Shown here piece by piece: positions 1 to 64,000 of a stretch of 64,000 nt of DNA. Positions within the stretch are counted from its first letter, which is position 1. Every line of letters begins with the position of its first letter. Origin of the DNA: Chaetoderma sp. LZ-2023a (Eukaryota > Mollusca > Caudofoveata > Chaetodermatida > Chaetodermatidae); contig CM067369.1 in NCBI GenBank assembly GCA_034401795.1, positions 138,644,496 to 138,708,495 of the forward strand, read 5' to 3'. A model generated the notes under the pieces. That model had not been told where the DNA came from. It did not search any database and saw only the letters and a list, made by a program, of their open reading frames with translations. A program made the position numbers and the translations under genes.

Positions 1-1
1 A

Positions 2-1489
2 GTGGTACTTGCTATCACGGCATACCTCCGCAGGAGAAATATACCTGTTCACACTTACATAGACGACTGGTTGCTAAAAGCACACAACCCAGAAAGTTTG
101 ACAGCAAATCTGGAGATAGTCTTGGAAACTCTCACAGATTTAGGCTGGATGATCAACTTTCCGAAATCAGAGCTGACTCCATCCCAGAAGTTTGTTTACC
201 TGGGTATGTTCTTCGATCTGGAGATAGGATATGTTTATCCGTCCCAAGAGAGAGTGGAAAGTTTCCTCTCGTGTATTCAGTTGGTGTGCAACAGTCGTTA
301 TATTCTAGCACGGGTCTATCTGAGAATGTTGGGTCTGATGGTTTCAATGGAACCGGTCATTCCTCAGGCGGCCTTACGCAGGCGGCCGATTCAGTTGTTT
401 CTCATGACCCAGTGGACGCAGAGTTCAGGATCACTGGACTCGCGCATTCAAGTGTTGGACCCTCTCATTCATCACCTTCATTGGTGGATGGAGAGAGGAA
501 ATCTCCTGGCGGGGGTCATGCTGACCCCTCCCCACCCTCAAGTAACGATGTTTACGGATGCATCGATGGAGGGTTGGGGAGCTTGCCTGGAAGAAGCCAC
601 TATATCAGGGCTTTGGAATCTGGAACAGTCAAAGGAACATATCAACATGCTAGAACTGCGGGCTGTAGTTCTAGGCCTGGAACACTTCCTAGGGGAGGTG
701 AAGGGAAAATTTGTGATGATACGTTCAGACAACTCTACAGTAGTGAGTTACATAAACCGCCAGGGCGGAACGAAGTCGCCCAGTCTCTGTATGATGACAT
801 GGAAGCTGCTTTGCTGGTGCATGGATCATATGATCACCTTGAAAGCAGTTCATATTCCGGGAAGGCTGAATCTGTTAGCAGACTCATTGAGCCGAAGGAT
901 GAGTATTCTGCCTACGGAATGGCAACTAAATCAATGTGTGGCGGATCACCTGTTCAATCATTGGGGAAAGCCCAACATAGATTTGTTCGCAATGAAGAAG
1001 AATGCGAAGATGACGACGTACGTTTCTCCGATTCCAGATCCAAGCGCTATCGCAATAGATGCGCTAGCTATCAGTTGGAAGAGAATGTATGCATACGCAT
1101 ACCCTCCAACAATCCTGATTCCAAGAGTCCTTCAGAAGATCAGACAAGAGGAATGCCAAGTGCTTCTGATCGCCCCGAATTGGCCAAGCCGATCATGGTT
1201 TACGGATCTGCTGGACCTTCTGGTTTGCAATCCGGTTCCTCTGCCGCTGATGGACGGTATTATCTTCCAGGGCAAGACCCTTCACAACAATCCGTCAATG
1301 TTTCGATTGACTGCATGGATGTTGTCAAACAATCCGCAATTAAGGAGGGATTTTCTGAGCAAGCAGCCAATTTCATGGCCAGAGCCAGGAGGGGGTCAAC
1401 CTCCAGAGCTTATAATTATAAAATCAACAGATTTGCAGAATGGTGCTCAAAGAGATGTATCAATCCGATGGAAGCATCTATTCAGGTAG
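2..1489 (+). CDS. DIRS RT/RNase H polyprotein (A1, N-terminal part outside window)
   Basis: Reverse transcriptase and RNase H of a DIRS element, used to copy its RNA. The frame enters from the window edge in the middle of RT. The RT active-site box YIDDWLLKA lies near residue 20. RNase H follows, with TDASMEGWG (first Asp), LELRAVV (Glu), RSDNSTVVSYINRQGG (Asp) and HIPGRLNLLADSLSR (last Asp region). After it comes the conserved DIRS domain with the motif NIDLFAMKKNAK and the segment LIAPNWPSRSW; some annotators treat this domain as methyltransferase-like. The last ~180 nt overlap the recombinase frame, as is usual in DIRS. The 495 residues here are the C-terminal two thirds of the equivalent A2 product. 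Confidence 0.85.
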   Translation: MVLAITAYLRRRNIPVHTYIDDWLLKAHNPESLTANLEIVLETLTDLGWMINFPKSELTPSQKFVYLGMFFDLEIGYVYPSQERVESFLSCIQLVCNSRYILARVYLRMLGLMVSMEPVIPQAALRRRPIQLFLMTQWTQSSGSLDSRIQVLDPLIHHLHWWMERGNLLAGVMLTPPHPQVTMFTDASMEGWGACLEEATISGLWNLEQSKEHINMLELRAVVLGLEHFLGEVKGKFVMIRSDNSTVVSYINRQGGTKSPSLCMMTWKLLCWCMDHMITLKAVHIPGRLNLLADSLSRRMSILPTEWQLNQCVADHLFNHWGKPNIDLFAMKKNAKMTTYVSPIPDPSAIAIDALAISWKRMYAYAYPPTILIPRVLQKIRQEECQVLLIAPNWPSRSWFTDLLDLLVCNPVPLPLMDGIIFQGKTLHNNPSMFRLTAWMLSNNPQLRRDFLSKQPISWPEPGGGQPPELIIIKSTDLQNGAQRDVSIRWKHLFR

Positions 1490-2328
1490 TAGCTGATTTT
1501 CTATGTCACCTGTATGATACCTATAGTCTTCAACCTAATTCTGTTGCTGGATACAAATCAGCATTGATGACTGTTATCCCTTGCTTGGCAAAGAGGGGAA
1601 GTGATGAAGTAAGTGTTTTAAATACTCTTATTAAAGGTATGGGCAATCTCAGACCTAGAAATCCTCCACTGACACCGTCATGGAGTCTTTCTCTGGTTCT
1701 GCAGGTTTTGAGTGGTAAGCCTTTTGAACCACTTAGTGCTATATCTGTAAAATTATTGACACTTAAAACTGTATTTTTAGTGGCGGCGGCTTCAGCCAGA
1801 CGCAGGAGTGAAATTCATGCCTTGTCTGCTGAGCCTGACCGTTATATAGTTACAGGTGAAGGCCTTAAGCTTCTACCTAGATTGAATTTCTTGGCTAAGA
1901 ATCAATCTTTAAAGTATCCGGGTAAACCTATTATTTTACCTGCCTTAACCAGATATGATCCTGGTGCTAAAGTATGGTGTCCAGTCCGTGCTTTGAATAA
2001 GTACAAGAAAAGAACTCAGGTTTGGCGGACGGACCCATGTTCCCTATGGTTGTCATATATTGTACCCCATGGTAGGGCGTCAAGAGACACTATTTCCAGA
2101 TGGATAGTGGAATGTATCCAATTCTGTCATAAGACAGCCACTGGAATCCAGGTAGATAGAGCCAAGGCTCATAGTGTCCGTGGTGTGGTAACTTCCACGG
2201 CATTATTTAATGGTGTTTCGATTGAAGACATTATGTCAGTAGCCCAGTGGCACTGTGAGTCAAGTTTTACCGACCATTACCTTCGTGACACTTCTAACCC
2301 ACTCGCCGTCTCAGTCCTCAGGAAATAA
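1290..2328 (+). CDS. DIRS tyrosine recombinase (A1)
   Basis: Tyrosine recombinase that would integrate the circular DNA copy of the element in place of a DDE integrase. The N-terminal SAM-like core-binding part starts near FSEQAANFMARARRG. The catalytic part follows with ASARRRSEIHALS (first Arg), AHSVRGVVTS (His-x-x-Arg), SVAQWHCESSF (Trp/His box) and TDHYLRDTS (the likely nucleophile Tyr). The frame is open much further upstream, to about position 271, but that stretch only shadows RT/RNase H in another frame, so I start the call at the conserved domain. It ends shortly after the Tyr motif, the usual family length. Confidence 0.85.
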
Positions 2329-2702
2329 AATAGTTATGCAGAGGTTTATGTTTGTAAATAGTTTGCCTCCTCTGCTATTTGCAAATATCACATTTGTTGG
2401 TAGGGTATTCCTACTATTAGCTGGTACACTTCTCCTCTTCCGGTGGGGGAAGAGATGAGTGCCGCGTCCAAGACATCAAAGGTCAGTGGTTATGACCATT
2501 TTTTGATTTTCTGTCTTGGTGATGGTGTCATTTTATTTTTTAATATGGTGATGGTTGATGTCTCTTAATTGTGGTTTTTCAGAGAGTTTTTTGAAATAGA
2601 AGCAATTCTTCTTTTTCCAATGTCTAGTAATACTTTCATTAAGTATTAGAGAACGTGCTAGTCATTTAGAGCAGCGTTTTTCCTATACCTTCCTCAGAAA
2701 GA

Positions 2703-2761
2703 GGGGGGGGGAGCGCATTTGCCTTTTGATCAATCTCTCTTCATCGGTCGATTATCCGATG
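2703..2761 (+). promoter_or_regulatory. G-run and hairpin in 3' region of A1
   Basis: Nine G residues followed by AGCGCAT, then a perfect 6-bp stem CATCGG / CCGATG with an 8-nt loop. The same order occurs in A2 and A3. A C-rich stretch (CCTCCCTCCC, near 2870-2882) downstream could pair with the G-run. The function is unknown; conservation between copies suggests an RNA structure used by the element. Confidence 0.5.
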
Positions 2762-2906
2762 CAAAATTCTATTCCTGGTTGTGGTTTCAGTCACAATTTC
2801 AGATGTTTTAAATCTCTTGAGAATTCAAAGAGCTTAGCCTCTTCGAGGGTGTGCGGGTTTTCAGGACCTTGCCTCCCTCCCACCAAAATTTACTTTCAAA
2901 TTCTGG

Positions 2907-3012
2907 TTTTTATCAAGAGTGTTAGGGAGGTAAGTATGTTCTCATGATGTGAAATAAGTAAATTTATCAAATTTCTTTTTCACGAGTGAGATGACATACT
3001 TACCTCCCTAAC
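2907..3012. repeat. Internal complementary region (ICR) of A1
   Basis: Two head-to-head pieces that are reverse complements of the element's two outer ends: first the left end, then the right end starting AAGTAAATTTATC. It holds GGTAAGTAT and ATACTTACC facing one another. In DIRS elements the ICR serves as template for completing the ends and forming the circle. Confidence 0.8.
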
Positions 3013-3069
3013 AGGATCCCGGCCTCGCCACCCCACGGAGGCCTGGTCTTTTGGCTATTGAATAGTTGC

Positions 3070-3297
3070 TTCTAGGTCAGCCAATATTTAGTAACGGAAG
3101 TACCGGTGTGCGCATGCGCAGAGGGTGGTGTTTGTCATGTGCATGACTGTGTACTTCCACCTGCCCATTAGGGGCACCTAACTTTTTATAATTCTGAATA
3201 TTATTGAATTTAGAGCCGATATACTAGTATATCAAGAGTGTTAGGGAGGTAAGTATGTCATCTCACTCGTGAAAAAGAAATTTGATAAATTTACTTA
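3070..3297. repeat. Right inverted terminal repeat of A1
   Basis: Contains the palindrome TGCGCATGCGCA near 3112-3123, the family string TAGGGGCACCTAAC and the end motif TTAGGGAGGTAAGTATG. Its last ~60 bases are matched by the ICR at 2907-3012. The inner limit is approximate. Confidence 0.75.
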
Positions 3298-3424
3298 ATT
3301 CCCGGACACAGTATGGGCAGGACCAGGAGAGTGCGGAGTTGTTAATTGTTTATTTTGAGCTAGACTAGATAATAGACATTATCATAATAGTACATCTGGT
3401 AAGTATTAAGAATTCTCGTAGAAA
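3298..3424 (-). mobile_element. Terminal repeat fragment of a family B DIRS element
   Basis: Reverse complement of the left terminal repeat of B5 (51671-51797), matching across about 127 bases, including GGACACAGTATGGGCAGG and the end CATCTGGTAAGTATT. It lies directly against the right end of A1, so A1 probably inserted into an older family B copy whose other part is off the left of the window. Confidence 0.75.
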
Positions 3425-3537
3425 CAAAAGCGGATGCTTTTTTGAGTCTGCATTAATTATTCAGTCATCTTTGTCATTGCACATGTGTGAGCGACCGTGC
3501 ACGACAACTGTAGAGACCGGTTTTAGCCTGCTTGACC

Positions 3538-3768
3538 ATTAAATTAACCCTTTAGCCCCCACATTTGTTCATGAAAATGTCAATTCTCTCATTGAAAATG
3601 TTGACTTGCAGATTCTTTTTTGAAAATTTAGCATTGGATTGACTGGCTCGCTTATCGAGAAAATTATTCCAGTGGTAAATTTTCAAAGTCTTCTCTTGGT
3701 CTAGAAATGGACAGTTCTCAAGACCACTACAGCTGTTTTGGCCGACTTGAGTGGTCATTAAATGGTTA
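3538..3768. repeat. P1 palindromic MITE, degraded copy
   Basis: Starts TTAACCCTTTAG and ends near GGTCATTAAATGG. The hairpin centre GACTGGCTCGCTTATCGAG is only partly symmetrical. The family is described at 58433-58664. Confidence 0.65.
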
Positions 3769-4657
3769 TTTTGAAAAAGTATAGTAGATTGTGGCAAAAG
3801 CAACAAGATCAATCAGAGATTGCAGGATTTTTCCCCCTCCTCTTTTTGTCACATTGTAAAAGGTTTTCGGATTTTCCGGATCATCCATATTTTTTCCTGA
3901 TTTTTTTTGGGTATCATGCCTAAAGTCGTGGAATCCTAGTGGATGTCACATCCTGTTATGTGTTAACAGTGAGCCAAATCAGACTACTAGTTTCTAAGAT
4001 ATGCACTGATCCAGAATTTGATCTAATCCAGACTCCATTTTACAGATCACGGCCAAAGTCTGGAAATCCTCTTGTACAGCGTGTTGCTTCGTAGTGTTAA
4101 AATTTGACAAAAATCAGTTTTTGAGATGCAGTCGAGGACCCACAGACAGACAAACATACACAGACAGACAGACCCAATCACAATACTTGCTTCTGCCTTG
4201 GTTCTAGTGATGAGGCGAAGATAATAATCGCACCTCATTCAACATTGAATAAAATAATCTTGGAAGCTAAATGGTGTGCTGGGAAGTAAGCATTTATACA
4301 ATAGCACTGAACTCACATTACTCTGCCTATTATTGTTGACTATTCAGAAACTAATAAATTTGACTGGCCGGTCTTGCTGCCTATTACAAGAGATTACAAT
4401 CAAATTAGGTGAGACACAGGGACTTTCACAGATCAGGACTAACTTTATTTATATTGATGAGATTTAGAAATGTGCTTCATTATGTACATGTAGCAAGTGG
4501 AATATTTACTAGCCTAGGCGTACGCAATACAGATAGAGTTCAACAAGTCATGACAAATTTAAGAATAGACAAGAAATTTTAACAAATCAACAGCAGTGAC
4601 TAACAAGATTTGCAATATACAACTCATAATTTTGGTGTCATTTAGAAATATAGTCGA
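3769..4657. other. No gene seen; short (CAGA)-rich patch
   Basis: AT-rich non-coding sequence. Around 4141-4176 there is a short CAGACA-rich simple repeat. No splice-bounded open frame or known repeat end was recognised. Confidence 0.4.
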
Positions 4658-4765
4658 TTAGTTTGTGAGAGGGAAGACTTCTGGTAGTCCTTCAAACAAG
4701 ATGTCACTGTGTAGCCATTTCCATGCTCCGGTGTCTAGGTCGAGCGAGACAACCATCTTTGCCAT
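4658..4765 (-). CDS. Short coding-like open frame, possible exon or gene fragment (Kelch-like)
   Basis: A 35-codon frame on the minus strand, ending in TAA at 4660-4658, with possible starts at 4765 and 4756. The peptide contains MVVSLDLDTGAWKWL followed by LFEGLPEVFPLTN. Asp-x-Asp-Thr-x-x-Trp is the pattern seen in Kelch beta-propeller blades, where 'DLDT..W' ends one blade. The local base composition is less AT-rich than its surroundings and the peptide is not low-complexity. No convincing acceptor precedes it; a stop codon lies a few codons upstream. It may be a terminal exon, a retrocopy fragment or chance. I cannot name the gene. Confidence 0.3.
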   Translation of the reverse strand: MAKMVVSLDLDTGAWKWLHSDILFEGLPEVFPLTN

Positions 4766-5804
4766 TAGACAACCTTTTTGCTTGCATAGTTATCATTGGC
4801 AATGTTTTAAAGGGAGGTAAGTCTGCCACTCAAAGAATGCAGATGATCCTGTATGTTGTCAGCACAAATAAATAAAAGAATTATAAATGAACAAAAAGAA
4901 TTTAAAAAAGAAAAATATAATTAAATAAATCCAAACGGAAAGAAGTGCAACACACTATAGACCTTGGGAGGCTTGTCACAATTCTATATAAATCCAATGC
5001 ATTAAAAATCCCCATTATATAGACACGAACTGATATTTTTAGACTGTATGCAATGACCAAAAATGTGTATAAATACCGGAAACATACGTAATACCATGAT
5101 TTTTGGCACAAATAAAGGTAAGATTTAGGCCATTTGCCAGTATTTTTTACTCGGTTTTGCTTAGTTATGCCCGGTTATTATTATGCGACATAATTTGGCT
5201 TTAAAATCGCAAAAAGTGCAGTATAAAATATGCCGACATTTTTCATTACTAACAAGAAATGCCATCCGAAGAACCTAGTCTTGTACTTTATTATTCGAGT
5301 ACCCGCTTATTGGCTGTTATCAGGACTCGCTACCCGCTTAAAGATCGCTGGTTTATCGGCGAGTTTTTGATTTGAAGTTTGTTGTGTATGGCTACTCTTT
5401 CCTATATAACAGCGGATCGCGTTGTTTGATTAAAAATATGAGCATACTGTCTGAAAGTTGATAAAAATCCTACAGATTTCATATACTGTCATTCCAGAGG
5501 AAATATTTATAATTTTCTGAGAAAAATCTGATCAAATGTTACCAAATTATCTTTTGCCATTTTATTAATTAATTAATTAGAATTAATTAGTAATTAGAAA
5601 ATTCTTGCACAATATTTATAAATTTTATATTTAATTCCCCTATTAATTCTCTAAAATTCATCTTATTTTTCTTTTTTTCATAGGCGCAATACTTTTAAAG
5701 TTATGGGTGAATGAGTAACGCTTCCCTATTTTCCTGTTATTTATAAAATAAGCTCTGGGAAAAATTCAGCTTTTTAGAGCAAACTCTCTGGGATCAAATG
5801 AGTT
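4766..5804. other. No gene seen; AT-rich intergenic or intronic DNA
   Basis: Low-complexity AT-rich sequence, richest at about 5560-5680 with repeated TTAATTAATTAG. The string GGGAGGTAAGT at 4812-4822 looks like a splice donor, but no open exon precedes it. Confidence 0.4.
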
Positions 5805-5886
5805 AGCCCTCAAACTGGTCAAAAACGGCTTCTGCACTGATCGTGAGGAATATCCATTTGCAGACCAAGAAAAGACTATTTGTAGC
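5805..5886. repeat. P1 MITE, half copy
   Basis: One arm only: CAAAAACGGCTTCTGCACTG through CCATTTGCAGACCAAGAAAAG, then the match stops. Confidence 0.55.
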
Positions 5887-5924
5887 TTGACTTTATGAAG
5901 CAAAACAAACTATTTCGATACCCT

Positions 5925-6305
5925 ACACATCGTCCGGCGGCGGTGGTGGCGTCGTCCAACTTGCGTTTAGCTCAACTTTTCTCTTTATATCCCAAGCTTG
6001 GGCACATGCTTCCTTATAATGACACAGTATTTCACAATGACGTTGGAATCAAATGTTTAACTCAACTTATCCGTTTATATCTCATGTTTGGTTAATCATA
6101 CTGGACCCAAACTTGGACACATGCTTCCTTATAAGGGCACGGCATCCCACAATGACATTGAGATCAAAGGTTCAAGGTCACTGTGACCTTGGTAAAAACA
6201 TTAGGTTTCATTCAACATTAATATTTTCCGTTTAGCTCAACTTAGCAGTTTATATCTAATCTGGTTAATCATACTGGATCCAAGCTTGAACATATGCTTC
6301 CTTAT
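5925..6305 (-). repeat. Tandem units of a mollusc-type dispersed repeat
   Basis: Two to three diverged units built on TTTAGCTCAACTT, GGACACATGCTTCCTTATAA and AAGGTCACTGTGACCTTGG, at about 120-180 bp spacing. It runs directly into the repeat at 6306-7082 and probably belongs to the same element. Confidence 0.5.
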
Positions 6306-7082
6306 AATGATCCACCCCGAAAGGTCAAGTGAGCTTATGCCCTGCCAGCCGTCCATCGTCCACCCCTCCATCATCCACCCATCAAATCGCTTCTTCTCTT
6401 TAATGCTTTGACCGATTTCAACCAAATTTGCCTGGAAGAAACCTATGCTGGTACCCTCCAGAATCTCTATTCAGTATTTTGATTGTTAAATTTTTGGGGT
6501 GAAAATCTGAGATTTTATGAAAAATTTACTAGAAGTGGTCAAATTGCTACTCCTTCTTAGTCGCTTGACATAATTCAACCATATTTGACTGGACGGATTT
6601 TATCTTAGAATTTTATGAAAATTTTAACAGAAATTGTCAAAACGCTACTTCTTAGTTGCTTTACATATTTCAACCAAATTTGGATAGAGGGACCGTTTCG
6701 TGGTAAGCTGCAGAGAGTATATTCAGATTTTGATTGCTAGTTTTTGAGTTAAAATCTTAGATTTTATGAAAAATTTACCGGAAATGGTCAAAACGCTACT
6801 CTTCATTAACCGCTGGGTGGATTTCAGGTGAGCATCTTGAATTTTCCAGAAATCCTTTGAAATGCAATGCTTCCTTAATCAATGGCCCAATTTCAATGAA
6901 ACTTAGGTGGAATGCTCCGCTCGTGATCAATTTCAATAGTTCTAGTGAGAATTTTAATTGGTCAATTTTCGGCAGGGATCTTAGATTTTCTGGAAATTAT
7001 CCATCATGTCTATTTAAATGCAAATTGATCAAATGCTAATGGTCTAGGTGAGCGTCACAGGCCCTTGGGCCTCTTGTTGATG
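6306..7082 (-). repeat. Dispersed repeat with 'AAGAGGCCCAAGGGCC' end, minus orientation
   Basis: The right edge reads GGCCCTTGGGCCTCTTGTTGA (split: GGCCCTTGGGCC, then TCTTGTTGA), and the left edge has AAGTGAGCTTATGCC. The interior is made of diverged units of about 130-140 bp with ATCTTAGATTTTATGAAAAA and GGTCAAAACGCTACT. A copy in the opposite orientation lies at 61823-63430 with the same ends. It has no coding capacity, and I know this style of repeat from bivalve genomes. A non-autonomous element is likely, class uncertain. Confidence 0.65.
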
Positions 7083-7181
7083 AGTGTATTGATAAGCCTT
7101 CTATATTTATTTTATGTTTGATGTCAAGCTTCATAGATCATTGTGAAGTCGAGCTTCATGGTTGCATCGCAACCACATTTC

Positions 7182-7365
7182 TGGTTGGAATTTTACCACT
7201 GGAATGACTGGCTTTGTTATGGAGCCATTCATTCCAGTGGTAAATGTTAAAAATTAATCTCTTGGTCCACAAATGGATATTTTCAATGAGAAAATTGAAA
7301 TCTTTGAAAATTTGTCACTGAAATATCTGGCTCACAAACCAGTTATTCCATTTGTAAATTTAAAA
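7182..7365. repeat. P1-related hairpins, two in tandem, degraded
   Basis: A first hairpin centres on TGACTGGCTTTGTTATGGAG. A second, weaker one centres on ATCTGGCTCACAAACCAG. The outer arms are diverged. Confidence 0.5.
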
Positions 7366-7496
7366 AAAAAAATTCAATAACATTTACCATATTTGGTTAG
7401 TTGGGTTAAAAGTTTAATTCACATTTCCATGTATTTTTGTTGAAATGTGATGTCCATAAAGCAGGTAATGACATGTTGCTGTAATATTTTAGTTTT

Positions 7497-8100
7497 TGTC
7501 TCGCCTGCAAAGCAGAAAAAGCGAGACATAGGTATCATTTTTCCGACGGCGACAGCGTCAACATTAAGTTTTTGCGTTTAGCAAAACTTCTCAGCTTATA
7601 TTTCAGGATTTCAGGAAGCCTATTGCAACTAAACTTGGATACATGGTTATATGTAATATTAGGAAACAGCATGGTGATGCTGAGGTCACAATGTCAACGG
7701 TCAAGGTCACTGTGACGTTGATACAGAACTTTGTTATTTCAACATTAAGTTTTTGCATTTAGCAAAGCTCAGCTTATATTTCAGGATTGGTTAAGCCTAT
7801 TGCAACTGAACTTGGATACATCGTTACCTATAATGTTAAGAAGCAGCATGATGATGTTGGCATCACAAGGTCAAAGGACAAGGTCACTGTGACCTTGATA
7901 CAGAACTCTGTTATTTCAACATTAAAACTTTTTAACTTATATTTCAGGATTGGTTAAGCCTATTGCAACTAAACTTGGATACCTGGTTACCTATAATGTT
8001 AGAAAGCAGCATAATAACATTGAAGGCAGAAGGTTAAAGGTCAAGGTAACTGTGACAAATAAGAAACAGGCGAGACATTTAATTCCGCAGAATTCTTGTT
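7497..8100. repeat. Dispersed repeat 'GTCTCGCCTGCAAAGC' with three tandem units
   Basis: Begins GTCTCGCCTGCAAAGCAG and ends CAGGCGAGACATTTAATTCC plus AGAATTCTTGTT. Inside are three units of about 145-180 bp (about 7560-7740, 7741-7921, 7922-8065), each with ATTTCAGGATT, GCCTATTGCAACTAAACTTG and GGTCAAGGTCACTGTGACC. There is no coding capacity. It stops a few bases before the host exon at 8108, so its tail forms part of that exon's pyrimidine tract. Confidence 0.65.
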
Positions 8101-8107
8101 CTTTCAG

Positions 8108-8172
8108 ATAAAGCACCTGTACGTAGTCAGAGTATAGACCACAATGAGAACAACTCTACGAAAAAGAAAACG
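8108..8172 (+). CDS. Host gene exon (internal), unnamed protein, exon i
   Basis: A 65-bp exon with acceptor TTGTTCTTTCAG and donor ACG|GTATTT. Only one frame is open: two bases completing a codon begun in the previous exon, then 21 codons giving KAPVRSQSIDHNENN followed by STKKKT. It ends on a codon boundary, which matches the phase of the next candidate exon at 19013. The peptide is polar and charged, probably disordered. The preceding exon was not found; it may be upstream of the window or hidden among the repeats. The product is not recognised. Support is splice signals plus phase, so transcript data would decide it. Confidence 0.5.
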
Positions 8173-8295
8173 GTATTTATGTATAATTCATGACATATCA
8201 ATCAATGTACTGTACAATGTTTTCAATTTACAGCTCTGTATCTAAACATTGGTACAGACGATTATTTTTTGTCTTTTTAAAAGTTTTTGAACTTT

Positions 8296-8465
8296 TTAAT
8301 AGTCAAGCCAGACAAGAAAGCTTCTCAGTTAGTGTGTACAGCGATGTCCATTTGCATGAAGACTAAACCAATAGCTAAACCAGTCATTCCAGTGAGAAAT
8401 GAAAAAAAAAAAGTTCTCTTGGACACCAAATGGACTTTGAGTAGACAAAAATTTACCTGGCTCAG
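8296..8465. repeat. P1-related repeat, strongly degraded
   Basis: Retains GTCCATTTGCATGAAGACTA, CCAGTCATTCCAGTG and GACACCAAATGGAC in the right order, but the palindrome is largely lost. Confidence 0.4.
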
Positions 8466-8564
8466 CTTGAGCATTAAAGGATTACAAAATATGTAGCATT
8501 ACATTGCTACTGCTGAATTTCTGCAGACAACATATTCCTGGGGGTATATCTCTGGATCTGCTAA

Positions 8565-8660
8565 ATATTTTGAAAACAATTTGACTGAAAGTTGGTGGTG
8601 ACTAAGCCACCAACAACATTCAGTCAAATTGTTTTCAAAATATTCAGCAAGTAGAGTTTT
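8565..8660. repeat. P2 palindrome, variant core
   Basis: Arms AATATTTTGAAAACAATTTG and CAAATTGTTTTCAAAATATT flank the core GTTGGTGGTGAC / GCCACCAACAAC. It is a near-perfect hairpin with arms of about 42 nt. The core differs from most P2 copies (GCTGTTGCTGCC). Confidence 0.65.
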
Positions 8661-9390
8661 TGCTCATTGCCTGTATTGTCTGGTGACCTGCAGCAACGAG
8701 ACAGTTAAACATTAGATATTTTATAAGTTCGAGGCAGCTGGATGCACCCAGCCTTCTAATCTTAATGATAATAGGACTATGTACTTTATAGTTTGTAATC
8801 ATCTGTTTCTATAGGGTGTTATGCAATGAAGGATCTGATTGGTTGTTAGATCCACTGCCTTATTATTTTCTTTTTTTTCGTTTAACCGGTTATTCCAGCC
8901 TCAGTGAGTAAGTACAATAGGTCAAAAGGTCAAAAAGCTGTACGCACATATATATCCATTTATATTTTTATGTGATGGCCTTTGTACATAGGAACATAAA
9001 ATCTGGTGGAATTCAACCAAATTTGGTATGTCAGTTATCCTTATGATTGCCGGATTGAAAGTCGAGGTTTACATTAGGCTCTGTCACCGTGGTGGGTCGG
9101 TGCGGTCAAGGTGGGGATTTGGGGAGTGTCTTAATTCAAATTGTTTTGTGATTTACCCATATTGTGGATTACGAGATGGCGTTTACAGTAAACCGCTGGG
9201 TGGATTTCAGGTGAGCGATATTTCAGCTCCACCCCGAAGGTGTGTATAGGTGTGTAGGGAGGTGGTGTTGGTGTAGAAAGTCAAATGTGTTGAAAGCGTG
9301 GAGATTTGCAATGGTGTGCCATCGTCTGTGTGTTCTAGTTGGAAACTATTGCTGCCATTGTCAAATTAGTCTCAAAATTTGTTAGTGAAT
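8661..9390. other. No gene seen (intron)
   Basis: Non-coding. About 9190-9216 (ACCGCTGGGTGGATTTCAGG) repeats a stretch found at 6812-6832 in the dispersed repeat, so part of this region may be an old copy of that element. Confidence 0.35.
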
Positions 9391-9600
9391 TTTCACTTCA
9401 AGAGTATACTTACCTCCCTAATACTTTTGATATTGCTAAATATTGGCTTTCACTCAATAAACACTCAGATTTAAAACAGTTAGGTGCCCCTACTGGGCAG
9501 GGAGTCAGAGCGTAGTCTGGCGGATGCCAGCCCCACCACCGCGCATGCGCAGACTAGCACTTCCTCTTTGCTAGATTATTGGCAAAGAGAACACACATGT
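9391..9600. repeat. Left inverted terminal repeat of A2
   Basis: Begins TTTCACTTCAAGAGTATACT, continues with the motif TTACCTCCCTAATACTTTTG, TTAGGTGCCCCTACTGGGC and the palindrome CGCGCATGCGCA (9540-9551). It is the reverse complement of 16205-16436 over nearly its whole length. Confidence 0.88.
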
Positions 9601-9675
9601 TTTTCAGTCAATAGCTTTTCTTGCTCTTTAACGTTTTTATTGGTGTTATTTTGGAAGTGATAAGACCTGATTTGG

Positions 9676-9882
9676 ATGGCGGGAGGATACACTTCGCCAC
9701 CGGAGGACGTTGGACCTTTAAATCAGGTGACTTCTAGTAAAATTAGCGAGTTTTCTTCCCGGTGTATTGTGTTTCCGGGACTCGCGTTTACCGTGATAAG
9801 CGCCTTAGTTAGTTGGTTTAGGTCAACTCGGTGCTACCTAGGACTAATTTCTCTTTCTGTTTCTGTCCACAGGTCTGTATGA
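9676..9882 (+). CDS. Small upstream open frame of A2 (68 aa)
   Basis: A 68-residue frame just inside the left terminal repeat, starting MAGGYTSPPEDVGPLNQVTS, with a hydrophobic middle (GLAFTVISALVSW and LGLISLSVSV). A3 keeps the same start, length and hydrophobic pattern. Family B copies have a 65-73-residue frame in the same place, also with a membrane-like stretch. It could be a small peptide, a translated leader or a first exon spliced to gag; a pyrimidine-rich acceptor-like TTTGCCCTGTTTCAG lies downstream before gag. No known family. Confidence 0.45.
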   Translation: MAGGYTSPPEDVGPLNQVTSSKISEFSSRCIVFPGLAFTVISALVSWFRSTRCYLGLISLSVSVHRSV

Positions 9883-10422
9883 CGCTAGGTTGTGACGTCA
9901 CAGTACCAGAGAATTAGTATTCTCTCCACCATGGTTCCATTTCCTACTAACACTGTTAGGTTATCTAACCAAATGAAAAATTATGTCCAGTGAGTTGGAG
10001 GCCTGGTATAAAGGTCTTCTCACTTTGCCCTCTTGATCCAATTCCTTCCCCTTGAGGTGGAGAGAGTTAAGAGGCGTGCAGATGGTGGAGTTTCCGGTTC
10101 GTCACGTTGGATGGTTTGTCTATACAAAGTGTCAGGTATCTAGTTATTGATAATGTGGTGATGTTAATTATTGTAAACAATCAAAGGGAGATAATTAACA
10201 TTTTTGCCAGTAAAGAGTTATCTATATGTATCTGATGGTTGTGTAGTCAACTTATCCATTCAGCATACAATTCGTCTTTGCACTTGGATGTTTTGTTGGG
10301 ATCGAATCTTTCCTGTCACGGGATTAATGACGTCATAATCAGCTGGCTATGTATTTATTAGCAATTCAAGCGCTATGCTGGTTTTTGATGTATATTGATC
10401 TTTATGATCGTTTTCCTTCTCC

Positions 10423-12552
10423 TTGAGTTGGATTGAGTTTCTAAGCTTAACTAGTTGCTCATACTCCTTGTCCTTTGCCCTGTTTCAGGGACCGGGTTGC
10501 GCGTCCTGTGGACGTTTTATGCATATAAAGTTCTGGCCGCATCTGTGTTATCGATGTAGCCCTTGTGGTCCATTGATTAATTGTGACATATGTAAGCACT
10601 GGGGGGGCGAGTTAATGTCCGAATTCTTGTGCTGCTTACAGGCGACGGACAGGGTGGTAGAGGAGGAGAAGAAGAAGAAGCGGAAACGAGAGGTTGTAAG
10701 TAGGAAGGGTAAGGGGAAGGTCTCGTCCGCGGTGGATATGGAGACCTTCCGGACCGAGATGTTGGGAGAGATGAAGAGGACAATAAAAGATTTGGTTCCA
10801 GGGTTGCTTCGTGGCATGCTTCCTGGACCAGATCCTTTATTGTCCTCATCATCGGCTTCGGAGCAGGTAATCCCCGCCTCTGGATCGATTTTCCTTAGTC
10901 CGCTTCCGTTGTCCGACGATTCAGAGGTGGCCCCATTAGAGGGGGCGTTCCACGGCCCTGGCAGCAGGCTTATTGCCGCGCCGATAGGGGACCGTGGACG
11001 GTTGTCGCTGGAACCCGCTGGCTGCTTATCAGTCCAGGGGTATCCGCACGCCGCGGTGGCCAGTACCTCCTATGGCACCGTTCCTGGTCAGCCCGGGTTA
11101 GCTCTCTTTGCTGACCCGGGGTCTAATCTTTCTGACCAGGGTGATGAGGATTACCTGCTAGGGTCGCCGTCTGACGACGTGGACATGGATGAAGACGTTT
11201 GTGCACCCCTCGCGGGGAATACAGGCGCTTTTTTCCACGGTATTACTCACCCTGGAGTAAGGTCCGCGGTTCAGGTGGTGGCCCAGGGCGCTGCTGATGG
11301 CCAGCGGTACCGCATACCTCGGCTTGCCGAGAGTGTAGCTGGTGCTGGCCGGGCCCGTGGTAGGGCTATATATACCCCGCGCTCTACCGCGGTGCCTGCT
11401 CCTGGTCAAACCAGTGATATTCTCATGCCGGTGCTGTCAGGCCCGCATGTTTTCCCTGGCTTGCCAGGTGTATCAGCGTACCCGCCGTCAAGCTCTACTG
11501 CTTGCGCTCAGGAGGAAGACGAAGGACCCCGTCTTGTAGAGCGCTCGCAGTTAGCCACGGAGGAGGATTGGTATGACGCTTGCCAGTGGTTGGTGAGCGT
11601 TAGGCCTGATCTGCCCGTGGAGCAGTCGGCTAGCCACCGTGTTCACACGCCGTGGTTAGCTGGGAAACCAACTGCTAACGCTATGCCTTCTCTGCCGCTG
11701 GCGGAGCATGTCGTTGACATGTTCAAGGCGGCGGAGGCGTCCATTAACACGAGTGGACGTCTCGCGAAGGCCCCTCGCGAGGTGGCCAGGCGTTGTCGCA
11801 TCGTGCCCCTGGACTACCAGCGGTACGGTGTGGTACCCAAGCCCAGCGTGGATGACCGCGCGGCTTTGGGTGAGGATACGCGGCCAGGCTCCCGTTCTGA
11901 CGCGGGGGTCTTGTGCGCGAACGCGTTGCGTTCGGCGAATACCGCGTTGCGTGATGCGGAGGAGAGTGGGAGGGCTTCGATTGCCGCTCTGTCCCACGTC
12001 TCCCAGCTGTTACAGGGGGTAGTAACGGCATCTGCATCGCGCCAGCCAGGCCCGCTCGCGGTCCAGCGAACCATCCAGGATGGTATTAACCTGGCGCTGG
12101 ACTGTATGACGCGGGCGGTGACCAGGAGTGTCAGGGCAAGACGCACATTTGCCCTGGACAATCTGTGCCCGTCTCAGGACCTGTATAATAGGCTACTCCG
12201 TACGCCTATGACGGGTCCTGGTCTTTTTGGAGGTGAGGGATGTCGCCACCTCCAGGAGACGGTCACCCTGGTGAATAACCAGAGGGCGCTGCGCGAACAG
12301 TTTGAGGTACTGCGTCGTGCTAACGTTCGCGCCGCGGCCCCTGCGTATCGTCCCCTGCAGGCTCGAGGTGGTGTTGGCCAAGTCAGAGGCCAGCCGCCGT
12401 CGCAGCGCCGGCCTCGGCCGCGTGCGATTCGGCCAGCAGTGAGGGGGGCGCAGGCTCCTCAGCCGCCGTCAGCCAGGCAGCCGCCCGTGCACCGAGGTGC
12501 GCGCGGGGCGGGGCGGGTCGCGCGAGGATCTGGGCGTGGTTATCGTTCCTGA
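10423..12552 (+). CDS. DIRS gag-like protein (A2)
   Basis: A putative structural, RNA-binding protein of 709 residues. Near residues 24-60 is a cysteine cluster, CASCGRFM then HLCYRCSPCG and CDICKHWGG: CxxC, HxC, CxxC, CxxC followed by W. The same cluster occurs in family B. A charged Lys/Glu stretch (EEEKKKKRKREV) follows. The middle is acidic and Pro/Ser-rich, and a helical region containing MPSLPLAEHVVDMFKAAE is well conserved between copies. The C-terminus is basic, with Arg-Gly repeats (RGARGAGRVARGSGRG), suited to nucleic-acid binding. The true start may be downstream of the first ATG, after the acceptor-like site near 10488. The end overlaps the RT frame by about 55 nt. Confidence 0.75.
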   Translation: MSWIEFLSLTSCSYSLSFALFQGPGCASCGRFMHIKFWPHLCYRCSPCGPLINCDICKHWGGELMSEFLCCLQATDRVVEEEKKKKRKREVVSRKGKGKVSSAVDMETFRTEMLGEMKRTIKDLVPGLLRGMLPGPDPLLSSSSASEQVIPASGSIFLSPLPLSDDSEVAPLEGAFHGPGSRLIAAPIGDRGRLSLEPAGCLSVQGYPHAAVASTSYGTVPGQPGLALFADPGSNLSDQGDEDYLLGSPSDDVDMDEDVCAPLAGNTGAFFHGITHPGVRSAVQVVAQGAADGQRYRIPRLAESVAGAGRARGRAIYTPRSTAVPAPGQTSDILMPVLSGPHVFPGLPGVSAYPPSSSTACAQEEDEGPRLVERSQLATEEDWYDACQWLVSVRPDLPVEQSASHRVHTPWLAGKPTANAMPSLPLAEHVVDMFKAAEASINTSGRLAKAPREVARRCRIVPLDYQRYGVVPKPSVDDRAALGEDTRPGSRSDAGVLCANALRSANTALRDAEESGRASIAALSHVSQLLQGVVTASASRQPGPLAVQRTIQDGINLALDCMTRAVTRSVRARRTFALDNLCPSQDLYNRLLRTPMTGPGLFGGEGCRHLQETVTLVNNQRALREQFEVLRRANVRAAAPAYRPLQARGGVGQVRGQPPSQRRPRPRAIRPAVRGAQAPQPPSARQPPVHRGARGAGRVARGSGRGYRS

Positions 12553-14683
12553 CAGGGCGCTTACCGCGGTAAGGACCACGCCGGTGTGTATGGCGACGGA
12601 GACAGTGCCGCTCTTGCATGCCTTGTGTCCACCGCGGTCCCTAGGTGGACCGGTGGGAGGCCGGCTAGCCGACCACATGCAAGAGTGGGAACGGTTAACT
12701 CAGGACCGTTTAGTCTTGCGATGGCTTTCCGTGGGGTATCATCCAGAGTGGATGACAGGCCCGCCGTCGCGACTGTCTCTGGTGCCAGTCTGGACTCCCA
12801 TTCCGAGAGATCCAGATCAAAGGTTGTGTATCGAGGAGGAGATAAATTCCCTCGTACAAAAAGGAGCTATTCAGCCGGCACAAAGGTGTCCGGGCTTCTA
12901 TTCAACCCTGTTCTTGGTAACAAAACGCACCGGTGGGTGGAGACCGATTCTCAACCTCAAGCCATTGAACAAGTTCATCGAGACGCCCAGTTTCAAGATG
13001 GAAACGGTGCGCTCGGTGTTGGCGGGGTTGGAGAGGGGGATGTGGACGGCGTCGATAGATTTGAAGGACGCTTATTTCCACATCCCCATCCACAGGAGTT
13101 TCTGTCGCTTCCTGAGATTTGCATTCCAGGGCAGACAGTGGGAATTCAGGGTGTTGCCCTTCGGAATTTCCACGGCTCCTCGGGTTTTCACCCGTGTGGT
13201 TCTTGCGATCACAGCATACCTCCGCAGGAGAAGCATAGCAGTCCACACGTACATAGACGACTGGCTGTTGAAAGCGCACACCCGGGAAAGTTTGTCCGCC
13301 AATCTGGAGATTGTTTTGAAAATTCTCACAGACTTGGGCTGGATGATCAATTTCCCAAAATCAGAGCTGACTCCATCCCAGAAGTTTGTTTACCTGGGGA
13401 TGTTCTTCGATCTGGAGACAGGATATGTTTATCCTACTCAGGAGAGAGTTCAAATACTCATCTCGTTGATTCAGTCAGTGTGCGACAGTCGTCATGTCCT
13501 GGCACGGGTTTACTTGAGAATGCTGGGGTTGATGGTTTCGTTGGAACCAGTCATTCCTCAGGCCGCCTTACGCAGGCGGCCGATCCAGTTGTTTCTCATG
13601 ACACAATGGACCCAGAGTACAGGTTCGCTGGACTCGAATGTGTCAGTGTTGGCGCCTCTGATTCACCACCTGCAATGGTGGTTGAATACAGAGAATCTCT
13701 TACCGGGGGTTTTGCTAACCCCTCCCCACCCTCAGGTGACTGTGTATACAGATGCATCGATGGAGGGCTGGGGAGCTTGCCTGGAAGAATCCACGATATC
13801 AGGGCTTTGGAATCTGGAACAGTCACAGGAACATATAAATCTACTGGAGCTAAGAGCAGTAGTCCTGGGCCTGGAACATTTCTTACAGAAAGTTCAGGGC
13901 AAGATTGTTCTTATTCGTTCAGACAACTCAACAGTTGTGACTTACATAAACCGCCAGGGCGGAACGAAGTCGCCCAGTCTCTGTATGATGACATGGAAAC
14001 TGCTTTGTTGGTGTCTGGATCACCAGATTACCTTGAAAGCAGTTCATATTCCGGGAAGGTTAAACCTGCTAGCAGACTCATTGAGCCGAAGGATGAGTGT
14101 TTTACCCACGGAATGGCAACTAAATCAATGTGTGGCGGATCGTCTGTTCGACCATTGGGGGAAACCCAACATCGATTTGTTCGCAACGAAGAAGAATGCG
14201 AAGATGACGACGTACGTCTCTCCGATTCCGGATCCAAGCGCTTTCGCAACAGATGCGTTAGCTATCAGCTGGGGGAGAATGTATGCATACGCATTCCCTC
14301 CAGCAATCCTGATTCCAAAAATTCTTCAGAAAATCAGACAAGAGGAATGCCAAGTGCTTCTGATCGCCCCGGATTGGCCAAGCCGATCATGGTATACGGA
14401 TCTGCTGGACCTTCTGGTCTGCAATCCGGTTCCTCTGCCTCTGATGGACGATATTATCTTCCAGGGCAAGGCCCTTCACAACAATCCGTCAATGTTCAGA
14501 TTGACTGCGTGGATGTTGTCAAGGAATCTAGAATTAAGGAGGGCTTTTCTGAGCAAGCAGCCATGTTTATGGCCAAAGCCAGGAGGGGGTCAACCTCCAG
14601 AGCATATAATTATAAAATCAACAGATTTGCAGAATGGTGCTCAAAAAGATGTATTGATCCAATGGATTCATCTATTCAAGTAG
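12497..14683 (+). CDS. DIRS RT/RNase H polyprotein (A2)
   Basis: A 728-residue reverse transcriptase-RNase H protein. RT begins around CIEEEINSLVQKGAIQPA, with GGWRPILNLKPLNKFI, ASIDLKDAYFHIPI (first catalytic Asp), LPFGISTAPRVFTRVV and the YIDDWLLKA box (catalytic Asp pair, near 13247-13273). RNase H follows with TDASMEGWGACLE, LELRAVVLGLE, RSDNSTVVTYINRQGG and HIPGRLNLLADSLSR. Next is the DIRS-specific domain with NIDLFATKKNAK and LIAPDWPSRSWYTDLL. It is in a different frame from gag and from the recombinase, so expression needs an internal start, a recoding event or splicing of the kind known for DIRS. It looks intact. Confidence 0.9.
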   Translation: MRAGRGGSREDLGVVIVPDRALTAVRTTPVCMATETVPLLHALCPPRSLGGPVGGRLADHMQEWERLTQDRLVLRWLSVGYHPEWMTGPPSRLSLVPVWTPIPRDPDQRLCIEEEINSLVQKGAIQPAQRCPGFYSTLFLVTKRTGGWRPILNLKPLNKFIETPSFKMETVRSVLAGLERGMWTASIDLKDAYFHIPIHRSFCRFLRFAFQGRQWEFRVLPFGISTAPRVFTRVVLAITAYLRRRSIAVHTYIDDWLLKAHTRESLSANLEIVLKILTDLGWMINFPKSELTPSQKFVYLGMFFDLETGYVYPTQERVQILISLIQSVCDSRHVLARVYLRMLGLMVSLEPVIPQAALRRRPIQLFLMTQWTQSTGSLDSNVSVLAPLIHHLQWWLNTENLLPGVLLTPPHPQVTVYTDASMEGWGACLEESTISGLWNLEQSQEHINLLELRAVVLGLEHFLQKVQGKIVLIRSDNSTVVTYINRQGGTKSPSLCMMTWKLLCWCLDHQITLKAVHIPGRLNLLADSLSRRMSVLPTEWQLNQCVADRLFDHWGKPNIDLFATKKNAKMTTYVSPIPDPSAFATDALAISWGRMYAYAFPPAILIPKILQKIRQEECQVLLIAPDWPSRSWYTDLLDLLVCNPVPLPLMDDIIFQGKALHNNPSMFRLTAWMLSRNLELRRAFLSKQPCLWPKPGGGQPPEHIIIKSTDLQNGAQKDVLIQWIHLFK

Positions 14684-15522
14684 TAGCTGATTTCCTCTGT
14701 CACCTCTATGATGCCTATAGCCTCAAGCCTAACTCTATTGCTGGTTATAAGTCAGCATTAATGTCTGTTATTCCTTGCTTGGCTAAGAGGGGAAGTGATG
14801 AAGTAAATACATTGAATGTATTAATTAAAGGCATGGGCAATCTAAGACCAAGGAATCCTCCTGTGATTCCGTCTTGGAGTTTATCGCTAGTGCTTCAAGT
14901 ACTAGGTGATAAGCCTTTTGAACCACTTAGTTCCATTTCTATGAAACTATTAACACTGAAGACTGTGTTTTTAATTGCTGCGGCCTCGGCTAGGCGTAGG
15001 AGTGAGATTCATGCCTTATCAGCCGAGGATGACCGTTTTGTGGTTTCAGGGGAAGGCCTTAAGCTGCTACCTAGGGTTAATTTCTTGGCTAAAAATCAGT
15101 CGTTGAAATATCCAGGTCAACCTATTATTTTGCCTGCTTTAACTAGATATGATCCTAATTCTAAAGCATGGTGTCCCGTCCGGGCGCTGCGCCGGTACAA
15201 ACAACGTACGGCGGCATGGCGCACCGACCAGTCAGCGTTATGGTTGTCATATATTGAACCCCATGGGAGGGCTTCTAAGGACACCATTTCCAGGTGGATT
15301 GTGGAATGCATTCAGTTTTGCCATAAATCCGCCACCGGGAAACAGGTTGACGTGGCCAAGGCTCACAGTGTCCGCGGCGTAGTGACATCCACGGCCCTAT
15401 TTAATGGGGTCCCTGTGGATGATATTATGTCGGTGGCTCAGTGGCACTGTGAGTCAAGTTTTACAGACCATTATCTCCGTGACACCTCTAATCCTCTCGC
15501 CTTGTCGGTTTTGAAAAAATAA
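14470..15522 (+). CDS. DIRS tyrosine recombinase (A2)
   Basis: The integration enzyme. The conserved part starts near FSEQAAMFMAKARRGSTSRA, a core-binding region with SIQVVADFLCHLYD and SIAGYKSALMSVIPCLAKRG. The catalytic domain follows: ASARRRSEIHALSAE (Arg), WCPVRALRRYKQRT, ISRWIVECIQFCHKSATGKQ, AHSVRGVVTSTALFNG (His-x-x-Arg), SVAQWHCESSFTDHYLRD (Trp box and nucleophile Tyr). All expected catalytic positions are present. The frame is open upstream to about 12586, but that part overlaps RT/RNase H antiphase and has no recognisable domain. The ~200-nt overlap with RT/RNase H is typical of DIRS. Confidence 0.88.
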   Translation, partial: GPSQQSVNVQIDCVDVVKESRIKEGFSEQAAMFMAKARRGSTSRAYNYKINRFAEWCSKRCIDPMDSSIQVVADFLCHLYDAYSLKPNSIAGYKSALMSVIPCLAKRGSDEVNTLNVLIKGMGNLRPRNPPVIPSWSLSLVLQVLGDKPFEPLSSISMKLLTLKTVFLIAAASARRRSEIHALSAEDDRFVVSGEGLKLLPRVNFLAKNQSLKYPGQPIILPALTRYDPNSKAWCPVRALRRYKQRTAAWRTDQSALWLSYIEPHGRASKDTISRWIVECIQFCHKSATGKQVDVAKAHSVRGVVTSTALFNGVPVDDIMSVAQWHCESSFTDHYLRDTSNPLALSVLKK

Positions 15523-15863
15523 ATCGGTTTATATTTTTTGAGGTGATTTCCTCATTACTTATATATATCACAATTAATTTATGGAAACACCCACATTTTT
15601 GGGCCTGCATCAGTCTTTACCGATGGGAAGATGATGTCAGCAGCCATTGTCAACAAGGTCAGTCTTGTTCATGTGTTGTCCGTTGTTGATTGTATTGTCA
15701 CGATTACCCGTTATTAATATGGTGATGGTTTGTGTATTTGTGTGGTTCATTGTTGAGAGTTACGAAAATGGAGTTTTTTCGTCTCTGTCCTGTAGTACAT
15801 GGCACTTGTACGTAGAGAGCGTATAGGACATTGAGGTCAGTCGACTCTTCCTCCCAGGAAGGA

Positions 15864-15922
15864 GGGGGGGGAGCGCATATGACATTCGGTCATCTCTCAT
15901 ACATCGGTGGTGTTATCCGATG
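15864..15922 (+). promoter_or_regulatory. G-run and hairpin in 3' region of A2
   Basis: Eight G residues, AGCGCAT, then the stem CATCGG / CCGATG (15902-15907 with 15917-15922), 9-nt loop. A complementary C-rich stretch, GCCTCCCTCCCGCC, lies at about 16019-16032 and could close a larger fold. Confidence 0.5.
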
Positions 15923-16052
15923 GTTAGTCAAATCCTGACTGTTTTTTCTTACAGTTTCAGAAGTTTAAGTGCCTTAAACGCAGAAAAGCGTATAGGGATG
16001 AGCTGGTCTTTTGACCTCGCCTCCCTCCCGCCAGATTCACTTTCGAATTCTG

Positions 16053-16153
16053 GCAATATCAAAAGTATTAGGGAGGTAAGTATACTCTTGAAGTGAAATA
16101 AACGAAATCTAGGATTTCTTTTTTCACGAGAGAGTTGATACTTACCTCCCTAG
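16053..16153. repeat. Internal complementary region of A2
   Basis: Holds the reverse complement of the left end (CTTGAAGTGAAA, matching TTTCACTTCAAG at 9391) joined to that of the right end (AAACGAAATCTAGG, matching CCTAGATTTCGTTT at 16423-16436). The variable bases agree with this copy's own ends and differ from A3. GGTAAGTAT and ATACTTACC face each other across 54 bp. Confidence 0.88.
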
Positions 16154-16204
16154 ATACGGACCCGGCCTCTCCACCCCACAGAGGCTCGGTCTTCAGGCTC
16201 TTAA

Positions 16205-16436
16205 TAGTTGCATGTGTGTCAGCCAATAATCTAGTCAGAGGAAGTGCTAGTCTGCGCATGCGCGGTGGTGGGGCTGGCATCCGCCAGACTACGCTCTGAC
16301 TCCCTGCCCAGTAGGGGCACCTAACTGTTTTAAATCTGAGTGTTTATTGAGTGAAAGCCAATATTTAGCAATATCAAAAGTATTAGGGAGGTAAGTATCA
16401 ACTCTCTCGTGAAAAAAGAAATCCTAGATTTCGTTT
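16205..16436. repeat. Right inverted terminal repeat of A2
   Basis: Reverse complement of 9391-9600 up to the string AAAAGTATTAGGGAGGTAAG, then its own tail CGTGAAAAAAGAAATCCTAG ending CGTTT. It carries TGCGCATGCGCG at 16253-16264. Confidence 0.88.
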
Positions 16437-16576
16437 AATTTCTGGCAATGTGAACTGGTTTATCCGCTGTAATATTTTTCTAATAAGATTCTGGGACTAA
16501 ATTTACTTGTATTTAAGAGAAGCAGCTTTTAAAGAGTCTTGTCTTAACTAATCGGCCCACCAATTTTGATCTATTT

Positions 16577-16800
16577 AACCCTTGAATTTGTTCAAGAAAT
16601 TTTCAATTTTCTCATAGAAAATGTCCATTTGCAGACCAAGAGATTATTTTTGAAAATTTACCACAGGAATGACTGGCTCGGTTATCAAGCCAGTCATTCC
16701 AGTGGTAAATTTTCAAAAATGGTCTCATGATCTGCAAATGGACATTGCTCAAGATGACTGCAGAAACCTTTTTTGGCTGATATGCGTGTTAAAGGGTTAA
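16577..16800. repeat. P1 palindromic MITE, good copy
   Basis: From AACCCTTGAATTTGTTCAAG to GTGTTAAAGGGTTAA. The hairpin centre GACTGGCTCGGTTATCAAGC is nearly symmetrical, with inner arms of about 65 nt. Confidence 0.8.
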
Positions 16801-17129
16801 TTTGGCATGTCAAATTTGGCTTGTAGTGACCAATTAAAAGTCAGGTGGACCCTCTAGTATGTCCCCAAAAGTAGGTCATCCCTTGAGCAAGTCTGAATTG
16901 ACACTACTCAAACGAGGATAGGCTTTCTTTATGTTCAGAATTTATGATTTGGTTGCTTATATAAATATTGAATAAATATTACATTGTCGATACTGGTATT
17001 GATTAGCTTTTGTAATTATTTTAAATATACAATGAAATATCGGTAATCTCAGGCATTTTTATACACTCGCGCAATATATGGTAGTATATGGTAGTGGTAT
17101 GTGATGGCGCTCGGCATCCATCCATCCCT
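16801..17129. other. No gene seen (intron)
   Basis: AT-rich DNA with short repeats such as ATATGGTAGTATATGGTAGTG near 17077-17097 (split motif: ATATGGTAGT twice). Nothing else recognised. Confidence 0.35.
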
Positions 17130-17305
17130 CCATATGATTCATGTCCGATCTATATCTCGAAGGGGTTTGAATTTACACTCACAATTCTTTTGAGCAGATA
17201 TATTAGGGGAGACGCAGTGTCGTGATTTCATTTCGGCAAATTCTGTCCATATACTCCAGAGTTATCTCCCCTGAAAACTTAAAATTTTTCATAAATTTCG
17301 TGCTC
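17130..17305. repeat. One unit of a ~160-bp repeat (T family), diverged
   Basis: Contains ATATCTCGAAGGGGTTTG, GAGACGCAGTGTCGTGATTT, TCTGTCCATATACTCCAG and GTTATCTCCCCTGAAAACTT in order, the same series as the array at 26665-27580. The next units lie at 18246-18725; about 940 bp of other DNA separates them. Confidence 0.55.
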
Positions 17306-17985
17306 GATTTCATTTTCATTTTTAGTTGGTATTTATTGGCCGCTCACACCTAGATGTATTTGGGCCATGACTCGCTCTTAGAGGTGCTTCCCCGAAGGGT
17401 TGCGTTGCTTCCCCGAATGGTTGCTCTAAATAAGTGAAAACTGAAAAAAATCGACAAATTCAGTTGTTGCTGGGAGTGTGTTGCCTGATGTTACCTAATG
17501 TATTGTAGTTGGCTGGTGTCTATGTTGTATGCAGTGTTGGGGAGGGGGAATTACTTTATTTCTTATGGAGGTGGAATGGGGGTGGAGGGCAATCTGTAAA
17601 ATAAAATCTCAAAACGGAAATCAGGACAATTTAAATAAAGAATATTATGATGAAATTGAATGATAATACTATCAAATAAGAAGAAACAAATTAAGATAAT
17701 GGCCTGTGATTAAATAAACAAGAAACGGGAAAAATTGATCTTAAAATCCAGTGTTTGTAAACTAAATATCCAAATTTAACTTAGAATTATAACTTGTTGC
17801 TATTAGAAATAATAAGTTGAATGCACGTGGCGCTATTTGGGAGTTGAATGGGTTTAAGTCACGTCGTCGAGTCACTAAAAATCCTTTCATACTTATGCTA
17901 AAATTTTATCCAGCGAGAGAAGAGCGAAGAGAGCGACAGCATCTACATCAAAGCAAATCAGCGCCAATCACAACCTCCATGTCCA
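17306..17985. other. No gene seen; insertion-like block between repeat units
   Basis: Non-coding, A-rich in the second half. GCTTCCCCGAA occurs twice within 25 bp near 17387-17420. The plus strand near 17957-17975 reads GCAAATCAGCGCCAATCA, an octamer-like and a CCAAT-like motif side by side. Confidence 0.35.
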
Positions 17986-18242
17986 TCATCTTCGTCTTGT
18001 CGTCCTCAGCGGTTTCGTGATTGCAACCTCGGCCGTAGTCACCAGCAGATATAAGTACACAGCAGATAGAAGCAGCAAGTAAGCAGCGTCGCCACTCCAC
18101 TCGACCAACGGCATCTCTCCAGGGCGGGTTGATTGCGGCTCAACGATAAGCCCACCTAGATCACCACGTGGCCAGCATGAGGCGCGCTCTTCTTGATCGC
18201 CTTCTTCGCGCCTTTCGAACCTGTGGGTGTTTTCGGTGCCAT
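17986..18242 (-). pseudogene. Possible histone-tail-like fragment
   Basis: On the minus strand from the ATG at 18242, the first 19 codons read MAPKTPTGSKGAKKAIKKS, which resembles the lysine-rich N-terminal tail of histone H2B. The frame stops after 28 codons and I find no H2B core (no ESYAIYIYKVLKQV-like segment). The block is GC-richer than its surroundings. A degraded histone copy, an unrelated basic peptide or chance are all possible. Confidence 0.2.
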
Positions 18243-18245
18243 TGT

Positions 18246-18725
18246 GCAAAATCTTGTGCTCGATTCATATCTGAAAGAATTTTGGACTTACAGTCACATT
18301 TCCTTTCAGTGGGTATATTAGAGGAAGACACAGTCTCATAATGTCATTTGTTTGTCGGAGCTATCTCCCTGAAAAACTTTAATTTGTCAAAGTTTTCTTG
18401 TCCAATCCAGATCTCAGAGTTTTTAACCTACACACACAATCGCTTTTCAGTGGATTTATTATGACTAGATGAAGTGTCATGAAATCTGTTCGTATATTCT
18501 AAAGTTACTTCCCTTGAACAACTTAAAATTCATTGAATTTATTGTTTCTGCTGGATAACCTGAAAGTGTCTAGACACATTTAGTTAAAATAAATAATACA
18601 CGTAGATAAACACATTACAAAGCGTTATCAGTTGTTATGGTGATTCAGCGAGATCTATTCGTATATGCCAGTGTTATCTCCCCTACAAAACTCAAGATTC
18701 ATAAAGACGAACTATTCACATTTAT
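18246..18725. repeat. Three diverged units of the ~160-bp T repeat
   Basis: Successive units carry TATCTGAAAGAATTTT, CAGTGGGTATATTAGAGGAA, TCGGAGCTATCTCCCTGAAA, then CAGATCTCAGAGTTTTTAAC, GATGAAGTGTCATGAAATCT, then a shorter third unit with TGTTATCTCCCCTACAAAAC. Divergence between units is high, so the array is old. Confidence 0.5.
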
Positions 18726-18730
18726 AATTC

Positions 18731-18955
18731 CTTAAACCTTTATTAATTTAATTTATTCAAGAAAATTCTAGTTTATTCATTGAAAATGTTCATTTGCAGA
18801 CCAAGAGAAGGCTCTTTTAGAAAATTTACCACTGGAATGACTGGCTCGGTTATCGAGCCAGTCATTCCAGTGGTAAATTTTCAAAAATAGTCTTCAAGAC
18901 CGCTGCAGAAGCCAGTTTTTTTGGCTGATATGAGTGTTAAAGGGCTAAACAAGTA
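18731..18955. repeat. P1 palindromic MITE, good copy
   Basis: The centre GACTGGCTCGGTTATCGAGC is a near-perfect hairpin. The copy ends about 57 bp before the host exon at 19013. Confidence 0.8.
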
Positions 18956-19012
18956 ATGTTTGCAGGCATATGTTGAGTTTCACTAAAACCGTTGTTTAAA
19001 TATGTATTTCAG

Positions 19013-19098
19013 GTTACAGCCTTGAACTCAAATAATGGGGAGCTGAAGTTTTTCTCTGGTACAGATGACAGCGAGATAGAGACGACTCCTAAAAGAAG
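19013..19098 (+). CDS. Host gene exon (internal), unnamed protein, exon ii
   Basis: An 86-bp exon with acceptor AATATGTATTTCAG and donor AGAAG|GTACGC. Frame 1 is the only open one and starts on a codon boundary, agreeing with the end phase of exon i (8172). It encodes VTALNSNNGELKFFSG, then TDDSEIETTPKR and two bases of a further codon. Exon iii at 42919 supplies the one base needed to complete that codon as Arg. The peptide is acidic then basic, with no hydrophobic segment, and looks like a cytoplasmic or nuclear tail. No family recognised. The flanking introns are 10.8 and 23.8 kb and full of mobile elements. Confidence 0.6.
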
Positions 19099-19659
19099 GT
19101 ACGCATTAAATAGTTTGTCATAGACGAATAACATTTACCGTGAATCACCTGTTGCGAAACACAAGTTATAATTCTAGAAAACCTAAGTCCAAATTGATTT
19201 AAAACAAGCCTTCTAGCCTGTTCCATGTTTTTCGATATGAGCACACGTGACATATTCAACCAAGTATTTTCATTGGCTGTTGGGTGCGCAACCCATTTAA
19301 ACCGACCAATTAAAACATCGATTGATTTGAGCGTGACGCATAGGGATTACTACACGGTACTGTTTTACTACGATTTGTTTACTATGATTTGTCATTCATG
19401 AAATGTCATCGCAAAATGTCATCGTTTGACAGTTTATCAGTCGGCAGCGAAGTAACGATTGATGGCCATGGCTCTGCGATAGTCTTAGAAGAAAAGTAAT
19501 TGATAATTTTCAACTCGGTCCATAATAGTGATATGAAAAGTTACCTCGTTCCAGATTCTCTATATATGGTTACCTAGGTCCGGATCCATGCTCGACTATA
19601 CTGTCAGGTTTTTTCATAGTCTAAATTAGCTTGAATTATTGCGGTTTGAGTAGCCTGTG
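19099..19659. other. No gene seen (intron)
   Basis: Unique-looking non-coding sequence between the exon and family B copy B4. No repeat ends or open exons recognised. Confidence 0.35.
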
Positions 19660-19887
19660 CACGATTTGATCGCTGGCTTAATGGAAGAGAAAGGAAAATC
19701 ATCACAGGGGCAGGTTGTATTAATCTAGAATTAAAACATTCGTGCCGTAATGACTACTTGAAATTTCCTTAAATTGACACATTGTTTTAAAATGGTAGCT
19801 ATTGTTGGAGTCGCTCCGTTACCCGTTAACTTTTAAATCTTATCCGGGTACTCGGTTAATTTCTCTTGCAACTCGGTTCCTTCCAAG

Positions 19888-20085
19888 ATGGATGCGCCCG
19901 TTACCAAGATGGCGGCGTCCTTGATTAATGTTTTGTTTTGGCTTGGCGTGTCTACGCACTCTGTTTTAATCCGATCATTAGCTCTCACTTCACTGTCGAT
20001 GGTATTTGTAGCGATCAGTCTTATTTTCTTGGCTGTTTTAACGTTAGTTAATTATCAAGTCGTGTTTATTAAATTTTCACTCTAA
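19888..20085 (+). CDS. Small upstream open frame of B4 (65 aa)
   Basis: Starts MDAPVTKMAASLINVLFWLG and has a long hydrophobic stretch (FVAISLIFLAVLTLV), membrane-like. The B5 counterpart at 52149 shares the start MDAPVAKMG and the same hydrophobic pattern. The position corresponds to the 68-residue frame of family A. No known family; it could be a leader peptide or a first exon. Confidence 0.4.
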   Translation: MDAPVTKMAASLINVLFWLGVSTHSVLIRSLALTSLSMVFVAISLIFLAVLTLVNYQVVFIKFSL

Positions 20086-20180
20086 AAATTTTCAAATATT
20101 TCCTGCCTAAAACTTGATTATCATTAATTTGAGAGAAAGTTAATGTTTTTAAGTAATTTTAAATTACAATCAAGTAAATT

Positions 20181-22130
20181 GTGTGTGTTGCTCATCATCA
20201 TCTTATCATGTGCAGCGTTTTAATTCTTATTCTGTATTCGCAGAAGGTGAAGGGGCAAAGCAAGGCCCCGCCTGATACATTATGCTCGCGCTCTAACGGT
20301 TTCATGAAGCGGACGTTCACGGGCCATCACTGTGTTGCCTGCGCGAAGTGCAAAGTTGGGAGTCCTTGCGATGTATGTGCGAAGTGGTCGTCGGAGATGG
20401 TGGCAGAATTTGATCATGAGAATCGCAATGGACAAGGCGGCCAATGTGGATCAGGCGTCAGTCAAAGGTCTGGAAGAGCACCTGAATGAAGCGGATTGAC
20501 TCGGCCTTGGGTGTTTGGGTGGCCCAATTCAAGGCGATGTTTGAGTCTTTTCAGTCCACGGTCCCGTTGATGCAGGCTGGTGCAGGATTACCTATTGGTG
20601 GTCCGGATAGTTCTGCAGAGGGACATGCACCTGTCCTTCCTCTTGCTTTGGCTCAAGAGCTGATGGCGGAGGAAGAAGATATCCTCCTGATGGAAGACAC
20701 TGGCATGCCGGAGTTTTCACAAGTGAGAGATTCCGGTACTTCCCGTGGGTCACCCATGGGTTTTGTATGGGTTTGTCAACCGGGTGGAGATGTCGACGTT
20801 CCGTCGGGCATATTTCACCCGGATTTCGCTCAGTCGGAAATGCCGTCAGAGCCGTATTATACATCTCCCGTTGGCGTCGTGGATGCGGGTTTGACGGCTG
20901 CTCTCCGAGTCCCATCTCCTGCCGTAGTAGCGGCCATAGTCCCGGCTCCCGTGCTGGAGCCGATGGATTGCGGTGATTCCGTGTCTGGCGATTCGCATGT
21001 AGTCGAGCCACGGACCCGCTTCGAGTGGGAAGTTTGGTCCATAGCTCTCCCCATGGATCGTCGGTGGCCTTTTCATCCAAGGGTGAGAAAGAGGATGAAA
21101 ATGGTAGTCCATTGATGGACGAATCATCTTTTTTCACCGAAGCTGAATGGGTGCAGGTTCTTGGCTGGATGTCCGACCGTCTCGGGTTGACATCGGTTCA
21201 GGGATCTCAGCGAGATCCGGCGATGGAGCGGATGTCAGAGCGTGCGGCTAGCGCTCTGTCAAGTGGCTCTTCGGCCATGCCAACTCTTCCCTTGGACACT
21301 CAGACTTCTGACATGTTGGAAGTTGTAGCTTACCGTCTGGTTCAGCCGGAGTATTCTTTGCCAAGGCCGCTAAGGGGATAAGGAGTAAGGTCCACTTTCC
21401 AGAGCAGGCCTACCATTAGTATGCTCGTGTTCCTCGGCTTTCAGTCGGGGGAAAGAGAAGCGCTGAATAGGTCGTTAGCTGGGAAATCCAAGGGTCATTG
21501 GTTTCCCAGGCTAACAAGGATCCCTTCAATGAGTTAACTCATTGAGGATGCGGCGAGAGCACCTGTGGCTGCTCTCTCGCACGGATGCACCATCCTGCAG
21601 GGTATGCTGACCTGCGCGGCGGAAGGTGGGGAAGTGCCAGAGGCTGCTCCCGGAGTTGTCTGGGACGTCATGCGCTTGTCTCAAGTTTGCCTGGCCAGGG
21701 TGATCACTAAATCATTGGTGGAACGGAGGAGAATGGTTCTCGATTCTGTAGAACCAGGACCGGAGATGAGGGCTGAGTTATTTTCCGCAACCTTCATTGG
21801 TCCGGGCTTGTTTGGCAGCTCGGCATGACAAGCCCTCTCCAAAATTGAGTCTATGGTGGCAGAGTCGTAGAAGTCACCGAAGAGGACTCGGCTGCAACAG
21901 TCCTACAAGCAGCAGAGGCAGTGCCAAAGATCACCCTTCTGTCCGTCTGGCCATGATGCCTATCGGGCATCTGATTCTCAGGGACTTGGCCGTTCGTCTT
22001 CATACAAGTCCTCTAATAAGAGCCTGTATGAAGATGATAGGAAGGGTGGCGGATCTGGTCGCGTCGGCTACCATAAGGATAGCCGTGGCAGGGCCCCGGG
22101 TCATCATATTCCATGAAGCCGCGAGGTGGC
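20181..22130 (+). pseudogene. Gag-like region of B4, decayed
   Basis: Carries the cysteine cluster (HHCVACAKCKVGSPCDVCAKW) in the same arrangement as family A, then an acidic middle part and a C-terminal region whose B5 equivalent is Gly/Arg-rich. It is read as a fossil; several interruptions. Confidence 0.7.
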
Positions 22131-22189
22131 CATGGGGGACGGTCCTGATGGGTTTCCGGCGAGACCCGTTCCGGTGGCGCCAGGAATGC

Positions 22190-23460
22190 AGGTAGTCGAG
22201 AATCTTCACCCAAGCGAATTAATGTCTTATCGCTCAATATCGATCGCAAGCTGTGTGCAGATTCCTGCCATTGGAGGCAGACTTCAGCTTTTCTCAAACC
22301 AGTGGGAACAGGTCATGCAAGATTGTTTCGTCTGTCATTGGCTAAGAAACAGCTACGAACCGGACTGGCTCATCAGTCAATCGTTAGTTCGGTTAACATC
22401 GACTCCAATATGGATTGTGAATCTAGAGAAATCAGAATTGACTCCATCCCAGGAGTTTGTGTATCTGGGAATATTTTTCAATCTCAGGGACGGTGTATCT
22501 TTTCCAGCGGAGAGCAGAGGCAAGAGTTTGATTGCAGTACTGGAGCCAGTTTCTCTAGGAGCCTATCTGACGGTTTGTCAATTTCTCAGAATACTGGGTT
22601 TACTAGTGAGACGGTGGTTCCTTATGCGGCACTCAGACGCAGGCCGATTCAGATGTACTTAATGTCATTCTGGCCTCAGATAATGGATCCGTTGTCTCTG
22701 AGGATTCCAGTAAAAGAACCGTTGATGTTCCATATTCAGTGGTGGTTATCGGAACAGAATCTCCTACGAGGTGTTCCTCTACAACCTCCTCGGCCGCAGA
22801 TGTCCATCTTTACAGATGCATCAACGAAAGGTTGGGGAGCAATACTGGACAATCTCAGTGTCTGGGGAATGGGATCAGACCAATGTGCAAAAACACATAA
22901 ATGTTCTCGAATTATTAGCGGTGGCATTAGCACTTCGAAAATTTGAGAACTTAATCCGAGACAACGTTGTCCTAGTAAGGACAGACAATCCACAGTGGTG
23001 TCTTATTTGAACCGCCAAGGCGGGACGAGATCACCAGAGTTGTGCATGATGATATGGAACCTTCTGCTGTGGTGCCAAGAGAGGAATATTATTCTTCGGG
23101 CAGCGCACATTCCAGGAAGATTGAACATCCTAGCAGATGCTCTCAGTCGAAGGACGGTTTGTCGTCCGACAGAATGGAAGCTCTACCAGTCGGTAGCGGA
23201 GGTTCTTTTCAAACATTGGGGCAAGCCAAATGTGGATCTATTTGCAATGAAAAAAAATGCAAAGATGGTCACATACGTGTCACCGATCCAGGACCCGCTA
23301 GCTCTAGCAGTAGACGCACTGGCGATAAGTTGGAAGGGAATGTACGTGTATGCGTATTCTTCAACAATTCTCATCCCAAAAGTTCTGGCAAAGATAAGAT
23401 AGGGCATATGTCTAGTACTACTGATCGCCCCTCATTGGCCAGGCCGATAGTGGTTTACAG
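22190..23460 (+). pseudogene. RT/RNase H region of B4, decayed
   Basis: Recognisable pieces of DIRS RT and RNase H: LEKSELTPSQEFVYLG, IFTDASTKGWGAIL, NRQGGTRSPELCMMIW, HIPGRLNILADALSRR and the DIRS domain NVDLFAMKKNAK. It is incomplete and interrupted in several places. Confidence 0.75.
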
Positions 23461-23469
23461 ATCTGCTGG

Positions 23470-24560
23470 ACCTTCTGGTCCGCAATCCAATCCCTCTTCC
23501 AGACAGAAGGGATCTGATTTTTCAGAACAAAGGTCTGTATCTTCACGACAGACTGGAGATGTTCCAATTGACTGCATGGATGTTGCCAAGCAGCGAGCAA
23601 TTAAGGGTGGCTTTTCTGAGCAAGGAGCAAAATTTGTCGTTTCAGCCAGAAGAGGGTCAACCACCAAGACATATAATTATAGAATCAACAAATTTGCAAG
23701 TGGTGTAAGGGAAGAGATATTAATCCCTTTTCTGCATCTGTACAACACGTAGCAGATTTTCTGTCATTTATACGAGGTTGACAAACTTGTACCTTCAACC
23801 CTAGCAGCATATACGTCTGCATTAACTTCAGTAGTTCCCTGTCTGGCCACTGTAGGAGTGGCGAACGACACTTTAAATGAAGTTATTAAAGGAATAAGCA
23901 ATTTGCGACCCAGACAGCCAATTCCTATCCCAGCGTAGAATCTATCTCTTGGTCTACAGGTTTTAGGGCATGCTCCCTTTGAACCAATTAGATCTATAGA
24001 TATTAAACTCTTAACTATTAAGTTTTCTTGGTTGCATCGGCGAGAAGGAGAAGCAAAATCTATGAGCTTTCTGCCGAACAAGACTGTTTTGTCGTTATAG
24101 GTCAAGGTTTAAGACTATTACCACATCTCTGTTTCCTGGCAAAGAATCAGTCACTTAAATATCGAGGACAGCCGATCAATTTGCCAAGTTTAATTAGGCA
24201 TGACCCAAACTTCTGCTTGGTGTCCTGTCAGATGTCTGAAAATGTATAAGAAACGTACTGAGGAGTGGAGAGATGACCCGAAATCTCTGTGGTTACATGT
24301 ATGTCTCAAAGCTCCTCATTTGCGCGCCTTGAAAGATACCATTTCTCGTTGGATAGTCGATGCTATTCATATGTTGCACAAAATCGCTACAGGAAAGCAG
24401 ATTGATTGTGCGAATGCCCATCAGGTCCGAGCACTAGCAGCATCATCGGGCCTTTATACGGGTGTCTCTTTAGAGGAGGTGATGTCTGTAGCACAATGGC
24501 ATGCCGAATCGTAATTCACCGATTTCTACCTTCGCGATACCGCCAGCACACTTAATCCGG
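23470..24560 (+). pseudogene. Tyrosine recombinase region of B4, decayed
   Basis: Retains the core-binding start (FSEQGAKFVVSARRGSTTKT), ISRWIVDAIHMLHKIATGKQ and the His-x-x-Arg region AHQVRALAASSGLYTG, followed by MSVAQWHAES. Interrupted in several places. Confidence 0.75.
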
Positions 24561-24716
24561 TACCTCCTTCAGGTATTCAGCTGTATGAGGATGACCAGAA
24601 GTGTCCACAGTCTCTGTTAAAAAGCTGTCACCATCAGGGATAGTGACAGACACCAACACAATAAGCTCATTGTGAATATTACTCCAGCCATCGAGAGCCG
24701 ATTGCAACAGCTCCTT

Positions 24717-25022
24717 TTAGACAGTTACCAAGGAAGCCTGGACTTCATTAAGGAACCTGTCAGCAACATCAAAGCGACTAGGTGTGCAATATCCAGGACG
24801 CAACATCTGGACCAGTTTCTTGAACTCTGGATGTTCCACTGTGGAGAAAGGACTGTTGGTGGCATAAATATAATGGGCCACTTGACGATCTATAGCCTCC
24901 TTTTCACTGTTTGAAGTCTGCATCACAAATTTGTTCATGCTACTGTTCTTTAGTTTCTTGGGTGGTGGTGTTAGTGTTGGAGACGACCGAGACGTCACGA
25001 GTATGTGAGGTAGACGATGCAC
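24717..25022 (-). pseudogene. hAT transposase fragment following the BED finger
   Basis: Contains IDRQVAHYIYATNSPFSTVE and HPEFKKLVQMLRPGYCTPSR, a classic early segment of hAT transposases after the BED finger. The catalytic DDE core and the C-terminal dimerisation (hATC) region are absent, so the protein is truncated to roughly the first third. A frame change separates it from the BED part. Confidence 0.65.
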
Positions 25023-25054
25023 ACTTCATGGGAAATGGAACAGAGATGCTTGAG

Positions 25055-25270
25055 TCAGCTGGAGCGCTGGGGAGCGGGCACAGGCTCAGTGTCAGCAACA
25101 GTCACAACACTGCTGTTGCATAGATCAATGTGTGATTTCATGCGGGCTACTAGCCCCTGCATATCTTTACCACAAGTTTTGCATTTTGCACGACATCCAG
25201 TCTTGCCAGTGACAACAATTTTGTCAAAATACAGCCACACACAATCAGTCTTTCTACCAGACCCGGGCAT
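25055..25270 (-). CDS. hAT transposase, BED zinc finger part
   Basis: A 71-residue frame from the ATG at 25270. It has the BED finger with VWLYFDKI, CRAKCKTCGKDMQG (CxxC) and MKSHIDLC (HxxxxC), the DNA-binding module found at the N-terminus of hAT transposases. The frame is then lost; the next transposase piece lies just downstream at 24717-25022. The host alternative, a ZBED-type domesticated gene, is unlikely because the rest of the protein is missing. Confidence 0.65.
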   Translation of the reverse strand: MPGSGRKTDCVWLYFDKIVVTGKTGCRAKCKTCGKDMQGLVARMKSHIDLCNSSVVTVADTEPVPAPQRSS

Positions 25271-25699
25271 TGTGATGAAGTACTGAGTCTACTGACCAGA
25301 TAATAATATAGATATATATACACTCTAGAAAACTCATTAAAATGAAACGGCCAGTTAAGCACACCTTATAAATTTATATACACACAGAAACATAGAGACT
25401 GAGTCTGACTGACATATGTCAAACAGGATGTAGCGTCTACTCGCCATGACACCGTCTAGACATATGCCAATTGCCAAATGCTGTCCATGTCACAGACAAA
25501 ATATTGATTTTTACCTGTCAGGCTCTGTGCACAAAGAAAACATCTAATATAGACTCTTAATGATAAAAATAATAAAATAAAACATACACATCATTATAAA
25601 ATTAAAAAATCATTGTTTTTTTGGTGATTTTTGTTAAGTGATTTAAATTGTGATTTAAATCAATGATTTAAATCAAATGATTTAAATCAAACAACCCTG

Positions 25700-26006
25700 T
25701 GTCCATTAGCATGTTTGTATCTGGAATGTTTATAGGCATTATAGGGGCGAGATACATGTATGTCTGTCCGTATATGCGTCTGAATACCATACATTTTCTA
25801 CTACTGACTACTATTTGCATGTGAAAGTAATAGAGGATTCCAATCTGTCAGTTAAATGCCAGTCATAATTCAGTCATAATAAATTACGTCATATGTAGGG
25901 TGATGTCACAATGAAATATGTCATGAATGACATATTTAAGTCTGTCATAAATGCTTAATAGTCAGTCAACTTGTACGCATTGTATGTCTTTTCTAGTTAA
26001 TAACCT
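25700..26006. other. No gene seen; P2-associated flank
   Basis: Contains TCAGTCATAATAAATTACGT and GATGTCACAATGAAATATGT, degraded versions of the AATCAATTA-type unit that accompanies P2 palindromes elsewhere (48.0-48.9 kb, 60.7 kb). Confidence 0.35.
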
Positions 26007-26114
26007 CTGTTGAATATTTTAAAACTAATTTGACGTGGCACTGTTGCTGCCTATTGTTGCTGCCATATAGGCAGCAACAGCACCCAGTCAAATTAGTTTC
26101 AAAAATATTCAACT
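26007..26114. repeat. P2 palindrome
   Basis: Arms CTGTTGAATATTTTAAAAC and GTTTCAAAAATATTCAAC, with the core TGTTGCTGCCATATAGGCAG. The flanking right side (GGGCAAAGCGTGGGCGGAGC) is the longer P2 unit. Confidence 0.8.
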
Positions 26115-26312
26115 GCTTGCCTGTATATTTTTCTGAAAATTGAGATTGGGTGAGTGGCAGGTTCGATCAATTCCAACAGGGGCAAAGCGTGGGCGGAGCT
26201 TAGCTAGAGATGGGAGGGTTATGGCTAAAAGTGGATTCATCCATTCATGATTGCATTCATTTACCTCGCATGTGACATGAAACAGTTACAATGTGACGTA
26301 TGCAAACACCTC

Positions 26313-26535
26313 TAACCCTCGAATTTGTTAAAAAATTTAATTTCTTATAAAATGTCCATTTGCAGAGCAAGAGATTATTTTTTAAAGTGTACCACTAGAA
26401 TGACTGGCTCTGTTATCGAGCCAGTCATTCCAGTGGTAAATTGTCAAAAATAGTCTTCTCTTCATCTGCGATTGGCCATTTCTCTAGACCACTGCAGAAT
26501 CCATTTTTGGCAGTTATGAGTGTTAGCGGGGTAAA
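26313..26535. repeat. P1 palindromic MITE
   Basis: From AACCCTCGAATTTGTTAAAA to GTGTTAGCGGGGTAAA; centre GACTGGCTCTGTTATCGAGC. Confidence 0.78.
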
Positions 26536-26664
26536 TGTATCTAGACAAATGTGTTAATGGACACAGTCCTATTAAAACCAGTAATTGACACCCAGCTTTA
26601 ATCTTGAAGAAGGTGGTTATGAATTTTATTGGGTCGTATTTTGTGGTGGCATCTGTCAGCAAAT

Positions 26665-27580
26665 CTGTGTCCATGCCATATCTCAAAAGAATTTTAATCT
26701 ACGTTTGAATTTTTTGTTTCAGTGAACATATTAGGTAGAGACAATATGGCGTGATTTTGTTTCAGCAAGATCTGTCCATATGAGATTTATGCCCCCCCTC
26801 CCCTCCCCCCCCCCCCACACCCCAACCCCCCCCCCCCCTACCACCCCCCGAAATGCCTAAAATGTGGCAACAATTTTGTGTCCATGCCATATCTCAAAAA
26901 GTGTTTAGTCTACATTTGAAATTTTTGTTTCAGCGAATACATTATATAGAGACGAAGTGTCATGTTTTTGTTTCAGTGAGATCCGCCCATATTTGTGAGA
27001 GTTGGTCCCCCTGAAATCTTTAAAATAAAAATATTAGGTAGAGGAGGCGATGTGTCCTAATTTTGTCTCGGTGAGACCTGTCCAAATTTGTGAGCGTTAT
27101 CTCCCCTAAAATGCTTAAAATGTGTCCAAAATTTTGTGTCCGGGCCATATCGCAAAGGATTGTAATCTATGTTTGAAATTTTTGTTTCAGCGAATACATG
27201 ACATAGAAACCAAGTGTCATATTTTTGTTTCGGTGAGATCCGCCCATATTTGTGAGAGTTGTCCCCCCCCCCCCCCCCTGAAATCCTTAAAATATGTCAA
27301 AATTTTGTGTAATTATCTCAAGAAGCTTTTAATCTACATTTAACATTTTTATTCAGTGGACATAGTACATAGAGACGAAGTGTCATGACTGATTCTGTGA
27401 GATCCATCCATATTTGTGAGAGTTATCTCCCCTGAAATGTTTAAAATGGGTAAAAAATTTCGTGTCCATGCCATATCTTAAAAGTTATTCCCCCTAAGAA
27501 GATGTAAATAAAATCTAATGGCCGGCCAGATCTCGGGGAGTTTTGAAACTACATTTGAAATTCCTTTTCCAGGGGACATA
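26665..27580. repeat. Tandem array of ~150-165-bp T repeat with C-runs
   Basis: About five to six units, each with GTCCATGCCATATCTCAAAA, a CTACATTTGAAATTTTTG-like stretch, GAGACGAAGTGTCATG, TGAGATCCGCCCATATTTGTG and TTATCTCCCCTGAAAT. Two units carry long C-runs at the TCTCCCC position (26791-26850 and 27265-27280). The array is cut by the insertion of the large transposon and resumes at 41949. Confidence 0.7.
26791..26850. repeat. Poly-C / C-rich tract
   Basis: Runs of up to fourteen C interrupted by T, A or AA, about 60 bp long. It lies within a T-repeat unit and presumably expanded from its CTCCCC motif. It could form G-quadruplex / i-motif structures. Confidence 0.8.
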
Positions 27581-27588
27581 TATACACC

Positions 27589-28613
27589 CAGGGCTGCGCG
27601 ATATACCGATACCATATTTAAAACCGATATACCGCACTGACAGTTTCATAACCGATTATAAAAAATAAATATCGAAAAACCGAATATGAACATATTTTCG
27701 GTTTTTCGTATCAGGATTGTTAAAAATAAAAGATACTAACGAGTATGAAAAGCGTAATGAATAATAATGGCCAGACTTTCCATTAAGCTACATTCGGGGC
27801 AACTAATAATTGAACGTGGCCCCAATTGCGCATATTGTGTACTCCATGTAACTCGCTGTGGCTGGCCGACAGCAACAACACCAGATAAATTTGCAATATA
27901 AAACACAATACTAACGCGGGAATTTGTCATTGAAATTTGTATCGGGGGAAACATTTCTAAACAACGGCATCCATTTTATTTACGTCACCGGCTAATTAAC
28001 ATAATGCAAAGTCGTCCCAAAACTAAATCGCCCGAATGGATACAAAATCTCGCCAATAAATATAATGCTGAATACATTTTGCTGATTAGGATATAATTTT
28101 AAATAAAATTATTACTCAAACCGTTTTTAAAACGTTATCTTCTATACACAATATCATATTAACTTATGAAATTCGCATTCGCAATATTACAGTTAATATT
28201 TTCTTCAAGGCATGATTTCGTCCTCGGGCCGATTTGGAAATGAAAGAAGAAATGGAGATAATTACATCGTAATTAATTACAATCACGTGATTAGGCTATG
28301 TTTTTCGCAACCTGTTTTACTGATTTATGATTAATTTTGACAAAATAAACGATGTTTATTTAACTGTGCTTAATATTTAGGCCGTCTAATTAATAATTTC
28401 ACTCCCGCGTTGATGTATATTATAAGGTATATTAAGCTTTAAAGGCGTAAAACGTTACGACTGTATCAGGGTGTGAAAATACGTTATGTTTTCGTGCTAT
28501 TTTTTATCATTTAAATTTTTTGTTTCATGTCCATAAAACCGATATTCGGTTAAAACCAATATGAAAAGTCATATCGAAACCGATATGGCTGTAAGCCAAA
28601 CCGCGCAGCCCTA
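27589..28613. mobile_element. hAT-like MITE inserted in the end of the large transposon
   Basis: The ends CAGGGCTGCGCG and CGCGCAGCCCTA form a 12-bp inverted repeat with one mismatch. An exact 8-bp duplication, TATACACC, flanks it (27581-27588 and 28614-28621). An 8-bp duplication and a CAGGG end are typical of hAT. About 1.0 kb, AT-rich, with subterminal CCGATATACCG / CGATATCGG-like repeats at both ends; no transposase frame. The duplicated bases are the terminal nucleotides of the large transposon, so this insertion is younger than it. Confidence 0.85.
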
Positions 28614-28780
28614 TATACACCTAAAAAAAAGTAAGTTCCCCTCTAAATATGGGCTAATATTTTCCTAGATATAGGTCTGATTTTAATACAATTTCTCACA
28701 GGTCATTAGTTTGACTATAGCATCAATCAGTGAAAATGATTATCCCATCTGTATTTCTATGCATGAATGCGCATGCGCTA

Positions 28781-30124
28781 AATGCAAATTTGACCCATTT
28801 CAAAAATTCTTAAAACGGAACATGGATACAAATTGTATCCAGTGCCAAGAAAATCATAACCGATAGAGAGCAAAAAGCAACTTTTATCCAATAACATCAA
28901 TAATTCATTTCATAAACGATAAAGCATAAAACATTTTATTCAGAATTCCATCAAATCATAAACGATCATTTCAAACGGACAGTAAATCACAGATTTAACA
29001 GAGTTAATAACGTGTGTATCCACCATTCTGCTGAATCACGTTGCGGCACTGATTTCTCATAGAGTTGATGAGGCGGGTGACCCGATGTTGTGGTATAGCC
29101 ATCCACTCCTGTAACAACTAATACATGTCACCAAGAACGGTGTCGTCGGTCACTGTGATAAACTGGTCGCTTGAGCTGATCCCACAAATGCTCAAGGGGG
29201 TTAAGGTCTGGCGAGATGGATGGCCACACAATTCTCTGAATACCGTGATGATTAAAAAAAGTGTGGACGCGCATTGTCATCCATAAAGATGAATCCATCG
29301 TCGATGGCTCCAGCATATGGTAGGACATGTGGTTCCAAGACCTCCGCAACATAGCGATTGGTATTAAGGCTACCTTCGATCAGAACCAAATCGGTCTTTT
29401 CTCCTCCACAAATTCCAGCCCACATCATCACGCTGCCTCCTCCAAATGCGGTCACCGGTTGTACACAACAGTCCGAAAACCGTTCTCCACGGCGACGCCA
29501 TACACGTTTCCTTCCATCAATGTGACGGAGACAGACGCGCACCTCATCACTAAACAACACATTAGCCCATTGCTGTCTTGTTCACTGTTCATGTTCCCGT
29601 GTCCATTCAAGACGCGTTTCCCTGTGGCACAATAGCAGGGCGGATCTCTTAACCAGACGACGGGCACGCAATCCAGCTTTATGAAGGCGATTTCTTACAG
29701 TTTGGTTCTTTAACCATCCTGGCCCCGACTCCAGCAGCTGCGTGCAGCTGATCTCTTATCGCCCTCGCTGTGGATTGCCTTCTTCGCAGTGTTAGGTTGG
29801 TGATGAGACGATCTTGAGCTGGTGTTGTTGCTGTCGGCCAGCCACTTCTTCGTCGATCCTGCACCTCAACAGTCCGCTGGAATTTATCCCACAGTTTTTG
29901 GATGGCATTTGGACTAACGCCCATTCTATGAGCCACCTGTTTCACTGGAAAATTGGCCTCTAAAACACCAATGGCAATTGCTGTATTCTGGTTCGTTAAC
30001 CGTGGCATTCTTAAATCACAAAACTATGCATTTGCCTTTACACGTTAGTGCCAGAATGACTGATATTCCTCCAGCAAAGGCTATGTTTGATTTCAGAATT
30101 TTTGAAATGGAACAAATTTGCATT
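28781..30124 (-). mobile_element. Tc1-like transposon, decayed
   Basis: About 1.34 kb with imperfect inverted ends AATGCAAATTTGACCCATTT and AAATGGAACAAATTTGCATT, placed inside the left inverted repeat of the large transposon. TA stands on the left; the right copy reads TG, so the duplication is no longer exact. It encodes a Tc1-type transposase on the minus strand with several frame interruptions. Confidence 0.82.
29110..30008 (-). pseudogene. Tc1-like transposase, frame-disrupted
   Basis: The N-terminal paired helix-turn-helix region is intact from the ATG at 30008: MPRLTNQNTAIAIGVLEANF, RMGVSPNAIQKLWDKFQRT and RRSGWPTATTPAQDRLI. The DDE core follows in other frames: LFSDEVRVCLRHIDGRKRVW (first Asp), FIFMDDNARPH (second Asp) and WPSISPDLNPLEHLWDQLKR (the catalytic Glu lies in NPLEHLW). 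About 300 codons in total, slightly under the usual ~340, with about three frame changes. As a plain Tc1 copy it is non-functional. Confidence 0.82.
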
Positions 30125-30855
30125 TGGGTCATTCCATCTCAAATCAGCAAGTGGTCCCCACCTGACCATCTCAGAATTGCTTAATATTTTGTTTACAGCT
30201 ACCTACACATATTTTAGGCGATTATACAAAATTATAGAGTCCAGTTTTACATACTTTTCAAAATATTGCAGTCTGAATAACATAGGGGTGGCGAAAATGT
30301 TACAGGGTTTTCGCACATGTTATTTTTTCCACAACTTTCAAGTCCTAATATATCCCTTATTATACATGCTAGCCATCTGAAATTTTTACCATTAATTCAC
30401 TGCTATGTGTCTTACTGGAAATTGCAAAGAAATGCCAAATACCTTTATAAATCTTTATTTAATACTTTACCAAAAATGGCAAAATAATCTTCGACATTGT
30501 GCATTTTGCAACTTTTATCTGAGAATAAAACACAAACTGTCTGCACTTAGGGCTTGCCTTTTCACATGCTTTATGTATCCATTTAGATGAACATGCACAG
30601 GTGTTTGTAACCTCCTAAGTTCATAACTTTTAGAGATATGACTTGTTGAAAACAAGAAAATCTTCACGCATGTCAAGTTTCAGCTGCAAATATTATTAAG
30701 AGGGACAGGTGGCACACACTATTGCTATATATCAAAAGAAAGCATATGGTCTAGGCTTTAATTTGATACCTAGAACAACTTGCCCCTATGATTATTTCAG
30801 TGTGATAATAATTTAACAAAATAGGGTTATTTTGTCAATTCACGAATGGTTATCA

Positions 30856-31214
30856 TCCTAGACTTAATTCTGTAAAATAAATTTAAATATTACTTTAAAA
30901 TGTTTAAGAAACAGGGTGATATATCTAATGAAACATGTTGCTAATATATCTTATTTTTACATTAATATTTATATTTAATACATGTAGATACGCACACAGT
31001 GTATATGAACATAATATAGCTTAGCAATTATGTACATATCTACTGACTAGAAAATTTCAAGAAATAAAATTTTACCTAATTTTCTTGTGCCAGTGTTATA
31101 TTTTCATACCTGCAGCCCACTTACCAAGGAAACTCAATTTAAATCAAACTATTAACTGTCTGGTCATTAATATTTTCTTGTTTGTTTTTCAGATTGAGTA
31201 ACTATGGCATCTAA
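30856..31214. other. 5' region of the large transposon
   Basis: AT-rich DNA between the inverted repeat and the transposase frame. A strong acceptor-like tract, TTTTCTTGTTTGTTTTTCAG, ends at 31192, so the transposase may have a 5' intron. Confidence 0.4.
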
Positions 31215-32731
31215 GATGGCTGCCTGTACTATTGGCATGAACTGACTTACTGCAAAAAGACAGGCTTTGTGAAAATATGTGATTTATCACTTCAAGATAA
31301 AGACCTTATGTTTAAACGTTGCGACTTACCACAGAATATGACAGTAACTCAACAAAGTACAGTATGCTTGCATCATAAAAAGTTGTACCTAGACAAATAT
31401 GAATTCTTAGAAAAGAAGTGCTGTGATCCATATTCTGTTCATGGTCAGCCAGTCAGAGGAAACTTACGTACCTTGAATACCACTGCAACTGAGAAACTAA
31501 ATAAAACCACAGGGAATAACATTAAACCCGGTCAAAAGTTATGTCCAAAGTGTATGATAAAATTTTCATTGGATACTAAACCTGTTGCAGAACTTACAGA
31601 TGATGATAATTTAGAAAGTGATTCATATGACACAGATCAGAGTGATGGCAAGCATGCAGGTCAACTAAATACCAGCATAACCTCACTTGGATGCTCTCCC
31701 CTCAAAATAAAGGTCAGCCAGAGAGATATGGTTGGTTATGGTAAACGCAAACTAGCCCAAGCAGAGACTGCCATGAAATATCAGCTTGCCAAAAATTTGA
31801 AAGTAGAGCCAGATGATTTGGTGAAGAAGACACCAGTTTGTCAGCAATGTACAGATCTTAAAGAACTTATTTTATGTATGAAGCAAAAATGTAGTGTGTC
31901 AAATAGACAAAAGCAAATACAAATACTGACAATGGCACCTCCAAGCTGGTCACTTGAGAAGACTGCTACAGAATTTAATGTGACAAAGTATGTGGTTAGG
32001 AAAGCCAGAGAGTTAAAAAAACAACATGGCATTCTTGCGGAACCCTCAACCAAGAAGGGAAATGAATTAACAGAAGATGTCAAGAAACAAGTGACCGTGT
32101 TTTATGAAAGTGATGAATACTCTCGTTTGTGCCCTGGAAAAAAGGACTACCTTTCAATAAAAATTGATGCAAATCGTATACACAAACAAAAGCGCCTGCT
32201 CTTAGCAAATTTGAATGAACTGTACGTAGCATTTAAACAAAAGTATGAATCCTGCAAAATAGGGTTTTCCAAATTCTGTGAACTGCGCCCACCATGGTGT
32301 ATAACAGTTGCGGCCAGAGGCACCCATTCTGTGTGCATCTGTGAGATCCACCAAAACGTGAAACTTTTGTTAGCTGCAGTTGGTGAACTAAAACTGTAAT
32401 ACACTTCATTAATGTCGCTTGTTGTTTGTGACATTCATTCCAGAGACTGTATGATACACCGCTGTAGCCAGTGCCCAGGAAAAGATGCCCTGCATACACA
32501 TATAACAGAGCTTATCCACAATCAAATGGAAATGGATGAAGATGATGTCATTAATTTTAAACAGTGGCGGCATACTGATCGGACTTCCATTGTTGCTAGA
32601 CAGGAATGTGTGCCAGAGTTCATCAATCTGCTGTGTGACCAACTTGATAATCTGACAACCCACCATTACATTGCGAAAGCACAAGCTGCATACCTTTCTA
32701 GCTGCAAAGAGACATTACATGAACATGATAA
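31215..32731 (+). pseudogene. Transposase of the large transposon, N-terminal half
   Basis: Open from about 31215 (first ATG of the frame at 31275), reading ELTYCKKTGFVKICDLSLQD and DLMFKRCDLPQNMTVTQQST, a Cys-rich N-terminal part with CLHHKKLYL, CCDPYSVHG and LCPKCMIKF (possible zinc-binding). The middle contains a helix-turn-helix-like APPSWSLEKTATEFNVTKY followed by VVRKARELKKQHGI. One in-frame stop at 32397-32399 interrupts it; the same frame continues with CDIHSRDCMIHRCSQCPGKD until DIRS copy A3 cuts it at 32731. I know this protein type only as 'hypothetical' proteins of invertebrate genomes. Confidence 0.7.
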
Positions 32732-32940
32732 TTTCACATCAAGAGTATACTTACCTCCCTAATACTTTTGATATTGCTAAATATCGGCTTTCACTCAATA
32801 AACACTCAGATTAAAACAGTTAGGTGCCCCTACTGGGCAGGGAGTCAGAGCGTAGTCTGGCGGATGCCAGCCCCACCACCGCGCATGCGCAGACTAGCAC
32901 TTCCTCTTTGCTAATTTATTGGCAGAGAGTCTACACATGT
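32732..32940. repeat. Left inverted terminal repeat of A3
   Basis: Begins TTTCACATCAAGAGTATACT. It differs from A2 at the ninth base region (CACATC versus CACTTC), a difference repeated in its own ICR. CGCGCATGCGCA is at 32880-32891. Confidence 0.88.
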
Positions 32941-33015
32941 TTTTGTGCTAGAGCTTTTCTTTACTCAATTCATAGTCTTTTTGTGTGAATTTGGAAGTGA
33001 TTATCCCTGATAAAG

Positions 33016-33222
33016 ATGGCAGAAAGGATGACTTCGCCAGAGGAAGGCCCAGGACCTTTAAATCAGGTGACTTCTAGTAAAATTAGCGAGTTTTTCTCCC
33101 GGTGTAATGTGTTTCCGGGACTCGCGTTTACCGTGATAAGCGCCTTGTTTAGTTGGTTTATTTCAACTAGGTGCTATATAATACTAATCTCTCTTTGTGT
33201 TTATGTCCACAGGTCTGTGTGA
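33016..33222 (+). CDS. Small upstream open frame of A3 (68 aa)
   Basis: Starts MAERMTSPEEGPGPLNQVTS and keeps the same length as the A2 frame. The hydrophobic part is GLAFTVISALFSWFISTRC. Conservation of length and frame between copies argues for selection or very recent divergence. Confidence 0.42.
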   Translation: MAERMTSPEEGPGPLNQVTSSKISEFFSRCNVFPGLAFTVISALFSWFISTRCYIILISLCVYVHRSV

Positions 33223-33859
33223 CGATATGTAATGGACATCACATCAGCAGAGGGTTTGTTTCTCTCCACCATGGTTCCATTTCCTACTAATACTGTTAGG
33301 TTATCTAACCAAAAATTTTATGTCCAGTGAGTCGGAGGCCTAGTATAAAGGTCTTCTCACTTTGCCCTCTTGATCCAATTCCTTCCCCTATAGGTGGAGA
33401 GAGTTAAGAGGCGTTCAGTTGGTGGAGTGCTCCAGTTCATCACGTTGGATGGTTTGTCTATACAAAGTGTCAGGTATCTAATTATTGATATGAGGTGATG
33501 TTAATTATTTAGAGAGGAAAGGGAGATAATTAACAGTATTTGCCATTGTTATCAGTATATATCTGATGGTTGTGTAGTCGAAATGTCCATTCTGCACATG
33601 TTCTGGTTAGAGATACAATTCGTCCTTGCACTTGGATGTTTGTTGGGGATCGATTTTTTCCTGTCATAGGATTAATGACGTCATAATCAGCCTTGCTCTT
33701 TATTAACAATTAAAGTTTGTCCAAAGCTGGTTTTCTGATGAATATTGATCTTTATGATCATTTCCTTCTCTTGAGTTGGTTGAGTTTCTGAGCTTAACTA
33801 GATTGCTCATACTCCTCGTCCTTTGCCCTGTTTCAGAGACCTGGTTGTGCGTCCGGTGG

Positions 33860-35691
33860 ACGGTTTTTGAAGGACAAGTTTGTGCCTCATCTCTGCTATC
33901 AGTGTAGCCCCTGTGGTCCCTTGATTAATTGCGAGATATGTAAGCACTGGGGGGGCGAGCTAATGTCCGAATTCTTGTGCTTACAGGCGAAGGACAAGGT
34001 GGTGGAGGAGGAGAAGAAGCAGAAAAGAGAGGGTGTGAGTAAGAAGGGTAAGAGGAAGGCCTCATCCGCGGTGGACATGGAGGCCTTCCGGACCGAGATG
34101 TTGGGAGAGATGAGGAGGACAATAAAGGATTTGGTTCCAGAGTTGCTTCGTGGCATGCTTCCTGGACCAAATCCTTTGCTGTCCTCATCATCTGCTTCGG
34201 AGCAGGTAATCCCCACCTCTGAATCACCTTTCCTTAGTACGCTTCCGTTGTTCGAAGATTCAGAGGTGGCCTCATTAGAGGGGGCATTCCACGACCCTGG
34301 CAGCAGGCTTAGTGCCGCGCCGAGGGGCCGTGGACGGTTGTCGCTGGAACCCGCGGGCTGCTTATCAGTCCAGGGGTATCCGCACGCCGCGGGTGCCAGT
34401 ACCTCCTATGGCACCTTCCCTGGCCAGTCCGGGTTAGCTCTCTTTGCTGACCCAGAGTCTAATCTGTCTGGCCAGGAGGAAGAGGATTACCTGTTGGGGT
34501 CGCCGTCTGAGGACGTGGCCATGGATTATGACGTCTGTGCACCCCTCGCGGGGAATACAGGCGACTTATTCCACGGTTCTACTCACGCAGGAGTAGAATC
34601 CACGGTTCAGACTGTGGCCCTGGGCGCTGCTGAGGGCCAGCGTTACCGCATACCTCGGCTTGCCGAGAGTGTCGCTGGTGCTGGCCGGGGCCGTGGTGGG
34701 GCGGTATGTGCCCCGCGCTCTACCACGGCGCCTGCTCCTGGTCAAGCCAGTGAGATTAGCATGCCGGTGTTGTCAGGCCCGCATGTTCTCCCTGGCTTGC
34801 CAGGGGTATCAGCGTATCCGCCGTCAAGTTAACGCTATGCCTTCTCTGCCGCTGGCAGAGCATGTCGTTGACATGTTCGAGGCGGCGGAGACGTCCATTA
34901 AGTCGAGTGGACGTCTCGCGAAGGCCCCGCGCGAGGTGGCCAGGCGTTGCCGCATCGTGGCCCTGGATTACCAGCGGTACGGTGTGGTACCTAAGCCGAG
35001 CGTGGATGACCGCGCGGCTTTGGGTGAGGATGTGCGGCCAGTCTCCCGTTCTGACACGGGAGTCTTGTGTTCGAACGCGTTGCGTTCAGCAAATACCGCG
35101 TTGCGTGATGCGGAGGAGAGTGGGAGGGCTTCGATTGCCGCTCTGTCCCACGTCTCCCAGCTGTTACAAGGGGTAGTAACAGCATCCGCATCGCACCAGC
35201 CAAGTCCGGTCACAGTCCAGCGAGCCATCCAGGATGGTATCAACCTGGCTCTGGACTGTATGACTCGGGCGGTGACCAGGAGTGTCCGGGCAAGGCGCAC
35301 ATTTGCCTTGGACAATCTGTGCCCGTCCCAGGACCTGTACAATAGGCTACTGCGTACGCCTACGACAGGTCCTGGTCTCTTTGGAGGTGAGGGATGTAGA
35401 CACCTCCAGGAGATGGTTACTCTGGTAAATAACCAGAGAGCGCTGCGCGAGCAGTTTGAGGTGCTTCGTCGTGCTAACGTTCGCGCCGCACCCCCTGCGT
35501 ATCGTCCCCTGCAGGCTCGAGGTGGTGGTGGCCAGGTCAGAGGCCAACCACCATCGCAGCGTCGGCCTCAGCCGCGTGCGATTCGGCCAGCAGCGAGGGG
35601 GGCGCAGTCAGCCAGGCAGCCGCCCGCGCACCGAGGTGCGCGCGGTGCTGGTCGTGGCGCGCGAGGATCTGGGCGTGGTAATCGTTCCTGA
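33860..35691 (+). pseudogene. Gag-like region of A3
   Basis: The same product type as the A2 gag: cysteine cluster (HLCYQCSPCG, CEICKHWGG), Lys/Glu-rich stretch, MPSLPLAEHVVDMFEAAE region and Arg-Gly tail (GARGAGRGARGSGRG). It is slightly shorter than in A2 and broken. Confidence 0.75.
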
Positions 35692-35699
35692 TGGGACGG

Positions 35700-37826
35700 T
35701 TACCGCGGTGAGAACCGCTCCAGTGTTTCTGGCAAAGGAGACAGTGCCGCTCTTGCACTCCTTATGTCCACCTCTATCCCTAGGTGGACCGGTGGGAGGC
35801 CGGCTAGCCGACCACATGCAAGAGTGGGAACGGTTAACTCAGGACCGTTTAGTCTTGCGATGGCTTTCAGTCGGGTATCATCCCGATTGGATGACAGGCC
35901 CGCCATCGCGACTGTCTCTAGTGCCGATCTGGACTCCAAATCCGAGAGATCCAGAGCAAAGGTTGTGTATCGAGGAGGAAATAAATTCCCTCATACAAAA
36001 AGGAGCTATTCAGCCGGCACAAAGGTGTCCGGGCTTCTATTCAACCCTGTTCTTAGTAACAAAAAACACCAGAGGGTGGAGACCAATTCTCAACCTCAAG
36101 CCATTGAACAAGTTCATAGAGACGCTCAGTTTCAAGATGGAGACTGTGCGCTCTCGGTGTTGGCGGGGTTAGAGAGGGGAATGTGGACAGCGTCAATAGA
36201 TTTGAAGGACGCTTATTTCCACATCCCCATGCACAGAAGTTTCCGTCGCTTCCTGAGATTTGCATTCCAGGGCAGACAGTGGGAATTCAGGGTGTTACCC
36301 TTCGGAATTTCCACGGCTCCTCGGGTTTTCACCCGTGTGGTTCTTGCGATCACCGCATACCTCCGCAGGAGAAGCATATAGCAGTCCACACGTACATAGA
36401 CGACTGGCTGTTGAAAGCGCACACCCAGGAAAGTTTATCGGCCAGTCTGGAGATTGTTTTGAAGACTCTCACAGACTTGGGCTGGATGATCAATTTCCCA
36501 AAATCAGAGCTGACTCCATCCCAGAAGTTTGTTTACCTGGGGATGTTCTTCGATCTAGAGACAGGATATGTTTTTCCTACTCAGGAGAGAGTTCAGAAAC
36601 TCATCTCATTAATTCAGTCAGTGTGCGACAGTCGTCATGTCCTGGCACGGGTTTACTTGAGAATGCTGGGGTTGATGGTTTCATTGGAACCAGTCATTCC
36701 TCAGGCCGCCTTACGCAGGCGGCCGATCCAGTTATTTCTCATGACACAATGGACCCAGAGTACAGGTTCGCTGGACTCGAACGTGTCAGTGTTGGCGCCT
36801 CTGATTCATCACCTGCAATGGTGGTTGGACACGGAGAATCTCTTGGTGGGGGTTATGCTAACCCCTCCCCACCCTCAGGTGACTGTGTATACAGATGCAT
36901 CGATGGAGGGCTGGGGAGCTTGCCTGGAAGAATCCACGATATCAGGGCTTTGGGATCTGGAACAGTCAAAGGAACATATAAATCTACTGGAGCTAAGAGC
37001 AGTAGTCCTGGGCCTGGAACATTTCTTACAGAAAGTTCAGGGCAAGATTGTTCTTATTCGTTCAGACAACTCAACATTTGTGACTTACATAAACCGCCAG
37101 GGCGGAACGAAGTCGCCCAGTCTCTGTATGATGACATGGAGACTGCTTTGTTGGTGCCTGGATCACCAGATTACCTTGAAAGCAGTTCATATTCCGGGAA
37201 GGTTAAATCTGCTAGCAGACTCATTGAGCCGAAGGATGAGTGTTTTACCCACGGAATGGCAACTAAATCAATGTGTGGCGGATCGTCTGTTCGACCATTG
37301 GGGGAAACCCAACATCGATTTGTTCGCAACGAAGAAGAATGCGAAGATAATGACGTACGTCTCTCCGATTCCGGATCCAAGCGCTTTCGCAACAGATGCG
37401 TTAGCTATCAGCTGGGGGAGAATGTATGCATACGCATTCCCTCCAGCAATCCTGATTCCAAAAATTCTTCAGAAAATCAGACAGGAGGAATGCCAAGTGT
37501 TTCTGATCGCCCCGGATTGGCCAAGCCGATCATGGTATACGGATCTGCTGGACCTTCTGGTCTGCAATCCGGTTCCTCTGCCTCTGATGGACGACTTTAT
37601 CTTCCAGGGCAAGGCCCTTCACAACAATCCGTCAATGTTCAGATTGACTGCGTGGATGTTGTCAAGGAATCTAGAATTAAGGAGGGCTTTTCTGAGCAAG
37701 CAGCCATGTTTATGGCCAAAGCCAGGAGGGGGTCAACCTCCAGAGCATATAATTATAAAATCAACAGATTTGCAGAACGGTGCTCAAAAAGATGTATTGA
37801 TCCAATGGATTCATCTATTCAGGTAG
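35700..37826 (+). pseudogene. RT/RNase H region of A3
   Basis: Contains all RT and RNase H boxes seen in A2 (DLKDAYFHIP, YIDDWLLKA, TDASMEGWGACLE, RSDNSTFVTYINRQGG, HIPGRLNLLADSLSR) and the DIRS domain NIDLFATKKNAK. It is broken, but otherwise nearly the same sequence as A2. Confidence 0.82.
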
Positions 37827-38660
37827 TAGCTGATTTCCTCTGTCACCTGTATGATGCCTATAGCCTCAAGCCTAACTCTATTGCTGGTTATAAGTCAGCT
37901 TTAATGTCTGTTATTCCTTGCTTGGCTAAGAGGGGAAGTGATGAAGTAAATACATTAAATGTATTAATTAAAGGCATGGGCAATCTAAGACCAAGGAATC
38001 CCCCTGTGATTCCGTCTTGGAGTTTATCGCTAGTGCTTCAAGTACTAGGTGATAAGCCTTTTGAACCACTTAGTTCCATTTCTATGAAACTATAAACACT
38101 GAAGACTGTGTTTTTAATTGCTGCGGCCTCGGCTAGGCGTAGAAGTGAAATTCATGCCTTATCAGCCGAGGATGACCGTTTTGTGGTTTCAGGGGAAGGC
38201 CTTAAGCTGCTACCTAGGATTAATTTCTTGGCTAACAATCAGTCGTTGAAATATCCAGGTCAACCTATTGTTTTGCCTGCTTTAACTAGATATGATCCTA
38301 ATTCTAAAGCATGGTGTCCCGTCCGGGCGCTTCTCCGGTACAAACAACGTACATCGGAGTGGCGCACCGACCAGTCGGCGTTATGGCTGTCATATATTGA
38401 ACCCCATGGCAGGGCTTCTAAGGACACCATTTCCAGGTGGATTGTAGAAAGTATTCAGTTTTGTCATAAATCCGCCACCGGGAAGCAGGTTGACGTGGCC
38501 AAGGCTCACAGTGTCTGCGGCGTAGTGACATCCACTGCCCTATTTAATCCCTGTGGATGATATTATGTCGGTGGCTCAGTGGCACTGTGAGTCAAGTTTT
38601 ACAGACCATTATCTCCGTGACACCTCTAATCCTCTCGCCTTGTCGATTTTGAAAAAATAA
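37610..38660 (+). pseudogene. Tyrosine recombinase region of A3
   Basis: The core-binding part (FSEQAAMFMAKARRGSTSRA) and catalytic boxes ASARRRSEIHALSAE, ISRWIVESIQFCHKSATGKQ, SVAQWHCESSF and DHYLRD are all recognisable. The region is broken. It overlaps RT/RNase H by about 200 nt. Confidence 0.8.
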
Positions 38661-39000
38661 CTAGGTTTATATTTTTGATGAGGTTTCCTCATTGCTTATA
38701 TATTTCACAATTAATTTATGGAAACAACCACTTTTTTGGGACTGCATCATTCTTCAACAATGGGAAGATGATGTCAGCAGCCTTTTCAACAAGGTCAGTC
38801 TTGTGCATGGGTTGTCCATTGTTGATTGTCTTGTCACGTTACCCGTTATTAATATGATGGTGGTTTTGTGTATTTATGTGGTTCATTGTTGAGAGTATAC
38901 GAAAAGGGAGCTTTTTCGTGTGTGTTCTGTAGTACATGGCACTTGTACGTAGAGAGCGTATAGGACATTGAGGTCATTCGACTCTTCCTCCCAGGAAGGA

Positions 39001-39065
39001 GGGGGGGGGGGGGGAGCGCATATGACATTCGGTCATCTCTCATACATCGGTGGTGTTATCCGATG
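39001..39065 (+). promoter_or_regulatory. G-run and hairpin in 3' region of A3
   Basis: Fourteen G residues (eight in A2), then AGCGCAT and the stem CATCGG / CCGATG (39045-39050 with 39060-39065). Confidence 0.5.
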
Positions 39066-39196
39066 GCTAGTCAAATCCTGACTGTTTTTTCATACAGTTT
39101 CAGAAGTTTAAGTGCCTTAAACGCAGAAAAGCGTATAGGGATGAGCTGGTCTTTTGACCTCGCCTCCCTCCCGCCGAATTCACTGTCGAATTCTGG

Positions 39197-39297
39197 CAAT
39201 ATCAAAAGTATTAGGGAGGTAAGTATACTCTTGATGTGAAATAAACGAAATCAAGGATTTCTTTTTTCACGAGAGAGTTGATACTTACCTCCCTAGA
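39197..39297. repeat. Internal complementary region of A3
   Basis: CTTGATGTGAAATAAACGAA then ATCAAGGATTTC: copies of this element's own left (CACATCAAG) and right (CCTTGATTTCGTTT) ends back to back, differing from A2 at exactly the bases where the ends differ. Confidence 0.88.
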
Positions 39298-39344
39298 TAC
39301 GGACCCGGCCTCTCCACCCCACAGAGGCTCGGTCTTCAGGCTCT

Positions 39345-39578
39345 TAATAGTTGCATGTGTATCAGCCAATAAATTAGTCAGAGGAAGTGCTAGTCTGCGC
39401 ATGCGCGGTGGTGGGGCTGGCATCCGCCAGACTACGCTCTGACTCCCTGCCCAGTAGGGGCACCTAACTGTTTTAATCTGAGTGTTTATTGAGTGAAAGC
39501 CGATATTTAGCAATATCAAAAGTATTAGGGAGGTAAGTATCAACTCTCTCGTGAAAAAAGAAATCCTTGATTTCGTTT
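39345..39578. repeat. Right inverted terminal repeat of A3
   Basis: Complement of 32732-32940 with the tail AAATCCTTGATTTCGTTT. TGCGCATGCGCG is at 39396-39407. Confidence 0.88.
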
Positions 39579-40621
39579 ATACAATGTTAGTATTGTTAGA
39601 CTTTGCAGAGAATTACTCCTTTATAATTCAGGATTCCATTCAAGGATTTTATTGGGATAACAAGCAAGCAACGTTGCATCCGTTTGCTGTTTATTACTCC
39701 AAAGACGGCATGTTGTGTAAGCCTTTATCTCTGTGTGTAATCAGTGATTGTATGCAACATGACACAGTGAGTGTGTATGCGTTCATTAATGTTGTGGTAA
39801 AATACCTTAAAGAAATGCTGCCTAATGTTAAGCATGTAAAGTACTTTAGTGATGGATGCGGAGGACAATATAAAAACTATAAGAATTTCCGCAACCTGTG
39901 TCTACATTCCCAAGAATGGTTTATCAGCTGAGTGGCATTTCTTTGCAACAAGCCACGGTAAGTGTTTGTGATGGAATTGGAGGAACAGTTAAGAGACTTG
40001 CTGCAAGAAGCAGCCTGCAACACACCACAGACAATCATATTGTTACACCGGTAGAATTATATGAGTGGTCACAATCTAATGTTCATGGTATCACTTTCTT
40101 TTATGTATCACTCACTGATGTGGAACAGCATCGCCCTAGTCTACTAAAGCGTTTCGCAAATGCAGGTATGATTCCTGGAACAAGGAGCCATCACTGCTTC
40201 ATTCCCACCAGTACTAGTGAGTTACGCATTAGTAGAATATCTGCTGATGAAAACGGTGCCAGTACGAAAGTGAGCGTCTCAGGCACAGAAACATCTCTAA
40301 ACTTTCAACCAGGACAGTATGTAGCCACGGTTTATGATCAGAACTGGTATCTTGGAAACATTGTAGAGATATTCGGAGGAGCATCAAGATCTTCTGATTA
40401 ACTTCATGCAGCCAAAAGGTCCAGCAAGATCATTTTCTTGGCCACGAAGACGAGATGAATGTGCTGTTCCAATTGATCATATTCTCTGTGCAGTGACAAA
40501 CCTTACCACAATAACTGGTCGTCAGTATAAGTTGGATCAGGACACAATGACACAAATTACAGTGTTTCAGAACATTTTCTGCTACCAAGTTTCTGTCGTA
40601 AATAACTTCTGTTACATGTAA
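39579..40621 (+). pseudogene. Transposase of the large transposon, C-terminal half
   Basis: Resumes after A3 with LLDFAENYSFIIQDSIQGFY and ATLHPFAVYY, where the Asp of DFAENY is a candidate first catalytic residue. KYFSDGCGGQYKNYKNF follows (candidate second Asp), then CDGIGGTVKRLAARSSLQ, SNVHGITFFYVS and a C-terminal part with GQYVATVYDQNWYLGNIVE and ARSFSWPRRRDECAVPIDHI. About three small frame changes, near 39915, 39960 and 40380, break it. The frame ends at 40621. Asp/Asp/Asp-or-Glu spacing fits a DDE-type transposase, but the assignment of residues is inference. Confidence 0.7.
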
Positions 40622-41054
40622 GCAACTGTACTATGCTAGTATGCTGACTACCTCCTTGTACATAGTTAGCAACAGAAAGAGAAAGCCTAAACATGATTGA
40701 TATACAAGATACAATTACATATAATTTAGTGAAGTTACCTTAATGCAGCTTTAATCCTGAGCACACTAGCATTAACATTCTCTTGTTTTTGGCATTAACA
40801 GATTTGGAAAACAATTTCCTTAGATGATGATGATGATGTTTAAGGCAGCAGAATCTTCTGAGAAAGTTGTTTACAAAAGTGGCATCAATTTAACCTTGTT
40901 TTAAATTGGAAATTTTTGAAAATTTTGACATTAGTGCTAAAGATTTATATGGAAGCAGTGTTACATACTTATTACTTTAAATTTGTTCTTGAATATTCAA
41001 TCCACTTTGAAGTATTTCCGAAGTAATTACTGAGTTATGCATAATTAATCAATC
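40622..41054. other. 3' region of the large transposon
   Basis: AT-rich and non-coding, with GATGATGATGATG at 40825-40837. It leads into the right inverted repeat. Confidence 0.4.
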
Positions 41055-41948
41055 GCGAATTGACAAAATAACCCTATTTTGTTAAATTAATATCACACTG
41101 AAATAATCATAGGGGCAAGTTGTTCTAGGTATCAAATTAAAGCTTCGACCATATGCTTTCTTTTGATATATAGCAATAGTGTGTGCTACCTGTCCCTCTT
41201 AATAATATTTGCAGCTGAAACTTGACATGCGTGAAGATTTTCTTGTGTTCAACAAGTCATATCTCTAAAAGTGATAAACTTAGGAGGTTACAAACACCTG
41301 TGCATGTTCATCTATATGGATACATAAAGCATGTGAAAAGGCAAGCCCTAACTGCAGGCAGTGTGTGTTTTATTCTCAGATAAAAGTTGCAAAATGCACA
41401 ATGTCGAAGATTATTTTGCCATTTTTGGTAAAGTATTAAATAAAGATTTATAAAGGTATTTGGCATTTCTTTGCATTTTCCAGTAAGACACGTGGCAGTG
41501 AATTAATGATAAAAATTTCAGATGGCTAGCATGTATAATAAGGGAGATATTAGGACTTGAAAGTTGCATAACAAATAACATGTGCGAAAATCCTGTAACA
41601 TTTTCGCCACCCCTATGTTACTCAAACTGCAATATTTTGAAAAGTATGTAAAACTGGACTCTATAATTTTGTATAATCACCTAAAATATGTGTAGGTAGC
41701 TGTAAACAAAATATTAAGCAATTCTGAGATGGTCAGGTGGGGACATTTCTGGAAATTTGCTGATTTGACACGGAATGACCCATTTAGTAGATGCTCAGTC
41801 AGGCATGACTAGGCGCATGAGGGAATCCATTTCACATTTTGGTGCTATAGTGTAGCTAGTGATCTGTGAGAAATTTCATTGCAATCAGTTATATATCTTA
41901 GAAAATATTAGGGCATATTTAGGGGGACTTACTTTTTTTAGGTGTATA
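41055..41948. repeat. Right inverted repeat of the large transposon
   Basis: Complement of the left repeat, uninterrupted, starting at GAATTGACAAAATAACCC inside and ending GGTGTATA at the outer edge. Confidence 0.85.
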
Positions 41949-42061
41949 TATTAGGTAGAGACGAAGTGTCATGATTTTGTTTCGGTGAGATCTGTCCATA
42001 TTTGGCAGTGTTATCCTCCCTGAAAAGATTAAAATTCATCAAAGACGGTTGTATTAATCCC
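41949..42061. repeat. Rest of the interrupted T-repeat unit
   Basis: TATTAGGTAGAGACGAAGTG, ATCTGTCCATATTTGGCAG and GTTATCCTCCCTGAAAAG continue the unit broken at 27580 by the large transposon. Confidence 0.7.
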
Positions 42062-42600
42062 CGCTAAGCGGTGCTATTGTTATGTATTTTTGTCGTGATT
42101 GGAAAATGAATCAGACCTAAATCTGATTGTCTTGAAAAGTGGTGAAGATTATTTTGAATCACTAGTGTACAATGGTGCCTGATGATGGTATTCTGTCTGT
42201 CAGTGTGGGAGGGTGTTTGTGGTGTCCCTAGCTGTATCCGCAAAACTACTGATCCGGTTTAGCACAACAAAGGATCTTGCCATGAAAGATTTGCAGACTT
42301 TGCCCATGATCAGGATAAAACAATCTGTATCCATACCAGTCCGGATCATATTCTGGATCTATGGATATCTCGAACCTACTGGTCCAATTTTAACACAGGA
42401 AGTGGTGCAACTGTACACTAAGATTCCACAACTTTTATCATGATCCGAAAAATTCTAGAAAATCTCTACAATGTGACAAAAGCGTGATGGCACAGGTTTG
42501 TAATCTCTATACCATGATGAGGTTGCACACATAAATGTGCTTCATGAGCCCTGACCTGATGAAACGCTTTTATGTGCAAAAGCTAAGTTATCCATAGCCC
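42062..42600. other. No gene seen (intron)
   Basis: Non-coding. It starts with AATCCCCGCTAAGCGGTGC, a short GCGG-type inverted repeat. One 76-codon open frame here shows no family features. Confidence 0.35.
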
Positions 42601-42812
42601 TTTAACCCTCGAATATATTCAAGAAAATTTCAATTTTCTTATAGGAAATGTCCATTTGCAGACCAAGAAAAGACTATTTTTGAAATTTTACCACTGAAAT
42701 GACATTCCAGTAGTAAATTTTCAAAAATAGTGTTGTTTTGGTTGGCAAATGGACATTTCTCAAGACCACTGCAGAAGCTATTTTTGGTTGATATGAGTGT
42801 TAAAGTGTTAAT
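42601..42812. repeat. P1 palindromic MITE, shortened centre
   Basis: From TTTAACCCTCGAATATATTC to GTGTTAAAGTGTTAATC. The central GACTGGCTCG loop is lost (TGAAATGACATTCCAG). It lies 106 bp before the host exon at 42919. Confidence 0.72.
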
Positions 42813-42918
42813 CGGTACTACCGTTGAATCCTATGTTTATTGTCTATACAGATGAACATGGCTCCCTACCATTTCTCCGCATAACTATATATTACTTTAT
42901 TGTGGGTTTTTTTCGCAG

Positions 42919-43015
42919 AACACGAAAAAAGGAGAAAAGTGATGATATTCAACTAAATGGAATGAAATCTCAGAAGCATGTAAAGCTCCAACAGATGGCA
43001 GAGTCAGTCGCTTGA
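42919..43015 (+). CDS. Host gene last coding exon, unnamed protein, exon iii
   Basis: The acceptor GGGTTTTTTTCGCAG is strong. The first base completes the Arg codon left open by exon ii (19098), then 31 codons follow and TGA at 43013-43015 ends the protein. Peptide: TRKKEKSDDIQLNGMKSQK then HVKLQQMAESVA. Joined to exon ii, the basic run TPKRRTRKKEK resembles a nuclear-localisation or membrane-proximal basic patch. The tail is hydrophilic. The three exons are phase-consistent, with no stop across the joins, which is the main argument that they form one gene. I do not recognise the product. Confidence 0.6.
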
Positions 43016-43204
43016 GATCGCACCTCTCATACTGTATTTTATATCCTGTATAAACTCACGTTGTGACAGATGCTGTCATGGGGATACAGAAAGGAGGTGG
43101 TCTCATTGCAAAATCTGGTGCATTGTGCTGATATTTGAATATATACGTCCGTTAATTCTTATCCAGATTAGGATTGTGTTATTTTTGTCGATGCGTACGT
43201 GAAG
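43016..43204 (+). other. Probable 3' UTR start of the host gene
   Basis: Follows the stop codon with no further exon signals. The nearest AATAAA downstream is in CTCAATAAAACTG at about 43500, so the 3' UTR may run through the P2 repeat unit. Confidence 0.35.
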
Positions 43205-43500
43205 CTGAGGATGCCTCAACATAGTGATCCAATGGAGGAATCAAGTTTTAGCTATGCCCCGCCCATCTCTAGCTAAGCTCCATCCACGCTTTTCCTGTGT
43301 TGGGATCGATCGATCCCTGCACTCCCTGAATCTCAGTTTCCAGAAAACTATAAGAAAAGCTGAATATTTTAAAACTAATTTGACTTGGTGCTGTTGCTGC
43401 CTAATCGGCAGCAACAGCGCCCGGTCAAATTAGTTTCGAAATATTCAACAGCTTGTTTATTAAATAGTAAAGACATACAATTCGTACAACTTATCAGATC
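43205..43500 (-). repeat. P2 unit with palindrome, inverted orientation
   Basis: Palindrome at 43359-43452 (GCTGAATATTTTAAAACTAA arm; core GCTGTTGCTGCCTAATCGGC). The left flank carries CCCCGCCCATCTCTAGC and GGGATCGATCGATCCC, and the right flank TATTAAATAGTAAAGACATA. These flanks recur in inverted form at 26.0, 48.6 and 60.8 kb. Confidence 0.75.
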
Positions 43501-43879
43501 TCAATAAAACTGTACAGATCTGTTCTATACCATCATGACATCTAGTCTGCAGCATAATGAAAATGATTTTCAAATTTATTCCATATTTTTTACGTAGTTG
43601 AGCCGTAGCAACGAGAATTAGGATGTTAAGCATTTTCAATGGACATTTAATTGGTTTGGATTTAGTTTATTCCTGTGTGCACTGAGAATTTAACGAATAT
43701 TACCAGTAGTTTTTCAATGGACACTTTAAATCATCAAGGGCTTAACCGATCTCAATAAAATTGCCTGCCCTATGTGTGATACCTTTCCAAAACATGTCAT
43801 GCCCTATACCCTCACACACAATAGCAATCCTTATTTCATGCCATCGCCACATAAGATACGCACAAAATATAAGGTTTCG
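43501..43879. other. No gene seen
   Basis: AT-rich, with two AATAAA-like signals (about 43503 and 43751). No open frame of interest. Confidence 0.3.
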
Positions 43880-44075
43880 ACATGTGGAAACTTACCTGTG
43901 GGGTCCCAAGGACGTATATGGCAATTCCTTGGGGCAAAAGCAACAGCTTTCAGAAATATGCTTCAAAATGGATGCTTTTGTTTTTCACTAACTCTTGTTC
44001 TAGTGGCACAATCTTCTCCAAACATGGGTGGAAACTTGCCTGTGGACTCCCAAAGACATATCTGAATTTTGGTGT
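43880..44075. repeat. Two diverged tandem units
   Basis: GTGGAAACTTACCTGTGGGG and GTGGAAACTTGCCTGTGGAC lie about 148 bp apart, each followed by TCCCAAGGAC/TCCCAAAGAC and an ACGTATATGG or ACATATCTG string. Confidence 0.5.
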
Positions 44076-44579
44076 AAAAACCTAAAACACGACAGCAACA
44101 GCTGTAGGCAACATTTTCTCCAAAATAGATACTTGACGTCAGGCCTGATTGAAAAATGTTATCAATAACGTGGATATTGACAAATTTGTCCTTGTTTGAA
44201 ACTAATTTGACTTGAAGCTATTGTTTTTACATTATTACTCCTAAAATGGCCCGGCCACAAATGTCTGTATTCCTGGCCAAAACCAGTGAGTTTCTTGTAT
44301 AAAATGTAGAACATGCCGTTCTAGTTGAAATGCCAATGTTTTAGGTGCACGATACAGGCGCCTGGGACTCTTGATTACCAAACTATGACAATTTCTAGCC
44401 AGTTTCAAGATGAATAATTAGCATGTTAATGGGAACTGAATGATGCAAGCTTGAAATAGCAGTACAAGTGTTAGCAGACCATACTGCATACTATTAGTGT
44501 GCATCCAGACAGTGACTTAAACCTTTAACCCTTTGAACTGCGAGTTCCCAGAATCGCAATTTTAAGACCATCGTACAGG

Positions 44580-44668
44580 TAAGCTGTTGAGTATTTTGAA
44601 ACTAATTTGACAGGGACCTGTTGCTCCCATAACAGCTCCCAATCAAATTAATTTCAAAATACTCAACA
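44580..44668. repeat. P2 palindrome, short core
   Basis: Arms CTGTTGAGTATTTTGAAAC and GTTTCAAAATACTCAACAG-like, with core GACCTGTTGCTCCCATAACA. It sits a few bases inside a P1-like left end (AACCCTTTGAACTGCGAG). Confidence 0.68.
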
Positions 44669-44724
44669 GAATATTTAAAAAAATCATCAAGGAATTTGAT
44701 GTCTTGGCCTTTCGGGTTCAAAGT

Positions 44725-44955
44725 GTTAATGGTCAAGCCGCTTAAAACTGACAGTCTTGAACAATGTTCATTTTGCAGGACAAGAGAAGGCTGTTTTAAA
44801 AAATTTATCACTGGAAATGTCTGGCTCAATAACCCAGCCAGTCATGCCAGTGATACAGTTTTCAAAGATAGTCTTATCTTGACCTGCAAATGAACATTTA
44901 ATAAGCAAAAATTTTGAAATTTGTGACCAATTGTGACCAGTAACGGTTTAATGAT
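44725..44955. repeat. P1 palindromic MITE, diverged
   Basis: From AATGGTCAAGCCGCTTAAAA to CAGTAACGGTTTAATG; the centre is GTCTGGCTCAATAACCCAGC. Confidence 0.65.
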
Positions 44956-45153
44956 CAAAATTTAACATTAAAATAGAATTTCTTAACCCTTGCCACTCCA
45001 ATGTCAAAATTTTACAATTTCACATTAAATTAAAAGATGAACTGGTGTTAATTTTTCAAGAAATTTGGTGGATGATGGTGCTGTCGTAGACAGCAACATC
45101 ATCCACCAAAATTGTTGAAAAATATACACCAGTTTCTTTGCTATTTGACCTGG

Positions 45154-46955
45154 CTTGACCTGGCTAGAAATTGATCGCCCGCTCATTTTCTGACTTCTTT
45201 CATGACAAGATCGAGGATATCCGTACACAATTGCAACAGTCAAATGATTCAGCTGCGTTTCTCTCCAATCAAACCATGTTCACTCATAAAACTTTTGACA
45301 ATTTCACTTCATTTTCTGAAAGCGATATAATGGCTCTTTTAAAGGAATTAAAACCAACATTTTGTACTCTCGATCCCATTCCTACGAAAATCGTGCTTGA
45401 AAACATTGACATCTTGCTCCCAACAATAACTATGCTGGTTAATTCCAGCTTAGAATCTGGCCTCATGCCAATGACATTTAAGCGGGCAGTTGTCAAACCA
45501 CTGTTGAAGAAGTCTGGCCTAGACGAAGATACTCTAAAAAACTATAGACCTGTCTCGAACCTGCCTTTTATGTCTAAGCTAATCGAGAAGGCGGTGTTCA
45601 AAAGATTATCAGCTCATGTAAGTGACAATGCGTTATATGAACCGTTTCAGTCAGCGTACCGTCAGCGTCATAGCACGGAGACTGCTCTATTATGCGTCCT
45701 CAATAATATTCGAGAGGCGGTAGACAGAGGTAATGTGTCATTGTTGCTACTCCTTGACCTCAGTGCCGCATTTGATACGATAGACCATCATTTACTTATG
45801 TCACAATTGAGTAGTGTATTTGGTTTACAAGGCACTGTCTGGAACTGGTTTCACTCATATTTATCCGATAGACACCAGTCTGTATATATTAACGGCACAC
45901 TTTCAGAACCAGTCAACCTCGTGTGTGGTGTGCCTCAGGGGTCTATTCTAGGTCCGGTGTTATTTACACTCTACACACAACCACTTGGATCGGTTATTGA
46001 TCAGCACAACATTATGCGTCACTTCTATGCTGATGACACACAGCTTGTCATTAGTTTTGAACCTTCAACATGTACTGCACGCTTAGCAACAAGTCAGCTC
46101 AATATGTGTTATATAGACATTAAAGAGTGGATGACTACAAACATGCTGAAACTTAACGATGAAAAGACTGAAGCTCTGTTAGTCGGGCCAGCAAACCGAC
46201 GTGCTAAGACTGACCTATGTGACATCACAGCTGGAAATAGTCAAATAAAGCTGTCAACTGTCGTAAAGGATCTTGGTGTATACTTAGACAATGAACTGAC
46301 TATGGATAAACATGTTAGTTACATCTGCAAAGTCTGCTATTTTCAATTGCGCAATATCGGCAGCATCAGGCGCTATATCACAAAAGAGGCCGCGATCATG
46401 CTAGTACGAGCATTGATAACGTCGCGCCTGGATTATTGTAATAGCCTCCTGATTGGCGCCTCAAAAGAACTTATTCAGCGACTTCAGGTGGTCCAGAACA
46501 CTGCAGCGAGAATCATATCCCTGTGTGCCAAGCGAGAACACATTACTCCGGTCCTACATGATTTGCACTGGCTCCCCATTGTGCAAAGAATAACTTTTAA
46601 GACACTATGTCTGACATACCAATGTGTATCTGGCACAGCACCAGCCTATCTCTCTGACCTTGTACAACCTTACATTCCTGGTCGCTCTCTCAGATCTGCA
46701 AATCTAAATCTACTAAAAGTACCTAAGGTCAACTCTAAAACATATGGCCATAAAACTTTCTCTTTCACTGCAGCTACCGAATGGAATAACTTACCAAATG
46801 AAATTAGAAACTCATCAACTTTAGAAATCTTTAAATCCAATCTTAAATTCTATTTATTTCAAATAGCATATCCATAGAATACTTACGCGCGTTAGCGCTT
46901 AGAGCATGCAGTTGCATGGATTAAGCGCTCTAAAAATGTACTATTATTATTATTA
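45154..46955 (+). mobile_element. LINE (L2/CR1-like), 5'-truncated
   Basis: A non-LTR retrotransposon of which only the RT and C-terminal part remain. The 3' end carries AAGCGCTCTAAAAATGTA followed by a short (ATT)n tail at 46941-46955, typical of L2/CR1-like LINEs. Target duplications TTGACCTGG (45145-45153) and TTGACCAGG (46956-46964) differ at one base. The insertion lies in the right arm of MITE M3. The apurinic endonuclease part is absent because of 5' truncation. Confidence 0.85.
45171..46877 (+). CDS. LINE reverse transcriptase (endonuclease missing)
   Basis: An open frame of 568 residues, still intact. It starts inside the linker before RT (SFSDFFHDKIEDIRTQL). RT boxes: NYRPVSNLPFMSKLIEKAVF, FQSAYRQRHSTETALL, LLLDLSAAFDTIDHHLL (first Asp), CGVPQGSILGPVLFTLYTQP and FYADDTQLVISF (catalytic Asp pair in YADD). 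The thumb and C-terminal part follows with VKDLGVYLDNELTMDKHV and LDYCNSLLIGASKELIQRLQ, ending with EWNNLPNEIRNSSTLEIFK. The first methionine is not the original start, because the protein is cut by 5' truncation. The Jockey-like superfamily is clear; L2 or CR1 clade is a judgement from the 3' tail and motifs. Confidence 0.9.
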   Translation: MIARSFSDFFHDKIEDIRTQLQQSNDSAAFLSNQTMFTHKTFDNFTSFSESDIMALLKELKPTFCTLDPIPTKIVLENIDILLPTITMLVNSSLESGLMPMTFKRAVVKPLLKKSGLDEDTLKNYRPVSNLPFMSKLIEKAVFKRLSAHVSDNALYEPFQSAYRQRHSTETALLCVLNNIREAVDRGNVSLLLLLDLSAAFDTIDHHLLMSQLSSVFGLQGTVWNWFHSYLSDRHQSVYINGTLSEPVNLVCGVPQGSILGPVLFTLYTQPLGSVIDQHNIMRHFYADDTQLVISFEPSTCTARLATSQLNMCYIDIKEWMTTNMLKLNDEKTEALLVGPANRRAKTDLCDITAGNSQIKLSTVVKDLGVYLDNELTMDKHVSYICKVCYFQLRNIGSIRRYITKEAAIMLVRALITSRLDYCNSLLIGASKELIQRLQVVQNTAARIISLCAKREHITPVLHDLHWLPIVQRITFKTLCLTYQCVSGTAPAYLSDLVQPYIPGRSLRSANLNLLKVPKVNSKTYGHKTFSFTAATEWNNLPNEIRNSSTLEIFKSNLKFYLFQIAYP

Positions 46956-47001
46956 TTGACCAGGTAAAAGACTAAATATTGACATCGGAGTGGTAGGGTT
47001 T

Positions 47002-47744
47002 AAAAGGAATGTGGATTTGTCGGCCAAGAGACTAATGTTTAGAAAATGTACAATTTGAATGATTAAATGCTATAACATATCCTTTTGGTCTGCAAATAGA
47101 GATTTTTTCAGACAAGTGCAGACACCATTAATGGGTTGAGTTGTTGTTGATACTCTCAGTCAACAGTGTCTGAAAATTTATTATTTATAAAATTGTCACT
47201 GGCATGTTAACTTACAGTCTATGAAATTCTATCCGTCCAGAAATATTACTGTAATATTATTTTACTATTGTTCAATAGCACTGAAGATTATACAATGTAA
47301 AATTCTATATTATGAATACTTACATAGGTAAAGTGTACTTACATTAATATGTTTCATATATTGAAGTTGGACTTGGCAGTATGTCCGACTATAAAAATTA
47401 TGGCAGCTGAATAAATAATGATGTTGACCTATTCAAATATATTATTAGTAATTATTTTGCTGGATTTTACGGATGCATTTTCGAGTTAAACCTGTTTCAA
47501 TATGCATTTATTCAACAGTATATCTGTATGATTGCTTTCAAATTGCGATAATGTGGATAAATGGGTTACCCGTTTGACGGATGACTCTCCAGTGTAACTC
47601 AATTTCAATACAATAATACAGAAAAGCTGGTGAATATATTGAAAATTATTGGCCCGGAAGCTGTTGATGCTTTTAGAAGTAACTTCGAGTTAAATTAATT
47701 TCAAAATGTGTCTTACAAAGTTGTATCTGGTCTGTAGTGGTAAA
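47002..47744. other. No gene seen; a P1-arm remnant
   Basis: AT-rich DNA. Near 47075-47130 a decayed P1 arm is visible (TTTTGGTCTGCAAATAGAG). Nothing else recognised. Confidence 0.35.
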
Positions 47745-49170
47745 CAGGTTAATGGAGGAATCCATGTTTAGCTATGCCCTGCACATCGCTATGCCCCGCC
47801 CATCTCTATCGAAGATCTGCTCATGGTTTGCCCGTGTTGGGATTTATTGACCCATGAACTCCCTAAATCTCAATTTCCAAAAAACTAAACAGGTAAGCTG
47901 ATATTTTGAAACTAATTTGCCTGGGTGCTGCACCCAGTCAAATTAGTTTCAAAATATTCAACAGAAAGGTTATTAAGTAGTAAAGACATACAATTTGTAT
48001 ACATGACAGACTTGGATACACCATTCATGACGTATTTTAATTGTGACGTCACCCTACCTGCGACGTATTTGATTATGACATCATATATTTGACTAACATA
48101 TTGGATTCCTCTATTGACTCAGTGAGACTAGTATTTATCGAATAATTAGATATTGTTAGATTAAATCCGATGAATATATCTTTGTTTAACTTATATCATT
48201 TTACATTGTCACATTTTTCACAGTATCTGGCCAGCTTTATATTTAAGTGACGTGAAATGTTCTGGGAATTTGGACTCAAGTTACGACTCCCAACTCTCAC
48301 ATTGCTGACCTGTTTTTGTTCTCACATCGAGGGACGCACTCTAATACTCAAGGGAGGATTCCAGTTTATCCATCATTCATATGTCATAATCAATTATGCG
48401 ATGTGTAGGATGACATCATAATCAATTGCATGACGTGTAGGATGATGTCATAATCAATTATGTCATGAATGACGTGGATGTAGCTAAGTTCATCATGAAC
48501 CATTAATTGATAACAGACTAAGCATTGTTTTAAGAATTGTATGGCTTTACTATTTAATAAACATGCTGTTTGTTGAATATTTTGAAACTAATTTGACTGG
48601 GCGTTGTTGCTGCGTAAGCATCAACAGCACCAAGTCAAATTAGTTTCACAATATTCAACAACTTGTAGTTTTCTGGAAATTGATAGGGAATTCATGGATC
48701 GAGCGATCCCAACATGGTGAAACATGGGTGGAGCTTTGCTAGGGATGGGGTTAGCATAAGTAAGACTGGATTCCTCAAGTATCTAACGTCATAATCAATT
48801 ATGTCACTAGATAACTGACATCAGAATCATGATGCCATATTATAACTCTGACATGAGCATCGAAAAGTCTGTCATGTGTACAGAATTGTATGTCTTTGAT
48901 GGACGTACTATTTAATAAACATTTTGTGGAATATTTTGAAACTAATTTGACTGGGAGTTGTTGCCCCCATGCAAATTAGTTTTAAAATATTCAGCAGCTT
49001 TCCTGTATAACTGTCTTGAAATTGGGATTCTGGTTATTTATGGTTGAAAGTAGATAAATTGATTCCAACACGTACAAAGAAGGAAGATTTTAGTTTGAAA
49101 TGGACGGGGCATAACTAGAAATGGGTGGGGCATGACTAGAAATTGGCGGGGCATAACTAGAAATGGATGC
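47745..49170. repeat. Cluster of P2 units (three palindromes)
   Basis: Palindromes at about 47895-47963 (very short loop), 48572-48662 (core GCGTTGTTGCTGCGTAAGC) and 48929-48995 (short). Between them recur GATGACATCATAATCAATT, ATTGTATGGCTTTACTATT, TAATAAACATGCTGTTG and GGTGGAGCTTTGCTAGGGA. At least two full-length units are present in direct orientation, and one (47745-48010) is inverted relative to them. Confidence 0.7.
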
Positions 49171-49280
49171 CTCCTTTAGTGTTTATTGACCAAGGACCCA
49201 AGTTCACCTTGAAGTTTCATTCAGATGTTATCTTACCCAGAACTCCCACGCTCCTGGATGCGTGCCTCGACTGGTTGAAT

Positions 49281-49522
49281 TTAACCCTTTAACACTTATA
49301 TCAGGCAAAAACTGCTTCTGCAGTGGTCTTCAGAAATGTTCATTTGCAGACCAAAAGTAGACTATTTTTAAAAGACTTACCACTGGAATGACTGGCTCGA
49401 TAACCGAGCAAGTCATTCCAGTGGTAAATTATCAAAAATAGTCTCTTGGTCTGCAAATGGACATTTTCTATAAGAAAATTGAAATATTCTTGAATAAATT
49501 CGACGGTAATTAAAGGGTTAAT
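49281..49522. repeat. P1 palindromic MITE, good copy
   Basis: Both outer ends are present: TTTAACCCTTTAACACTTAT and GGTAATTAAAGGGTTAAT. The centre GACTGGCTCGATAACCGAGC has one mismatch. Confidence 0.82.
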
Positions 49523-49662
49523 GAATTGTATGCTTTCGTATTTGAATCTCTTGTTTGATATTGTCATCTGGAATCTGTTTCTCAATTTAATTAATATTGC
49601 TGCGATAGCCAGTCTTTATCCATTTCAGCAACGAATTCCTCATATCTCATTTTCCAAGGAAA

Positions 49663-50116
49663 ACTGTTGAATACTTTCAAAATGATTTGACTGGAAGCCG
49701 TTGCTGCCTTAGGCATGCTTTCCATGTGCATGTGTGTACTCGCGCATGTATTATCATGCTTGTGAGCTAGTATGCGTTTCTTTTCTATGTGGCCATGTAC
49801 TTTTTGTGTTTCTTGCGTGATCAATGAATGTATAGATTGAAAACAATGACAGTATATTATCTAGTCTGGGATAGATGCCCAAAATGATGTGAATGATGTC
49901 ATTTTGCAGGAACGTCCATTGCGCTAAAAAAAAAAAATCCAACATTGCTAGACTTTTTCCCAGACACATGCGCATGTGGAAAGGTTACGTCAGTGACTAA
50001 GGTCATGCTAGATAACTCTTGTGAAACAACTGTTTGTCGTGCGATAATATTCACACAAGGAAAGCAGCAGACCGTACGTAGACAGTCAAATTTATTTCAA
50101 ATATTCAACAGCTTCT
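49663..50116. repeat. P2 arms with an expanded centre
   Basis: The left arm (CTGTTGAATACTTTCAAAAT) and right arm (TTATTTCAAATATTCAACAG) are 360 bp apart instead of nearly touching. The centre has CATGTGCATGTGTGTACTCG and ACACATGCGCATGTGG, and no coding content. Either a larger parent form of P2 or a P2 copy that received an insertion. Confidence 0.6.
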
Positions 50117-50429
50117 AGGCCCTCAGATTTCTGTGTTGAAAGGAGTAATGTGTCTATCAGCCAATAGTTGACTGTTTTAGACGTCGCAATGTACTAATGT
50201 CCGTCCCGTTAACTGTTGTGAATAATTTATTGTATATTCCTAGAAATTTTAAGATATCTATTTTACAAAAATATTTTGTATATTTGTATTATTATTTTCA
50301 TTTTCAAATACATGTAGATATTAAATATTTATTACAGATCTAATTTATATACTTAAACAAATATTTGTGATGTAATCATTTATCCTATCGTAGGTCTTAT
50401 AAGCCTCTATCATCTGGCTTGTGAAGATG
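50117..50429. other. No gene seen
   Basis: AT-rich non-coding DNA without recognisable repeats. Confidence 0.3.
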
Positions 50430-50720
50430 AGAATGGAGGATTCCAGTTTCTCAGTCAATCATATGATGTCATAATCAACTATGTGCTGTGTAGGATGATC
50501 TCATAATCAATTACATCATGAATGACGTAGCTAAGTCCGTCGCAAATGCTTTATTGATGATGGAGTAAGTGTTGTTGGACGAATTGTTTGTCTTTACTAT
50601 TTAATAAACATGCTGTTGAATATTTTGAAACTAATTTGACTGGGCACTGTTCCTCCCAACACGGGTGAAGTGTAGGTGGAGCTTAGATAAAGATAGCTTA
50701 GATTCAATGTCAAACACAAA
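50430..50720. repeat. P2 unit, half palindrome
   Basis: The flank GGATGATCTCATAATCAATT, then TAATAAACATGCTGTTG and one arm with core GACTGGGCACTGTTCC. The second arm is missing, but the distal flank CAACACGGGTGAAGTGTAGG follows directly. Confidence 0.65.
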
Positions 50721-51107
50721 CAAGAACGTCAATCAGAGATTGCTAAACTAAATTATACCCCCCATTTCCGCCAAGCACAACCTCCCACCCAAGATTGATC
50801 ACAGTGACCTTGATGGCCGACTTCAAAATTGATAGGGTTCTTCGGATCACCAAGGACAAGATTGGTAACGGTCCCTTCAATAGAACTTTAGTTATCATTC
50901 AGAAATGAAACCTGAACAGACAGACGGACAAAGCAAACTATATACCCCCAATATATTTATATGGAGGGCATAATTACAGGTTGGACCCATAGACATTTTC
51001 TAGAGTAGTGAAACCAATAGGTAGATGTTACTAGAGGGGTCCATTTCTCGCTATTCCCCGCCCAGTCCTACCTAAGCTCCGCTCACCTTGTATACATGTG
51101 TGTTTAA
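50721..51107. other. No gene seen
   Basis: Contains the mollusc-like string CAAACACAAACAAGAACGTC and GGTCCATTTCTCGCTATTCC, an eroded inverted P2 flank (51035-51090). Confidence 0.3.
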
Positions 51108-51260
51108 CCTTTTAATGGTTAAGCCAGCCAAAACTGGCCTCTGCAGTGGTCTTAAGGAATGTCCATTGTAGGCCAGAAAACTGTTTTTGAAAATTAACCA
51201 CTGGAATGACTGGCTCGATAACCAATCCAGTCATTCCAGTGGTAAATACTCTTCAATAAG
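51108..51260. repeat. P1 palindromic MITE, right side shortened
   Basis: Begins TTTAACCTTTTAATGGTTAA, with centre GACTGGCTCGATAACCAATC. It belongs to the subgroup reading CAGCCAAAACTGGCCTCTGC. Confidence 0.72.
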
Positions 51261-51309
51261 CAAATATTATGACTCTGAATTACCAATTTCAAGGAAATAC
51301 AAGAAAGCT

Positions 51310-51515
51310 GCTGAATATTTTGAAACTAATTTGACAGTCAAATGTCTCAAAATAATAAACAAAATGTTTATTAAATTGGACCTCCAATAAAGACATACAA
51401 TCCGACGTCATAATCAATTACATCACTGGTAAGCCGACATCGCAATCAAAATATGTAATGAATGATATAACTCAGTTTGTCATGAAGCTTGAATAGTCCA
51501 TCAGTTGTATGAATT
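51310..51515. repeat. P2 unit remnants
   Basis: GCTGAATATTTTGAAACTAA joined directly to a shortened return arm, then AAACAAAATGTTTATTAAAT and GACGTCATAATCAATTACAT flanks. Confidence 0.55.
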
Positions 51516-51628
51516 GAGCCAGGCATTCCAGTGGTAAATTTTCAAAAATAGTCTTCTCTTGGCCTGGAAATGGACATTCCTCAATACCAGAGGCTGGTTT
51601 TAGCCGGCTTGACCATTAAAGGGTCAAC
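51516..51628. repeat. P1 MITE, right half only
   Basis: GAGCCAGGCATTCCAGTGG to GCTTGACCATTAAAGGGTC. Confidence 0.65.
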
Positions 51629-51631
51629 AAA

Positions 51632-51670
51632 TATTCTGTTGAATATTTTGAAACTAATTTGATTGGTTGC
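51632..51670. repeat. P2 left arm, cut by B5
   Basis: CTGTTGAATATTTTGAAACT then TTGATTGGTTGCTG, after which the family B terminal repeat begins. The partner arm was not found next to the right side of B5. Confidence 0.65.
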
Positions 51671-51797
51671 TGTTTCTACTTCGAATAATACTTACCAGAT
51701 GTACTATTATGATAATGTCTATTATCTAGTCTAGCTCAAACTAAACAATTAAAACTCCGCACTCTCCTGGTCCTGCCCATACTGTGTCCGGGAATAC
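51671..51797. repeat. Left terminal repeat of B5
   Basis: Contains AATAATACTTACCAGATGTA and the string CTCCTGGTCCTGCCCATAC. Its reverse complement stands at 3298-3424. It shares only the ATACTTACC core with the family A ends. Confidence 0.75.
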
Positions 51798-52148
51798 CAT
51801 AGCCCCAGGTACCGAGTCAATTCCCAATCACAGTCAGATTCATCTATTTTGCGCTCTTGAAAAGTCGCATGTTTTATTAGCTCAAAACTTTGCAATTTTA
51901 AGCAGATTTAAGCGTGTTATTCGTGAATCATCGTTGGCTTCATGGAGGAAAAAGGAAAATTATCACAGGGGCGGGTTGTATTAACCTAAAATTGATACAT
52001 TCGTGCCATAATGACTGTTTGAAATTTCCTTAAATTGGCACATTATTCTAAAATGGTAGCCATTGTTGGAGTCGCTCTGTACCCGTTAACTCTTTAGTTT
52101 TAATCCGGGTACTCGGTTAATTTCTCTTGTGACTCGGTTCCTTCTAAG

Positions 52149-52370
52149 ATGGATGCGCCCGTAGCCAAGATGGGGGTGCCCATGATTAATGTTTCGCTTT
52201 GGCTTGGCGTGTCTATGCACTCTGTTTTACGCCGATTTTTAGCTCACGCTTCATTGTCGAGGGTGTTTGTAGCGATCAGCGTTTATTTCTTGGCTGTATT
52301 AACGTTAGTTAACTTCCAAGTTGCGTTTATTAATTTTCACTCAAAAAAGTTTCAAATTTTTCCTGCCTAA
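52149..52370 (+). CDS. Small upstream open frame of B5 (73 aa)
   Basis: Starts MDAPVAKMGVPMINVSLWLG and has FVAISVYFLAVLTLVNFQVA, a membrane-like segment. Aligns along its length with the B4 frame at 19888. Confidence 0.4.
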   Translation: MDAPVAKMGVPMINVSLWLGVSMHSVLRRFLAHASLSRVFVAISVYFLAVLTLVNFQVAFINFHSKKFQIFPA

Positions 52371-52467
52371 AGGCTTGATTATCATTAATTTAAGAGAAAG
52401 TTAATGTTTCTAAGTAATTCTACTTTACAATCAAGTCAATTGTGCGTATTGCTCGTCGTCGTTTGTC

Positions 52468-53990
52468 ATGTGCAGTGTTTTAATTCTTCTCTATTCGCAG
52501 AAAGCCAAGAACCAGGACACATGCCAGAAATGCAACAGGTTCATGAAGCAGAAGTATTCAGGCCATCATTGTGTGACTTGCGCTACGTGCAAGGTGGGAG
52601 GTCCCTGTGATGTGTGCGCCAAGTGGTCGTCGGAATTCGATCGAGATCGTCGTGCGCATTTGGAGAGGATCGCGAGGGACAAGGCGGCCAAGCTGGATCA
52701 GGCGTCGATGAGAGGACTGGAAGGTCGTCTGAATGAACGTATGGATTCAGTACTGGGCATATGGGCGGCCCAGTTCAAGGCATTGCAGTCCACGATCCCG
52801 ACGATGTAGGCTGGTGTAGGGCAACCTTTAGGTGGTCCGGCTAGCTCTGCGGAGGGACGAGCACCTGTCCCTTCTCTGACCTTGGCTCAAGAGCCGACAA
52901 TGGAGGAGGAAGATCTTCTAATGGAAGATTCCGGCATGTCGGATATCTCGATGAGGGCTATGCTTAGTACATCCCAGGGATCTCCCTCGGGATTTGTACG
53001 GGTTTGCCAAGCGGGTGGTGATGTCGACGTTCCATCGGGCATTTTCCACCTGGATTTCGTGCAACCCGTGTTGTCGGTGGAACCGTGTTTTAAGGTTCCT
53101 AGCGGCATTCCGGCAGCGTTAGGTACGGCTCCTCTCGGAATGCCGAATCCTACCGTAGTACAAGCGGCTGTGATGATGCAGAAAAGGGATCGATATCTCT
53201 TCCCTTACACCACTCTGCAAATTTGTTGATTCTATAATTATGTTTTAGTGGTTGAACCTCTTCTGGCTGAAGCGACAAACTTCGCTGCTTGCTCAGAAAA
53301 GCCACCCTTAATTGCACGCTGCTTGATAACATCCATGCAGTCAATTTGAACATTTCTGGTCTGTCGTGGAAGTACAGACCCCTGTTCTGAGAGATTAGAT
53401 CTCTTCTGGCTGGAAGAGGGATTAGATTGCAGACCAGAAGGTCCAGCAGATCCATAAACTATGATCGGCGATCAGTAGTACTTGGCACATACCCTCACAA
53501 GATTGCCTGGCCAGGGTGATCACCAGATCGTTGGCAGAGCGATGGAGAATGGTTCTCGATTGTGTAGAACCAGGACCTGAGATGAGGGCTGCGTTGTCTT
53601 CTGCGCCTTTCATTGGTCCAGGCGTGTTCGGCGGCTCGGCACTACAAGCCTTATCCAAGGTCGCGTCAATGGTTGCAGAACAAGAAGTAGTCGGCAAGTC
53701 GTGGAAGTCGACGAAAAGGACTCAGCCGCAACAGTCCTACAAGCAGCATCGGCAAGAGCAGCAGAGGCAGTGCCAGAGATCGGGCATCCGGATCTCAGGG
53801 ACCTGGCCGTTCGTCCTCATACAAGTCCTCTAATAAGAGGCCGTATGAGGATGACAGGAAGGGTGGTGGGTCGGGCCGTGGCGGTTACCGTAAGGATAGC
53901 CGTGGTGGCGGTTCCGGACCATCATATTCCAAGAAGCCGCGGGGCGGCCGTGGAGGCTGGTCCTGACGGATTTCCGGCGGAATCAGTTCT
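52468..53990 (+). pseudogene. Gag-like region of B5, decayed
   Basis: Cysteine cluster CQKCNRFMKQKYSGHHC then CATCKVGGPCDVCAKW near the start, an acidic middle, and an Arg/Gly/Ser-rich end (GSGRGGYRKDSRGGGSG in one frame). Same organisation as the family A gag. It is broken, and part of its length is taken up by the inverted duplicate mentioned for the element. Confidence 0.7.
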
Positions 53991-53999
53991 GGTGACGTC

Positions 54000-55690
54000 A
54001 GGAACGAAGGGAGTCGAGAATCTTCACCCAAGCGATTTAGCGTCTTATCGTGCAAACTTGACCGCCAGCTGTGTGCAGATTCCTACCGTCGGAGGCAGAC
54101 TTCAACTGTTCTCAAGCCAATGGGAACAGGTCGTGCGAGATTGTTTAGTCTGTCAGTGGTTAAGAAACGGCTACGAACTGGACTGGCTCATCCGTCAATC
54201 GTTAGTTCCGTTAACATCGACTCGTGTGGACTAGATGCCATTTGCTCGGAAATATAATCTCTTCAGCAGAAGAACACGATTCATCTAGTCCGCAATCAGT
54301 CATCCCTAGGCTTCTATTCGATGATGTTCCTCGTTCCAAAACGTACCGGAGGATGGAGACCAATTCTCAATCTCAAATCTTCAACACAAGTTTATTCTTT
54401 CTCCCAAATTTCAGATGGAGACTGTAGCAGCGGTGATGACACGGCTGAGAAAAGGCATGTGGGCAGTGTCGATAGATCTGAAGGATGCTTATTTTCATAT
54501 TCCAATATCAATTCCTTTTCAGAAATACCTTTACTTTGCATTCCAAGACAATGTTTGGGAATTCAATGCGCTTCCATTCAGCCTGACCACAGCACCAAGG
54601 GTCTTCACCAGTGGTTCCCGCCATGACTTCTTATCTTTGCAGGAGAAACATAGCTGTTCATACTTACATAGACGACTGGCTGCTGAAGGCGGGGAATCCA
54701 GCCACTCTGCGCAACAATTTACGGGTAGTCCTAGCCGTACTAAAGGATCTAGGATGGATTGTGAATCTAGAGAAATCAGAATTGACTCCATCCCAGGAGT
54801 TTGTTTACCTGGGAATATTTTTCAATCTCAGGGACGGCGTAGCTTTTCCGGCGGAGAGCAGAGTCAAGAGCCTGATTGCAGTTCTTGAGTCAGTTTCTCT
54901 AGGAGCCTATCTGACGGCGCGCCGATTTCTCAGAATACTGGGTTTACTAGTGTCTCTGGAGAAAGTGGTTCCTTATGCGGCACTCAGGCGCAGGCCGATT
55001 CAGATGTATTTAATCTCCTGCGAGGTGTTCCTCTACAACCTCCTCAACCACAGATGTCTATCTTCACAGATGCATCGACAACGGGTTGGGGAGCGGTATT
55101 GGACGATCATTCAAGGGAATGGGATCGGATCAATGTGCAGAAGCATATCAATGTTCTCGAATTATTGGTAGTGACATTAGCACTTCGAAAGTTTGAGAGC
55201 TTAATCCGAGACAAAATTGTCCTAGTGAGGACAGACAACTCAACAAGCCAAGGCGGGATGAGATCACCGGAGTTGTGCATGATGATTTGGAACCTTCTGC
55301 TGTGGTGTCAAGAGAGGAATGTTATTCTTCGGGCAGCACACATTCCAGGAAGATTGAACATCCTAGCGGATGCTCTCAGTCGAAGGACAGTTTGTCATCC
55401 GACAGAATGGCAGCTCAACCAATCTGTAGCAGAGGTTCTATTCAAACATTGGGGCAAGCCAAATGTGGACCTGTTTGCGATGAAACAAAACGCAAAGATG
55501 GTCACATACATGTCACCGATCCCAGACCCGCTAGCTCTAGCGGTAGACGCACTGGTGATAAGTTGGAAGGGAATGTACGCTTATGCGTATCCTCCAACGA
55601 TACTGATCCCAAAAGTTCTGGCAAAGATAAGAGAGGGTATGTGCCAAGTACTACTGATCACCGATCATGGTTGATGGATCTGCTGGACCT
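54000..55690 (+). pseudogene. RT/RNase H region of B5, decayed
   Basis: RT pieces include KRTGGWRPILNLKSS, VSIDLKDAYFHIPIS, the box TYIDDWLLKAGNPATL and LEKSELTPSQEFVYLGIFFN. RNase H pieces include IFTDASTTGWGAVL and HIPGRLNILADALSRR. The DIRS domain NVDLFAMKQNAK follows. Several breaks. Confidence 0.8.
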
Positions 55691-56779
55691 TCAGGTCTGC
55701 AATCCAATCCCTCTTCCAGACAGAAGAGATCTAATCTCTCAGAACAGGAGTCTGTACTTCCACGACAGACCAGAAATGTTCAAATTGACTGCATGGATGT
55801 TATCAAGCAGTGTGCAATTGAGAATGGCTTTTCTGAGCAAGCAGCGAAGTTTGTCGCTTCAGCCAGAAGACGTTCAACCACTAAAACATATAATTATAGA
55901 ATCAACAAATTTGCAGAGTGGTGTAAGGGAAGAGATATCGATCCCTTTTCTGCATGTGTTCAACACGTAGCAGATTTTATGTCATTTATACGAACTTGAC
56001 AAACTTGTACCTTCAACCCTACCAGCATATAAGTCTGCATTAGCTTCAGTCATTCCCAGTCTGGCCATTGAAGGAGTGGAAAATGACACTTTAAATGAAG
56101 TTATTAAAGGAATGAGCAATCGGCGACCTAGACAGCCAATTCCTATCCCAGCATGGAATCTATCTCTTGTTCTACAGGTTTTAGGGCATGCTCCCTTTGA
56201 ACCGATTAGATCTATAGACATTAAACTGTTAACTATTAAATCAGTTTTCTTGGTTGCAGCAGCGTCGGCAAGGAGAAGCGAAATTCATGTGCTTTCTGCC
56301 GAACAAGACCGTTTTGTCATCACGGGTGAAGGTTTAAGATTACTTCCATGTTTTTGTGTCCTGGCAAAGAATCGGTCACTTAAATATCCAGGACAGCCGA
56401 TCAATTTGCCAAGTTTAACTAGACATGACCCAAACTCTTCTGCTTGGTGTCCTGTCAGATGTCTGAAAATGTATAAGAAACGTACTGAGGAGTGGAGATG
56501 ACCCGAAATCTGTGGTTATGTCTCAAAGCTCCTCATTTGCACGCCTCGAAAGATACCATTTCTCGTTGGATAGTCGATGCTATTCAGATGTCGCACAAAA
56601 TCGCTACAGGAAAGCAGATTGATCGTGCTAATGCCCATCAGGTCCGAGCACTAGCAGCAGCATCGGCCCTTTATAAGGGTGTCTCATTAGAGGAGGTGAT
56701 GTCTGTAGCACAATGGAATGCGAGTCGTCATTCACTGATTTCTATCTTCGCGACATCTCCAGCGCACTTAATAGGGTAG
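55690..56779 (+). pseudogene. Tyrosine recombinase region of B5, decayed
   Basis: The core-binding part starts FSEQAAKFVASARRRSTTKT. Catalytic boxes include AASARRSEIHVLSAEQDRFV (Arg), ISRWIVDAIQMSHKIATGKQ, AHQVRALAAASALYKG (His-x-x-Arg) and MSVAQW. Broken in a few places. Confidence 0.78.
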
Positions 56780-57194
56780 GTCGCCAATTTATCGAATCTG
56801 AACTAAGCCACGTCCGACCACTATTTCGCACACATCACAAGTTCTTCCACTTGCACTGAATAATGGCCATGCACATGACCTGAGAATGACCGTGGATTGG
56901 GCCGAGCTCGGGTGATGAACAAGAAAAGACCAAGCACTCAAAATGGTGAGTGTTTACATTAATTGACTATAAATAATTTACTTAGCCGAAATACCAGACT
57001 GCTTAGGTAAATAGTCTGGTGTAAGAGTATTATTTGAAAAAATTAATCGATATACTGATATTTTTTCCAAATTATAAGTTGTGGCTTCTTTGCACTCTTC
57101 TTGACTGCCCTAGCCGAGACTTGGGGCTGACACGGGTCTGGTGGGTGTTGCATCCCATTGTTTCGACAGCCCTCTGGATTTTGTGCAGAGAAGA

Positions 57195-57240
57195 GGGGGG
57201 GGGGGGGGGGGGGGGGGAGCGAGCGTGGTCTAGACCATGG
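57195..57240 (+). promoter_or_regulatory. G-run and palindrome in 3' region of B5
   Basis: Twenty-three G residues, AGCGAGCG, then the perfect palindrome TGGTCTAGACCA. It stands where family A has its G-run, AGCGCAT and CATCGG/CCGATG hairpin. A C-rich partner (ACCTCCTCCCACC) is at about 57342-57354. Confidence 0.5.
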
Positions 57241-57370
57241 AAGTTTAGCACTCTTGAGTCAGATGGCAGAACCCAAGCCAGGGTTCTAGTCTCTTCACAA
57301 CCTTCTCTGTTGGATGGTAGTTGAGTGCTGGTTCGAGCCTCACCTCCTCCCACCAGTATCTATGATTTGC

Positions 57371-57755
57371 CATTTCACACGATCACTTAACCTTCGTCTT
57401 GCCATAGCGGTTCACAATCAAGAGTTAATTCTCTCTGTACAAATAAACCACGGTCATGAACACAAAATTCCTAATCTTGTCGCCTAAATCTGTATGTAAT
57501 GTTCTACACCTCAAACTGGACTTTTACATAACTGAACACGTGTGCTGTTTCCCGCCACGCATGGACATCAAGCGGCGTGAAGTCATGCATGCATGTGCAT
57601 TTCGTACTTGGAATTATGTCAGCTAACGCGGGGACAAAAAGTATGGCAGCCTAGTTGTACCATCATGTTTCTACGTTCTATTGTTTTTGCTGGTGCTTAA
57701 CTTTTGCACAGGTGTATATATCAGCCATTACTAGCAGAATACAATTTTTAAACTT
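57371..57755. other. No gene seen
   Basis: Non-coding. The right end of B5 may extend into this stretch, but no terminal motif was found. Confidence 0.3.
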
Positions 57756-57961
57756 AACCCTTACCTCTCTGATGTCAATATTCAATCTTTTACTGTGTTA
57801 ATAGCAAAGATACTGGTGTACCTTTTTCAACAATTTTGCTGGAAGATGTTGCTGTCTATGACAGCAACATCTCCCACCAAATTTGTTGAAAAATGAACAC
57901 CAGATTATCTTTTAATTTAATTTAAAAATTTAAAGTTTTTGCACCAGAGTGGTAAGGGTTA
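57756..57961. mobile_element. M3 palindromic MITE, whole copy
   Basis: About 206 bp between TA dinucleotides: left end AACCCTTACCTCTCTGATGT, right end CCAGAGTGGTAAGGGTTA. The central hairpin GGAAGATGTTGCTGTCTATG / ACAGCAACATCTCCCACC is strong. A TA border suggests a Tc1/mariner-type parent. It is the reference for the split copy at 44985-47001. Confidence 0.72.
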
Positions 57962-58432
57962 CCTACATACACCCTTGTATGTTTATTTTTTCCTCAGTGT
58001 TCTCGCCAGCTAAAACCTGGATTTATCTCTTAAAATATTCAATAAATATGAAATGATATCAGAACAAGGATACAACTTGGGATCTCTGCAGCGCCACCTT
58101 TAATCTTACAGAGTATGTTTTAAATTTCTAACACATTTGAGTGCTCATAAAATGACTTAGGCTGGGCATTTGGAAAAGATAGGCAACATTTTAATTCTCC
58201 AGTTTAATGACTTGGTAAAGGTTTGTATTTGATACATTTGGTCATATTGTCCACTGGGATGACACAGTCAAATGCAAGTTTTTGTTTATTTGCTGATTTT
58301 AAGTCCCCCTAATTATTAAACACACACGCACCCCACGGCAATGACCCTTGTCGGATCAAAAGATATTACATTCAGAAATTATTGGCAAGCCAATTGCAAA
58401 TACAGTCACCGGTGTTAATGGTCTATTACACT
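57962..58432. other. No gene seen
   Basis: Non-coding AT-rich DNA; no repeat ends recognised. Confidence 0.3.
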
Positions 58433-58664
58433 TTAACCCTTTAACACTCATATCAGCCAAAAACGGCTTCTGCAGTTGTCTTGGGAAATGTCCATTTGCA
58501 GACTAAGAGAAGAAGACTATTTTTGAAAATTTACTACTGGAATGACTGGCTCGATAATCGAGCCAGTCATTCCAGTGGTAAATTTTCAAAAATAGTCTTC
58601 TCTTAGTCTGTAAATGGACACTTTCTACGAGCGAATTGAGATTTTCTATTAAAGGGTTAATACC
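58433..58664. repeat. P1 palindromic MITE, reference copy
   Basis: The outer ends TTTAACCCTTTAACACTC and TATTAAAGGGTTAA form inverted repeats (TTAACCCTTTAA). The inner part is a hairpin: GTCCATTTGCAGACTAAGAG pairs with CTCTTAGTCTGTAAATGGAC, and the centre TGACTGGCTCGATAATCGAG plus CCAGTCA is symmetrical. Inner arms are about 70 nt. There is no coding capacity. Some sixteen copies or part copies are spread through the window in both introns and intergenic DNA. Confidence 0.85.
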
Positions 58665-58765
58665 GATCTACAGGACAAGAAAGAATTAAGCTGTTAGCGT
58701 ATGTTTTTCGAGGTGTATCTAATCAAATAAGCAAAAACATAAATATTGAATTCAACTTTTTAATT

Positions 58766-58997
58766 TAACCCTTTAAAGGCTTTAAATATGATCAAGAATA
58801 TCAGAAAATTTGCTTATTGAATGTGTATTTGCAGACCGAGAATACTATTTTTTTTAATTTACCACTGAAATGACTGGCTTTGTCATGACAGTCATTCCAG
58901 GGGTAAATTTTGAAAAATAGTCTTCTGGCCTGCAAATAGACATTCCTCAAGACCACTGTAGAACCTGGTTTTGGCTGGCTTTGCCATGAAAGGGTTA
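58766..58997. repeat. P1 palindromic MITE, variant
   Basis: From TTTAACCCTTTAAAGGCTTT to TGCCATGAAAGGGTTAAA; the centre GACTGGCTTTGTCATGACAG is less symmetrical. Confidence 0.75.
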
Positions 58998-59567
58998 AAT
59001 ATTGGTGAGTTTATTAACTGTTTACCAGCCTGAGACTATTGAATACGGTAGTTAACTGTTTAACCATTCCCAGCCCTAATTCTGAATCAAAATAACTTCT
59101 GGAAAGTAATTTGCAAATATAAATCCTTATACTAAGGTAGTTCCAAATTAGTGTTATATATTATTATACCAGAGAATCAACAACAACATATATGTGAATA
59201 AATTTGGTTTGTTACAAATTTGGTTCAGTAACAGAGTAGCCGATAGGAAGTAGTCAGTTTCCTTACAAACAAGCGTGTATTCATTAATAGTTGCGACATA
59301 GATGTTTTTATCAGAAATGTCTAAGATTTGGCAAACCGGCAGCCTTATGCCTATCCGCACACAGGGCAATCTAGCTGAGCTACCGGCCTCATGAGGTTTT
59401 TGCCTCAGCCGTTACCTCTTGGGTGTCTCGCCGCGCACAATGAGGAATGTACTGAGCTAGTTTCAACTTCACAATTAAAAATATATATAATAATTAATAC
59501 GTAAAGAAATCATCATATGTTAGGATTTATTTCGCTTCATTACATTGAGGTGCACAAATTAAAACTC
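58998..59567. other. No gene seen
   Basis: Non-coding. 59330-59460 is somewhat GC-richer (GGCAACCGGC-like strings, GCCTCAGCCGTTACCTCTTG) without an open frame of interest. Confidence 0.3.
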
Positions 59568-59620
59568 TAATGGCCGATTGCATACCTATGGCTCAGGTAA
59601 GCCTAAGTTACTGGCTGAGG

Positions 59621-59636
59621 TGGGGGGGGGGGGGGG
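59621..59636 (+). repeat. Poly-G run
   Basis: Sixteen consecutive G (approximate limits) inside the Harbinger-like MITE. Confidence 0.7.
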
Positions 59637-59951
59637 TAGGTAATCGTGGCTTAAACCTGACTTGGGCCGGGATCGACTGAGACGGACTTCACTTGCAGAT
59701 TGGCAAACTGAGTTTGGCTTACGCGAACTAAGCTCAAACCCGACATCGCTTTTCACAATGTCTTCTAAAACAAAAACGCCCAATTGTACAGAGCAATCTC
59801 ATGCAGATGGGAAGACATTATAGATGACGTAAACTAGTTAAGTGACACTGAAACATCTGATTCATGCTTACTGGACATGATTTCACTACGCATTTCTTAG
59901 ACGCTGCTACACCAGACCCACTTGCCTAATCCATATGATCGGATTATGGGA

Positions 59952-60002
59952 TTATGCTGATGATGATGGTGCTGATGATGATGGTGGTGGTGGTGGTGGT
60001 GC
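59952..60002 (+). repeat. (GAT)n/(GGT)n microsatellite
   Basis: GCTGATGATGATGGTGCTGA then GATGATGGTGGTGGTGG. Lies in the MITE. Confidence 0.8.
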
Positions 60003-60094
60003 ATGTATCTTGGGTCATGTTGGTCGTGGTCGTATGCTCAGCCACAATAACAAATTGTTTTAATAGTCAAATATGCTTCTATTCATGTTCGGTA

Positions 60095-60178
60095 GCTGCA
60101 TCATCAGCAGCAGCAGCAGCGCAGAAGCAGCAGTAGCAGCAGAAACAGTAGTAGTAGTATCGGTAGTGGCAGTAGCAG
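60095..60178 (+). repeat. CAG/TAG-rich trinucleotide repeat
   Basis: AGCAGCAGCAGCAGCGCAG, then GTAGTAGTAGTATCGG-type repeats, imperfect. Lies in the same MITE. Confidence 0.8.
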
Positions 60179-60383
60179 TCAATTGTAGTTATAATGAAAT
60201 AATCTGCCATTTAATACAGTGATCTTAGGCCTGAACCTGGTCAATAGCAGGTTCAAATTTTACAGCAATCTGAGCAGGATTTACATAAGTCAAGCCCGTG
60301 TGCAAGCGGACGCAAAAACAGAGCTACGCTTAATCCTGGAATCATGTTGAGTGGGGCTTGAGCTATACATGCGCAACCGGCCA

Positions 60384-60589
60384 TAAAAGTAAGTAATTTA
60401 AGCAATTTTATTTTATTTATATATATGTAGTACAGTGCGACCTCGGCCTCTTTCCTTAGTTCTGTTCTATATATATATATACATATCCCATGTCAATAGT
60501 CCAGGAGTTTATGCAAACATAAAATATAATTTTTGTAACCTGGAAAGACACAATTTTAAACAAGAACCACAATCAGAGATCATTGAAAT

Positions 60590-60593
<4 letters not shown>
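60384..60593. other. No gene seen; AT dinucleotide patches
   Basis: Short (TA)n runs near 60413-60425 and 60467-60485. Confidence 0.4.

Positions 60594-60636
<43 letters not shown>
60594..60636 (+). repeat. (TC)n microsatellite
   Basis: About 21 uninterrupted TC repeats. Confidence 0.92.
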
Positions 60637-60639
<3 letters not shown>

Positions 60640-60659
60640 CTCTATCTTAAGCTGTAGAC

Positions 60660-61075
60660 AATTCATGAATCCATTTCCTCACTCAATCATGACATCATAA
60701 TCGACTACGTGACGTGTAAGCTGACATCATAATCATGTCACGAATGACTCGATATAATCCGTACACGTGCGAATTGTATGTCTTTACCATTTAATAAACA
60801 GTCTGTTGAATATTTTGAAACTAATTTGACTGGGCGCTGTTGCTGCCTTAGGCACCCAGTCAAATTAGTTTCAAAATATTCAACAGGTTTCCCTGTATAG
60901 TTTTCTGAAAATTAATAGTTAAGAAGTTCAATTGATCCCTGAAGGGATCGATCGATCCCAACACGAGCGAGGTGTGGGCGGAGCTAAAACTGGAAAGGTC
61001 CATTTGTCTATGTATCTCATCTGCCTTAGGCAGCAATGGCTTCCACTCAAATTAAGTTCAAAATATTCAACAGTA
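60660..61075. repeat. P2 unit with well-preserved palindrome, plus an arm
   Basis: Flank GACATCATAATCGACTACGT, then the palindrome at 60802-60890 (CTGTTGAATATTTTGAAACT arm; core GGGCGCTGTTGCTGCCTTAG), then GATCGATCGATCCCAACACG and GGTGTGGGCGGAGC. A second, single arm (AAATTAAGTTCAAAATATTC) with its own core remnant follows at 61025-61073. Confidence 0.78.
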
Positions 61076-61822
61076 CGTCTTATTTTCTTTCGGAGAGATG
61101 TGAATATATTTCTGAGGCAAACATGGCTTTATCTCCAGTGGTAGGCTTTGATTCATATGCTGCAAGTGAAGTGACATGGAATGCTGGTAATCATCTTTGT
61201 GAATCCTCAACTCCTGGACTATTGACATATGGAGTGTACGACGTATCTGTAATAATAATAAACACTGGTGTAATATTAAAGGAACGGAAAAGGGAAATAA
61301 CAAAAGATGTTTATTGGTAATTCCATACAATATTAAATATACTACCTACCATCAGTAAAAATGGAAATGAATCGGGATTATTTGCGCAAAGGCATTTACT
61401 AAATTTAGGAGCTGCTTAACATGGAGCCAATTAGTGACCAAGCTGGTGCTTCTCACTCTGCCATGTGTCAACTGTGTGTGCAGGTATATTGCAGAGGCCT
61501 AACTGAATATTACGAAAGCACACCTGAATATAGTTCTGTAAGCGGTACGAATAGTATTCTCTATAGGCGCCTATGTAGAGTAATTAACTCGCTACTGCTA
61601 ATTCTAATTTTGATCCTTTTGAAAACGTTATATTTGAAAGTAACTTTTTCTGGTGAAAGCAACAAGTTGCGGTCAAAATGATTTCAAAATACACTGCTGG
61701 TTTCCATGGTAACAATAAGATGCCAACTGAATATTTTGACATTCATGTGACTGAATGTAGACCCTGTCTCTGGAAACAATGACTGAAAGGAGCATATGTT
61801 ACTTCCCTGATCCTTTCCTTTA
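61076..61822. other. No supported gene; weak exon-like stretch
   Basis: At 61421-61483 an ATG in fair context opens MEPISDQAGASHSAMCQLCV and ends at CAG|GTATAT, which could be a first coding exon, but it has no partner exon and I give it little weight. The rest is AT-rich with short (TAA)n near 61251-61261. Confidence 0.25.
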
Positions 61823-63430
61823 AACAAGAGGCCCAAGGGCCTTGCCGCTCATCTGGATGATTAGCATTTGAGCAGACACGATTCTTTAAATTTAGAAGTA
61901 ACAAAACATAAAATACAAAATTGGAATTCAGTATACATGCTATTTGGTAGGAAATTCAGGATGGACGCTGACCACATAAACAGATTGAACCTTTATTCAT
62001 CCATCCATCCAATAAATAATTCTAACATGCCAACAAATGCTAAATTTTGACGGGTCCATGACAGCCTGTCTGCCAAGTCAATTTTCAGAGAAATTGTTAT
62101 CAAATCATTACCTAGTGACAATTGTATTATCAGTTGATTATTTTGACATCAATTTGACGGAAAACTGTTGCTGCTATTTAAGCAGGAACAGTTTTCAGTA
62201 AACTTGTTATAAATACATTTGTTGTCACTTGCACCATAGCAAACATACAACTGGTAGTGAACTATGCTAGACACTTTGTATGCGCTCACCTTGGAAGCCA
62301 GCATAAGAATGACTAGCATTAGCATTACGAGAACGATTTTATACCAACAATTGCCCACCGGCGAAGACAATAGAGTATGAAATAATGGTGCCAGCAAATA
62401 TCTATCTAAAATAGCGGCGACAACTCTAGTTAGTTCATAAAGTAATAAATAGTCCTAAATTTAGCTAGGATACAAAATGTATGTTTCTTTTATCAAGAGA
62501 TGAGAACTTTAAACAAACTTTAATTGCCTTTAGCTGTCGAGGAAATCTATGAGTTTCAGCCTGATCCATACAACAGTTCCTAAGATGTAATTTTCGAGAA
62601 CAAATGCAAGATGGCCACCAGAAACATGGAGCAATCAAAATTTTGAATATTAGACCTGGAGCCAATCACTATAGAGTTCATCGCACCCAACTTTCATTAA
62701 ACTCTACCAGGTGGTTCTTGAGAAGTCATTTAAAGCTGTTCCTATTCATGATCCTATAGGATTTTCGGAGATTATGAAAATCCAAGATAGTCAGCAGAAA
62801 AATTGACCAATTGAAATTCTGAATAGCAGTTCTGGAGAATGTCATCATTGGGTACGTCTGCCTCAATTTGGTTAAGATCGTGTCATTGATTAAGGATAAG
62901 TAGTGTTTTAAAATTTTCCACAAAAAAATTAAAATTTTCAGCCAGAAACTGAATTAATCAAAATTTAGAATAAAACTGGAGCCTAGCACCATAGTGTCGT
63001 GTCCTAGACAAATTTGGTTAAAATCAACCAAGAGGTTATGGAGGAGATCTGCATTTTGACAAATTCCATTAAATTGTTCATAATATCTAAGATTTTCACT
63101 CAAAAAGTTGACCAAGCAAAATTTAGAATAGATGTTCTGAAGCATAGAATCCCTCCAGCCAAAGTTGTTTGAAATCTACCAAGCGGTTGAGGAGGACACG
63201 CGTCTTGACCATTTCCAGTAAATTTTTCATACAATCTAAGATTTTCGCCCAAAACATTGACCAATCCAAATTCTGAACAGAAGTTCTAGAGATTACCACA
63301 ATAGGGTCCTTCTATCAAAATTTGATTGAAATCTGTCAAGCGGCTAAGAAGCTGCCATTTGACGGATGGATCACGGACGACCCTCATGGCATAAGCTCAC
63401 TTGGCTCTCCAGCCCAGGTGAGCTAATAAA
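61823..63430 (+). repeat. Dispersed repeat with 'AAGAGGCCCAAGGGCC' end, plus orientation, long copy
   Basis: Starts ACAAGAGGCCCAAGGGCCTT and ends near GGCATAAGCTCACTTGG followed by CCCAGGTGAGCTAATAAA. Inside are about nine diverged units of roughly 130-150 bp with TCTAAGATTTTC, AAGCGGTTGAGGAGG and ATTTGGTTAAAATC. Twice as long as the minus copy at 6306-7082, owing to unit number. A P2-like arm pair at about 62133-62215 (ATTTTGACATCAATTTGACG, core ACTGTTGCTGCTATTTAAGC) lies inside. Confidence 0.62.
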
Positions 63431-63538
63431 AATCTAATTCATTCACCAAAACTTTTATGGTAATTGGTAAATCCTTCAAAACCTAACAGACAAGATATAA
63501 AGTAATTCTTTATGATGTCTCAAATATTCTTCTGAATA
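63431..63538. other. Nothing recognised
   Basis: Short AT-rich spacer. Confidence 0.3.
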
Positions 63539-63718
63539 CGTTAACTCATTTATGGTCAAGACGGCCAAAACTGGCCTCTGTAGCTGTCTTGAGGAATGTC
63601 CATTTGCAGGCTACCACTAGCCAGTATTTCCTGTGGTAGAATTTCAAAAATAGCCAGCCCTCTTAGGCTGCAAATGTACATTCAATGAGGCACATATTTT
63701 GACCAAATTTAGCCATTA
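63539..63718. repeat. P1 MITE, shortened copy
   Basis: GTTAACTCATTTATGGTCAA to GACCAAATTTAGCCATTAAA. The centre is reduced to CTACCACTAGCCAGTATTTC. Confidence 0.62.
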
Positions 63719-63952
63719 AATGCTTTAATGGCCACGTCAGCCAAAACCAGCATCTGCAGTGGTCTCGGGGAATGTCCATTTGCAGTCCATAAGACTATTT
63801 TTTTTAATTTACCACTGGATTGCCTGGCTCGATAACCAAGCCAGTCATTCCAGTGGTGAATTTGAAAAAATAGTCCTCTCTTGGGCTGCAAATGGACATT
63901 CAATAAGTAAATATTTAGATTTTCTTGACCAGATTAGAGCATTAAATGGTTA
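63719..63952. repeat. P1 palindromic MITE
   Basis: From AATGCTTTAATGGCCACGTC to GAGCATTAAATGGTTAAAG. The centre is GCCTGGCTCGATAACCAAGC. It abuts the previous copy head to tail. Confidence 0.75.
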
Positions 63953-64000
63953 AAGCTATATTGACTGAACACATGAACACTTTCTAGGAAAATTAGTCTC

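Follow-up and report, generated by a model that had tools for sequence, protein, structure and literature searches.

Architecture of the nest

The window analysed here, the whole 64,000-nucleotide stretch of DNA from Chaetoderma sp. LZ-2023a (contig CM067369.1), contains no N bases and no Rfam matches, and it holds a nest of four transposable elements set into a T-repeat array (Table 1). The presence of all four elements, and of T-repeat sequence on both sides, is confirmed. The outermost is a large DNA transposon that spans 27581-41948 with its inserts, measures about 5.1 kb without them (5,145 by subtraction), has inverted arms of about 0.9 kb each, and splits one T-repeat unit. A hAT-like non-autonomous element lies at its left terminus, a Tc1-like element in its left inverted arm, and a DIRS1-like retrotransposon, A3, inside its transposase gene. 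It is very probable that the nest is an ordinary stack of transposition events, and its three coding elements (the large transposon, the Tc1-like element and the DIRS element) are now broken.

Table 1. Features of the nest and its flanks, with positions in the window
Feature	Position	Strand	Basis
T-repeat array, left part, final unit split	26634..27578	+	
Left target duplication TA (or ATAT, 27578-27581)	27579..27580	+	empty-site comparison with T-repeat unit 1
Left terminus TATACACC of large transposon; doubles as left 8-bp duplication of hAT-like element	27581..27588	+	
hAT-like non-autonomous element, 1,025 bp, ends CAGGGCTGCGCG / TAGGGCTGCGCG	27589..28613	.	
Right 8-bp duplication TATACACC of hAT-like element; recreates transposon terminus	28614..28621	+	
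Left inverted arm, outer segment, 75.6% identity to right arm	28614..28780	+	
Tc1-like element; transposase broken by 3 frameshifts and 2 stops; TA left, TG right	28781..30124	-	
Left inverted arm, inner segment, ~96% identity to right arm	30126..30852	+	
Transposase gene, part 1; in-frame TAA at 32397-32399 (n=1)	31215..32732	+	
DIRS1-like retrotransposon A3, 6,848 bp, at AT core	32733..39580	+	
DIRS left inverted terminal repeat	32733..32926	+	
DIRS internal complementary region (right end joined to left end, reverse complement; junction AAT)	39187..39295	+	
DIRS right inverted terminal repeat and extension	39362..39580	+	
Transposase gene, part 2; candidate D/D/E residues; 3 frameshifts	39581..40621	+	
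Right inverted arm, unbroken	41046..41948	-	
Right target duplication TA (or ATAT, 41948-41951)	41949..41950	+	
T-repeat unit, continuation after transposon	41951..42036	+	

The left end of the large transposon reads TATATACACC (27579-27588) and is followed by the hAT-like element, and the right end reads GGTGTATATA (last base 41950). Removing the transposon leaves T-repeat flanks that read GGGGACATATTAGGTAGAG, in which the phase of the repeat is restored. The joined flanks agree with T-repeat unit 1 (26634-26800) at 104 of 142 columns, gap-free at the join, and with three further units at 145/237 (55 gap columns), 129/192 and 117/165 columns. The transposon has evidently entered the last T-repeat unit and duplicated TA or ATAT, either of which fits the empty site.

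Exact copies of TATACACC flank the hAT-like element, which has evidently inserted at the left terminus of the large transposon and duplicated its last 8 bases. An 8-bp duplication and short ends are the rule among hAT elements, and the short CAGGG/TAGGG inverted ends found here match at 11 of 12 terminal bases. The element has no open frame of at least 80 codons. At 1,025 bp it is long for a MITE, and it is assigned to the hAT-like class from its duplication and ends.

The Tc1-like element takes its label from its protein. One transposase piece carries DDE_3 (30.7 bits against a cut-off of 28.6), another scores 14.6, under the cut-off, and two pieces match Sleeping Beauty (E 1.5e-10 and 3.4e-05). 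The N-terminal piece gave only an HTH match under the cut-off, and no transposase was found for it in the PDB. The DDE_3 domain, inverted ends and left TA resemble those of Tc1/mariner (Sleeping Beauty-like) elements, which have a TA duplication on both sides, whereas the element here has TG on its right. A single point mutation could explain the TG, and the right edge given for the element is putative.

A3 has no target duplication; its joined flanks, GATAATACAATG, restore both the empty site and the transposase frame. As the target and the junction show, the DIRS1-like element entered the transposase gene at an AT core of 2-3 bp, presumably by way of a circle, as in the published DIRS model. 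The inverted terminal repeats are exact over 161 nt, 97.8% identical over 180 columns and, when the alignment is extended, alike at 195 of 210 columns. Relative to a sister copy, A2, the three long frames of A3 are broken. RVT_1 was found in A2 (E 3.4e-22) and in two A3 pieces (2e-08, above cut-off, and 6.8e-06, below it). For the tyrosine recombinase, no family match in A2 or A3 exceeded the cut-off, the integrase SAM-like N-terminus scoring 17.7 against 22.3 bits in A2, and 14.5 in A3.

We read the motifs of the large transposon's transposase as those of a putative DDE/D-type enzyme. Two of its frameshifts lie close together, near 39900-39960. None of four transposase pieces matched Pfam above the cut-off, and we put the three weak hits (E 0.089-0.29) down to chance. 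One piece, of 116 residues, was compared with the PDB and had no match there; a single-sequence structure model of it (mean pLDDT 52.7) has an order of strands and helices that might recall the RNase H fold, a likeness too weak to use. Homologues were sought in viral and prokaryote collections, where misses say little about eukaryotes, with three pieces, 31215-32396, 39587-39928 and 39934-40398. Piece 31215-32396 had no pattern match among viral contigs; piece 39587-39928 had 4 among viral contigs and 41 among prokaryote genome contigs, and piece 39934-40398 had 3 among viral contigs, with no confirmed relative in any case. A search of literature text for the peptide DFAENY found no paper.

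A step in arm identity at the Tc1-like element

The left arm aligns with the right arm outside the limits of the inserts, and its identity to the right arm steps sharply at the Tc1-like element. Excluding gap columns, the outer segment is identical at 124 of 164 aligned pairs; from the outside inwards, identity is 94% over the outermost 47 pairs and then 76%, 62% and 74%. This outer likeness is not chance, as the local score past the first ~40 nt is 100 and the maximum among 1,000 shuffles is 36. The inner segment is identical at 27 of 31 pairs within its first 40 columns and at 670 of 697 (96%) thereafter. A change-point fit that omitted the first 40 pairs places the step at pair 161 of 891, with a 2-logL range of 160-198 (~4% of the arm), and the Tc1-like element lies after pair 164.

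Divergence amounts to ~14.8% per arm in the outer segment and to 3.9% in total, or ~2.0% per arm, in the inner segment, an approximately sevenfold difference. The state of the transposase gene bears on which of these values reflects the age of the insertion. One in-frame stop over ~777 codons fits 1-3% decay per lineage in a simulation that assumed 777 codons open at insertion, with ~9 codons of the last segment off frame. At 12%, the highest value run, the mean was 11.4 new in-frame stops, and 0 of 400 runs had one or fewer. Had the outer divergence accumulated at the locus, the transposase would thus be less intact than it is, and that divergence was rejected as the age of the insertion. The transposon's age at the locus is best estimated from the inner arm divergence, and we infer that the outer arm divergence is older than the insertion.

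The Tc1-like copy also looks more decayed than the transposase gene of the large transposon, with 5 lesions in 1,003 nt against 4 in 2,550 nt. The lesions were tallied by eye on translations over estimated coding stretches, and the difference is not significant (one-sided p = 0.079).

Order of insertion and rival histories of the Tc1-like element

The sequence-only reading had proposed these element types, limits and nesting, and they are borne out by the duplications, the restored empty sites and the protein matches. It held that the T repeat resumes after the transposon, as the in-phase, gap-free join confirms, and that the inverted repeats should align outside the inserts, as they do. Its statement that every boundary can be read was too strong, given a Tc1 right end without TA and a transposon duplication of either TA or ATAT. 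The relative order that it called clear holds in part. Since arm identity steps at the Tc1-like element and the transposase is so intact, the sole firmly established part is that the large transposon entered an existing T repeat and afterwards received the hAT-like element, as the flanks and the exact TATACACC copies attest. For the Tc1-like and DIRS elements, nesting shows entry into the transposon's lineage, not necessarily into this locus. The earlier reading took the Tc1-like element for a later arrival and missed the step in arm identity, which leaves room for a copy that was carried in; it may have arrived at the locus or earlier, in the source transposon.

The history nearest to the earlier order, to which we give slightly less than an even chance, is that the outer arms had already diverged within the transposon family and that the Tc1-like element came late, meeting the boundary by chance. 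Transposons whose arms are long, unlike or chimeric have been described, Galileo among them (PMC3573991). This history requires a positional coincidence of ~4% and a Tc1 copy that was damaged beforehand or decayed faster, and both the arm step and the lesion load fit a simple late insertion poorly. An alternative, possible although we lean against it, is that the source transposon already carried the Tc1-like element in its left arm as a passenger, which blocked gene conversion between the arms, and that the composite stayed mobile and later entered the T repeat. Conversion would have kept the inner arms alike, and the outer left arm would have drifted except at its terminal recognition bases. 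The place of the change point, the well-kept outermost pairs, the agreement of transposase decay with the inner and not the outer divergence, and the heavier lesion load all favor a passenger. The evidence comes from one locus, however, the two lesion loads do not differ significantly, and the outer arms of the family may have differed from the start. Moreover, dead Tc1 copies are often mobilised in trans, so this one could have come already broken.

It is unlikely that the left end is foreign, whether through chimerism between two copies of the transposon or through an assembly join located at the Tc1-like element. Such an event would account for the step and for the right side of the Tc1-like element lacking TA, and the Galileo extract describes chimeras with unlike arms; those chimeras are without matching duplications (PMC3573991), whereas here the flanks match and the T repeat is in phase. 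Highly improbable is arm-to-arm conversion after insertion, halted by the Tc1-like element, with the outer divergence as the true age. It would explain where the step lies, but ~15% per outer arm exceeds the simulated level at which many more stops than the single one seen are already predicted.

Nests of this kind are ordinary genome biology and serve to order transposon activity. The trap is that a nested position records when one element joined the lineage of another, and not when it reached a locus, and that inverted-arm identity may step sharply inside one element, with outer and inner ages about sevenfold apart. If the Tc1-like element was a passenger, copies genome-wide would share it at the identical base, the nest would give it no local order, and it would be a natural marker for the reach of gene conversion along transposon arms.

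Comparison with known transposons

The superfamily of the large transposon is unsettled. The empty site, ACATATTAGG, lacks TTAA, so that the TTAA duplication of Kolobok and piggyBac is excluded at this site. The comparisons that follow draw on extracts of the cited papers. Elements of the KolobokP lineage are described as making 3-5 bp duplications and as ending in long direct repeats (PMC9587614), in contrast to the inverted arms here. Sola2-type elements of amoebozoa make AT-rich 4-bp duplications, ATAT included (PMC3627910), and Sola1, Sola2 and Sola3 elements appear in a bivalve survey (PMC10294476). An ATAT duplication would suit Sola2, although TA fits equally, and the amoebozoan ends of 12-21 bp differ from arms of ~0.9 kb; Sola2 is a candidate by likeness of described features. 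AcademX transposons make duplications of 3 or 4 bp (PMC10045372), which ATAT would again suit, and Academ has amplified in bivalves, where curated elements average 5,565 bp (PMC10294476). AcademX too is a candidate by description, and the four transposase pieces had no nuclease-family match in Pfam. Galileo, of the P-element superfamily in Drosophila, has long inverted arms that are unlike in some copies, as the arms here are in part, and recombination and conversion have been proposed for them (PMC3573991). Its flanking duplications are 7 bp, compared with TA or ATAT for the large transposon.

A3 can be set beside the mollusc elements AcaDIRS and LgDIRS, described with inverted terminal repeats, an internal complementary region and no duplication; four of the five mollusc DIRS elements in that extract have an ATT start with an AAT circular junction (PMC3266345). 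A3 is larger than those five (6.8 kb against 4.7-5.8 kb), its right end is ATA instead of ATT, and A2 has a long open-frame overlap of a kind reported absent in the molluscs surveyed in that extract. In its ATT start, AAT junction, inverted repeats and internal complementary region, A3 resembles the mollusc DIRS elements.

Structure of the nest and order of its insertions

The window, 64,000 bases with no N, does contain the nest described in the sequence-only reading, an ordinary one that was correctly seen: both self-comparison and reading of the flanks bear it out. Self-comparison recovered the T-repeat family on either side and the long inverted arms of the large transposon (30154-30852 and 41046-41744, 96%). 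Without its inserts, the large transposon measures ~5.1 kb (about 5,141 nt by coordinates).

Elements inserted in the large transposon
Element	Coordinates	Feature
hAT-like element	27589-28613	between exact TATACACC copies
Tc1-like element	28781-30124	minus-strand transposase, Tc1 type
DIRS copy A3	32733-39580	inverted repeats and internal complementary region

The large transposon meets its flank as GGGGACA-TA-TATACACC on the left side and as GGTGTATA-TA-TTAGG on the other. Once joined, the T-repeat flanks give GGGGACATATTAGGTAG, which aligns with unit 1 of the array (26634-26800) with no gap at the join and 104/142 columns overall (145/237 with 55 gap columns, 129/192 and 117/165 for three further units). 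The target duplication is either TA (element 27581-41948) or ATAT (element 27582-41947). A TTAA duplication, TTAA being the Kolobok target in the available part of one source (PMC9587614), is excluded at this site.

The TATACACC duplicated around the hAT-like element consists of the terminal bases of the large transposon itself, and the T-repeat flank still adjoins the outer copy; the hAT-like insertion therefore postdates the arrival of the large transposon in the T repeat. The inner-side duplication restores a terminus of the large transposon, and the hAT-like ends are CAGGGCTGCGCG and, reversed, TAGGGCTGCGCG. The flanks of A3, a DIRS1-like copy, join as GATAATACAATG with the transposase frame open across. 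All three inserts had been placed after the large transposon. It is firm that the T repeat received the large transposon and that the hAT-like element followed, and a DIRS entry later than the large transposon is likely; the Tc1-like element may have entered before or after the large transposon reached this site.

The step in arm identity and the Tc1-like element

From TATACACC to the Tc1 site, 124/164 pairs of the arms are identical (75.6%); beyond the insertion, 27/31 pairs match in the first 40 columns and 670/697 thereafter, the latter differing from the outer segment, taken here as 130/170, at Fisher p = 3.6e-14. A two-rate fit that leaves out the first 40 pairs places the change point at pair 161 of 891, with 160-198, about 4% of the arm, within 2 log-likelihood units; the Tc1-like element lies after pair 164. 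Identity reaches 94% in the outermost 47 pairs, as would be expected if the transposase needs those bases.

One possibility is that the outer divergence built up at this locus, which would amount to about 15% change per arm. The transposase of the large transposon has one in-frame stop, between stop-free segments totalling 777 codons, and simulated neutral change added on average 2.0, 7.7 and 11.4 stops at 1.95%, 8% and 12%, the share of the 400 runs that gained no more than one stop being 0.40, 0.0025 and 0, respectively. Local build-up is rejected by the 0/400 runs at 12%; the age of this copy is therefore ~2% per lineage, and the outer divergence predates its insertion. An alternative is that the Tc1-like element already resided in the source element, limiting gene conversion between the arms. 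This is suggested, without being proved, because the step coincides with the Tc1-like element and damage to the latter is heavier (5 lesions in 1,003 nt vs 4 in 2,550 nt of the large transposon's transposase, p = 0.079).

Two pieces of the Tc1-like transposase matched Sleeping Beauty (1.5e-10 and 3.4e-05) and one matched DDE_3 above the cut-off; its N-terminal piece found no transposase in PDB. Its coding region holds 3 frameshifts and 2 stops in about 1,003 nt, counted by eye, and the element is bordered by TA at its left end but by TG at its right end. In addition, 27 bases of the hAT-like element (27858-27884) recur identically on the opposite strand of the Tc1-like transposase gene (29819-29845), the longest same-strand match between the two elements being 11; the 27 bases are perhaps filler DNA copied during repair.

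DIRS copies and other elements

Self-comparison placed the inverted repeats of A3 at 32747-32907 and 39380-39540, and its internal complementary region, reversed, equals the right end joined to the left end, with junction ATT/AAT. A putative recombinase is suggested by this structure and by a family match below the cut-off. Compared with A2, a sister copy (9391-16437), A3 differs at 482/6,814 aligned bases with 30 indels, and the A2 open frames of 714, 746 and 989 codons are each split in A3. The alignment of A2 with 32732-39579 is a mosaic, about 86-92% over its first 3.5 kb and then about 94-98%, as if by template switching. In A2, two open frames, one for reverse transcriptase and the other probably for the recombinase, overlap by >2 kb (12443-14683 and 12553-15522).

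A second repeated family, probably also DIRS, has copies at 19669-24556 and 51930-56772, their four longest matches being 79-90% alike. Frame 54889-55671 matches RNase H at a score that narrowly passes the cut-off, and its Dam-like match falls short; frame 22149-22943 gave no match. Outside the nest, a 569-codon open frame (45168-46877) strongly matches reverse transcriptase (RVT_1 1.1e-31).

Comparison with known elements

By our own reading of motifs, the candidate catalytic residues in the transposase of the large transposon are two aspartates (D), at 39599 and 39851 and separated by 83 residues, and a glutamate (E) near 39930, the last preceded by a frameshift. The transposase pieces tried gave no family match above the cut-off, no PDB match and no confirmed contig relative. 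In the accessible text of a mollusc survey (PMC10294476), Sola and Academ, judged by coding frames, seem bivalve-restricted, and DIRS occurs chiefly in bivalves and two gastropods; on these distributions a mollusc host would be plausible.

With its inverted repeats and its internal complementary region, A3 has the structure described for DIRS1-like elements, those of molluscs too, in the part of PMC3266345 available; overlapping open frames are reported there as absent from the molluscs surveyed, whereas A2 has them. If ATAT is the true duplication of the large transposon, it would be compatible with Sola2, which a 4-bp ATAT would suit according to a partial text (PMC3627910), and also with AcademX, for which the portion available of PMC10045372 gives duplications of 3 or 4 bp.
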